Positions 1 to 64,000 of a stretch of 64,000 nt of DNA are shown here, in pieces. The notes below the pieces were generated by a model. That model was not told the origin of the DNA and did not search any database. It was given only the letters and a program-made list of their open reading frames with translations. This stretch comes from Acanthochromis polyacanthus (Eukaryota > Chordata > Actinopteri > Pomacentridae), in NCBI RefSeq assembly GCF_021347895.1, contig NC_067120.1:19701361-19765360 (forward strand). The letters are read 5' to 3'. How positions within the stretch are numbered: position 1 is the first letter of the stretch; each line of letters starts with the position of its first letter. Both the position numbers and the translations under genes were made by a program.

Positions 1-1559
1 TTCACATGACTCGCCAGGCATATTTTGCTGTTTTGTAACCCTGCCTCTAATCTACATCCTAACCACATGAAAGCAGGGCTAAATATGACTGTAGAGATGC
101 TGCTTTTAATTTGGTTTATGTACTAAATTACACTCTATTAAGGGTGGAAAACAGAGCACCAACTATCCCCTGAGGAGCTTCCTGAAGCCCATTGTAATTT
201 ATAAGATGAGTCTGCTTGCACTTCATCTTGAAAGCAATTAATGAGGTTTAAATTGTTGGTCTATTCATATACGCTCTCTATACATATATATCCTGACGTT
301 CAAAATGATGAGGAACTTTTCAGAAAGTAAAAGAATCTTTCTTTTTAAACTTTAGGTTCACAATAGTGTACTTATGGTAAATATGCAGCATTGACTTCTC
401 AGCATGCATACTACTGAAATATGAACCGAACAAAGTCTTGACAGTATGGCCTTTACAAGAAGTAAAATATTGACTTGTCTTCTAGGAGATTTTCCAATGT
501 GTGTCTTGTGAAAAGTAGTATGATTTTCTGAAATATTTTCAAACACAAGCATGACTGCTAAACACTCTAAGGCTCCAGGCTCCAGAGAGCTGATTAAAAC
601 TTCTCAAAGTGGGATGACCATAAATCTGCTTGTGTGTAAATCTGCAGCTTGGCCTTAAATGTTCCCAAATGTCACAAATGTCTTTTTAAGTCTCTGTTCC
701 CAGTGCTGTCTGACAATGTGTCTCAACTCCATATCATACATTATAGCAGCTTTACGCTCATGTACTAGAGTTAGTGCAACACTGTTAAAATATTGTTTTA
801 TTAGAATTAGTGTACATTCATGTAGCATACTGTGCCTGTTCAAATAGAAAATGACAAGGCAGTTTTGGTCTAAATGCAGCTTTGAAGGAGCCTGTTTCGA
901 ATGAAAACTGTTTTCCAAAGTTTTATTAGTCAGTTTGACTTGTTTTGCCAACTGTTGCTGGAGAAGTTGTACAGTCTTCTGCTATTTTTGTCAGCAGCTC
1001 TGAGCACTTTTCCGAGAGGAGAGTGGGGTGGGTGGGCCACAGCAGCTATGCAGTCATGTTCACAGGATACTTCAAATTTAGTAATTGTATTATGGATGCC
1101 AGCAACTTCAGGTATAGCTGAATATGGCAAGAATTTTGTAATTTTCCAACTCACACAAAGCATTTGTAGAATGAGGATAAGAGATCAGAATCTGACACCA
1201 CCACCAGATATGGATATGTAGGCTATGCATAGTCACAAAAGCATTAAACCTTATTCAGTGTTTGGGCCTTCCAGGGGTGACAACAGTAAGCAAGATAAGT
1301 CCATGTACAGTGAAGGAATAGAGCCTGTGTTACCTTTTTTGACAGAAATCTATGCATTTTCCAGTCATTTCAGACCATTCGATCCACTTAACTGAGCATT
1401 ACTGCTAGTTTAACTCGCTACACTACTACAAATTAGTGCAAAACTGCGTTCTTAACAAGTCTGCTAGACACCTCTGTAAGTTTATCGTTCTTCAAAAACA
1501 GTAATGATTTATTATAAGATCAAAAATGCAAATTGCCAGTGTGTATCTTTGTCTTTTAG
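1..1559 (+). other. cspg4: cspg4 intron (3' part)
   Basis: Non-coding sequence that ends in a pyrimidine-rich acceptor (TTGTCTTTTAG) directly before the first recognisable cspg4 exon. Short open frames on both strands show no homology I recognise and lack splice context. I read it as intron because the following exon opens in phase 0 in the middle of a CSPG repeat, so the upstream coding exons must lie outside the window. Confidence 0.75.
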
Positions 1560-1748
1560 GTGGACCAAGCTGATATTCTGCCCACAGAAATGGTGTTCAC
1601 AATTAAACAACCTCCTCGGCTCGGTCATGTGGTCAAGCTGACAAACAGTTCAGACAGCACGGCCTCACCTGTCCCCGACTACATTCACTCCTTCACCCAG
1701 GAAGACATTGATCAGGGCCGCATTCTCTACTTGTCTACATCCATCCAG
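1560..1748 (+). CDS. cspg4: cspg4 coding exon A (CSPG repeat segment)
   Basis: This exon of chondroitin sulfate proteoglycan 4 (NG2) encodes 63 codons in phase 0 at both ends. It is flanked by the acceptor CTTTTAG|GTG and the donor ATCCAG|GTTCAT. The peptide contains PPRLGHVV followed by FTQEDIDQGRILYLST, the usual core of a CSPG repeat (the cadherin-like fold of NG2, FRAS1 and FREM proteins). NSSD is a possible N-glycosylation site. Joining across a 171-nt intron gives SIQ|GSDSFTVDVSNGF, which restores the repeat's closing strand. The frame stays open into the intron until about 1896, so retention would add roughly 50 unrelated residues. The gene identity comes from the C-terminal tail encoded by the last exon. 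Confidence 0.9.
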
Positions 1749-1919
1749 GTTCATTGTCATCTAATGTATTCTGCTGTAATAAATCAGATGTGGCAGCTTG
1801 CTCTCTTTCATATTCACAATGAGAATAAAATCAGACAGCAGACAGCCACAGTCTCTGACGGGTCTACGGTACAAGGTTTATTTTTAGCGCGTCAATAACT
1901 TCAACTTTAACTCTTTCAG

Positions 1920-2195
1920 GGCAGCGACAGCTTCACAGTGGACGTCAGTAATGGTTTTACCACAGTGGAGGACCTGGACATCATTGTGAACGTCGTGCCC
2001 CGGCTCATCCCCATCCAGACCTTCAACTTCACTGTGAGGGAGGGCTTCGGCAGAGTAATTAATACAGACGTTATAAACATCTCACATCCCTTCTACAGCT
2101 CAGCAAACATCGAATTTGTTGTGGAAGAGTCACCGCAACACGGCGACATCCGCTACCAGGATGGAGATGAACTTTCTTACTTTACATGGGAGGAG
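1920..2195 (+). CDS. cspg4: cspg4 coding exon B (CSPG repeats)
   Basis: This exon has 92 codons, phase 0 to phase 0, with acceptor CTCTTTCAG|GGC and donor GAGGAG|GTATGT. It completes one CSPG repeat (GSDSFTVDVSNGF), passes through a linker (IIVNVVPRLIPI) and begins the next repeat (SPQHGDIRYQDGDELSYFTWEE). NFTV and NISH are possible N-glycosylation sites. In NG2 this juxtamembrane part of the ectodomain lies outside the cell, where the CSPG repeats contact collagen, growth factors and integrins. That function is knowledge of the family and is not visible in the sequence. The next exon lies 4.5 kb downstream in compatible phase. Confidence 0.9.
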
Positions 2196-5100
2196 GTATG
2201 TAGAAAAAATAATAAATATGTTCACACATTCCAACAACGGATATCATAGACACCTGAAAAATCACATCTCACCAGCACTTCATTGTTTCTCACCCATATA
2301 GTACTTTTGACATATATGTTTGCAGGAGCTATCCAAAGGTGAAGTTGCTGCTGGTATTGGCATGATTAGCTGCTGGCTAATGAACAAAGTCACTGGCTAT
2401 TTGCTTTATGCCAAATGACACAGCCCTTCTGCCATATATGTGTTTTTTGGCATTATTTCCAGCACCAATACTGTGCTTCCATTCCATACACATATTTGCC
2501 AAGAATGTCTGACATATAAAGATAAAGACACATATAAAAAGGAAAACCGACAGACATGTAATCATCTCCAATTTTTGAAAAATCTGTTTTCCCATTTGGC
2601 TTCTCTTGCTGTTTTCTAAGTTCCATTCAAAATTCTGACATTTGCTTTAGTCCTGCTTATTGGCAGATAGACGTCGTGAAACTGAAGACTTTATTTACCA
2701 GTTGACTGGTTCCACCAAATGGTGAGCGTATGTGTGCCACATGCATTGCCAAGTCCACCAAAGCAAATTTGATTCTCAGTCTAACGTTGTAAGGACTGGG
2801 TTGATTTTTTTTTTTCAAAGAAGAGTGTTTATGAAGAGCACCTGATTTTTATTTGGGGAAAAATTCATAACATGCCCAAATTCAAAAACATCCCAGTCGA
2901 AAAAAAAAAGTAATCCATGACTTATCCGCATCTTAATGCCTCCAGGGAGGACAACAACTTCCTCTCACAACTAGATGACGGCGGTTGTTCAGGAGGATTA
3001 CAACTGTGAGGTGTCGCCGTGGAACTTTCCCCCGGTTACTACTCAGTGCTGTTTTGGATTTGTTGTGTTGAAGCAGATGGAGAGGGGTGGGAGATTCTGG
3101 GAGCTGCTTCTGCACAGCTATCTGCTCTTCTTCCACGTGCTGCAGAACACCCCAGCTTTAGGAAAATATGAAAAATGCATGAGTACTTACTGGTGGAAAA
3201 ACCTCATGCATTCTGAATGGACCACATAGTTTAGTGGAGCTAGTTAGACACATATCTTATAGCTCCTACATCTAGCCCTGGTCTGCCCTGACTCTGCTCT
3301 GCTGTGCTGAAGCATTGTGGAAAAACTGACGAGGCCTTTGGACCGCCTGAAGCCAAAATAAACTGGTCTGGTGTATTCCTATAATAATGTGTGAGAGCAG
3401 ACAAACCTCCCGCGCTTTGCAACTGCCAGACTCACTCATACTCTCTCTTAAAGATTCGAATGCACAACTCGAATGAGTCTAGTGCACAGCAGTGAATATG
3501 TTTATTGACTGGAGACACAAAGGAACATGGATATCATCATAAGCCACTATGGAAATAGAAATAGTAAGGAAAGAATGTTTTTTACATCGCTTTGCGTGAT
3601 GTTATGTGTGCACTGTCTGCACTCTTTTCTTTACTGTTATACTCGGACACAGTTAGTTATCCCAAATGAGAAAGACAGTGAAGAATGAATGTCCAATAAA
3701 TGTCCACAGCTGAAGAAACACTGGAACCAGGCAACATATGTTCCAAAATTAAAGTCGGATGTATGTGTACATCTCTGTACTTGTGTGTTTTTCCCTCTAA
3801 ACTCAATGCTGTTTAAAGCTTGACTGGGCAAGTCACTGGACACTGCTACTCGTCTGTATACAGATCTACATGAATGCCAATCACACGAATGTTCAGTAAC
3901 TCTATTTGCCATGTGGCACAAATGTGCAAAGAAAACACAGAATCCATGTCAGACAATAAAGTCATGTATATATCCAATAATTTGAAACACTTTGTTCTAA
4001 TAGGCCTTTGTTGTAATCAGGTTCAGCGATCCATCAGGTCTCTATTAAGCCCTCCATCTGTGGTAACCTATAAAAGTCCACACTGTCCTCTTTATTTGTT
4101 CACCAAGTACAAAATGTGTTCAAAGTGAGCAAGTTTGTACAGTTTATACAAGCAATTTTCAAAAATACAGTAGCCACACAGAGCCTGGCATTTTTTCATC
4201 AATCAAAAGTGAAAGTAAATCAATTATGCAGCTTGCTGACACACACATCAGTCTTTCTCAGAGTTGGCCACGTGTCCAACAACCACCCACTGTTTATTGT
4301 CCCAGCAAGCAGACTGATTGTCTCGCTGACTTTCCCTGATCGGTAATGATGATGGGGGTTGTTATTACAGAAGGATGCCAGTCATATGGGATCCATTTGG
4401 CACTTCCTGCCCTCTGAAGCAGGTCCCCTTATCCCAGTGGTTTACTGGTATTTGTCTAGAAACAGTTCTCACTGTCTTCTTTGCAGAGAAGAACTCTGAC
4501 TCTTTGCAAATTTGTCAGAAAGAATCTGAAGAAAAGATTATGTACATTGATTATTTGATCCAGAGAGGATTAAACAACTTAGAAACAAGAACATAAGATG
4601 CTGGGTGCAGAGTCTTCTTTTCTGCATGCAGAGAGTCAACAGAGTTAAATGGCCGAGCCACAAGTTGCTGTTTTCCATCTAGCTCGCTTGACAATGGGTG
4701 ACTGATTCCTTTGTGCATCTGGTTTCTCTCAAGGTTTCGTCCCATAAGGGAGATTCTCCTTGTTCCTGTGTTGCTGTCAGGCTTCGAGACCTGATTATAG
4801 TCTTTGTCTCAGAACTTTGAAAAGCTACATTATAGTATCTACTTAGACTAACAAAACAAAAGGCACAGTGTATAGTCTACGCAGATACAGCAGTACATTT
4901 TTCATTTTTGTCTTATTCCAAAAGCATAGACCTTTTAAAGTAATGGTGTTGGATTATAGTTTCATCTTTTTTCAAGCCAAATACCTGATTCTCATATCTG
5001 TTTATTGAATATAAGGTTACACTGGGGAGACCGTTAGTTTAACCCAACATTAAGACTGGAGGCAGAGAAATCAGCTAGCCTAGGCCCATCCAAAAGAAAA

Positions 5101-6710
5101 ATAAAATTACCAGAACCTCAGAGTCCCATTAACATGCTCTATGTTGTTTGTTTAGTCTCTGTAAAAGACTTCTCTTTATGATAAGCTAAGTGTCTCTTGG
5201 CTAATGTAGCATAGTTAGCCTACAGACCTGCCTGTGTTATTTATCTTCTGATCTAGCCCTTGGGAGGACAGTGGAAGAGCACATTTACAGACTGCTTTTC
5301 AAAACCAAAGTCACAAAGTGCAGTGTAACAAACTGCAGTTGTGAGCAGCTCCATCCATACTAGTTTATGTTATTTATGACTGTATTGGATCCTCAGCTGT
5401 CCTCGGCTTATAAAGACAAGGCAAGGTAACAGTTCAAGTGGACTGAACTTCATTATGAAGAATAAGCCTCCTGCTGTATATAGACACCATGTGGAATTGA
5501 AAGGGATATAAAGGCTTCTCTGGATATTTAGTGCTGCGTTCCGTAAAGCTGGAGGTCTCGCAAGAAATTGACTTTTAAAGATGAAAGCTGGAGAGGTCAG
5601 GATATTCAGATTACAGCTGCTTCAAGATTTTTTCCAGCCGGTGATTTAACACCTAAAAACCTATCTTTGTGGATCATAGTTACACTTTTAGAGCTTTTTT
5701 CCACAGGAAAAATAATCTGTTAATGCCTTGGAATGGCTTTCAGAGTAGCTTCCTCTAGAATGTGCAGATGTACGAACCCTGCCTCTATCTCCACCCACCT
5801 CTCCACTACTTGCTGCAGCTCAGGCATACCAGTTCACCTCTGATCAAACAACGGAAAACTACACTGCGCAATGGCAAGTTAGACACACATGATCAAACCC
5901 GAAAATAATTGTGACGAAAAATAATGATACAGAAAATTGACAGGATTGGTTCTTTAAGTTTGTTACATGTGAAGATTGTAACAAATGTCGTCAGTACTCT
6001 ACAGTTTCAAAGTGGAAATGTTCAGCCATGGTGTTCACTGCTTATTTTGCTGATCATGTGTCTACTAGCATATAAATAACACCATATGGACCTAGTAATG
6101 ATGTAAAAGACTTTTTTTTTTACTGAAAGTGGTCTTTAAAGGTCAGATTAAAAACTCAGTGGTTTCTGCATTTCCCATAATGCAACCAGCAGCATCTTCT
6201 TGTTACATGCTCCCTGTTGAGGAAGCGCCCACATGTTCAGTTTGCAAAAAAGACTTTCTGCTCTAAATGTGTAGCCTCCAAGCCAAAGTCGTGATAATTC
6301 AGGTCCTCCAGAGCCACAGGAGACATTAGACAACTGTTTTCACAGGCTGAGTAATAATTCAAATGAATTGGGAACTGACTGTTGTGACTATAATTACAAG
6401 TGTTCCCCTTTTAAGGGAAATTGGATTCATCTGAAAAGAATCACAGTAATTAAGGAAATGAGTTATGGAAATCTTGAGGTAGAAACTATGCCATCAATTG
6501 AAGTTTCTTCTAGATACCAGAGTTTATTTAAGTTTACCAGGATGCAGTCACTCCCTGGTTTCTCAGAACTAGAGTGTCCCTTGTGCTGAGAGACACAAGC
6601 ATGCAGTAAAAAATTTTTCCACCTTTTAGGCTCCCCATTTTATGATGTTTCCTACCACTCAGGTCTGATTCAGAATTGAGTGACAACTGAATCTTTTTTG
6701 TTTCCTGCAG
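2196..6710 (+). other. cspg4: cspg4 intron B-C
   Basis: This 4.5-kb AT-rich intron starts GTATGT and ends TTTCCTGCAG. I see no gene, no RNA gene and no recognisable mobile element in it. The open frames are short and without homology. Poly-A and poly-T runs near 2808, 2898 and 6112 are the only low-complexity features. Confidence 0.7.
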
Positions 6711-6887
6711 ATGAAATCGGGACAGATCTACTACATGCATGACAGCACCGAGAGCACGGAGGACAGTTTTACACTCTCTGCCTCGGCTTATGAGATTGAG
6801 CGGCGAAGCCTCCCTGTCACCATCTCAGTTACTGTCATCCCACTGAACGACGAGCCCCCAAAACTCACCCGTAACACAGGACTGGAG
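6711..6887 (+). CDS. cspg4: cspg4 coding exon C (end of a CSPG repeat)
   Basis: This exon has 59 codons, phase 0 to phase 0, with acceptor TTTCCTGCAG|ATG and donor CTGGAG|GTATGC. It reads MKSGQIYYMHD, then STEDSFTLSASAYEIE, then VTISVTVIPLNDEPPKL. This is the canonical closing half of a CSPG repeat followed by the inter-repeat linker (INDxPP pattern), and it continues TWEE from the previous exon directly. The internal ATG at its first codon is not a translation start, because the exon continues an open repeat. Confidence 0.9.
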
Positions 6888-8559
6888 GTATGCTTTGCTC
6901 TTTGAAAGCGCGCTAGCTGTTACTTTGAGCTTTCCTCCAATGTACTCAGAGCTAAACGAGCTGGAAAACACTGCTAGAGGAAACCTTTGTATACCTGTAA
7001 AATGTAAACGTTTGTTAGTTTGCAGCTCTTTTCCCTTTAGTATATTTCACCTGATGAGAATTCAAGTTGACCACCACCTTTCTTTTAGTGTTAAGGAGGA
7101 AAGAAACTTTCTAATGCAGTGAAAACACAGGAGAGAGAAGAAATTGTGGAAAAACTAACTTGCCTCCCTACGGTTTATTTCAGGTTACTTTTGTTTTTTC
7201 TTCTCTGCTGCAATATGCCTGCAAAAGACCTCATTTGACTTGAGCATGTGTGATTGACAGGCTGTAGACATTCCCACCTGCTCCAGACTTTGCATGTTTG
7301 GTCTGATGCCCAAACCACACAAAAAAACTGAAAGAACGTCAGATTAATGGCTTTATGACAGTTGATGAGATTCTCATATGTTGAGAGGAGGTCAATTTAT
7401 AAAGCCTACCTCTCTAGCGTTTTATGCTTTGCTTTAGTTTGATTTTCTGACAAAATAGCATGTGGATTTCCCACAAGAGAAAGATGAGATGAAGACACAA
7501 AAGGTGCTCTGATGGCGTCAATCTAAGCTGATACGGAATCACAGTTCTCGGACTTAATGAACTCTGAATGAACTCAGAGGGCTTTACTGATCTTTCTCAC
7601 ATCCATACTGGATAGTTTCAGCCGCAGCTACGGTCCACTATCATGAATCCTGTATGAACTGAGGATTAAATTCACTTCACGCAGCCAGTAAAATAAATGC
7701 AGAGAATTTGTACATATATATAGACACAAGCCTCACATATGATGACACATTCTACGAAGTGGACTGCACAGCATCTTTTATAAAGAGCATAGAAGTGACT
7801 TAGCATCTTCTCAGCCTGACTGCTTGGAAAGTAAAGATGCAGAAAGTGAATCATGTAAGTCACGTAACGATAAAAGGGCAATGATTCACTACTGTGTGCA
7901 GGCAATTAAATTTCAGGCAGAATTTCATCTATACGGTATCTGTGTGCTTATAATGCAGTTCCAGATTTGCTGATATCTCAGTTTCTCTCTCCCTGCTCGA
8001 AAGATATTTATTTAGGCAATACTGTAAATGCCCCATATTGAACAGTTAAATTTGATTAAACCATGAGATTTAGACATTTTAGAAATATCACAGACAGCTA
8101 ATATTTAGTCATTTGTCTAATTTCTGTGTATAACTTTAACTTGAGAGTATTATTTTCACAATGGAATTCAGTTAAATGTTAACATAGTCATGAAGAGAAG
8201 CACGTGTGATCATTGGGTTTCAATTATATTTAAAGGATAAGGATTCTCTGCAGAAGTGTAGTTGGATAATATGCTTCCTCTCTTCAGTTAATTCTGATGG
8301 CATTAGTTAGTAGTGTTGACTTGTGTCAATGAAGGTCCTTACACATGCACGCTGGCTCTGTGAAAAAGATTTCCGCTGTGAAAAGAAAAGGTGTGCATTT
8401 AACAGCATCCTTATCTAAGAGAATCTGCAGTGGGCTCATGGTGTGTTTGTGTCATGAAAGAAAAGTTCTGAAGGATAAATAGAGTAGATTCTACTGTAAG
8501 AGTTGTCAGGCAGTTGGAAAAAGCCAGCAGTAATCAGCTCACAGAACTGGAAACAAACT

Positions 8560-8760
8560 GTGTCATTCAGCCCTCCCTGCTCTGCCTGCGGCTCCTCGTC
8601 TCCCTGGCAACCCGTATTTTTGGAAAACCAAGATGGTCGACGAGACCGCGGCTTTGCTGGCAGAGTGAGGGCGGCTTCCAATCCCTGCGACTCCTCCGCT
8701 GCGGCTGCAGAATGTAACATAATAATATGTGGATGTCTAACCCACACAGAGCAGGGGCTG
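8560..8760. promoter_or_regulatory. CpG-rich intronic patch with X-box-like and YY1-like motifs
   Basis: In a CpG-poor, AT-rich intron this stretch is locally GC-rich and has about a dozen CpG dinucleotides. An RFX X-box-like sequence (GTCTCCCTGGCAAC, 8598-8611) matches the second half-site RGYAAC fully and the first half-site in five of six positions. A CAAGATGG motif near 8631 resembles a YY1 site. It may be an intronic enhancer or a cryptic promoter. Motif matches alone are weak evidence. Overlapping open frames on both strands appear to follow from the GC content. Confidence 0.3.
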
Positions 8761-8984
8761 GCCCGGCGGCACTTGGATTGATTTAAGGCAGGAAGTGTGT
8801 GTGTGTGTAGTGACCTCTGCAGCAGATGATCAGACATGATGGCTAACAGCGTTGTGATCAGGCTCTGCTCAAGCTCACTGTTGATCCCATTTGGTCCAGT
8901 GTTTCAGGTACAGCTGGTTATAATTAGAGTTTACAGTCTGTCTCTGTTTCTCTGCCTATTATTAACTTGAATAGTGAGTAGTTG

Positions 8985-9018
<34 letters not shown>
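8985..9018. repeat. (TATC)n microsatellite
   Basis: About eight uninterrupted copies of the tetranucleotide TCTA/TATC lie within a cspg4 intron. Confidence 0.95.
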
Positions 9019-12000
9019 AGCATTTGTGCAATTTGACATTCTCTTTTGCATCTCTTACAGCTGTATCACGATTCTAATGTCTCGTCTTTGAAGGCTGCCT
9101 TTGTCCCCTTTTGCTAAGTATAGTAATTTTGTTCCATCTTTCATCAAAACATAAAGCAGGAGAGAAGACCTGTGGCTAATCTTCATCTGAGAGAGAAATA
9201 TCATGCAGATGAGAAGCTGAAACCAAAATGGATTTCATAATATCACTATGTTCTTTCTGGTTGGTGCTTTCCTGCAGTCCATCCAGCTATAGCTCCTGCT
9301 CCCCAGCATAGACTTAGGAACACACTAGTGGACCTTGTACCTAAACCGTCCAAGATTTCAAATCGTTTTGGATGCAGCCTCAGACATCTGGCGCCCCTCA
9401 CAGTCTCAAACATTCAGGAGATAGTGGTATCCTGTTGAGTCACCAGCAAACTAAGTCATTTGCCTATGGCTGCTACTTCATTACGGCCTCCAAATGAAAT
9501 ATCAGCCATTATGTCCAATCAAATTGAATTTGCAGTCCATCCTCTTAGGTGCTAACTGCATTGATTGTTATATAAACTATCAATTTGCAAGACCATTTTC
9601 AGATTACCTGCCCTAGATTGTCTGCCGCTTCCCTGATTTGGAGAGCGAGCTAATGTGGCCATCTAGTGTTAGGCGCTGAGGACTGCACCGTAAAAACTGA
9701 ACTGAACTAGTGGCAGCAATACCTTGAACTCACGTCACTCTTTTCAGTTTTCATGAAAGCAGTTTTGTAATGTAAATTCAGTTTCCTGTTGAGGTTTTAA
9801 ATTACCTTTTAATATGTCTTTCAAAGAAGAAGCACATTTCAACAGAGCATAATTAGTGCTGCTTTAGTAACTCAGTGAAATTCCTCACTGTAAGGTCACT
9901 TCACACTTTCATCTATTTGGAATCGAATGGTCACAGAAAAAGCTGTCAACATGCTGCAAAACCAGTTAAAGGCCTTTGACTGTTATTCTGCAGGAATTTT
10001 AACATCCCACAGAGGATCAGACCTTCTGTCATTAGAAGTGAGTGTTAATTAGCTCTCTTTTATATACTTGTTAACTGTAGCAGCTCATGTTTAAAATAGT
10101 CCAAACTATTGCTAGATGTGTAATTCACAGATCATTTGCAATGAGGATAATTTAAAATAAAACAAAATGTGGTTTGTTAGATGTTCCAGGAAGGAGATTC
10201 TAGAAGTATCTCTGTGTGCTTCAGGTTATTCAGCTCTCATCGGTAAATTATCATTAACTAGATCAATCTGTGTCTTCGCAAATCCGTATTCTAGACCAAC
10301 AGGAGAGTTTCTCTTCTGCCTCTATGCTCAGAAATTGTTGGATGCCCGAGGTTCCTCAGATTAGCATTCACCTCGGAAATGCAGCTCTTTCATTCCTTTG
10401 CACCCTATACCCTGAACAAATGGCAGTACGCTCTTAACTTTTACTGCAACACCCCCTGAAAATGTTGTGTTTACTAACCTGCAGTGGTTTAATTTCTCAC
10501 CTTGCTGCAGCGATGCTACATGACCACATGACATTACCACCAGAAGTGGTTACAGGCGCTACGAAGCACACTTCTGACCACACTCATCAGGGACGCTGCA
10601 TGTGGTCAAAGGAGAAACAGGCTTAAAACTGAGTGTTAAAGTTAGTCTGTGAAACTTGGAGCTTTCTTGGAATCTGTTAGAAGGTTTGTGAAGGATTGTA
10701 CAGTTGGGATTTAATTGTGAGACTTTTGTAAATGTACAATAAACAAATGCTAAGCCAGAGGTGTCCAAAGGCTTTTGTCTTGTGGCTGCGGTTTTGTTAG
10801 CACAAACCCTTCTCAATATTAACATCATATCTCCTGTTGCTTCTTGCCAGAAGCTTCTTTCCCTTAAATCTGGAACAGCACGAGCTCTGTTTGTAGTTTT
10901 TGCCTGCAACAGTGTTTCTTAATGCTTAGAAATTGGCCAGGTGGGTGGTGCTATTATCGGCTGAGTCATCTCTGCATACTGTACCATTTCAGGACAACCA
11001 GAAGGTCTGTCTCTGAGGGTTTCTGTGAGGAGAGAAATAAAATAGAGGGGTGGGCATGCACAGAGCAGCTGTCTTGTCCTTGGTGCACAGGGGAAAGTGG
11101 GTGTTCTGCCTTAAGGCAAACAGATCTGCGTCCACCCTCTCTAACAGAGTCCAGATTTGGCTCAGAATGTTTGGGTTAGTCTGCACTCACCCACCATCAG
11201 CGTGCCCCTGAACAAACTATCGGGCCCTGCTTTCTGCAGCCCTGAAAAACAAACTGCCCTGGGGAGACCGAGATTCTCCAAAGCCTCATATCACAGGATC
11301 TCTGCAGGATTGAACAAGAAGGTGGATAAAATGCCCCCCTGTTTGTTGATGTAGCCTGATATGATGCTGTTTTCAGCTCAACTGAAAATATTCCTGCACA
11401 TTTTCCTGGACAGGTGACCTCCATCCTGTCATGGAGGCATCAGACACATAAGACGTTATCGCCCTCAGGGGTGTTCCTTTCGACACCCTCAACCAGACCC
11501 TCAATGGTTAAACAATCATCAGTTCCAGTCACAGTCTGGTAAAACAGTCTTTGTAGGTATTTCAGCTGCAGTGTTGTTGATGGAGACACACAGTGAGTTA
11601 CAGGTTTAGTGGAGTCAACTCTTTAAACAGTCTGCAAATCTAAGAAGTAAACCTCCTGAAGCTGAAGGTCCAGGGATCATCCCTAAAATTAATTACCTGC
11701 TTACTCCCAAACATGGAAACCTCTGCTCTCCACCTTCAGGCACCTGAATCTAAATCTGAAGGACTTTAAATGTAGTATGAAACAGAGATAAATAGACATT
11801 TAAACATACTTACTTATGCTGTTGAAACAACAGTTTAGACGTTTAAAGACCTTTCAAATAAATGAACCTTGATATCTGGTCACCTTTTGGCTTGTAAATG
11901 ATCAAATTAGTACTTATCCTGGTTGACTAAGCATGAGCATTTTTCATTACAGAGATATTCAACATTCATTTTATATTATCACATTGTGCTGTAAAGGAAC

Positions 12001-14169
12001 ACCAGATATCCCTGCCACCTGCTGCAGCCAGAATCCACATAGTGTATAATAAAGTATTATTCTTCCTCATAATGGCACAGTTTGTTGTTTAATACAATCC
12101 TACATGTTGTATTAAATTCTTTCCACTTATGTGACATATTTCATGTTGTTTACGTATTTTTTTCTTATATGTTACACCTCAGCGCACACAAATACTGAGG
12201 TCTTGCAGTGAAACAGGACTGCTGATTTCACTTCTGCTCAAAGCCTACTTGTCTTTGAACTCGTCACCAGCTATAAAAGTTATTTGTGAGGAACAAAGAC
12301 ACTATCGAGTAGCAAAGAAAAAGAAAAAAAAGAAGCACAGAGAGTGTAATGATGGATTACGGCTTTGAACTGTTGATACTGTGTGTTGCAGCGATAGAGC
12401 TTTGATGGAGTGTCAAACTGAATGGGATGTTATAAGCAGTGGACTGTAAGGCAACTAAATTATACACTTCACAACCCATTTGTTATACTGGACAAGTCTT
12501 GAGGAGTCTGAAATACTAGAAATGACACAGAGGACTTAAAAAGACAACATTTGTGTGGTTTTACAAGTGTAAAAACTCACTTTAAAATTTAAAAAATGAG
12601 GAAATTGAGCATAGAAGGGTTCTGGGGATGCTGGTTAGCTGATCAGTCTACTGCTTCATTCAAGGGTAAAATACATGAACAAGCCCTGGATTTTTCCGAT
12701 AGTGCCACACCAAGATTATTATTGTTTGAGGAGTTATGCCAACAAATATAGAGTCAATAGCCGTATAATTTGGTACAAGATAGCAACTTACTGTAGGTGA
12801 TCGCTTAAATTCTGTATTTCATTTTATTTTATTCCAATACTTTTCTTTAATGGACTAACACTGAACGCACTAAACTAAGGGTGATAAGGTAAACATTGTA
12901 GCTGCAATATCTGTAATTTATTCTTTTCACTGTGAACATGTTAACACGAATACAATAGCATTTAGCTGAAAGCAACAAAGTCCCCAAATACAGTCTCACA
13001 GAGCTTTATATTTCAGTGACCAGGCATTTTTCCACTATAATGTGTCTAGATATATATTTTAATCACCTGTAGAGTAACGTCAATAATAGCTTAAACATTT
13101 AGAGTGCAATTACAGTAGATTACAAAATAAATCCCACCTTAAAGCACTTAAGAGCTGAAGCTGTTAATGCACCATGCCTAACTTGTATTATTTCGCGGTC
13201 CATTTTCAAATTCCCATGAAAAACTTGGCACATGTAGACTGTGTAGATTTTAATAGCACAGCAACATTTTCTCCAATTTAGATAACAGCAATCAACATCA
13301 GGGTTTTCAAAAGGCAGCCACCATTAATCTCTTGCTCTTTTTTCTTCGTGGGAAGGAGCCTCATTAGAGCAGAATGCTACAACAGCTACTGTAGGTTAAA
13401 TTTAAGTTTTGATTTGTTGTTTTTCGGCTGGAAAACCTCTCAGTTTTTGTGTCTCTTAATCTACCCACCCACTAGTTCTACTCTGACAGTCAGAGTAGGC
13501 TACTGGCACAGAGGTACATGAGGCGAGATCAGAGGAACTCACAGTAACTCAGTAGCATATGTACTGTAAATGGATAAAATGCATTTGTACTATATAGCAT
13601 CTTCACCTCCGAGTATAAATGACGCTTATTGAGTGACACTTGAAACGTTAACACCTGAGACTGAGGTGTCTTCTCTCCTCTTCCTGCTGCCGGAGGCTTC
13701 TTGCTCTTTACCCGGACTCTGGAGAAACAGGGAGAGAGGTATTGGAGGGCGAATGGCTTTCCAGATCGATACGTACCTCTTACTGCAGGGCACCCTCAGC
13801 TCACTCTCCCCACTGATTCCAGCTATTTAAGAATGTCTTTCGAGGGATCTGGCCCATTTCTTTCAATTAATGCTCCTTTCAGCTGGCCAACCATTAGAAG
13901 TCCATTAAAGACCCTCCACCCAGGAAGAGTCGTTCAGCTTGCACTGCTGTGCTCCATCTTCTGATAACAGGAGGGTCTAGACTGCCATGGAGAAATAATT
14001 AACCTTTTAAAATTGTTACTTTGGTGGGGGCTGTTTGTGGGACAGGCTTGCTCTGGAGTTTATACTTGTGTATATTCTATATCTCCATCTATCTGTCTTA
14101 GGCTGTTTAATATGTGGTGTTTTTCATCTCCGTTTCTCTCTCTCTTCTCCTGTCTTTGATATTTCACAG

Positions 14170-14368
14170 GTTCTCGCCGGCGAGGAAGCTGACATCACCG
14201 CCAGCATGCTGAGCACTGAGGATGCTGATACCCCTGCAGACGAACTGGTTTACCAAGTCGAAATGCCAACCAATGGGATGGTGGCGTTGAAGGAGGCGCC
14301 AGAGGAGGAAATCCTAAATTTCACACAGGCTCACATAAACAAAGGAGAGGTCATCTTTATTCATGAGG
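14170..14368 (+). CDS. cspg4: cspg4 coding exon D (start of a CSPG repeat)
   Basis: This exon has 199 nt, phase 0 in and phase 1 out, with acceptor TTTCACAG|GTT and donor GAGG|GTGAGA. It encodes VLAGEEADITASMLSTEDADTP, the typical opening of a CSPG repeat, followed by ELVYQVEMPTNGMV and NFTQAHINKGEVIFIHE. The acidic calcium-site-like pattern TEDAD and the FTQ...G.V..IHE core are both present. It joins the next exon by a split glycine codon (G|GT). NFTQ is a possible N-glycosylation site. Confidence 0.92.
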
Positions 14369-14839
14369 GTGAGAACACAAGAATGAGAGGACAAGTCAGA
14401 CTGTATGATGCATCTTTGTTTTTATATTAGTATATTGTCGATTCATCTGTGATCCTTAGACTGCTGCTATTACAACAAACTTAAACTTGCTTAAACATAA
14501 GTCTCCGCATTTTTCTCAGCAGAAATTTCCATGTCTTGTAAAGTAATCAGGGTGTTTCTGGTACTGATCAATAAGCCAATTAAACCCTGCAGATATGTGT
14601 GTAAAAAGTGTATTTAAACAAGCTCTTTATTTGCTCCTTTACTGTGACAAGTAAATTCTTTTTGTTAATCAAGGCAACAAAGGTAGACCAAGTTTTAAAT
14701 TATTTTTTTTTTACCTTTATAATTGCAGTGACTCAAGGTTTAAGAGAGACAAAAAGAAATAAAAACTAAGACTGACAGAATCAAAGATTTTACTAAATCA
14801 ATGATGAGGCACAAATATCCAATCTGGTCTCCTCCCCAG
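14369..14839 (+). other. cspg4: cspg4 intron D-E
   Basis: This 471-nt intron starts GTGAGA and ends CCTCCCCAG. It is AT-rich with a poly-T run near 14705. Nothing else is visible in it. Confidence 0.85.
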
Positions 14840-14971
14840 GTGAAGAGTCTGGTGGTTTCAGCTTCACTGTGACAGACGGAGAACACACTTCTCCTCTCTA
14901 CCAATTTGTCGTCACTGCCAGACCTCTCACCATCACCATGGTAACGCAGGAGGAGCTCATGGTATTTCCAG
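14840..14971 (+). CDS. cspg4: cspg4 coding exon E (repeat end and linker)
   Basis: This exon has 132 nt, phase 1 to phase 1, with acceptor CCTCCCCAG|GTG and donor CCAG|GTAAGG. It encodes GEESGGFSFTVTDGEHTSPLY, the closing strand of the CSPG repeat that began in the previous exon (compare the SDGEH motif in the last exon). It then gives QFVVTARPLTITMVTQEELMVFP, leading into the next repeat. Splicing adds a split glycine codon at each end. Confidence 0.92.
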
Positions 14972-15579
14972 GTAAGGTGCCAAATTCCTCCAGATTTTAA
15001 GCCGTGAAGGTAGTTTGACCACAACAATCAGTGTGTGGTCATTCATACAGCAATTCAATAGCAGGTCATTTTTAATAATGTTTTGTAGTCATTCACCTCA
15101 TTCAAGTCCTTCCCCTGGAGCAAACAGAGTTTCGGGAGCACTCTTAGGTCAGATATAACATCAGGATGTCATTTTTGTATGGCGGTGACTTTGCTTGAGT
15201 GATGCTCTGGAACAATCTGAGTCAGCATGACATAGACAGTCCTTGAGATCACAACCTCCCCTCAGCAGCGTCTGACACTCACAACATGTACATGAATGAA
15301 CTTAATATGAGCAAGGAAGACAATTCATGCTAAAGCAGGGGGAGGCTGGGAAGGTGAGGGAGACGAACTGCAGATCTGTAGTGGGCTAATATGAGGCCAA
15401 TGTGAGGAGCACAGAGCAAGCAGAATGAATGAACGCTGTCTCAGTTATACAGGAGGTGCGACAGGCTAATGTATTGAACAGCTGGCAGAAAGATGCTTGT
15501 GACTTTAACCGCCTCTGTCCCTGCCTGGACTACAGTAAAGCTTCAGTGTATTTAAAATCTTCAGGAAGTCCATAAATGT

Positions 15580-15830
15580 CCCCTACAATATTTAAATTAG
15601 TCAGATCAATTTGTATAATGCATAATATTGTGGAGTCTTAATCTGAAATTTCAACTATTCTGAGGCATCTGTAGGATACAAGATATTGCAGGGTCCTAAA
15701 CATAACATTTAAATTAGTCAACTAAATTCTGTAACATAGCATCGTAGGGTTTAAATCATAAAATCTGAAATGATCAGATGATTTATATAATATTGTAGGG
15801 TTGTAACTTTATATCTAAATTGTTCAGGTA
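15580..15830. repeat. Decayed tandem array, roughly 65-75 bp units
   Basis: Three to four diverged units repeat the order 'TTTAAATTAGTCA ... TATAAT ... ATATTGTAGGGT(C/T) ... TAA'. The recognisable cores lie near 15592, 15708 and 15770-15800. Unit length is uneven and identity is modest, so this is an old minisatellite or a run of diverged repeats. A tandem-repeat search would fix the period. Confidence 0.45.
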
Positions 15831-16904
15831 AAATTGTACAATTATTCTGTTATCTCTATATTTCTCTATAATTTAGCGTCTGTTTTAAATGTGTTGCATA
15901 AATAGCGATTATTTGACTTGACTTTATCATGCGTGCTCATTCTTCACTGCATAGAAAACCCAACTGCAGAGCTATTACATTTTTAGCATGCATATCACAA
16001 GAAATAGAGCATTTTTTTTCTTCTCTCTCCTTAACCTAAATGCAATATGCAGTATATCCATAAACATATTAAGCACCCACATGCAGATCATATTCAAAAA
16101 TATAAAAAAAAAACACAACCTTTTTAAAAAAGTCTTTGATATATTTGAAATGTTAAACTGTTTGCATTGATCTTTTAAAGCTTACACTAGTAGACTGTGT
16201 GCAGTAGGTGAACCTGCACAAGCTAACACAGCTGTTCTGCCATAAAATCAGCTTTTATGATGCCTAACAGTGTTATAGAGGTCTTATGAAAATTACATGT
16301 TTTAGCATGGAGGTAGTAATGATGTTGTATTGGATTAAATTCAGAGGAAAATTTCAGAAACACCTTTCACAATAATGTGGTCTATCACAGCACCAGATGT
16401 AGAAGTAAAAATGACGCCATGTTATCTTAAGTTCAGTCAATGTTACAGATGTATGTCATAAAATACCCACTAAGTGAATATTATATTCATAAAAAGACCT
16501 TTTTTAATTTCATTGAAATAGAGAGGGCAATTGAGAACCGGCTGTCTTTTACAAGGACACCCTGATCACAATGTAAAAGAATAAAAATATGTGAAAGTTA
16601 CCATATGCATCAGCAAATTATACAACCACCAGACCAAGGACATCAACATAAAGGGAGAATTCTGAAAAAATTCTGACAGAGAATTCTGTCAAAAAATGTC
16701 TGTCAAAAGGGATTTAAATTGATTAAAGGGTAACAGCTTATCTAATTTTCACAGTTTCTACAGATTCTTCCACTTACGTTGAACATAATGTTAAAAGCCA
16801 TTTGTCCCATCTCAGTATCAAGATAGTGATTTTCAAGGACCAAATATTCTTCTGAGCAAGAGCTGCGTAATATAAATCAATAGTTTAAAAGACATGTGAA
16901 ATAA

Positions 16905-17470
16905 CAGGGATGTTTGCCAGTAAGAGCTTTGCAGATCAATAAAATGAAATGCCATTCTCTTTGCACCGCCAACAACCGCCACCCAACGTTCTCATCGAGA
17001 AGACAACGACTTGCTCTAAAGCTGTCCTTCAGTTATGAACCTGCAGGCAGAATGATGGACTGCATCGAGAGGTTTAAGAGTGGAGGCAGGACCACGCATA
17101 TAAATTACATTCCCATAATCCAAAACAGATAAAAGGTTGACTGAACAACTTGCTTTCAGCAGCTCTGAGCAACACTTGCATTAATCGATAAAAAAAGGGG
17201 CAGTTTTAAAAGTAGTTTGTCATCAAGGAAGAAAACAATGTATTTAGAAGAGGTTACTCTTTCAGTTGGTCTCCAATGAAAGTAATAATATTCATTTGGA
17301 TGTAATTGTTATCCAGTTTTCCAGAGAATAGCATACAGTTTGTTTCGTCTGGGTTCAACCATAATTGAAGATCAGACAAAGTTTGTGAAAAGCAAGAAAT
17401 TAATGTAAAAATTGTGAGCAGAAGATGCTGTTAAATATAAAATGGTGTCATCCACATACAGAGAAATATA
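16905..17470 (-). mobile_element. LINE reverse transcriptase relic
   Basis: Read on the minus strand, 17445-17459 encodes YVDDT within SLYVDDTILYLTASSAHN. This matches the catalytic YxDD motif and its downstream pattern in fish non-LTR reverse transcriptases. Further along the same strand, in shifted frames, come ERVTSSKYIVFFLDDKL, with the SYKYLG-like pattern, and then LDYGNVIYMRGPASTLKPLD followed by HHSACRFIT, which is the conserved C-terminal RT region. Stop codons and frame changes (for example after LLFTNFV) show it is dead. It is 5'-truncated relative to a full LINE and lies antisense inside a cspg4 intron. The clade was not determined. Confidence 0.78.
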
Positions 17471-18317
17471 TACACCAAGCTCACTTTGGAATATTGTGAA
17501 TAAAAGTGTAATGTTTGTTCATTTTGTTGTTTTAGTGATCCGGATTAAGTCAGTGTGCCAAAGAGATGTGTATTTTACTTACTTAGATTTGAGACGTGTA
17601 ACTTTTGCTGAACAGCGACCCACTATGGCCAGTAATAGAAATGACAACAAGAGTACAAGCAGAAAAATCATAAAGTTGGGAAAGCTACTGATTTATGTCA
17701 GTTATATGGTGTCTATGCAAACATTAGCCACTATATGCTGCTATTCAGATCAAGTAATGTTGAAAATGACACCAAATGTGCCAAAGTCATCACTTTATTT
17801 GAGATAAGTTCACCTTTTAATTCAAAACTGTGGTTTATCACCCATTTTTAATGACTTGAATAACATGATGCATTTAAAAACTAATTTTCAACAGCTCCAG
17901 TGTATCATGCTGGATCTCCATGCTGCACACATGGTCGTTTTGCTCAAAGTTTTGTTTTCAAATAAGAGATCACCTTATATTTAGTGGCATAAAAAAAACA
18001 CCAACAAATTTTTGAGAGTACAGAGTGCAGAGGTTAAACTATTTTATGAGTACACGTGTCAGCACAGGCAGCAACATTCAGCCTGTTGCTAATAAACTCT
18101 ACTTTTATGCGTCTCATCAGAGATCTGTTGTCACATTTTTTAAGGCTTGGATACAGTTTTGGACTGGTGCTCGCCACATCAGGAAACTCTTCTTGCTGTG
18201 CATGAGTTGCTGTTACCTCTAAAGTTTGAGGCTTTTCTAAACTCTGCTTAATTTTACAAGCTGAGCTGCGCTGCCAAGAGGCTAGTTTCCATAAAATCAT
18301 CTCAGCACTCAGAAGAC

Positions 18318-18347
18318 TGTGTGTGTCTGTGTTTGTGTGTGCGCGCG
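18318..18347 (+). repeat. TG/CG dinucleotide tract at a splice acceptor
   Basis: The alternating run TGTGTGTGTCTGTGTTTGTG followed by TGTGCGCGCG takes the place of most of the polypyrimidine tract of the exon F acceptor. Only TTTTCACAG remains pyrimidine-rich. UG-rich RNA next to an acceptor is a known binding context for TDP-43 and CELF proteins. Confidence 0.85.
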
Positions 18348-18356
18348 TTTTCACAG

Positions 18357-18517
18357 GAACAAGGCAGCTCATCACAAGCGCCAATCTGGGGGCTGTAACC
18401 AATGAGGATGGAAATGAGATAAGCTACTGGCTTATCCGCCCACCTCGTTTGGGAAGACTCATCCTGGCCAATGACAGGAACCAGTTTGAGGAAATTAGCC
18501 GATTCTCCCAAACACAG
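18357..18517 (+). CDS. cspg4: cspg4 coding exon F (start of a CSPG repeat)
   Basis: This exon has 161 nt, phase 1 in and phase 0 out, with acceptor TTTTCACAG|GAA and donor CACAG|GTAATT. It encodes TRQLITSANLGAVTNEDGNE, then ISYWLIRPPRLGRLIL and FEEISRFSQTQ. This is the first two-thirds of a CSPG repeat: the opening strand, the ..I.RPPRLG core and the SFTQ-like motif. Because its length is not a multiple of three, skipping it would shift the frame. The acceptor has an unusual TG-rich tract. Confidence 0.92.
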
Positions 18518-21500
18518 GTAATTACTTTGTCTGTGGGTGATGCTGAATGTGTGTGTCTGGCATGTGTCCAGGTAAAGAGACCTTCAACTCGATTCCTTCG
18601 TCCTCTTAAGAAAATACTTTGCTCCATTAACCTTTAATAGTAAGAGGAACAGTAAAAAAGCAAATATTTAAACAGTAAGGCAATAAAATGCATTAAAACA
18701 AAATGAATAAAAGCTTTGAGGGAAAAACCAAAGGAAAAAATCTTTTAATGGGATTTTTTCCTTAATAATCACTTGCATTAAAGACATTCTCCAAGTTCAA
18801 CTGTTAATCTTCAATTTTTTTCTTTTTTTTTTAAATAAATCCTCTTGACTTTGAGATTGAACATCCTAATTTTCAGCGAGTTTGTATTACTAAGCAGCCA
18901 CAGCTGTAAAAAAAAAAAAGCACCCTGGTCGTCTGCCGTTTACGCCATCAAACAGACATATAAGAAGGCATAATGCCCCTTCATTCTATATAAATGCAGC
19001 TAATCCTTTCAGCACAGACTGCCGCTGCACACCATTTACGTTTATCTATATGAGAGAAGTCAATGGAGTAACCTGAATAGAATAACTAATTCAGTCTGAG
19101 GGAAAAAAAAGCTGGCTGACATAACAGAAGAATGTTCTCACTAGAAAATAAGCACCATTGCTCCTTTGTTCAGACGATTAAAAATGGCCAGCTGAATGGT
19201 AACATTTTCCCAAAAAACAACATCTTGAGAAGTGCTCTGTCTGACTTTGCTACCAAACATTATGATCTGTGCTCCGCCTCCATAGCAACAGTCAGTATTG
19301 AATTCTTTCGACGATGACCACTCTCTTTTATGCTTGGTCTGAAACCAGAAAGTATTCATATTCTACATTTTAACAAACCTTAGCCATTAAAGGGACGAGA
19401 GTTGTCAGATGGGTTGTTTCAGAAGCACTGATGTAAGGCCTGTTCAGGTTGTTAAAACTTTGCATATCACAGCCCTCTTATTCACCCTAGATTTTCTGTG
19501 TCTGCCTTTTCACTGTTGACTATCCAACAAGCCAAAAAGGCCAATAAAATAAAATAAAATTAGGCTGATAATGATTCCTAATAATTCTGACTTTAACAAA
19601 AACCCTCTAATACTTTTTTCCTTGTTGGCTTATTTATGGTGTTCCGCTGCTATCAGTCAGCATAAGGACTGAGTATTTTTCCTTTAAAGTGTATTGGTAT
19701 GATGACCAGTTTTAAAGCACAGATCATGACAACCAGGGTTTCATTTGTAGCAAATATAATAAACCAGTCCTTGCAGGGCAATGATTTTTGTGTCATTTAT
19801 CATATTCAAAATCAATCTCGGTACCATCAGAATAAATCAAATGGAAAAAAAAAACATTTTTGAAACTGTTACTATCCACTTTTTTATTAAATATTTATTA
19901 TTGACTATGAGTTTAATTTCTAGTTGTATGTATTTGGGTTCTGACTTTGAATTCAGAAATTAAATACATGATCGTCGGTGACCTAGTGTACTTCAGCTCC
20001 AGTTAATATTGAAGGAATAGGAGTAGAAAGGGACGAGGCCTTCATAGATATGTACACTTGGGAAGAAGCAACAGTATGAGTTAAATTTAAGCTATATTTC
20101 AAGGCATTGCAGGATTGGAAAAAAAATCTTCTAAATATGCAACTATGAAACACAAAGATGAGTTTATAAAGGTTAAATCTACAACTTAAGGGGACTTTTT
20201 TAATGTACAGTCATCACTTTTTAGAGAGGCTTTTGTTAATAATTCACAGTAATTTAAAATGCTATTCTATTCCATTAACCCAAAAGTTTTGAAACTCCAG
20301 GCTGAGCTGTTTTATCCTTTTATGGTTAATGCTAGACTGTCTAAATGAAGTGTTAAAAATGTGCTCTAACTGTGTTTAATATGTGCTATTTCTTTCAAAA
20401 TCACAGCCATGAACATGTTCCTGCTCTTAACCAGCAGGGGGCCTCATTGAATATGCATTATGCCACTTGGATTCAGCTCTCTTCAGGCTTTTATCCCTGA
20501 CAGTTTTAATATAGTGTCAGAACTTGGGTGACTGCAGCCTTCAGTTTACCTTTATTATTGCCAGCTACATCTGCCTCTCTGTTAAGGTTTCTCTGTGTGA
20601 TGGGAGAGGATTGAAAGACACTTTAGCCACACACCAAAACTTATATCCATCAAAACCAATCAAGAAGTGATTTCATTACACCAGTCACTACATAAATGGC
20701 AGAGTGACTTTCAAATAAGTACAAGGAAGCCGTCTGGAGTATAGTAAAAAGCATTTGGTTTTTAATGGCTGACACCTACGTGTTTCAGCAGACACACCCT
20801 TCGATTCCAAAGAACTCTTTGTTCAGTGAGTCAGTTACCTTCCGTGTGTACAGTAAAGAAGCACAGCCCTTTTTCTTTGTTTACTCCGATTGCAAACCCA
20901 AATATCCAGATAACGAAAAATGCAGGATTATCAAAAAAAAAAATACTGATGGTGTTTTTAACCTTTCATGGATTTAGTGAAGGATTATGGGTTGCACTAG
21001 TTGACAGTGTAGTTCCACGACACATGCAGCTCCCACGGCTGTGGACAATTCAAGACTATCACTTCATTTCCATTCCTGACATCTGACATGCGCTTGGATG
21101 AGCATGAGCAAAAATTCCTTCCCTGTGAACTGCTCCGTTTGGGCTGTGACAGAAAATCTAACACTACGTCGAGCCGAAAACACGATTTGATCATTTCAGT
21201 AGCTCAGCAGTGTGTTTGTGCGTGCGAGCATAAATTCACTCGTGCACATTTGTGTATGCGTCAGTGTGTAAGAGAGAGGAAAGAGTTGAGTTTAGGACAC
21301 AGTGACCTCAGAGAGCAAGCACAGGCCGTCACATTCCAGTTTCCAAACTCGACATCCCAGTTCAGCTGAGCCAAACCACTGCTGCAGCCATTTGAGCTCT
21401 CATTTAGCTGTGGTGCTCACAAATGTCAGAGGGAAAGCAGCAATAAAACTTTTAGCAAACTAAATGTCAGTCTTTGTCTTTAAAATCAGTCAAGTCAAAA

Positions 21501-21749
21501 TAAGTTATCAACATGTTGGTTAACTGCAGTAAGCCACTGTAAGAATTAGGCTTATATCGACTTTTGCTTTTTTTTTAATTGCTGCCAAATTCTGCAAAAG
21601 TCAGCTGGAATAAATTTAGATAAATTTCTTAAGTAGCAATACCAAACTATGAAAATCTCAGTGGTAAAAGAAGCTAAAGGTTGATTTGGGATCGCAGAGA
21701 GTAATGAAATGACTTACCATCCTCTGATGTTGTTTCCTCTGGTCCATAG
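18518..21749 (+). other. cspg4: cspg4 intron F-G
   Basis: This 3.2-kb intron has donor GTAATT and acceptor GGTCCATAG. It is AT-rich, with poly-A/T runs near 18825, 18909, 19847 and 20935 and a short (AAAAT)n run near 19545. No exon or identifiable mobile element is seen. Confidence 0.75.
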
Positions 21750-21933
21750 CTGGAGTCAGGACTGGTCTACTATGAGCACCAGATACCTGAGGAGCCGTTC
21801 TGGGTGGTGAGAGACTCCGTAGAGCTGACGCTGTCATCCCAACCAGCTCCAGACGTCCGTCACATCCTGCCCATCACCATCTCTTACTATGCTGCTCACA
21901 GCAACATCTCCTCACAGCTGTGGAAGAACAAAG
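21750..21933 (+). CDS. cspg4: cspg4 coding exon G (end of a CSPG repeat)
   Basis: This exon has 184 nt, phase 0 in and phase 1 out, with acceptor TCCATAG|CTG and donor AAAG|GTTAGT. It encodes LESGLVYYEHQIPEEPFWVV, then RDSVELTLSSQPAPD and HILPITISYYAAHSNISSQLW. It continues SQTQ of the previous exon into a complete CSPG-repeat ending (GLVYYEH ... DSVELTLSS) and the linker to the next repeat. NISS is a possible N-glycosylation site. Confidence 0.92.
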
Positions 21934-22665
21934 GTTAGTGGCTGAGTGAGGGAGGAATAAATAAAATTCATGTGTTTTTTTCAATAAAGCCACTATAATA
22001 AATAAACATTTACATGTGGTCCACTGTGGTGGTAATTTAGCACAATGGTAATTATTGTATATACAGTTGCACAGATATTAGGGAGCAGAGCAAAGTGTCT
22101 CACCTGTAATGATCCACTAGAGGGCTCCAGCTGCCTCCTTACTTTGTTATCTATTTAAGTAGTTATTTATCTTTTAGTCATTCCAGGCGTTGTTTTATAC
22201 AACATGATTTAGATTGCAATAATTCTAAAGCAGGACAAAGAAAAGCATTTGTATTTATGTCTTGAGCATGAAACCCTGTCTTAGTACTGACAGCTTTTTG
22301 AATAATGGACTCCATCATGTAGAGGTTTATTTTGTCAAAGATGAATCATTACTGAATGTTAAAGTCTGATTAAAATCACATTGACTTCAATCTGTGATCT
22401 GTAGCTATGCTAAGAAGTTGTAGCTTGTTTTTGCTTTAAAATATCTTTATATTAAAACTTCTAAAGGGATTTATCATCCCTTCTTCCTTTGCTGCCAAAA
22501 CAAGAAGCCCTCAATTCCACCTGTCTCACAAAAACATCCCAGAATCCTCCATCTAATATGTTGCACAATTAAATATAAACAACAGACAGCTAAAATATTT
22601 CTGTTTAAAACATTTATAAAAAAAGATTTTATATTTAAAATTTCTTCTTTTGTCTTTCCACTCAG
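21934..22665 (+). other. cspg4: cspg4 intron G-H
   Basis: This 732-nt intron starts GTTAGT and ends TCTTTCCACTCAG. It is AT-rich and I see nothing else in it. Confidence 0.85.
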
Positions 22666-24521
22666 GTCTGGAAATTGTGCAGGGCCAGAGGAAAACCATT
22701 GACAATACAATTCTTGATGCCTCCAACCTTCTGGCTAGTCTGCCAGAAATTCAGCGAGGTGATGTGGATGTAGTTTATGAGATTAAGCGTTTCCCTGATC
22801 ATGGTCGTATCACTCTGGATGGTCAGGACCTGCCTCGTAATGCCCCGTCCTTCACGCAGGAAGATGTAACTCAGGGAAAGCTGGAGTATCTCCATGGTGA
22901 CTCAGGAGCCTCCTTTGATAGCTTCTCTTTCAGGGCCCGTTTAAAGGCTGAGGGTCGTGGTGCGCCCTCACCTGCTGAGTCTGTGGTGCTGGAGGAGGTC
23001 TTTAACATCTTGATCAAACGACGAGGCTCCGATCCCCCTGAACTAGTCACTATAGATATGCTCCTAGAGGTTCTTCAAGGATCCATGACCATCATCACTC
23101 AGAAGCATCTTAACACTCAAGATGAAGACAGTCCACCAGATGAGGTGCACTTCAAGGTCACCAAAGCACCTAGAAATGGTCGACTGGTTGACTCGCTCAC
23201 CATGGATCCCATCTCTGAGTTCACACAAGAGATGGTCAATCGTGGGCAGGTGGGCTTCTACAGCGATGACAGCCTTTCAGATGGCTTTGTGGAATTCATC
23301 GTGTCTGATGGAGAACACCAAACGGAACCGTACACACTACACATCGGCGTCCTAGCTCGCACCCTGGTTCTGGCCAAAGCTACTGAGATCAAGGTGAAGC
23401 AGGGTGAAGACGAGACCCTGGTGACTGAAGAGATGCTGAAGGCCACTACAGGGGGTCCTGTTGAGGAGGACATCCTTTACAAAATCACAAGTGTTCCTAA
23501 GTATGCAGCTGTCATGGTAGACCGGCAGGCTACGTCTGCCTTCACCCAGAAACTGATCAAAGAAGGCCGCGTCAGTGTCCGCTTTATCAAGTCCACTTCT
23601 CCTCGAGACAGCGTAGCATTTGTAGCTCGCAGTCGGGCTGCTAATGTCTCCTCTGTCCTCAACATCACTGTTCAGCCTCTGGCCAACATCGCTCAGGATC
23701 CTCTCTTACCCCAGGGTGCCCTTGTCCAACTCGATAGAAAGCTTCTGGATGCAACTCCACTGGCCAACAAGACCAGAACCTCACCTACATTTACTGTCAT
23801 CCAGCAACCAAGAGGGGCTCGTTTTGTGAGGTCTGGAGGTCCCGGTGCAGGACAACCGGTGGACTCATTCAACCAAAAGGACCTGGATGAGGGCCGTGTA
23901 GCTATGGAGATCCAAAATAATCCCTCTGGATCACGTGGTGGTGCCACTAAGGATGAGGCCCGCTTCATACTCAAAGCCCATGGCGTCCCTCCTGCAGAAT
24001 GTGTCCTTCCCTTCCAGACCCGCCCCTACAATGCCTCTGGGATTTACCCCGCCACCCTGCTGAGGATTCCCTCAGACAGTAATGAGCTCCCTGGTGTGGC
24101 TGGGGTCCCTCGTGTTACTCAAGCTAGCCCCCGCTGGAGGGACGGTGTTGACTGGCCTAATGGAAATGCTCCCACCACAGCGTCCTCTGACGATAACTCC
24201 CACGGGAAATCAAGACTTAGCCGGCGCAGCAACTTCTGGTCTATCCTCATCCCCATCCTGGTAGTCCTCCTCCTCTTGCTGCTGGCAGCCATCTTGGCCT
24301 ACTACCTGATCCGTAAAAACAAGACGGGCAAGCACAACGTCCAAACAGCATCATCCAAGCCCAAAAACGGAGAGGTGGCAAGCACAGAAACCTTCCGCAA
24401 AACTGACCCAGCCAATAACATCCCAATGTCCAACATGGACTCCAAAGATGCGGACCCGGAGTTGTTGCAGCACTGTCGGACAACAAACCCGGCTTTGAAA
24501 AAGAACCAGTACTGGGTCTGA
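22666..24521 (+). CDS. cspg4: cspg4 terminal coding exon: last CSPG repeats, TM helix, cytoplasmic tail
   Basis: The 1,856-nt last coding exon enters in phase 1 (split glycine) after acceptor CCACTCAG and ends at TGA (24519-24521). It encodes about four CSPG repeats, each with the pattern PxHGxI ... FTQEDVxxG ... DSFxF, including SFTQEDVTQGKLEYLHG and VSDGEHQTEPY. N-glycosylation candidates are NVSS, NITV, NKTR and NASG. A single 26-residue hydrophobic helix starting FWSILIPILVV spans 24234-24311, making a type I membrane protein. The 69-residue tail starts RKNKTGKH, includes STETFRK and DPELLQHCR, and ends QYWV, the PDZ ligand characteristic of CSPG4/NG2. This tail identifies the gene. The Thr in KNKTGKH corresponds to the known PKC-alpha site. 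The ERK-type T-P site before NPALK is T-T here. No frameshift or internal stop is present. Confidence 0.97.
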
Positions 24522-26575
24522 AAACATTTTGAGACAGGACACAGAAGGAGGTGGATCCTCAAGTGTTTGAAAGCCTCCTCAAATCATTCCTCTCAGTATT
24601 AAAGACCTCTTGCCACAGCAGTTTAAATGAAACTAATTTTTTGATGCCATTGTTTATTTACTTATCTCAGCATAACTGTGGACAAATTCTCAGGCAATGA
24701 AACACTGAATACTTATTGGCAGAGAAAGAGGCAGGTTCTTATCTTAGGAGGCTTGTGCCATATTTATTTTTTTATCATTCCTCTTTGTCAAAGGGCACAA
24801 ATACAGACATAAACATATGATGTGTTTGCAAAAAAATGAAGTATTTTGGGTGTGCTCTGTTATTGTATTCATATGATATCATAGGCCAATATTATTCATT
24901 TGAGTCGATAGGTAATTTAAGGTCTTGGTTATAGTTTGATTCAGTTTTTGGTTCGTGAGGAAAGTTGATGAGGTTGTACATAGGTGAAGAGGTGAATATA
25001 TTATCAAGAAGATGACAAACTGCCTCTTTGTGTTTTCTTTTTATTTGTTGATGTTTCAAAGGTACCATTATATGTCGTTTCTCAGGGCTAAATTCAGTTT
25101 AAAGGTGAACATTTACTTTCACAGTGAGAAATAGGTAAGAAGGTTGGTACCACTTTCATCTCCGTGCAGCAAGTCCGACACTTAAACATGAGGCGCCACG
25201 GTAACCGTTTCGATTGTTTTGAAGTCTTTATGCCAAGTTATTTTCATGACCTCATGGCTGTAATTCCATATTGAACAGACGGATATGTGAGTGGCATCAA
25301 TCTTCTCATCCAACACCCTGCATAATAGCGAAAAAACATATTTCCCAAAAAGTAGAACTGTAATTTTAACCTCATTGTGATAAAATTTGACTTTTGAGTT
25401 AAAAGAAGATGGTTGAAAACAGTTTGTAAGGAGAACCTTGTTGTAACAACTTGCACAGGTTTGATTGAATTTAGCTCCGAGTCACGTCATCATCTATCAT
25501 ATGTTATTTTTTCTGCGTGCTTCCGAAGTGCTTGTAAATATTCACTGGACTGGCACGGCACTGACCGCATAACTACACAGTACACAGTTAGTAGACCACA
25601 GGCAGGACGTTACTTCAATAGTATTGGTCTTTAACACATGCATAATGGCTGACAGGCAGCGGTGAGGTCATCTCAAACTGGGATGTTTCCAGTTTCCGAG
25701 TCTGCAATTAAGAATTCATAAAACCTGATTGGTGCTTGTGTGGGAACAAGGAATAAAAACGCTTCACCACTTAGGTTATGTCAATATCCAACAACAGTGT
25801 CATTTTAAAGGCATGTTTAACAAGACAACAACGGAAAGTCTTCAAAGCTATTTTTGATTTTAAGCATTCCACGTGTAAGCTGAATATACAAACTGTTATA
25901 TGCTGAAGTCATGAGAATTTCTGTTTAACTCTTTTGCTTGTTGTATATGTTCAAACTAAGAACAGTGTTACTGTAAATCTTTAGGTGCCTTTCATTGTCT
26001 CTGGCCTGTTATCTCTTTTTTTGTTTAATGTTGAATGAAGTACTTAAAGTGAAGCTAAATGTGTACATTGACACATTCAGATAAGTTTTTTGATCCACTA
26101 AGGAAAGAAAGAAAGACTCAAAACAACTGATTTTCTGAAAAGTGTTTGACTATTTGCTGTACATTTCTTTTTTCATACCGTATACCAATGACGGCTTAGT
26201 CTTTGCTAGTCATGTATTGAATATACGATAATGACTTTGCGGTATTCATCCTCAATTGATCTTCTATTTTTGTAGTGTTTTGGGAGCAGTAAATGTAATA
26301 TTTTGCAGACAGCACAGCGCTCTGGAAGTGATGTGTTTCAGGAGACTGTGTATTTCCAGTGACATTATCTCTTACAGATAGCTGACATAAAAATATTGGT
26401 TCCTCCTCCAGGATATCACATCCACATCTTACCTGTTTTATGTGTAAATATTGTGTTTTTGAGTAAGATACTGGTACCTGATTGACATTTCCAAATACAT
26501 TCAGTATATACGTCATGTTTTACACTGCAGCTATATGTACATGTAACTGCGTTTCATTAGACTGATCAGCTATGA

Positions 26576-26608
26576 TGTGTGGGTGTGTGTCTGTGTGTGT
26601 GTGTTTGT
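26576..26608. repeat. Imperfect (TG)n microsatellite
   Basis: A run of TG dinucleotides with a few interruptions lies within the probable cspg4 3' UTR. Confidence 0.9.
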
Positions 26609-26891
26609 GCAGGTGCCCGTCACTCTTTTGTTTTCTGCTTATTGAAGGCTGAGTTCATTACAGAGATTCATCACCACCTCCGCTCATTCTTTCATTATTT
26701 ATTGTTTCTGTCACTCCCCTTACATCAATTCATATTCAAGTTATGTCTATTTCTTCAGAGATGAAACTGTCGTCCGTAAACTGCTGGTGCCTTCAAAGTT
26801 AATAGTTATATGCAATGTTTAGTTTCTGGAACAAAAGAAATGTCATTTAAAGCTGCGGTATGTCTCTGAGCTTGTTCTCAGCACTAATTGA

Positions 26892-26897
26892 AATAAA
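26892..26897 (+). terminator. cspg4: Candidate polyadenylation signal for cspg4
   Basis: A canonical AATAAA is followed 20-40 nt later by a T/GT-rich stretch (TGTGTTCAGTAATTTGTGTC), the usual layout of a cleavage and polyadenylation site. It is the best-placed signal in the 2.4 kb after the stop codon. AATAAA at 25752 is an alternative proximal site. Confidence 0.45.
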
Positions 26898-26920
26898 ACA
26901 TTCATGCAACAAAACCTGTG

Positions 26921-29900
26921 TTCAGTAATTTGTGTCTGACTTCTGCTGAAATTAAACTCGTCAAGGCTGTGACCTACAGTTACCCAAAAGATCCTTCTTT
27001 CATATTTAGATACCTGTAATTTATTGCACTCTTGCCTCAAGTAAGGAAGTGTGGCAGATAGAACATTACTGCACCACTGGCCTCTCTTAACTGCCTCCTG
27101 CTGTAGTGGAAAGTGAAAAAATGTATACAAGTTAAGATATTACTAAAAAAAAAAAACATGTTCATTTCTGAATTGCTTAAAGTCTCCCAATTCCAGATCA
27201 AATGAACTTGTTTGTGTGCATGCTTGTTTGATGATTCATGATGAATGCTTTTATTTTGAAATTCACTTTAACTTTTGTTTTAAAGCGGATATTTAGAAAT
27301 CGTCTTAGCTCTAAAATTGTACCAAAAGTTATTCTTTTTGGCTTTAGAAGTTGCTCTTAATACAATTCAATTATTGCTAGTTTATTCTGGGAACAGTTTG
27401 TATATTCTCTCTGAAGTCTTGATGTATTTTATTTTGTTACTTTTTTAAAAGTATGTTGTGCTGAAATGTATATTATCCAAGTAGACTGGTGAAAAATATA
27501 ATGACCCTATTGCACATTAAACTGCTTGTTCCAATTTACCAGGGAATGGTATTAAAAACATAAACAGACAACATAAATATTACCATAAATGTGTTCCAAG
27601 AAGAATACATTTTCAATGCGGTAGCTATAATAATAATAATAAAAATAATAAGTCTTCTAAACTTTTTCTCTCTTTTCCAGGGCTGTTGTGAGTCTTTGTG
27701 ACCACCAGATGGTGTTAGGGTGCTAACAGTTCTTAAAGAAGCCACAACTGTTCCTGAGTTTGTCACATTTCAAGCTGCCTCTCCTTCCGTCATTCTTTCC
27801 AGTGAATGGCCTTTCCTTTCGGTGTTTCTCTCAGCTTATTGCATTTTGTCTGCTCTGTCTCCTCCTGGGTCACTGGCTTGCCATTGGTCCGCCTGCGCTC
27901 TGTTTTGAATGCTCGTCCTGCAGGTTTCATAAGCTGCTTGGCACAGCTGTTCCTCCACATGTGTCTCCTTAGGTCATAGTCTCTGAGCAGCGCTGTGTGC
28001 TGTGGATGACAAGACTGAAATGCATTTTGAAAGCAATACCACAAGCATACTGCATTTCAGTGTGTTCACCAAAACTTTTCCTGAACCTAAACAATGAAAT
28101 CTAATAAAAATGTGTCCAAACAGAAAATGAAACATTCCAAAAGAATGAAGAGGGATGTGAAATTCGGTTTCAGTGTCAGTCATAACAATGTTGATTATCT
28201 TGTTGTGCTCATTCAATTCAAGATGGAAATTTAAACTGAAACTAAAGGAGAACATTTCAGCAAATGAAAGGAACTTAAGTCTCCTACATAATTATACACC
28301 ACACACAGGGAATATAAGATCTCAGGAAATAAAGTCTAAATGCGATTTTTTTCATTTTGAATTGACCAAAATAAATAGTTCAAATTACTGACAAAAGTAA
28401 AAGTTTGGTCTGATGATCCAAACCCTGCAGAGACCCAGTGTGCGTGAATTAGAAGAGGATTTTCTTCTCCTAGTGCTCCATGGACACTTCAACACACCAC
28501 AGATGTGGTTGCAGATCAGACATGGATGTTTCTCTTTAACCACAGGATCCTTGATTCTTGCCTCAGATTCTTGATTCTATCGGAAATGTGTTTCTTCCTG
28601 CAGGATTCCTCCATTCTGTCTTGGCATGGTCAGAGAGAATGAGCCACTGATTGGTGAAAGTTATCCAGCATGAGTTTGGAACAAGCTGACTCCTCCTTTC
28701 CCCCAAAAGACCAACAGGAATGAAAACACACAAGGCAGGGAGGAGAAATCATTCTTGAGATACCATGAAAATAAGTGCTTGAACTCTTCAACTGTGAAAT
28801 TCAGGGACTAGAAAAAGTGTCAGCTTAGATTTTTGTCCTCTTTGCAGTTGTAACACACTTTGCTTTAAAAGCGTGCAGTTGAAGGTGCAGAATCAACAAG
28901 GTGTGCCAAAAAGAGAACAATATGGAGACAATCTAGGTTTTTATCAATCAGAATTGTCTGTTAAAACTCTCACCAGTCACACAAAAACCCTTCTAGATAG
29001 CCTAAGTTACTTGAAAACGAACGGTTCAAGCAACTACGTCAGTATTATTTTCATCCTATTCGAGTTTAAGGATATTAGCTTGCTCGTTAACCTTCAATAT
29101 GAGTCTGAGCTTGCTTGTGTTTACTTTGGCTGTAGCTCTTACAGACTGGCTCAGAGTCAGCTTCAGTCGAAGAGATATTCATGTTTGCTTTGGACTTTAC
29201 TTTGCTACATTATCTACAGACTCAATCAACCCTCAATATGCAGCAAGTGGCATGCAGCAGGACAAACCTCCAGAGCTGGATATGTTTCGGTGCGTGCTGC
29301 TCCCACCCTCCGCCGGCATCTCCCACTTCAGCGCAGAAAGTCACAACCTGAAAATAAAACCTCTCGGCATCACCGCCGTCAAATTTACAACTCTACTCAA
29401 GTCAACTTTGCTCGAATTGATGCGGTTTTCAGCAAGTTCCTGTTTGTTCTCATTTTGGTAACACAGTTGGTGTTAAGCTGCTCCGCTCCACTTCTCAGGG
29501 ATCTATTGTCAGTCAAACAGAGTGGGCGGTGCTGTGGTATTATTATTTGGATCTTCAGCCTGATGAGTTTACAATCAATCAAACCACTGCATGCCAGAAG
29601 ATTTTATTAGCGGGGAAAAAGTGGGACCAGCTGCAAATTTACATGCTTCAATGTCGCTCGGTTCATTATGAAGCACCAAGAAACCTCGAAAACCATTTAC
29701 TTATTGGTGCAAGGCCTTTCACTTGCTCCCTCAGAATGCAACCCTAACAGAATTACAAAAGGATGCACGCATTCATTGCATACCTGTAATACAACTGGAA
29801 GAAATTGAAATCTAAAAAGAAAGATCTGCTGTCATCTAGTTGTAATTATGAACAGATTTTTACTCTACATCCCTCTTGCAGTCAGAGATTGAATGCTAAT

Positions 29901-29978
29901 AAGTGAGAAGTGTCAAAAGCCTGCATGCAGCTATAAACTAAAACGCTCCAAGCCTAACTTATACATACTGATACCTCA
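26921..29978. other. Intergenic stretch with two weak coding candidates
   Basis: No confident gene is seen here. A minus-strand open exon candidate lies at 27790-28014 and is listed separately. Between 28873 and 29610 two + strand frames overlap. One is open for 245 codons but has no ATG near its 5' end. The other has an ATG at 29099 and runs 120 codons. Neither resembles a family I recognise. The 29250-29400 part is CpG-richer than its surroundings. Confidence 0.5.
27790..28014 (-). CDS. Candidate terminal exon, unrecognised protein
   Basis: On the minus strand an open frame ends at a stop at 27790-27792 and is preceded by possible acceptors: TGCATTTCAG (exon start 28014) and CATCCACAG (exon start 27999). 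It encodes about 70 residues that are unusually rich in charged residues, including HTALLRDYDLRRHMWRNSC, then AKQLMKPAGRAFKTERRR and KPVTQEETEQTKC. The basic, helix-like composition looks more like protein than like a chance frame, but I recognise no domain. No upstream exon was found on the minus strand nearby. It could equally be a chance frame or a pseudogene fragment. Confidence 0.25.
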   Translation of the reverse strand, partial: SCHPQHTALLRDYDLRRHMWRNSCAKQLMKPAGRAFKTERRRTNGKPVTQEETEQTKCNKLRETPKGKAIHWKE

Positions 29979-30422
29979 TGCATGCACAGGGGTGGACTGG
30001 GGCAAAAGATCAGCTCTGGCATTCTTGGCCCAGACCGGTCCACAACATTATCGGTTGACTGAATCAAGCACTAATTTTTGAATGACAAAAAACTGACAGA
30101 GAGGTCGGATTTTCAGAACAAAAATTCAAAAACATCCCTAGAGACCTATACAAACTTGTTGACAAGTTGGAATAAAAACAATTGCAATCCATTTAAGTCT
30201 TACCGTAAAATGACCAACTTTTTTTTTTAAAAATATAGCTGCAAAGTAAAAGTTTCACACTAAAGATGAATCACTAATGAACATTTAATGGCATTAACTC
30301 AATTATTATGAGGAAACAGATATCCATTTATAATATTTCTATCAAATACGCTTATGTCTGTAAAAATATACTGGACATCAATAAAAATGTCTGCATAATG
30401 AAATATATGAAGTCTATCTGCA

Positions 30423-30480
30423 ATTTTATATACATATATATATATATATATATACATATATATGTATATATATAAAATTT
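30423..30480. repeat. AT microsatellite with hairpin symmetry
   Basis: Alternating TA with a few CA/TG interruptions is framed by ATTTTATAT on the left and ATATAAAAT on the right, so the whole block can fold back on itself. It lies within the hAT-like element. Confidence 0.8.
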
Positions 30481-30840
30481 AGAAAATGTGACAACAAATA
30501 CTGTAATAAGCGTTAGCTAGCTGCTCCACAGGCTCTAAATATTCTTGTTCTCATCTCTGTCAAGCCCAAACAAAAAATGAATCCATATTCTGGCTACATT
30601 ACCAACAACAGCATCCATGGAGTGAAAGAAAGTTAGCCTACCTAGCGGAAGAGGTAATGAGGTCTGCTCTGGCACGGATTACTAACGTCACACATGTAGC
30701 TTTGAAAATAAATCTTCTACAAGACTCAGAGCGGTAGCTCCGTTTCAGTGTGAGCTCTAATGTTTCTCTATGTGACTGTGTCTGACTTACTCTAATAAAA
30801 TCCTCCAGTTCACTGCCAGCTGCAGCCACAGATATATATC

Positions 30841-30964
30841 TATCTACTGATTCATATCTATGGTTCTATCTACTGATTCATATCTACGGTCCTATCTACC
30901 GATTCATATCTATTGTCCTATCTACCGATTCATATCTATGGTCCTGACTACTGATTCATATCTG
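30841..30964. repeat. 26-bp minisatellite, 4.8 copies
   Basis: Tandem units of the form TATCTAC(T/C)GATTCATATCT followed by A(T/C)(G/T)GT(T/C)C start at 30841, 30867, 30893 and 30919. A partial fifth copy starts at 30945. Units differ by one to three bases. The array sits inside the hAT-like element. Confidence 0.92.
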
Positions 30965-31330
30965 TACTGACTAGTCCGGTCCGATGCAGTCTCGATGATG
31001 ACGTTTACTTCAGAACCAAATACGGACAGTTATACTGAGAAACGGCCACAGTCTTCTTACCGAAAGGTCCAAAGCAGCTCGTCTTCTCCTCTGGCATCAG
31101 GAAACGTCTTCAAAGCTTCTTCAAATCCAAACGAAATACAATCAAAAGATCAAACTAACGCCATTGATGCATTCAGGTGCAGTCGGACAACGAAGTTGCG
31201 TTCAGGAGCGTCAGAAATCGGAGTATCAGTAATGTAAATTTCCAACGAAAATTTTGAGGGGGCACACGGGGTGGCCAATCAGATCACGGGGGGGACCACT
31301 GCCCCCCCATGCCCCCACAGAAGATCTGCC

Positions 31331-31901
31331 TAGGCGTGAACTAACCGTGACGTCACCCGTTGGTCTCAACGCCGAGAAAATGAAGCCCGGATTTTGCTAC
31401 TTCCTGGTCGCCATTTTGGATTTTTTGGAGCCAGTGACGTAAAAAGCGTCATCAAACAGGCTGGACCGGAAAGTAACTCGGGGCAGGAACAGTCTATGGG
31501 CGGGCCAGACTGAGAGCTGAAGACTCTCTTATCCCGCCCGCATTTTACCGCAGAGGCTTCTGTTGCTGTCAGTCATTCCAGACAAGACTGTCTATCAAGT
31601 ATAGCCACGCCCCCTGGCTCCGCCAACTTTAACAATTTATTTAAAACTCAGTATTGATTTATTTTAAGATCGGCCACCTGATCTCTCATTTTGACCATGA
31701 AAACTAACGGGAAAAAAATCCTGAGCTGTAGAAAATCAGTCTATCAAATTTTATTTTTTTTGGTGATGAATTGGGGTCTATGGAGCAAAAGCTTTTTGGA
31801 GCCAACTCTAGCGGATGGCGTGATATTGCAAGTTTTTGACACTTCCGGGTGGGCTTCATTTTTGGAGCCAGATGCTACGTCCACTTTATATACAGTCTAT
31901 G
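31331..31901. mobile_element. Element nested in the hAT-like transposon
   Basis: An insertion is bounded by the direct repeat GATCTGCC (31323-31330 and 31902-31909). It ends TATATACAGTCTATG, a terminal sequence it shares with the element at 33906-34430. It contains GTGACGTCACCCGTTGG and GCCATTTTGGATTTTTTGGA. The left end lacks the matching inverted terminus, so it is probably 5'-truncated or rearranged. Removing it rejoins the host element smoothly (CAGAAGATCTGCC|ACTG). No protein-coding capacity is seen. Confidence 0.65.
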
Positions 31902-32537
31902 GATCTGCCACTGAATTGAACACTTTCACATTTTTTCGGGTCTTATATCTCTCCCCTTATATCCCTGCTGCTTAATACGAGAACTGAGCTGCAGGTTGTC
32001 CTGTCAGTATTTTGAATTGTGGTCTGAATGGTGTCAGGGTCGTTCTCAAACACATTTGTAGCTCAGTGGTCAGTCTGGTACGATATTTAGTTTGGATTAT
32101 ATTCATAGTTGAGAAAACTGCCTCATAACTGTATGTTTAGCCGAACATAATCAGCATGTGCAGGGCTACTTTCTTCTCAGTGTTGCGTTATTTGTCTTTC
32201 TATCTGCTCTGTCCTCTTGTCTGTCCTTTGCCTCTAAACTGTTTTCTGAAAGAGCTTGCTTAGCGGCTAAAATGCAGAGATTTCATTGGCTGAGTAGCGT
32301 CATGTGGGATGCCTGAATTTGTATGTAATCGGTCTGTGGGTTTCCTGAGCTGATAACAAACGACGTAAACACTGGAAAACCTGCGCCAGGATAATAGAAG
32401 CGACCCGTGAAATTTAAAATGTCATTACAATTTACTGATTACAGGTCCGGGGGAACCTGTTGACCAGCCCCACTAGACACCGGCCCACCAGGAGAGTGCC
32501 CAGTATGCCAGATGGCCAGTCCACCTCTGTGCATGCA

Positions 32538-33905
32538 CCATAAGTATCCTCTAACATTCATATTAAACACACCAACAGTGTTCATTCCCACACAGCTGTC
32601 AGAGCAGGTTGGAGGTGGGTCCCCGTGGCCATATGTTGGGGTCAGAGGAGCTGTGTAATGTGCTGGGCCGGGGCCAGAGCAAGAGTCAGGCCTGTTGTTG
32701 CAGTTTGTCCTGAGAAAAGAAAGGCCTTTCAGTCAGGAGGACACACACGGACAGCTGGAAGAGAGATAACGGATGGTGGTTTTGTCGCTGCCTGAACGGC
32801 TTGCTGCCTTCTGTACAGTGTGGGTGACAACAAAAGCAAAAAAACTGTTCATGATGCTAGTTGTTATATCAGTCGGGCCATTATGCAAATCCTTCTCTCT
32901 ATTTTAAGGTGCTCTGTTCAGCTGTGTGAAAGGATTACGGCAGGTGGACATTAGATAGCAGCAGATATTAGGCTGAGTATCACCATAGGGTCATTGTGTG
33001 ATTGTAAACAGGAAGCTCAAAGTCTGGCTCTCCATGAAGCTGTCATCTTGTTAGACCTTGTTGATTTTCTTCACAAAATGCAAGGATCAAGAATTTATCT
33101 ATAATTATTCTTGTGACTGACTAATCCTGATGAATACATAAGCCTGAATATTAGCATGACAGTGACTAAATGTCTTAACTTTCAGTCACCTAATTTTACG
33201 GCCTGTCATATCATCCAACTGTTCTTTCTGGGGAAATTTGGCTTTGCAAAGTATTAAATGACACAAAACGGAGTAAAAAAGAAAGAAGAGAGGCTGACAT
33301 AGCCTTATGACAAACCTAATGAGACCTCTAGACTGGCTGCATTGTGTTGTTCTGTGCTGTGACACCCTTGGTTACTGTAGTTTTCTATGCCTCCCCTTGT
33401 ACCATAACCGCTAAATTCCATTCACAGTGGGCTTCTTATACCATGCAATTAGATTTAACCCTTTACAGTAAAGGTCTCATAGAATCTCACCATCAGGGGA
33501 ACATATTTTGTTACTTTAGAGGCAGCTACTCAGAGGTGCAACAGATAATCTTCATATTTTCTTCAAAAGTTTTCTCGTAGGAAATATTTACATTGACTTA
33601 GTATCTCAGTTTCTTACAAAAACTGTTGTCTGTCTTGGGAAATAAGACTATTTGTGTCTTCGTTTGAAGTTGCACGAGAATCATCAGTGTCTTATATGCC
33701 AACCTGTGTCACCCAATGGAAACATCTGTCAAATTCATAGAATATCCAAAGCATCTAAACTGCATCAAAATATATTGACACTATATTCAAAGTTAAACAA
33801 AAAGTGATGTTCCTGTGATTCATTATACCAGAAAATAAAGAACGTGCCCCCTCCAGAGTCTGTATGTGAAAAAATAAGGTGTCTGTGTCCAGTAAACATG
33901 ATGCA
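32538..33905. other. Intergenic, nothing identified
   Basis: AT-rich sequence between two mobile elements. No coding region, RNA gene or distinct repeat is recognised in it. Confidence 0.6.
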
Positions 33906-34430
33906 ACCACAGACTGTATGGAAAATCCAGATCTGAAAAATAAACCAAAAGCGAAAGTGGCTTAAACCTGCATTCTTTCTAAAAACCACTAGGTGGCAAC
34001 TACTATGGTAACAAAAAGAAGTCCAACTGTACAGTAGACTGTCAGAAAATTACCCTACTTCAGCTGATTTATTACCTCAACGAATATTTTCCTAAAGAGT
34101 TTCTGGTCTCACTCAGGAGTCTCACATTTCCTTTAAGACAGCATAGTGCTCATTTGGTAAATTATGATCCCATTTGCAGTAAAATAGAAAATAAAGCAGG
34201 GTATACTTCAGGTTAGGGCTACCTTATGATTGACATGTCACTGCGGTATCTGCATGTGTAGCATCCACAAGTTCTCAATCTGATCCACCCGTCGCTCATC
34301 ACGTCTGGTTTTTAAAAAAAAACAAGATGGTGGCGACCAAATTCTAAACCCGAGGCTTCAAAATGGTGCTCCACAAACCAGCGGGTGATGTCACGGTGGC
34401 TGCATTTATCTTTTACATACAGTCTATGGT
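33906..34430. mobile_element. 525-bp MITE-like element with CAGTCTATGG termini
   Basis: The left end ACCACAGACTGTATG and right end CATACAGTCTATGGT are inverted repeats with one mismatch. TGCA flanks both sides (33902-33905 and 34431-34434). Internal segments such as CCACTAGGTGGCAACT, AACAAGATGGTGGCGACC and GGTGATGTCACGGTGGCT match a repeat type common in percomorph fishes. It shares its right end and the GTGAtGTCAC block with the nested element at 31331-31901. No transposase is encoded. Confidence 0.7.
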
Positions 34431-37425
34431 TGCAAAGATCCGTTCTAAATCAAAACTGCACCAGAGGAGCATACATCAGAGGGAGAATCAGCCACAGATG
34501 TTTGTGCATCTCTAATCCGACGTCTTGACATATGTGGCAGGGGCTGAAGTTGTGCTTTCCAGCTTCATAGCATAACATAGTCTGCTGATAGCTGTAGCAA
34601 CCATCGAACTAAAATTTTATCACATATACGTTGATGTTGATTTTTTTTTTAAGTACAAGTAATTTTATTTAGACATCTGTAAGCAGCTTGAATTGGGCAA
34701 AATCTGTATAATTTATTGACAATCCATAAAAGCTGACATGTGGAAGAGATGCACGTATGTTCCCGACCATTAAATTACATCTAAAGTTAAAGTAGCTATA
34801 AAGAGTATTATTAGTGCCAATGGCATCAATGGCCTGTATTTGGAAGATTGTATGTTGTTCTTAGTGGTGACAGATAACTATACAGCCTCCATCTCTGAAG
34901 TTCCCTTCCGCGATATGTATTATATTAGTGTCTTAAGTGTCTTTTCCCATCTGCAATTTCCAAAAATCATTTCTTTTTCACTGCTTTCATTAGTTTTGTT
35001 TCAGGCAGCAAAAAGGCCTCCAAAAGTCCTCTGTATGCTGCTCAGCAACAAACAGCAGACAGACAAAGCTTGTGACTACTGTAGCTGGGGAATAGCAGTG
35101 AAGCATTTAGCAGCTGAGGAGTCACATATTTCCCTCAGGAGTTGGTCGAGAACAAAGAACAGTGCCTAAAAGAGGTGGATGTTAAACTTAGCGCTCAAAG
35201 ACGATTCCAAATGAATGTTAATGTAGCTTTGCGTAAGCTGAATGTGTTTATAGAATGGGCAACTTTCTGCTAATAAATTTGCAACATGAACCTACAAGTC
35301 ATTAACATGTCAGCTGTGTTTGTTTCCACTGGACCCAAGTACCAAATACGTTGTTATTGCAGGTTTAAGTCAAATATGCCCAAAGGTTAGCACCACCTCT
35401 CCTGCTAGTCACACAAATGGAAAAATGAAATTGACGAGTTGTGACTTTATGGGGGTTATGTGCTGGAACTTTTTGTTGTGTAGGTGCAGTGTTATTCGCA
35501 GTCAACTCCTGCCAGTGTTGCTATGGTCCTTCACTGTACAAGAAAACACAAACACAGCCACAAATGTTGCAGTTTCCCTGGTTTTCTCCACGAAAGAAAG
35601 TTTGCTTGCTGGAGTTTCTTGCCCAGAGTATTATGTTAGCAGCATAGTTCCAAGATAATTATTTAACTTGGTGAGTACAATGCTATTATTACTGATAAGA
35701 ACAACAAACTAAACCACAAAAATAGTAGGTACAGGAATTTCCAAACTGTTGGACATCAAGGTATTAATCACTGTAACTCAAGTAAGATGCTGCACAGTGG
35801 CAGCTGATTTTCCAGCGTTAAAATTAATTAACATCCCACCATCCATCCTTCAGCTCACCAGAGGCCCCCACTATCAGAACGCTTCCCCTGGGGGCTGCCT
35901 AGACGCCAGCTTGCCTCTCAAATCATTGCAAGGCTTTGGTTTGTGGCCTGACCAGAAGAGCAGATGATTCCTCGGAGCCAGCACCGAGGAAGACTTTCAC
36001 CCTGCCCTCCTCTGTGAGAAATGCACTGTGGTCAACCTGCTTTGTTACTCCCACTGGCTGGAACACTATTGTCATGGAAATCTCTGTTTTGTTTAGTGCG
36101 TGTGAGACTGTGTGCATGCGTCTGTAATACCCTGCAGTGGGGTGGGACAGACTACAGAGAGCCAAGAACAACAGAGCGCTGGTCTAACGTTGCCTCCCAC
36201 CCTCCTTTCATCCCTCCCCTCGCAGCACCTCATCTTCCTCCCCTCCCTCACCACCCACCCTCCATCGTCGTCCATCGTAATGCTCTCAAGAAATCACGAA
36301 GGGAGCTCACGAGTCTGGACTGGGCAGGAAATCAGCAGGGTGGACCCCCGTCACCCTGTCCCCGGAGGCTGAAAGGGAAGTCAGGCCCTCAGATTTGGGT
36401 TGCGTCGTCGCTCTGTCCAGCTGACGGGGTGGAGCTCTCCCTCCAGGGTTTATTGTGTCACTACATGCAGCATGGAAACAAACTGCATCAGTTTAAATGC
36501 TCACATGCATGAAAAATACAAAACAGGTTTTGGTTTCTTTGCCTCACCGGAGAAAATAAAATTATTCCACACAGTGATGATGTTCTACAAGTTGGCAGGC
36601 ACTTGTTTGTACTATTTGCCAAACTTTTCAGTCCATGTTATTTTTCAAAGATGGGTTTGTGATTTAGGGGAAAAGCTGCGCGAGTTTGTTCTGTTGATTT
36701 TGGAAAATTAAGGTACCAAAGTGTAACCCGACCAGAGGAAGTGTGGCTCTGAGGTGGGCCTGAAGGTGTATGAGCAAAGTGAGGCAGTGGTCAGATGGAG
36801 ACGGGCTGGAGTTCGGCACGCACAGAGACATGGTATGTGAGACCCGACTGGGAAGTTATTTTAAGGGTGAGCCCTTCTGGAAATTCACTCAGCGCTGTCT
36901 GCCTGTACTGCTTTTCATCACGGCTGTTGCTCTACTGGCCACCACGTAACATCGAGAGCCTTACAGTGGGCAGAAAACAGTGTTACTTAATCAAATTTTA
37001 CAGCACTTAAGCAGTGTGGATGACATATCAGTTTACCAAATATTGGTGTCTTCAAGTTCAGAGAAAATGGTAGAATTTAATGAAAGCACTCAATTAGCTG
37101 TCAGTTGTGCAGCAGAGGTTGTGGATTAAATATGTATTTTTGTATTAGTGTTATATAATATACCTTGTTTTGTCTGTCTCTCAGTTGTTGGGTGGAACCT
37201 TTGCTGGGGGACCCCTGTACCCCTACATACACGTTTAACAGGCCACAGCATCCTATAAATGACTTTTTCCTCCTGTACTCCTCGTTTTGTTCTGTGTTCT
37301 GAGAGAGAGGTAAGCCAGATTGTGGAGTTGTGGTTTGTGTGTTTTAATGTCAGTAATTCCACTTATGAATTCACTTTCCGATTCTGATATGTGCATTGTT
37401 TGATTTCTGTCGGAGGCCAAGTTTG
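34431..37425. other. Intergenic, with a GC- and pyrimidine-rich patch at 35880-36470
   Basis: No gene is recognised. The patch at 35880-36470 stands out as GC-rich with a long C/T-rich run (36190-36270). An ATG-initiated frame of 163 codons (36021-36512) crosses it and gives a proline/histidine-rich peptide without homology I can name. It could be a conserved regulatory block or a composition artefact. Confidence 0.45.
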
Positions 37426-39595
37426 GGTAGCACTTTATAATAACTATACACTATTAAGCATTAGTTAAGCATTGGTTCAGCATAATTTCAGCATTAGTTA
37501 ATCCTTAAATCCTCATGAACTCATCATGAATTCACCATTAGTAATGCATTACAAAGCATTAGTAAAGACAGTTTTAAATGTTCAACCAACACATTATTAA
37601 GCATTAGTTAAACATTAGTAAAGTGCTTAATTCATCGTTAACTCATCATTTGTAACTAATTAGTTATACGTGCATAATTAATCATGAATTCATGATCTGT
37701 ATGACATTTATTATGCATTACTAAGCACTTAATAAATCCGGTTAAAAATGTTTTGTTGCTCATTGATAATCTCAGATGTTAATACTTTATAAAGGGTTAG
37801 CAACTGTGTTAGTATATGATTTACAAACATGTATTCATCCTCAATGAATAACTTATTAATGCGGTTACTACTCATTAGTTAAGTATATTCCGTGAGCCCA
37901 TCTAAAGTGAGGACTATCTATGCTTTATAAAGCATTTATAAAGGACACAGAAGCAAAGATATACAAAGTGTCAGTTTTATTGGTCCCAAACAACACAAGC
38001 TCTTTTAAATACACACTTTAAACACATACAATCTATAAAATTTCAAGTAAACTTGACAAACATCTTCAAATAACAGTCTGTGATCGTATAAAATAGAAAA
38101 ATAAAATACAAGCTCTTTTAAATACACACTTTGCAATCCTTAACATTTCAAGTAAACTGGTGAACTATCTCTTCAGGGCACACACACACCAGAGGTAAGT
38201 GGCTGCCTGATTCTGGGATTCCGCCAGTGCATTTCAATGGTGTGCCCTTGAAGTGCACAAAGTGCTTTACAGTAAAACAAATATACCGTTTTCAAATATT
38301 GCAAGATAACACTAGATAATTTCTGCAACCTGTTTGCCTCTACGATCAGCTGCCATCTCCCCAGCGTGATATGGCTCTCTCTCCGACTTCCGCATTTCAG
38401 AAAAATTAAAAAAACCCCGCGCGGTCTCGCTCTCCAGAACCGCGGAGGAGGCTGGGACTTGTAGGACTCTGGGACTCTGGGATTTTGGAGCATGCGCACT
38501 AGCATTTTTGACGGTAAGAGCATGCGCAGTAGCGTCCTACACATCCCAGAGTCCTACAAGTCCCAGCCTCCTCCGCGGTTCTGGAGAGCGAGACCGCGCG
38601 TTTTTTTTAAAATTTTTCTGAAATGCGGAAGTCGGAGAGAGAGCCATATCACGCTGGGGAGATGGCAGCTGATCGTAGAGGCAAACAGGTTGCAGAAATT
38701 ATCTAGTGTTATCTTGCAATATTTGAAAACGGTATATTTGTTTTACTGTAAAGCACTTTGTGCACTTCAAGGGCACACCATTGAAATGCACTGGCGGAAT
38801 CCCAGAATCAGGCAGCCACTTACCTCTGGTGTGTGTGTGCCCTGAAGAGATAGTTCACCAGTTTACTTGAAATGTTAAGGATTGCAAAGTGTGTATTTAA
38901 AAGAGCTTGTATTTTATTTTTCTATTTTATACGATCACAGACTGTTGTTATTTGAAGATGTTTGTCAAGTTTACTTGAAATTTTATAGATTGTATGTGTT
39001 TAAAGTGTGTATTTAAAAGAGCTTGTGTTGTTTGGGACCAATAAAACTGACACTTTGTATATCTTTGCTTCTGTGTCCTTTATAAATGCTTTATAAAGCA
39101 TAGATAGTCCTCACTTTAGATGGGCTCACGGAATATACTTAACTAATGAGTAGTAACCGCATTAATAAGTTATTCATTGAGTATGAATACATGTTTGTAA
39201 ATCATATACTAACACAGTTGCTAACCCTTTATAAAGTATTAACATCTGAGATTATCAATGAGCAACAAAACATTTTTAACCGGATTTATTAAGTGCTTAG
39301 TAATGCATAATAAATGTCATACAGATCATGAATTCATGATTAATTATGCACGTATAACTAATTAGTTACAAATGATGAGTTAACGATGAATTAAGCACTT
39401 TACTAATGTTTAACTAATGCTTAATAATGTGTTGGTTGAACATTTAAAACTGTCTTTACTAATGCTTTGTAATGCATTACTAATGGTGAATTCATGATGA
39501 GTTCATGAGGATTTAAGGATTAACTAATGCTTAAATTATGCTGAACCAATGCTTAACTAATGCTTAATAGTGTATAGTTATTATAAAGTGCTACC
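37426..39595. mobile_element. 2.17-kb foldback element: near-perfect palindrome
   Basis: Left arm (37426-38474) and right arm (38544-39595) are reverse complements over about 1,050 bp and are roughly 99% identical by eye. Differences include single substitutions near 37488 and 37848, a 3-bp indel near 38070 and changes in an A-run near 38405. A 69-bp spacer (38475-38543) contains two direct copies of GAGCATGCGCA. Termini are GGTAGCACTTTATAATAAC and its complement. The outer 350 bp of each arm carry many GCATTAGTTAA-type subrepeats. The sequence ACAAGCTCTTTTAAATACAC occurs twice per arm. The flanks CAAGTTTG and AAAGTTGG agree at 6 of 8 positions and may be an old target duplication. No transposase is encoded. 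Confidence 0.9.
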
Positions 39596-40556
39596 AAAGT
39601 TGGTAAGACGGACAATTTTGTGCAGGGTTTTTTTGTCTACTGTAAAGGTATGTGTTCCGTCTTCGTCCTCGGTTTACGACATCCTCAACCTACAGCATTT
39701 TGTCAAGTAGGAACTCGTTATGTTGAACTAGTTAACGAGTGGAGCGGACGAATACGTCGGCACTATAAGAAGGCTTTCTTTACATTTTCCGATTGTACGC
39801 CACCTTGGATTGTGTTACATTTGCTAACTTTTTGCCCTTCATTATGGCTCCCATTCGCAAGTCAGACTGTTCTGATGGCAGAAGAAAAGGAAAGTCATCT
39901 TCACGGGTAATACATGTATAGTTCGCTCATTGGTTTTTCTGTTTCAAAATAAAATTTTTAAAAAACGATAAACCACCTTGTTTTTTTGTTTTTCAGTTTT
40001 TAAAACCTAAATGTAGAAATGTATTATTTAATTAATGGAAAAACCACAATGTTGGATTTTTACCGCCCGGCAAACATCGTTGTCCGGAAGGTATTGTTTT
40101 GAGCTGCATGGTCTTGGTTGGTTGCTTGCTTGCTTGCTTGTTTGTCTGTAACAATTTGGTTTCCGTGCGATAACTCGATAAAATATTGATGTAGCCTCAC
40201 CATATTTGGTACACAGGTGTACCATAATAAGACACAGGTCAAGTTCGCATTTGGTGACCTTGGCCTCATTTTCAAGGTCACCGGAAGTCGCTGAGGAAGA
40301 ACAGTTATGAGCTGGTGTTGATCGTGAACACATCTAGAATGGCTGTAATTCAGCACTTTTCCAATTTCATTCTCTTTGAGAGTGATAAAACCCACGCAGA
40401 AATCATGGAGCTCCACATTGCTCTATATTATATTATATTATAGAGTCTATAGCTAATGAGTGTCAGGAGGGTTCCGCATGGAGAACAATTTAAGAAGACG
40501 CAGTCATATGTCCCTGCTGATTTGGAGAGAGCTGTAATTTGCTCTGTTAACCACAT
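39596..40556. other. Unassigned stretch with a receptor-half-site repeat and a mini-exon candidate
   Basis: No gene is established. A possible first exon (ATG at 39844, 21 codons MAPIRKSDCSDGRRKGKSSS plus R, then CGG|GTAATA) lies downstream of a TATAAG at 39760. A 40150-40290 segment has the look of a dispersed repeat rich in AGGTCA/TGACCT half-sites. A (GCTT)n run lies near 40121. Confidence 0.4.
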
Positions 40557-41118
40557 TGTTAGGGTGCGGGGTTTGTAAACCCAAAAGCAGGTACTCAGAG
40601 GCAGGCAGATACTTAAACACAGATTTTAATAAACAAAACTAAGGCACACCAAAACCCCATGCAGGGGGTAGTCTAAACACAACTAAAGCAGGGCTCCAAA
40701 CTAAACATGAGCAATGAACAGAAACAGGTCACGACAAGGGCCAGAACTAAACGCGAACGGAATTACTCACAACTAAAAGTCCAGGGACCGCGAGCCGAGG
40801 CGAGGACAGAGGGAAAGTTCTGGGGTCAGAGCAGGCGGCTGCCTGAACGAAGCGGGGACAGAGTTCCGGATCTGGGCCGGGCAGGACAGAGCAGACTGGG
40901 AAATCCAGAGTGGTCGGGGGGGAGACCGGAGCAGAGTGGCTGGTGGAGCGTCAGCAATAGCCGAGACAGAGGCAGAAGCAACCGTGACAGAGGGAACCCA
41001 GACAATGGCCTAGCACTGAGTGGTGGGGAGAGCCAGGTCTTAAGCGGTGCTGATTGCCAATCAGCCGGAGCTGTCGGCTGGCCAGGAGCGCAGCACAGAG
41101 AAGGGAGGGACCATGACA
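40557..41118 (-). mobile_element. Solo LTR, minus orientation, 562 bp
   Basis: On the + strand the block runs TGTTAGGGTGCGGGG ... GGACCATGACA. Read on the minus strand it is therefore TGTCATGG ... CCCTAACA, the TG...CA form of an LTR. Flanking CACAT (40552-40556) and CACGT (41119-41123) match at four of five positions, fitting a 5-bp target duplication. An ATTAAA poly(A)-like signal lies near the 3' part on the minus strand. There is no adjacent primer-binding site or gag-pol, so it is a solo LTR. The long + strand open frame across it is not a gene. Confidence 0.72.
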
Positions 41119-42658
41119 CACGTTATTTTCAGTGTCATACTTTATTAACTGTAGAATGTTATATTTTACTTCTGTGTGTTTGACAGTCAGGTCCGACATG
41201 CGGACGAAAGTTTATGACGGGATACTGGTCATCTATTTATGCCGCTGTTCCAGTTTAACAGGTGATAGTTTCCGTCGCCAAATGTTTCATCTGCAGATTC
41301 GTCACGATCAGACCTGGATTTACGTGAAATTAAGATACCAGATAAAGAAGACGGTTTCACTCTGTTCCGTTTATATTCCATATTAAACAGTGGACGATAT
41401 AGTTTGTCGGTGAACTTTATTCAACATTGCGCATAGGCAAACATATGCTACGGCAGTAACCTTTGACCTGGCCAGTGTCACACTCTGATCGGTTCACCGA
41501 GGAACATATGTTATAAACATTCCCCTTGACACAAACACCTCGCCGAAAAACGTCGGCATCACTACTTAATAAAGTCTTTATCCATGTAAATATCACCTAC
41601 AGACAGTAAAAAGAAATGTGCTGGTTGAATCAAAAATACGTATCTTTATGAACGGTGAGAGGACACGATGGAATGCAGAAATAAAATTAGAGACCACAGT
41701 CTGACTCGTATCACCGCTTCATGCACATAGGTCTTTGTCATTCTGCCAGGTGTTTAACATCTGGTGATTGTTTAGGAAACATGCCCAGGTTAACTGGAGA
41801 TAGTCACAACTTAGGCTGCCTGGTTAATAACGAGTCAGAAAACTAATTATTGTCTCACCAAGAAAACCCACAACATAGAAGCATGTCCACCGCTGCGTTA
41901 GTCTGAGTTCAGTGGAACAGATCCAGAGCAGAACTTCAGGTTAAACTTGGGTTTGTTCTCAGAAACACTCAGAGCCTCAGCAGCAGAACATCGGAACAAC
42001 ACGCAGCTGAACATCAGCTGGATCTGATCAAATACATCTGAACAACAGGCAGCAGAACATCAGCTGGATCTGTTAAAATACACCAGAACAAACTGAGACC
42101 ACATTATCAAAACTAGTCACTCAGAAAACAGTAACACGTTCAGTCCTCCCTCCTAACCATCATTTTGTTCACACTGAGATAATGATTTCTCAGTGTGATG
42201 CGTCTACTCCCTCTAAATAAGACAAACGTGTTTTCAGAATACGTGGTGCAGAGTTAGGGACAGAGAAGTGAAGTCAAGTCGCCACGAGTTCTGACTTCGA
42301 TTTCCAGTTCAGCCAGGAGCTTCCAAATGGAAAAATGCTCTTTTTAGTCGTTTAAACCGTAAAATTGATTAAAACGCAGCGTTTTTTTTAATTCTCTATT
42401 TTTTGTTTTTCAAATTTAATTTTTAAAGTAAAAAAACAAAAAACACAAAAAGATGATTTGTTTTTTCTAGTTTTATTTTGAAACGGAAAAAGGAATGGGA
42501 AAACCATACACGGATTATGGGTACTTTCTTCACTGCAACGTAGAAGCCGCAGCTATCCAATCGTGAGTAGTAGCAAACTTGACTTCATTACTGTGGCTCT
42601 TGATACACATTGCAGAGTGAAAACTGCAAAAACAACACAATAAAACAAAATAAATGCA
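41119..42658. other. Intergenic, short tandem duplication only
   Basis: No coding region is recognised. A two-copy 46-bp tandem repeat lies at 41995-42086. AT-rich homopolymer-like sequence occupies 42380-42450. Confidence 0.55.
41995..42086. repeat. 46-bp tandem duplication
   Basis: Two adjacent units start AACAACA(C/G)GCAGC(T/A)G and share AACATCAGCTGGATCTG. They differ at about seven positions. Confidence 0.85.
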
Positions 42659-42947
42659 TGTTGGGACAACCCTCCACCAGGACACCAGGTGTGCCTGTTC
42701 TAGTCGTCACCTGATTGAGCCACACCCACGATCTAGTGGCTCAGCTGCACTTAATCTCTCCCATTTCTATTCAAGCTCGCTCTCTGACAAGAGCTGCTGC
42801 CGTGTGGAGCTCCAGCAGCATGATTCTGGGTTTTGTTTGGGTCTTTAATGCTCATTTGGTTGTTTTGCGTGGCAATAAACCGTTTTCAGTAACCACACCA
42901 TCGTTGTCTCCTGGTTTAGTTGCAGCTTTTGGAACCAAGTTGTAACA
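42659..42947 (+). mobile_element. Probable solo LTR, 289 bp
   Basis: The block starts TGTTGGGACAACC and ends AAGTTGTAACA (TG...CA). It is flanked by ATGCA (42654-42658) and ATGTA (42948-42952), four of five bases matching. An AATAAA lies near 42874 in the 3' part, as expected in an LTR. There is no internal retroelement sequence next to it. The boundaries rest on the short terminal and flank matches. Confidence 0.5.
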
Positions 42948-42952
42948 ATGTA

Positions 42953-43468
42953 AATAAATCCTTCTTACTTAACCAGTAAGTCCAAAAAATTAAGTTAATT
43001 ACTTACAACGTTGCCTCTGAGGCATTTACAAAGAAGAGCCTTGCATCCGGAAAAGCATGTACGTGTGTAAAGCTAAACATCAAAATAGCGTACAGGAAGT
43101 GACAACTGTCAACAGACAACTTCAAAATAAAGGCCTTTTAAAAAATAAAAGTACATTAATAATTGTGCCTTGAGGACAACACACTATGGAGGTGAAATTA
43201 GATTGAATAAAATGCTCAGAACAGGGCAAAACACTGATGAACATCAGCATTATTAGATCAAGTTGTAAAAACAGTGCAACATATTCTTTTATCTTCTTGT
43301 AAAATGACTCATATATGCATGAAAGTCATTGGTATTCATGACTTCCATGAAGAACTGATCAATATCATGATGCACGTAACGGCTTTGCTTACCTTTTCTC
43401 CAGAGTTCCGACTTATGGCAAAAATCAGTTTACATCAGTCTGTAGAGAAGCCACTGGTTACACAAATA
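42953..43468. other. Intergenic, nothing identified
   Basis: AT-rich sequence between two mobile elements. No coding or structural feature is recognised. Confidence 0.6.
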
Positions 43469-43476
43469 CATGCCAC

Positions 43477-44073
43477 CAGTGTTGCCAACTTAGCAACTTT
43501 TTCGCGAAATCTAGTGACTTTCCAAAGCGTCCTAGCGACTTTTTTTGTCAAAAGCGACTAGCAACAAATCTAGCGACTTTTTTGCCGTTTTGGAGACTCT
43601 GATAGGAAAACTCGGATCATTCTGCAGTTACTGTTTTCAACGAGCAGCAGGTGCTGCTGTGAGCTCCTCCCCGTCCCAAAGCATAGGCTGTCAGTCCAGT
43701 AACCCCACAGCAGTCCCAGTGTCTGATTAGAGGACACATCACTCCGTGGCCAGACGGCAGGTGAATCACGCATGCGCAAAGTCACTACAGATCTCATCCA
43801 GACTTACAGAGCGGGATATAAATGAAAATGTTTCTTCACTGTCATACTAAAATAAACCACAGTATTTAGCCTCTAGAACAAAAACATATTTTGGGTGTTT
43901 TGTACTCACTTTTTGGTCTCTTCCACAACGTTATTCCTCTCTCCTACAACGTTGATTACAATTACACGCAAACTGGTAAATATGCAAATTAGGCAATGAC
44001 GTCATTTAGCGACTTCTAGCGACTTTTAGGCCAGCCAATAGCTACTTTCCTTACTGAGGAGTTGGCAACACTG
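43477..44073. mobile_element. hAT-type MITE, 597 bp
   Basis: Ends are CAGTGTTGCCAAC and GTTGGCAACACTG, a perfect 13-bp inverted repeat. They are flanked by perfect 8-bp duplications CATGCCAC (43469-43476 and 44074-44081). The subterminal regions carry multiple copies of TAGCGACTTTT on both sides, a likely transposase-binding pattern. No transposase is encoded, so it is a non-autonomous hAT element. Confidence 0.93.
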
Positions 44074-44081
44074 CATGCCAC

Positions 44082-44714
44082 AGTTATTCAAGCAGAGCAC
44101 TACACAGCCTGTGGGAACAGCTGTAGACTGTCTCCCAGTGGCTCCAGTGGAGCTTTGTCATGTCTGAGGAAACTACTCAAGTGACCACTCTGATCATTTT
44201 GGCATGACCTTGGAGTCAGTTTGAATAAACTTTTAAAAAGACAGTGTTCTCTGTTACTTAGAAAGTCCCCAACATTTGCAAGTCACTTAAAAGTGTTACT
44301 GTGTTAGCAAACAGTTGTCCATTTGCACATCCAGGAGATTCATTTTTCTGGACAGTGAGCTAATGCAAATCCATAATATACTCCCTAGCTTTGTTTTGGT
44401 CTCCACCAACTCTTTTGTAAATATTCCGGCTGCTAAATGCTGAACTGCAGTTACCAGCCGCTTGTTTAGTCTGTCTGCATTTTTAGTTTTGGGCAGGTTG
44501 TACAAAGTGATTTTATCAGCGCTTTTTTGATCAATACAGCTGCCAGCTGTTGCTGGAAACTATTTTCACAGTGAAATTACAAGCGATATAACCAAAACAT
44601 CCAGGTGAAATATGTTTTTTTTAAAAGAGGTTCTTACTGCAGCTTTAGACAACAATTAAAATGCAAAATATAACAAAATATATTGGAACTTTGTTAACCA
44701 CATATTTCGTCTGT

Positions 44715-44753
<39 letters not shown>

Positions 44754-45489
44754 CTATATTTTTTGCTTTGTTACAGCTTTGTAAGAACACAGTATCTTCA
44801 GCATCTTTTTTGCAAAGTATTTTAGGTTGTTTTCTATTTTCAATATTTGGGGAAATGATAAAGGAAAGGATAGAACAAAATGATAAAATTAAAAGCGATC
44901 TCATTGGGTGACAACCATAAAATAAGGGAACAGAAAACTGCTTGTGTGCAAAAAAGGTGAGTGGAAAATATGTGACATCAGTGTAACAAATGTTATATTT
45001 TCTGCCTCTGTGGTGAGAATTATCATGCATGTTGTGATATCTAGGCTAGAAACAAGGTGTTTACATATGTTCTTCACATCCAGAGCATGAAATCTGTACA
45101 GCAGAGTCATGTGAGAGACATAATGAAATTGTTAACCTTTTGTCACATTTTTACAAGCAAATGTTTGATTTCAATTAAATTCAGTCTTATTTATATAGCA
45201 CCAAATCACGCCATAAGTCACCTCACCTTACTAAATGATATTCTTTTAAACAGTGTCTACAGACAAAGGTGATATGTTCAAACGAATTACATAAAAAGTA
45301 CATTTTGCCCTTATTTTCATAATTTAATGAGTCATGTGGGTAAAGTAAGTGCACTCACAGTATGTTTATCACACCTTCATATCCAGAAAATCTGATACGG
45401 TTCTAGATTACCTGCTAATGTTTAGACTGTCCTATTTTAAGAACTGGATGATTTGGTGTTCTCTTTATGGCATGTGTGGTGTTGTCATG
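44082..45489. other. Intergenic, with a TA microsatellite
   Basis: No gene is recognised. An (AT)n tract lies at 44719-44750. The short segment TTATTTATATAGCACCAAATCAC (about 45187-45209) resembles a widespread fish repeat tail. Confidence 0.55.
44719..44750. repeat. (AT)16 microsatellite
   Basis: An uninterrupted AT dinucleotide run. Confidence 0.95.
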
Positions 45490-46310
45490 CAAAGATATGA
45501 AGACTTTCATCGAAGTCCTGCAGAGAAAAGATTGTGATCAATTCTGGCAAAAGGACAAGCCAAGATCCCCAACTGTTCTATAATAAATCCTTCTACTGTG
45601 AGGAAAGTGATCAACAATTGGTGTATATTTCAGGAGACAGCCCTTTTGTTTAGTTCTAGCCACCTAGCAAATTTAGCTCAAGAGCAGACTGCTTGATGTG
45701 AAGTTTCCCAAAACATCCAATTTCAACACAGCATCTGAAGTAACTCTGAAACTGTTGTTCTCTAATTCATGTATGTACAATCAGATAGAGATTGCACAAA
45801 GTTGACCTGCATGGGAGCCCTGCCATAAAAAAGTCTTGGCTGTCCAAAAAGAACAATAAGAACTACAACGGTTTGCCAGCGAATGTACCGTGATCAGGAG
45901 AAGAACCTCATACCCACTGAAAAGCCTGGTTGTGGAAATGTTGTCGTTTGGGGTTGCTTTGCTGCCTGGGCAACTTGCAGCCATTGACCTGACTTTGTCG
46001 AACCAGAATTGAACCGTTCAAGAGGACTGCGATTCCAAGTATGCTAGTAAGTTTACCAAGGAAAGATTCAAAAAGAAGAAGTGGATGGTTATGGAATTAC
46101 CACAATTCCCAGATTTAAATCCAACCAAAATGTTGTGAGGGGATTTCAAAGGATATTACATGCAAGAAAATCCCCAAACACCTGGAAACTGAAGGAATAT
46201 TGCCTTGAGAATGGTCAAAAATTTAGACGAGTGGACAATTATGCAATATGTCCAGAAGAAGTAAGACCTACCAGTTTCTGATGCCAAGGGTGAAGTTACT
46301 TACTGACATG
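45490..46310 (+). mobile_element. Degenerate Tc1-like transposase relic
   Basis: Fragments of a Tc1-family transposase appear in order but in different frames. Around 45795 there is LHKVDLHGSPAIKKSWLSKK, the region just before the catalytic core. Around 45927 there is GNVVVWGCFAAW, matching the [13 protein letters not shown] motif. Around 46092 there is LPQFPDLNPTKML, matching SPDLNPIE with the glutamate region degraded. Frameshifts and stops separate the pieces, and no intact terminal repeats were found. The boundaries are approximate. It is clearly a different and much older lineage than the intact Tc1 copy at 53-54.7 kb. Confidence 0.72.
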
Positions 46311-48115
46311 AGAATATCACATCTGTTGATATGTTTGTTGAGTACATGATTGAAAAAGCTAATTCACCAAGTACAGAAGCTTTGCCTGTTGTTTCAAAGA
46401 GGATCAAATGTTTGCTTGTGCAAATGTGTCCAAAAGACCACAACCATTTCCAAAAGACTGTCCTTATGTTCTCAGAGCACTGTGTATTTACCTTATGGTG
46501 GTGACTATAAACCAGCCATCCTCATTTCTAGCATGACGTCACCTTGTTTTGCAGCTTTGCATCTCCCAAGGAAACAGTGTGTCCTTTTCATGAGAATGAA
46601 CTGTATATTAACACTTCCCCTAAAGCTCTCTTGACATGACAAACACCAGGAATGTGACTTGTTTACAAAGTGGGTGGATGTTTTCATTGCTAGTGTGGCA
46701 GATTCACTGGGATCTGTCTAATTGCTGGCAACATCTGTTCACAGTTTAGTCTCCAACCATCCAGGAATGCTCGCGACCACAGTCAGACGAGGGAGTGTGG
46801 GGAAGAGAAAAAAAAGCATGAGCTGCAGACTGAAGGGGAAACATTTTGGCAATCCTCCATCGCCAAACAATCAGGGCAGGACGTTTTTTTCTTATCTTTT
46901 TCCCTTCGCTCTGTGTTTAAGCTCTGACATTTGCACAGGGCGTTTTGTGAGATAACATCGTCAGTCAGTACGCTCGGACGTCGTATGTCACATTCTTTTG
47001 TGGGCATAGTTTGATAATGCTATCTGGGACTCGCATTTCCCCACTTAAAATCTCACCTTTGATGTGCCAGTTTATTCAACTCTGTCCATTTGTTTGAACT
47101 GATAAAGCTGTATTACACTATAGGGCTGTGAATTTCTTGTTTTTAGTTTTTCCAACAAACTTGATGTCTGTGTGTTAATTCCATCTGGTGATGAAAAAAC
47201 GGAAATATTTCACACTTCCATTATTATTGAACTGTTAGCTCTCAGATGCTAACGATCAGAGCTTTGCATTATTCTTTTTATTATTTATAATAATGAAAAT
47301 AAGAAAAACATCTCATGCAATGTTCATTCCAAAATCTTTCTTCTTATTCACTTTTTTTTGTTGTTCTCAGATTTTATGCGATTTGTTTTGACTGTGAGTG
47401 GATTCCAGAATTTCATTCCAACATCAGATATCCATCATATGAAAGCAGAGACACATTTTTACCAAAACAGCGTGGGCAATGGCAATAATGTCTGGAAACA
47501 TTAGGCAATACGTACTGTACATCAGGGAGCAGTGAATCACTATGCATGGATGTCTGTGTTTTTGGAATAAAACCTTTTAGTCATGCTTGGGTGTTTAATT
47601 TCTACAGTTTGATGTTAGTTTTTCAGTGTTGACGTTCGCTCTGTCCATTTCACGGACAGATTATACAGTCCCACGGGAGACGGGAGGAAGGGACAGTTCA
47701 CTGTGAGGCAGCCTGGACAAACTGTGTGTATGGATGGCTGACACTGTCATAATTATCATTCCAGTGTCGGTTTAATAGGACAACCACACATCTCCCCTTA
47801 TCTAGTCTTCTTGAATTGAAAGCGATGGTAAGAATTTTTGTCCGCCTGCGCAACCAAAACACTTCTGCAGGCGTTCATTGATCATTATGACTGACCTGCC
47901 TTTTTTTGGGTCAGTTGCTTAATGTTTTTGATTTCACAACTCATTTTTTGGCCTGAATATCACAGCACAAAACCAAACATTCTTCCCACTTATAGCACTT
48001 CAAGTTGCAGCACACAGTGTTCTAATCAAATCCTCTAATGCACACCCTTCCAGTTGTAATCTGTCAGTTTTATTTGCTGATTAGTTTGCACTGAGGTTTT
48101 ATCTTTCTGATGCAG
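46311..48115. other. Intergenic, nothing identified
   Basis: No gene, RNA or mobile element is recognised. The first few hundred bases may be the tail of the Tc1 relic. Confidence 0.5.
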
Positions 48116-48278
48116 TTTGGCCACTGGTACCCCTAAATACGGAGACAAGTCTAATGTTCCTCCTATGAAAACTCCGAATATCTGCTGTGATATCTGCCAT
48201 GTCCGATTTAACTCAGATGTCAGAAGTCAGAGCTTCAAATGGCATCACACTCGAGTTGAGCTTGTTCCAGCACAACAG
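48116..48278 (+). pseudogene. ZNF385-like zinc-finger exon, degraded
   Basis: A 163-nt segment has an acceptor (TTTCTGATGCAG) and a donor (CAACAG|GTCAGA) and is open throughout. Its peptide includes CCDICHVRFNSDV, which closely follows the first half of the matrin/U1-type zinc fingers of the ZNF385 family (CNICQxRFNSD pattern). After that the family expects a His-Tyr-Lys-Gly block and a second His five residues later. Here it reads RSQSFKWHHTRVE, so the first zinc-binding His is missing and the spacing is altered. I infer an orphaned or decaying exon. No neighbouring exon of the same gene was confirmed. The similarity is by eye, from memory of the family pattern. Confidence 0.4.
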
Positions 48279-48975
48279 GTCAGAAAACCTTTGTTTTAAC
48301 ACTAGCCGTTATTAGCTATGTTAAGCTGTACCAGTTGATACCAGTATATTATGGGGCCATCAGACACAACACAGCATGTGCTGCACTAGGTGTTGGGGGG
48401 GACTTGACAGCATGAAAAAGGCAGTTTTCAAAACTATGAGCGGGAATGCGTCAGTGACATATTCTGCATGAAAACTATACATCTTTATAAAATTACCTTA
48501 ATTATATAACTAAGTCTGTAAAGCAATAGGGGGAGCATAACAAAAATAAACCGTGTTTACACATATTGCCTATCTATAACAAGCTGCCGAACTGTTCAAA
48601 GACACCTAAAAGGTCAACTTGGATGGTCCAAGATACAGCAGTGCTTTCCTCCAGACATCCTGTCACAAATGCCATCTCAGGCCATAATTGAAAGAATTTT
48701 GATGCACACTGTTGATCTGTTTTGCCACTGGAAATATGGGGTTTCTAACTGTGAACTCGTAATTTCAGCTTCCTACCATAAAGTGTATTCCACAGTTACC
48801 ACAGCCGCACCTGCCAGCACACAAGACTCTTGTTCCCCTTAAGGAGTCATTTGAGAGCATGTACTTGCCTGCAAACACCAGTTCTCTGCCACCTTGTCCA
48901 CTGTACCAAAACAGACATAGCCTTCCATCTTCTGTTCTCCAACATGTTATTGAATTAACTTGCATCCACTGGTTT
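48279..48975. other. Unassigned stretch
   Basis: No confident feature is seen. A + strand frame from about 48768 is open up to the SINE after a possible acceptor (AATTTCAG) and encodes a proline-rich peptide with no recognised domain. It is too short to separate from chance. Confidence 0.4.
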
Positions 48976-49713
48976 TGGGGGGCTGCACAGTGATGTGGTA
49001 GTTAGCACTTTCACCTTGTAGCTAGAAGATCCCGGTTTGCGTCCCAGCCTTCCTGGGGTCTTTCTGCATGGAGTTTGTATGTTCTCCCTGCACATGCATG
49101 GATTTTCTCCAGTTACTCCAGCTTCCTCCCACAGTCCACAAACATACTCAGGCTAATTTTTAATTCTAAATTGTAAGGCTGGCAGTTGCCAGCTCTGGCT
49201 AGCACCCTCTCTCTCTTCCTCCTTCCCCTGTCCTCCTTTTCAGGTTCCTCTATGAAGTAATTGCAGCAGCAGGTGTTCTGCATCATAATCATCAGCCGGT
49301 TCAGTAGCAGGTGGAGCGCGGCCAATCAAGCCTCACTTCCTCTGCAATATAACCAGACGCCACTTTGGATATTTTGCCTACAGTCGCTTTAGTTCTTAGC
49401 TGTTCTCGCCTAGGTGTTACCCTCCATGAGTCAGTTTTAGTATTATTTATCATTATTTAATCTTTAGTCCTCCTAGCCACTAGTTGTAGTCAAGTTCACA
49501 GTTCTAGTTTTGCCGAGTGTTTCCGGTTGTAGTTTTCTGGCTTGATTTGTAGTTCTGTATATAATTTCCTGTAATTAAACTTGCATTGTGCCTGTCTGCT
49601 CATTTCCTGCACTTGAGCTCCCTTTGCAAATCGTAACATAAATTGTCCACAGTTGTGAGTGTGATTGTTTGTCTCTATGTGTAGCCCTGTGACAGACTGT
49701 TGACCTGTTTCGG
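48976..49713 (+). mobile_element. tRNA-headed SINE-like repeat, split by an LTR
   Basis: The head (GTGGTAGTTAGCACTTTCACC followed by CCCGGTTTGCGTCCCAGCC) carries A-box-like and B-box-like pol III promoter elements. It is followed by the body GCATGGAGTTTGTATGTTCTC and TTCCTCCCACAGTCCACAAAC typical of a very common fish repeat. The body is interrupted after TTCTAAAT (49171) and resumes at 49639 with TAAATTGTCCACAGTTGTGAG. Removing the insertion and one TAAAT restores the expected TCTAAATTGTCC. Confidence 0.85.
49172..49638 (+). mobile_element. Solo LTR inserted in the SINE, 467 bp
   Basis: It starts TGTAAGGCTGGCAG and ends CAAATCGTAACA (TG...CA). It is bounded by perfect 5-bp duplications TAAAT (49167-49171 and 49639-49643). 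It contains a TATA-like AATATAACC near 49348 and an AATTAAA poly(A)-like signal near 49573. Because it splits a recognisable repeat, its borders are well defined on both sides. No internal retroelement sequence remains. Confidence 0.85.
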
Positions 49714-52700
49714 TTAATAGTTTTTTTTTCACTGCAGTATTTAGCAGGTTTAATTGCTAACACGTTAAATGACTGCATTCCTTTCAGGTGAGCTAGTCCA
49801 TGATACTCATTGTGCATCTTCTTTATGGCTCATTGGGATGCTTATTGGAACTGAGCCATCAGTAACCAAATTTGTCTCTTGCTGTCAACAGGAAACTCTT
49901 TATAGTTGAATAAATCTCTAAGAAATCCACTATGGATCAACTGCTCAGAACCAGAGACACAGATGCAGTTAGTGACCAACTGATGACCACAGTGAAGCAT
50001 TTAAGCAGGATTTATGGTATGTCTAAACTCCATGTGGGATTATCAGATAGATCAGATCCCTGTTGTGGCCGTTCAGAGTAACTATTAACACATTTTGAAT
50101 TCCATTTCCAAGGAACCCAGCAGAACTAGTTCTGACAGACCGCAATCCAGCCATCATCGGCTGAAGGGGCAGATATTTCCCTCAGAAGTTGGTTGAGACA
50201 AAAAACGGATCTAAATGTGAATCAGTTGATGGAGGTTTGAGCTGTGTTACGGAGCAAGAAGCTTTTTTGTGAATTTGATGGTTTGACTCTCAGTGCAGTT
50301 AAGTTTTATTGCCACAAACAGGGAAGATGTCTGTTTTTAACTTCACCAGACCGTGTAAATGTCAGCTGCAATCGCTATGTTCATATACACTGAGCATGCA
50401 TGTGGAGTCTGCATGTATTTACTGTACGTTGGTGTGTAAGTTCAGACTGACTAAGCTCACCAGAAAATCCAGTTCAGTCTTTTATTTTCTTCCAGACCCC
50501 TTTCTTTTTTTCTTGGATGTAAATTCCCTGGGTGGAGTCACTCACATCCACTCACATCTGCCCTGTCTATGTGTCTGGTTTTCCATTTAGCTTACATGCA
50601 TGCAAGATAAGTTAAAACAAGCAGATGGTTCATGGCTGCAGTTTTCAAAGTTGAGGCCATAAAGTACCAAGATACACTCAGTTTTCATCAGCTCATGCAT
50701 ACACAGAGACTCAGACTGGGGTTATTCACTTGACAATGGGTACAGGGATTTCCACGGGTGTACTTTCCCTAATACTCCACAACTGAGGTCATGAGATGAA
50801 GAGTTAGCAACAATAGTCACTGGGCATTGAACAAGTTATGAGATATCACAATGAGAATCATCTCGGTTGTCGTTCTGGTTTCATCTTGCTTTGTCAAAAA
50901 TTAGTCGGATGTGAATCTGTGCTAAAGGTTGTGCACAGTTCAGTTCAGTCTTTGTCATGAAACTCGCTGGAGATTCCAACAAATCATTGGAAACACCAAC
51001 AAACAGGGAACAAGTGTCGCTTATTAGTGTAAGAGAAAAAAAGAGACCCATAGAGAGAGAGAAGATGGCAGAACGCAAGCTTTTGGATCGGACAGTGCAG
51101 ATAATGGGCTTTTTGTGGCTTTTGTTTCCCAAAGCAGGAATGTTGTTTACAAGGATTGGACAGCGTCTCAGGAATGCAGCCTGTGTTCTGAGGAAGTGTT
51201 TGTTGTCTCCAGAGGGAACTTGCTGACTGCAGACTCAGAGGGGAAAGGTTGACAAGGAGGAACTTTGCGTGTAGCCCAAGGAGACTAATCAAAAGTTCCT
51301 CACAAGCAGAAATAACATACCTGTTTGTACACATACTATAGGTCCTTTATGTCATTCTTGACGCGCACAGAGAAGAATAGATGGTTAGAAAATTGATGTT
51401 AATGAGTAGCACTGCTCTAAATTCCCTGTAGCTTATAGAGAAGTCCTCACAGAGCCTGAAAAGCCAGACTTTTATGGCTTGGTGCCTTTTATTGAGGTCA
51501 ATTTTAATGTTTTAATTTCTTCCAGATTTAATGTTGGGTGGTTTTATTGTGCTTTTGGTATCTCGGCTGCCACTGAATCATACTTGCATGTGCTGCAGTC
51601 TTGAAATGATTTTTTCTAGCGTTCTGACTTTTACATCTTGACTTTATTTGGTATACTATACACTGGAGCATATTTAATAGGACACGTATTTCAAGTGAAA
51701 AGATCTAACTACCTCAGCAAAGAGTGATCACTGAACATGATAGTCTACCTGCACTTTGCTCTACACTTTCTTAATATATTCTTTATCTTTCTGTGTTTTT
51801 TCAGTGCATTTCATCAAACAGGGTCTCTGGAGTATCGCCATGCCACTGTGGTATTACATAACATTTTCCTTTAACCTTGCAAGCCAATAGGATGCGATGT
51901 TTTAATATTCAGAACACAGATTTTGGACAGAGTATTGCTTTAAAGCAACTGAGGTTGGCAGTCACATGGGATCCTGCAACTCTTCATCATTTCAACAGTT
52001 TATTAGATGAGCAATCTCTGACAACTGTTTCGAAGCTTTCAGGTTGCAAGATGTGATGTGAAATTTCCACAAGTGGAAATCGTTGCTGTTGCCAGCATTC
52101 ACAAAGATGCACTTCGAAGTAGTCGTCCCGACACAAATGTGCCTTTGAAAACCTCCCATAAATGTTCTCTCTGGATCGATTTGGGTCAACAGAAAACAAC
52201 AAGGAAAGTCAAGACCGTTTCAGTAGAGTCCAAGATAAGTAAGGTCAGAGCAGTTTCATAAGAGCCCTTGAGATCAAGTCAACAATGAGATCAAATAAAG
52301 AAAACAGTCTCCATTCAGTTTTCCCGATACTGTTGTTTTGTTCACAGTCAGCCGTGATCTAACTTCTATCTATCAGTTCAGTGACTTGAATTTAGAACAT
52401 TCTGAAATGTAACCCAACAAGAAGTACCTAAGAACTACAAGTTGGATAAAAAAAAAAAAACTAATTATGATGATAACAAACAAAACTACAATAAAGCTAA
52501 GACTGTGAAGCAGAATGGAGGTTATCTGGTTGTTACATGGCACATATGGAAAAGAAGCAGCACCTGCATTAAAGTCCATCTACAGTCATTGATTTAACCC
52601 CTAAACACTCATTACTGTATATCAGAGTTACATATTTAGAAGTCTTTGTCCATGAAAATGATCCTTTCCTGCAGCTCAAGCACACAAACACAGCTATGAC

Positions 52701-52944
52701 TTTGTTCACTGTAAAACTGCACTCGACAACTTCAAGTTGAAATACTGGAGTGGTATAGGTACAGGCATCTGTTGGAGCTGGAAACAAACATTAAAGAATT
52801 AGAATAATACAGAAAGTCCCATCTGTAAGTGGACAGGATGGTTCCTTACATTTATTATGTATGAACCTCGGAAGTCATCGGAATACGGCAATTTCAAAGT
52901 AGAAATGCTGAGCCAAGGCATTCTCACATATTAAAACACCATGA
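49714..52944. other. Intergenic, nothing identified
   Basis: No gene or structured repeat is recognised in this 3.2-kb AT-rich stretch. Open frames near 50.3, 50.9-51.3 and 52.4 kb show no homology. Confidence 0.55.
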
Positions 52945-53020
52945 ACACCCATCCATTATTTACACATCCCTTTATCTTCTATTGGGCTGTTGGGGGCCGG
53001 AGCATATCTCAGTTGACTTA

Positions 53021-54655
<1,635 letters not shown>

Positions 54656-54685
54656 TACGGTGAAGGCAGAGTTCACTCTGGACAG

Positions 54686-57127
54686 GCCACACCATGAACA
54701 TGTTAATACACAAATAAAGAAAACTTGATTTTCACCAGAGGGGTTCTTTCAGAATTTTGGAATACTGACAAAAGTTCTCAAGTAAACTTAACTGGTCAAG
54801 GTCATAGACTGTATAAGGCCAAAGACTCTCTTTGGTGAGCTGAGAGATTGAGTCAAGACACAAACAACACAACCAGAAACTATAGTAAACTACTACTGAT
54901 GTGCTCTGAAGTAATTCAAAGTTAATCTCGCACAATTTCACTCTCTGGCATAGCTTGGACAGCTATAGCGTAGCAGCTGTTAACATTTTATATATCGGCC
55001 CAACATCTAAAATACAGATGATAAAAGTGTCTGGAATAGGATTTTAAATGACCATGTAGAATAAACTCTGGTGAAAGGTTTGTAAAGATACAGAATTACT
55101 CAGATTAAAACTACCACTGCTGCAGTTTCCATGTGATGACACAGCAGTCCCCCCTCTAGGTTTTGTTTGAATTAGAGACTGTGGTCTGGATGTAACAGCG
55201 GCTCTTTGTGTCCTGGCAGAATTGTTTACAGGCCTTGTATCTGACTGGTATAAGCCAGTGCTGTTCTCTTTATTTTCCCTGCAATTCCCTTTTCTTTAAT
55301 TTCCACAGCTACCTACCTCATGCCTGACTCACTTGCTATCTAAAGATCTTGGATTTCACAATCTCTGCACTTCCTGAGAAACAAGTCTTTGCCATGTGAT
55401 GTTCTTTAAACACAGCGGAGAAACTATCCACTTGGAGCACAAGCATTACCTGCCTGGGCCTGTGGATAAGACAAGGTTCCAATTATTTTAAAGCAAAACA
55501 CACCCAGCACATGTACACATATACATCCACAGCACCATTAGGCATCTGTAGATTAGCAGGATTCGTGTATGGCATGTTTTTCTCCCAGCTACAAAGTGTG
55601 TGAGAGCAAGTAAGTATCACAGTGTGTGTAAAGTACGTTCTCAGCTCTTGAGATGCTGAGTAATGTGACAGCAGCAAGGCACACAAGGTAATCCATATTT
55701 ACTACTTGTGTCTTTCGAAAGCCAAAGCAAAGTCAGAGGAGTTCTTCACACCTTGTATTCTGAAGTCACATTAACATACATTTCCAGAGCAGATAAAATA
55801 TGGTGCTGGCTCATGCATTCGCTTGATAGTCTATAAAAGCGGTTCCTTGTCTGTGGAGCTGCTCCAGGCTGTACATCAGTCTTACTTCTTGGATCTCTGG
55901 TCCTTCATGTTTGCCAAAGAACTGCTCATCAGTTACTGCTGAGTGGACGAAAGAGCAAACTGATGAGTCAGATCTTAAAACGCTTGTTTTTGTTGTGCAG
56001 CAGAGAAAGCAGACATTTAGATTGATACAACCGGTCCCACAGGACGTCAGTGATGTCACACAGAAGGGACTGCCGTATTGACTTGACAGAAAACTCTTAA
56101 AAAAAACAAACGCCAGCAAAACATTTTTATTGGGACTTTCCGGAAGAATGTGGAAGCATTCTGAATCCAGCCCACTGGAATGTCCTTTCTCGTAGCCAGG
56201 AGAAGTGAATTAAGAGACCAGCCTGGTTTTAGATCGGTGTAAAGGCTGCTTTAGCAAGAAGTGTTGAACCAGTGGTGGATGGAACCACCCTAGCAACAAT
56301 CCACTGCAACAGAGGGGGTCAAGGAGATACAGTATGACCTCTGACCTCAGAGTGTTGACATCTCTAATCTGCTCGGAGTTAGTGTGTGTGAACTGGAGTT
56401 TAAAAGCCAGAAAATCACTTTTTTTTCTGTGCAGCTAAGTGGCACTGCCAAGATGAAGACTTTTCTGCTGCCTTCACCATGACCAAGCATTTCTCACTTG
56501 GACTACAGGGCAACACATATGTTACAAGTGGCATGACTAAAGGTCTTCTTCAACGCCTACTGGGTAGAAGAAAGTCCCTCCACCATCTGAAAAGGATTTT
56601 TGTGATGGGTCTGACGCATCTGGAATCAGTCAGTCTGGGTCTGGGTCACCCCTCCCCCTTATCAGCGTGTGAGTGGTGGGCAAGACAAAGATGGGAAGGA
56701 GGGCAGCCAGAGAGTCGTAAAAAGATAGACAGAGGATAGGACGCAAACACGGATTTCATACAAAAGAATAAAGTTTTAAAAAAGTTAACTCTTATTTTGA
56801 AAAACCACGATAGCATCAATCATAGACTAAACAATCCAGACGCATGTGGAGAAGGCACAAATTGGTACCTAAACATTCACCAGAAGGCAAGAATTGAAAT
56901 GCTAAAATACTTTTGGAGGAAGACCTCCAGACCTGACAGTTAAGGTGTCCTCCCCAGTAGCCACCCAAGTGTGAGAATACGCCACTAAGATATATTTCAG
57001 TCCCCAACAATAAAGGTATATAATGTGTGAGCACTATTAAAAACAAGGAAGACACAAACAAAAGCAAATACAGCCCCATAAATCCATGGTTTCAGAGTAC
57101 AATACATTCTAAATTATAATGAAAGTG
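54686..57127. other. Intergenic, one TATA-like site
   Basis: No gene is recognised. A strong TATAAAAG at 55832-55839 is followed by moderately GC-rich sequence but no convincing coding start. The rest shows nothing distinctive. Confidence 0.5.
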
Positions 57128-57274
57128 ACAATAATACCTAGAGAAACCTTACGCATGTGCAGGGAGAACATATATACTCCATGCAGAAAGATCCCAGGAA
57201 GGCCGGGACGTGAATCAGGGATCTTCTAGCTGTAAGGCAAAAGTGCTAACCACCAATCCACTGTGAAACCCTAA
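57128..57274 (-). mobile_element. SINE-like repeat fragment, minus orientation
   Basis: The reverse complement reads GTGGTTAGCACTTTTGCCTTACAGC, then AGAAGATCCC, CGTCCCGGCCTTCCTGGGATC and GCATGGAGTATATATGTTCTCC. This is the tRNA-like head and start of the body of the family also present at 48976. Shared variants (AGAAGATCCC; CCCTGCACATGC) suggest the same subfamily. The copy is truncated in the body. Confidence 0.82.
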
Positions 57275-60180
57275 AAGAAAAACATGGAATTTGCATTTTT
57301 TTTATTGTCACTTTGAAGATCATTTCACAGATCTTGTTCAGTGAGTCAAACTGTCTTTTAACCCAAATAAACAGCAGTAATATTCCATCCTTCACGGCCA
57401 ATAATGCAGCAGAATGGCATAAATAATAAACAAGCCTGATGTGTGAAATCAGTGCGGTGCCTCTCTAGGATTAAGGTACTGTGTTTACATTATTTGACAT
57501 TTTCCATATGTTTTAAAAACACATCTCAGGCCCACAGTGGCCGTGTTTTTATCAGCTTTACATCCCGTCTGTCTCTGTTCTCGCTGCCATCCATAAATTA
57601 AATTACAAGCTGACATGTCAAACGCTGAATGAATTTAGAAAACATCAGCTCTGCCGACTACATCTGTACGCTGTTACTCTCTAATGTCTTTGAGTCAAGA
57701 TGAAGAATGAAAATGTTCAAGTTAAGACGAAACATGACTCATGTTTGCTGCGAAACATGGTTCCCGCACACGTGTCACTTTGTAACTGTTAATGAATAAA
57801 GTTTTGACAGCAGTTTGGAATCAGCTTGATATATATGTAGATAAGCATTTATTAGGTTGTTATGTTAAACACACAGTAGCAGTCAGATTGTGGTGCCAAA
57901 GCTGGGGGTCAGGGCAACTCAGAGGGGTCGGATAAATTTAAGGAGCGTCAACGTGATTTAAAGTAAAATTGAGTTTTTCTGTTGCAGAAAATTATTATTT
58001 TTACTGACCTTTTGTGTGTTTTTTTGTGTGGTTTTATTCGGGTGAAATCTCTCTACCTTGTCCAGACTTCAAGTGAATCAGTCTGAGCAGGAAATAAAAC
58101 TGTTCTGATTTGGATTATCTTGTGTGTTTCTGCGTGGAACAGAGTCTGAACGTATGTGTAACCTATAAGCCAGGATTTCCCTCGCAAACTAAATAAATGA
58201 AGGCACAAATCTAGTTTGAAAGTTGGCTTTTGGCCCTGCTGTGAAGTCGGTCCCAGCAGCAAGCAGGAGGAGGGATTACCAGCCCCACCATGTGTGTTGA
58301 TTCAACCATCTGTTGCCTTTGTTTCCTTCAGATCCTCGAGGAGGAGGATGCAGTAACCCTCTGCGCCGTAGAGGTCAAGTCCACGTTTGCTGCAGTCGGT
58401 TTCAGAGGCTGTGCAATCTTTGTTTTCCAAAAGCGATAGCAACATTAACATATCCATTTCCTGCTGTACATACAGACTGTGTACTCAAGGGAAAGTTGCT
58501 CAGAAACAACTGGGAAATTTGAGAATTAAAACTCATGTGTGGTACATGTTTGCAGTACAGTTGATGTCGACAGTTGTGCTGCAGCGTCGACTTGAACACA
58601 TTTGTGCTCTGCAGCTCACACTGATTTTTCATTAAGGGAAACAAATGAGGACTCTGGGTATGTCGTGTCCTCTGAGGTATGCTGTCGAGGGGCTGGAGGA
58701 GCAGTTTTCTTGCCCAGACTCTGCAGGCTAAAACCTTTCCTTCACTCAGCATCTTCCTTTTTTTTTTCTTTCTTTTCTTTTATAGACATCTGCTGGCACT
58801 TTGGGCCGTAACGCTTTTACCATGTGCCCCAGCAGCAGCAGTGCAGACCTTAAAGAAGCTTTTCCCTTTAAAAGAGCCAAGCGAGTTGCTTTGGGACCTT
58901 AAGAGCCTGAAAAGAAGCTAGGAATGAGCTATGTAATGTAAATGCCACTTGCAACATGACACCCAAGCATGACGAGACCAGTAGGAACAGGTATGTTTGG
59001 CTGCGATAGCTAAAGGACTGCTCTGCTTCCTGACAATTTGAGCTTTTTTTTATGATACAGCTTCCATTTTTGCACCACGCTGGATGTGTTTCAACAACTG
59101 TTCCCTTCTCCTGGAAAAGAGGTAGTTAGCTCATCCAAGCTTCAGCTGTGTCTGATGGAAAAAGCCTCAAAGAAGGCAAAGTTGAATGGTTTTCATCTCG
59201 CCCCCACTTCCTCGCTCGCACAAATTGGGTTGCAGCAGAGAAGTGCACTGTTAGCATTACTTTGGCAATACCTCAAGGTTTTGGAACTTTTTCCAAGGTG
59301 TCATTTTACTGCCATTGAGGCCTTTTTTGCTTCACTAATACTCTGCGGTGAGCATCACAGAAGTGTGTGGAAGATGAATTTAAATTGCTCTGAAAATATG
59401 CTCTAAATTTGCTTTCACCACTCACATTAGAGCAGTGATTTATTCTTCAAATGTAGACTTTTGTTCTTCTGTCAGTCCTGGGTTTCAGAGTGAACTTGGT
59501 GACGTCTCCTCCCGGCACATATCATGAAGGTGACATCACTCCGATTCTCCAATTGCATACCAAAACCTGAGAGTCTGAAATGCTAAAGCATTCGGTTCAT
59601 ACAGAAACATCTGGATTTTTGGGTGCATCTGTAACTGATACTTTGATCTTGACATTTAGTGGAGCAACTGCACCCCTTTAAGCCTTGCCTTAGTTACCGT
59701 GTGTCATCACAAAAAGGAGCTGTTTAGGGTTACAAAACAATACGATAAGGACACCTGTTGTCATCGACCAAACAGAAGAGGGAGTGCAGCGTCATTAAGA
59801 TCTATGCCAACACCTCATTCACTTTAACAACAGAGCTGTTGATTCGAGCTGTCCAAATGAAATGTTTGCTTCCGAAACATCTGGAGCGCATTATAGAGGA
59901 AAGGTTCCACTTGAACATATTGTACTATCTCTGTAGGCTATAGTTTAGCATTTATAAGCTGTCTACAAGAATAATCACAGCAGGAGAGACTCTCACTCAT
60001 TTAAGGAAACTTTTCATAAAATGTTCATGGGTTAAAACTGAATGTCAGGATGTATAAATTTCATCCAAACACTTGATGTTCTTGATGTAGCTATGCAATT
60101 TCATAACTGCTAGGGGTTTCCTTTAGATTAACACAGCTACAACATGTGTTTTTTCCTTAAAAAGGAATAAATACACAAAT
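57275..60180. other. Intergenic, nothing identified
   Basis: No gene is established. Open frames near 58.3-58.9 and 59.1-59.9 kb have no homology or splice support. A T-rich run lies near 58760. Confidence 0.5.
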
Positions 60181-60655
60181 CAGTCACAACATTAAAACCA
60201 CCAAGAGGTGATTATCCTCTAACAGTGCAATGTATTGCTGTGAAATGTTGGGTCCTGGCATTCAGGAGGAGGCTTTTTGGACTGTTTGTACACCCGATCA
60301 AAACAGTGTTCCAGGCAATGCACATTCATAATGACACTCCCCAACCACAAAGGCCTGGACAATGTGCCTCGCCACACCTAACAAATTGCTCAGGAACAGT
60401 TTCAGGAACATGGCAAAGAGCCCAAAGTGTTGAACCAGACTCCAAACTCCACACATCCCAATCCAATCAAAAATCTACCAGATGCGTTGGAACAAGCCCA
60501 ATCTACAGAGCCCAAACCTATAGCCCAAAGGACTAGCTGCCCACGTCCTGGCACCAGACACCACAGGATACCCCAAGAGTATCCATTCCCCAACAAGTCA
60601 GACCCTTTTGAGCCCCCAGAGGATACCTACACAATATGAGACAGGTGGTCATGAT
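60181..60655. mobile_element. Short inverted-repeat element (MITE-like), about 475 bp
   Basis: The left end CACAACATTAAAACCACC and the reverse complement of the right end (CATAACATCATGACCACCTG) are imperfect inverted repeats. The interior read on the minus strand (CTCATATTGTGTAGGTATCC and onward) matches a dispersed fish repeat type. Two open frames across it are by-products. The superfamily and the target duplication were not resolved. Confidence 0.55.
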
Positions 60656-63600
60656 GTTATGTTAAGCTAGCTGCTAACAGTGGCAGTGCTAACTTCTGAG
60701 TGTCTGCTTGTGAAGACATGATATATGAACCTTTGATAATACCGTCTCCAGGTCCAAGTCTCTACTGTGCCTGCTGAGGTTCTAGTCAACATGCCACAGT
60801 TGATTGTGTCCCTTCTTGTTTGAACAGATCAGTTTAACAAAAACAAAAGAGAGACTTAATTCCCTCGCTACCACAGCCGGCTACAACATTTCAGAAAATA
60901 CGAATCACTGTCTGATCAACTGAGATTTCAGTATGATGATAAAGCTCAAAAGGAAATAATTCACACCACAAATCAACATCACTATCAATTAATGACAAGC
61001 ATTCCATTATTATGTGTCGTTGATGGTGCCATGTAAGACATTCTCTAGGCAGAAGTTCTTTTGGTGTCTTTACCCTGACATATGATGACACCTGTGTCTG
61101 CTGACCGGGTGGTCACAGGTGCTGTACCTCACGTACGGACCTTCAATGTGTACCTTCATTAAAAACAATTTACCATCACCCTACAAATACTGTGGATATT
61201 AGCCAACCAAAAATGTGTAGCCAGCCAGGACGTGGAAGATCATTATTGTATTTACACCAATATTAGTTAGAACGTTACAAAGTGCTCTATAATAAAACAA
61301 ATGTCAGATTATACAAATAATTAAAACTAATTCAAACAAATAAATACGATTTTAAATGTTTTGTTTTTGTACAGCACATTTAGGACAACAGGCATAGCAT
61401 GAAGCACTTTTCAGTGAAATATGCTATGACTGGCATGGCAAAAGTTACCTAACAGATGTAGGTACTAAGAACCTATATATTTATAATGTTTCCCTACAGT
61501 CTTAATATGTAATTACCTTAACTTGATAGGCTTAATAACTTTCCAAAACCTGGTTGGTACAAATTTATTTTTTTACCCATATTTAGGTCTAGTTACAGCA
61601 GTACGATTCATTTTGGTTTATCAGCTGTCATATTACACAAAGGTTGGCTGAAAGTGATGTGGGTGCCATTAACTACAAATATCATCAAGAGCTGAACAAA
61701 TTTTGACCATTCAATAGATGTCAAGATAGACTAAAAGACTTCCCCTTCTTGACGCACTAAAGGAACATTCAGGGGACCATCAGTACAATTTACCTTCAAC
61801 ATCTGTATATTTTAATCTAGAAAATGGTAGACTGGCAACCAGCACTAACATCAGAACATACAGATGATAGGTGTCTCAGGTTTCTGCTCCAACCCAAACC
61901 TTGACCTTGCTGTGGAAAATACTGCTCTCTTCAGACTTTTAAGCAGGAAGCATGCACATTTCTTGGGGTTTCTTTTATTTTGTTGTAACGTCCATATCAG
62001 TATGTTTACACATTCAAAGAGAGCTACATAACAGCTCCTGTTTGTCCTTGTTTGGATTATGTTTAGCGCAAACTGTTTGTACGCGTCACCACATCCTGTT
62101 ATCATAAATACCCTGACGTACTGAGAACAGACAGAAAGAAACAGTACAAAAATGATGACGATGACAACAACAAAGACTCCCTGGATGAAGTAAGTGCATG
62201 TTTGGATGGGCCAGTTTGTTTGAAATCAGGGTCACTAAAAAAAAAGTATTTTCATACAATAAAACAGAACACTTGAATAGTCCAGATGTAATATGCTCAT
62301 GTTAGGAAACTCATAATGCTACTGCAGTATCAAATGTCTTCAAAGGCTTTCTGAACCACAAGGATGACAAACACAGAGAGCAATCACCATCAGTACTTTT
62401 TATTAAGATTTATACGTCCCCGTCCCTTAAATCAAGTGACAAATTACTTACTGAAAATCACCATCTGTTATTTCAGAGACAGAAGCTAGGCACAGAGCTC
62501 CTGCAACTCACTAAGTCACACATCCATGTTAAGAAACAGTCACCTGCGTGAAATGCCTGGCATTTAACTTATCATGCAGCTTTGGAACATGAGAGGAAAG
62601 TCATGATGAAAACAATCCAATCTGCTAATGGTTTTTCTCTCTTCCTTTTTGCACCTTGCATGTCTTTCTTTAACCAAAAACCTGTCTTAGCCTTTGGTGT
62701 CTATGATAGTTTCTTTGTGGAATGTCTTTTTTTCTCTCTTTTTGTAGTTTCCCCCCCCCAAAAAAATGCTCTCTTCACATTTCCCTCAGAGCAGAACAGA
62801 TTCAATTACAAAACCAGAGAGCACATCTATTTTCACAACCAAATCAAGTAGAGCAGCAGAAAATCGCAGACGTCTTTGGTCTTTAGAAAAAAAACTGCAA
62901 ATGAGCACAGGTGCTGACCGAAAAAAAATGTAGGCATGAAAAGCAAAGGTTGGTTCAAATTAAAAAAACAAAACAAAACACACAAACAGCATTGCATTTA
63001 GACAGCAAAGAGTTAAAGGCTGCAGATGTGGACTGAAACAGTACCAGTAACTGAGACGGCACTCAGATCTGAGTCACACAAACACACACACACACACACA
63101 CAGACCATTTGTTTACTGAGAAACCTGCACGCTGAGCCAGCACTTTTTCTGTTGTCACGGGAGACTCATAATAAAGTTCCAATAGACCAAAGATCACCAC
63201 GCACATTTCACGAAAAGTTATTCATTCCACTTTTCACCCAAACACACCGCCAAGAGATCAAACCCTCCACCATCCTAGTGAAGAATCTGTGTATCACAAC
63301 TGAGGAGAAGCTTACAAAAACATTCCCTACACTTGCTGAGGTAATGCTTGTAACTGCAGCGAAGGCTCCACATAAACGACTACGGGCGACACAACGCTAA
63401 AGATAGTCTCGTCTAAACCGCAAGTTGCCATGAAATTTTTCTCTTGTTAAACAGGATGAGTAATGTTACTTGAGCAGCTCCTCTTGCTCAGGCGGAGAGA
63501 AGTGGAACCTGAATTCTCACAGTCACTCAAATCTTATTAAGTGTGGAAAATTTTGCACTCTGAATGTGGAAGTTTCTTAACAGTGGGCAGAAAGTAGCAC

Positions 63601-64000
63601 TTTGTAATCACAGCTGGAAAAACTATACGGTAAAGGGAATATTTTAAAGGAATAGTTTTATATTTTGAGAATGTTAGATGAAAACCAGTCGGGTACAGCC
63701 AGATGGTTAGTTTAGCCTGATATGTTATAACCTAGAAGAACCTCAACACATCAAGAATTCTGAATAGAAATCTATGACAGAATTCCATAAAGCCAGAGAT
63801 GGCAGTTGTATGACACATGTCCCACCCTTACCCTAAAGCAGCCAATCATCTACTGCATAACAGTTGATCCATCCAGCCAATCATGTTGCTACACTGATGC
63901 CTGCTTAGTAGAAGTATAGCGGCATAAAGTCACCAAAGTTTATTAAGTCAGATTTGAGTGGTGATACTATACATACAGTTTTTTTGTCGCAGTGATCTCT
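60656..64000. other. Intergenic or possible 3' UTR of a minus-strand gene to the right
   Basis: No coding region is recognised. The minus-strand AATAAA made by TTTTTATTAAG near 62397-62405 would suit the end of a gene transcribed leftwards from beyond the window, but no exon of it is seen. A CA microsatellite lies at 63075-63102. Confidence 0.4.
63075..63102. repeat. (CA)n microsatellite
   Basis: A CA dinucleotide run with one AA interruption near its start. It creates a spurious His-Thr stretch in an overlapping open frame. Confidence 0.93.

Follow-up and report, generated by a model that had tools for sequence, protein, structure and literature searches.

A near-perfect 2.2-kb palindrome in Acanthochromis polyacanthus, probably a non-autonomous foldback DNA transposon

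Overview

The window analysed here, i.e., the whole stretch of 64,000 nucleotides, contains a near-perfect 2.2-kb palindrome that is confirmed as a real structure and that is probably a copy of a non-autonomous foldback (long-TIR) class II DNA transposon, moved in trans by a transposase encoded elsewhere. This identity is preferred because the element has sharp, GG-ended termini, arms that make up almost its whole length, internal repeats, a short spacer and no Pfam domain in the frames scanned; a CpG-rich core completes the list of what was observed. The general properties of the foldback class are found in it, namely long, near-identical inverted repeats that constitute most of the element around a short middle domain, and further repeats inside these TIRs (an 11-bp array and segments of 28 and 37 bp). 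An earlier note on this DNA had already proposed a foldback element moved in trans, and this continues to be the best reading of the anatomy, with a terminal array far beyond chance. The element is of a known kind and its family is probably new, in the sense that the open-licence papers searched yielded no name; the family may well be already named in Repbase or Dfam. The coordinates of its features are collected in Table 1.

Table 1. Features of the palindrome and its immediate flanks (window coordinates).
Feature	Position	Strand	Remarks
Left flank octamer CAAGTTTG	37418..37425	.	possible TSD copy (6 of 8)
Left arm	37426..38474	+	
Left terminus GGTAGCACTTTATAATAAC	37426..37444	+	
11-bp-periodic subterminal array, left arm, unit TTAAGCATTAG	37446..37640	+	tandem repeat call at 37454-37501
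CpG-rich promoter-like core	38350..38649	.	21 CpG, GC 0.53
ETS-like GCGGAAGT in core	38386 (-), 38625 (+)		one per arm
SBS-like (ZNF143) sites in core	38452 (-), 38553 (+)		two mismatches each
Spacer, 69 bp	38475..38543	.	two 16-bp direct repeats holding GCATGCGC (NRF1-like)
Right arm	38544..39595	-	inverted copy of left arm
ATG in strong context, 14 codons and stop, outward	38662..38706	+	putative coding role
Outward AATAAA	39040..39045	+	mirror TTTATT at 37976
11-bp-periodic subterminal array, right arm	39520..39567	-	tandem repeat call
Right terminus	39577..39595	-	
Right flank octamer AAAGTTGG	39596..39603	.	possible TSD copy

Architecture of the palindrome

When both arms are aligned, 1042 of the 1052 columns (99.0%) are identical, which agrees with the earlier description of the arms and of the spacer between them. 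The ten differing columns comprise two isolated substitutions (37489/39532 and 37839/39182), a 3-bp indel (38071 / 38947-38949) and five substitutions clustered at 38408-38417, near an A/C tract by the core. A repeat finder reports the arms as two blocks, 653 and 406 nt long, the inner pair of which is separated by 69 nt. Chance symmetry as the origin of the palindrome is ruled out by the length and the identity of the arms. Furthermore, the central 321 bases, considered as single-stranded DNA, fold 31 SD below their shuffles, none of which (0/100) was as stable. Within the spacer, the two direct copies described previously are present, and their extent has been amended to 16 bp, GAGCATGCGCA(C/G)TAGC, at 38488-38503 and 38518-38533.

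The same terminus is found at both ends of the palindrome, and these are its only two exact copies in the window. An isolated match to 16 of its 19 positions, at 63593-63611, is the only further one in the window with up to three mismatches, and the sequence surrounding it bears no further similarity above chance to the element. No second copy of the element was found within the 64-kb window. As for the suggestion that the inverted symmetry might simply run outward past the termini, it is weak: the first outer base differs, the next two agree and the symmetry breaks down after that. The first 1 kb of each flank shares just two short matches with the other, of 14 and 18 bp (E 0.43).

Subterminal array and putative mobilization

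The dense subterminal subrepeats noticed previously are real and far above chance. Within the outermost 475 bp of the left arm, the heptamer CATTAGT is found seven times and never in reverse, whereas 2000 dinucleotide shuffles average 0.15 occurrences and never exceed 2. In the left array, the five best self-match lags (of lags 5-59) are 11, 22, 33, 44 and 55, and the self-match at lag 11 reaches 0.52. For up to 2000 segments of 195 bp taken at random from elsewhere in the window, this value averages 0.27 and does not exceed 0.39. The array is a tandem one that has decayed, its period is close to one turn of the helix, and the other arm carries its mirror image. Each arm also contains the 28- and 37-bp segments mentioned above, repeated 105-116 bp apart.

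By analogy with Galileo, whose THAP domain is described as having several sites in tandem repeats inside the long TIRs (PMC3688188), the 11-bp array may be bound by a transposase. In the mechanism that we propose, a transposase encoded elsewhere would bind these phased sites in each arm and pair the two GG-ended termini, and the element would be moved by cut and paste. The arms would have been extended inward until nearly the whole element became TIR. Gene conversion or template switching in the course of gap repair is the most likely route, and this growth would have mirrored a CpG-rich, promoter-like internal segment.

Coding capacity and RNA families

No Pfam domain was matched in the three forward frames of either arm. 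A 126-aa open frame common to both arms was considered as possible coding capacity and discarded, given that it has no Pfam match and that none of the 4 candidates in a protein search with its right-arm copy qualified as a hit (E up to 0.1). Neither is the element identified as a structured RNA, there being no Rfam match in the window at gathering score. At relaxed thresholds seven matches appear, all of them below the gathering scores of their families; three have small E-values (4e-12 to 5e-9), and five of the seven span the centre of the palindrome, as any hairpin would.

The CpG-rich mirrored core

The most interesting addition to the earlier reading, which had missed it, is the CpG-rich, promoter-like core. 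Its 21 CpG are reached by none of the 213 non-overlapping 300-bp bins of the window, on a grid that is not aligned with the core, and two 150-bp bins of the core have CpG observed/expected ratios of 0.85 and 1.17, vs 0.39 for the window. The ratio alone cannot single out the core, because high values are likewise seen in certain AT-rich bins that contain few CpG (37600, 39250), as well as in the right flank. The latter (39550-39999), with ratios of 0.93, 1.25 and 0.96 vs the same 0.39, may be a young insertion or else a second promoter.

The sites in the core were labelled after the NRF1, ETS and ZNF143/SBS consensus motifs. Besides the two GCATGCGC NRF1-like sites of the spacer there is one elsewhere in the window (43770), and the full 12-bp NRF1 consensus is matched only with two mismatches. 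An exact ETS-like GCGGAAGT is present in each arm and is absent from the rest of the window, where its variant CCGGAAGT is found twice. The ZNF143/SBS-like site in each arm has two mismatches, and there is one other comparable site at 46099.

Outward of the core, the right arm has on its outward strand a single ATG in RNNATGG context, at 38662, and this ATG is mirrored in the left arm on the minus strand, at the end of the ORF 38312-38536. An AATAAA lies 378 bp outward of it, but chance alone should give roughly one such motif on each arm strand, and a second one is located at 39309; the one at 39040 is a possible polyadenylation signal. From this arrangement we infer that the core may have promoter activity and that, together with the ATG, it may be a promoter/first-exon piece of an ancestral transposase gene or of a captured host gene, now present in both arms. 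A near-consensus splice donor, GAGGTAAGT, is also found in each arm (38192-38200, plus strand; 38818-38826, minus strand); it points inward, opposite to the orientation of the promoter-like core.

Could the palindrome then be a transposon that carries a self-mirrored transcription unit? The core would fire outward both ways, and the two resulting RNAs, near-identical and non-complementary, would end at the mirrored polyA signals. This is highly improbable. If it were true, transcription from inside the element would avoid double-stranded RNA, read-through from a host promoter would give a kilobase hairpin, inviting silencing, and the element would be a selfish one whose symmetry separates its own from foreign transcription.

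Flanks, target site duplication and age

The two flanking octamers, CAAGTTTG and AAAGTTGG, agree at six of eight positions, exactly as stated previously. Such a match is reached by 0.7% of 20000 random position pairs, and by 1.8% when other TSD lengths are allowed, so that once these are allowed it is not beyond chance. With the ends at their nominal positions, 8 bp alone among the lengths from 2 to 11 reaches a 75% match (2/9 and 1/10 positions agree at the next two lengths), and the lengths 2-7 and 9-11 were accordingly rejected. Shifted ends permit an exact 5-bp AAGTT or an 8/10 match (CCAAGTTTGG / CCAAAGTTGG), which were set aside because an exact 5-mer is obtained for 3.1% of random pairs when each side may be shifted by up to 2.

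The earlier note had regarded the copy as probably recent, and this is not supported. Gene conversion can preserve the identity of the arms, and imperfect flanks are ill-suited to a young insertion that makes a TSD: at an insertion age set by the arm difference, the probability of at least two mismatches in an 8-bp TSD would be about 1e-4 to 2e-3. The combination of near-identical arms and imperfect flanks thus implies either that there is no TSD or that the insertion is older and its arms were homogenised later, and arms kept alike by gene conversion would carry no age information.

Alternative origins

A one-off inverted duplication of local or ectopic sequence, by template switch in replication or repair and with no transposing unit, would be in keeping with the imperfect TSD and with the absence of a second copy from the window. 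Nonetheless, it is unlikely, since both sides of the mirrored unit terminate at the same base and the array adjoins those ends, as in transposons; a template switch would not put the array at both outer ends, and the flanks share only the two short matches. The poor TSD would also be accounted for by a head-to-head joining of two element copies or halves, through ectopic recombination between two insertion sites, in which case the palindrome could mark a rearrangement breakpoint, and Galileo copies are described as having made inversions by ectopic recombination (PMC4168063). This origin is very unlikely, however, when confronted with a spacer at the exact centre and with near-identity along the whole arm, which two independent copies would need to have had.

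A hairpin read in the assembly would yield a near-perfect palindrome as well, although the worry is weakened by the sharp, transposon-like termini at which the symmetry stops, by flanks that are unrelated on both sides and by the ten differing columns between the arms, the 3-bp indel included, making such an artefact extremely improbable. A foldback DNA transposon accommodates the anatomy best, and it is in this sense that the element is compared with known systems in what follows.

Relationship to known elements

Which superfamily would provide the transposase? The GG at the element's end (37426-37427) corresponds to the GG termini described for Merlin, and the 8-bp frame of the flanks might fit the Merlin TSD of 8 or 9 bp (PMC8101967); the flanks agree at 6/8 and 2/9 positions at these lengths. 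In contrast, the Merlin TIRs reported there measure 24-462 bp, vs about 1,050 bp here (PMC8101967), the TSD here is imperfect, and the arm frames scanned showed no transposase, which in Merlin would be of the IS1595-type DDE kind. Merlin is a weak lead. A Mutator-like fit, judged by the TSD length of about 8-10 bp applied to Tetris (PMC4079207), might be seen in the 8-bp frame only (6/8, 2/9 and 1/10), a weak signature. The P superfamily was discarded: the element ends in GGTAG, which corresponds neither to the terminal motif YARNG (PMC2820524) nor to Pdre2-like ends, and no THAP domain or remnant was matched by Pfam in the three forward frames per arm, although a non-autonomous copy need not retain one.

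Regarding foldback elements proper, Galileo, a foldback-like member of the P superfamily from Drosophila, is described as having many copies that consist of TIRs and a spacing region, with long TIRs that are 99.9% identical in one copy and contain tandem repeats in one copy, and with internal sequence recruited into the TIRs (PMC4168063). The element resembles it in the make-up of TIRs and spacer, in the near-identity of the long TIRs and in the repeats within them. On the other hand, Galileo TSDs are of 7-8 bp with the consensus GTATTAC (PMC4168063), its transposase is of the P superfamily and its host a fly, while the ends of the element misfit the P terminal motif and no sequence relation is shown. 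Tetris, a foldback element of Drosophila virilis, has TIRs with internal repeats and a noncoding middle domain, its autonomous partner being given as not found in PMC4079207; the element shares with it both the internal repeats and a middle domain without coding capacity. It differs in that Tetris has TIR-220 tandem repeats, vs the 11-bp array here, and TSDs of 8-10 bp (PMC4079207), again with no sequence relation shown.

Among the matches listed from the open-licence literature there is no fish foldback element of comparable kind, and searching it for the termini and their variants as text turned up no paper. The ends of the element may resemble those of the Angel MITE. Angel, from zebrafish, is comparable as a MITE of fish, with single strands that are reported to self-pair in vitro (PMC12628747). 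Pdre2 from zebrafish and the non-autonomous Izanagi from medaka are fish P elements with 8-bp TSDs, and hence comparable as teleost class II elements with TSDs of that length; they differ in their TIRs of 13 and 27 bp, respectively, with other sequences (CATACCTGTCAAC; CAATGAGTTATATC...) (PMC10983969, PMC2820524), and in the THAP domain, not matched in the arm frames scanned here.

The terminus pattern was also searched in viral and prokaryotic contigs, with 5 loci in the former and 35 in genome contigs of the latter, where about 30 are expected by chance (an estimate for 257 billion bases). Compared with all 40 loci, the element gave short matches only among the matches listed, the best of which has an E-value of 0.002 (L028). 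Another locus, L030, in a contig labelled bacterial, has a 33-bp match at the terminus and was rejected, by eye, for lacking the subterminal array. Three internal patterns of the element gave no viral contigs each. The terminus-pattern hits in these contigs look like chance.

Genomic surroundings

About 12.9 kb to the left of the element ends a plus-strand ORF (22620-24521) with Cadherin_3 domains in Pfam, cspg4-like, which matches fish proteins, some of which (Tetraodon, 76%; Bagarius, 57%) bear the name chondroitin sulfate proteoglycan 4, and which therefore points to a teleost as the host. The closest matches listed reach 86%, in a comparison that lists 78 proteins and that scored only the 7994 candidates sharing most words. 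At E 0.01, Pfam gave no match in the six frames of 39601-44702 and 54701-64000, in two of the six frames of 24601-37426, or in one frame each of 46001-49000 and 48900-51899.

Other repeats are present in the window. At 53019-54657 there is a Tc1/mariner element with 215-bp inverted repeats (98% complementary) and an uninterrupted transposase frame (53300-54436, plus strand) with Sleeping Beauty-type HTH and DDE_3 domains; it looks young and is possibly intact. Two inverted copies about 8 kb apart (48980-49115 and 57135-57271), some 80% alike, look like a dispersed repeat. Just outside the palindrome, a 57-bp inverted pair (39908-39964 and 42461-42517; 77%), 2.5 kb apart, possibly represents the ends of another decayed element. 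A 46-bp unit is repeated 2.3 times in tandem at 41988-42091, a further copy, 67% alike, lies at 43218, and the frames around the tandem repeat gave no Pfam domain.

Significance

In spite of its striking structure, the element is most likely an ordinary kind of mobile element, and if it turns out to be just another fish foldback family, it would be a routine addition to repeat libraries. Foldback-like elements can nevertheless promote inversions, as described for Galileo (PMC4168063), and can seed hairpin RNAs. A kilobase-sized, near-perfect palindrome surviving in a vertebrate genome offers a handle on the persistence of such structures and, if active, the mirrored promoter-like core would test whether palindromic architecture alters the silencing of an element.
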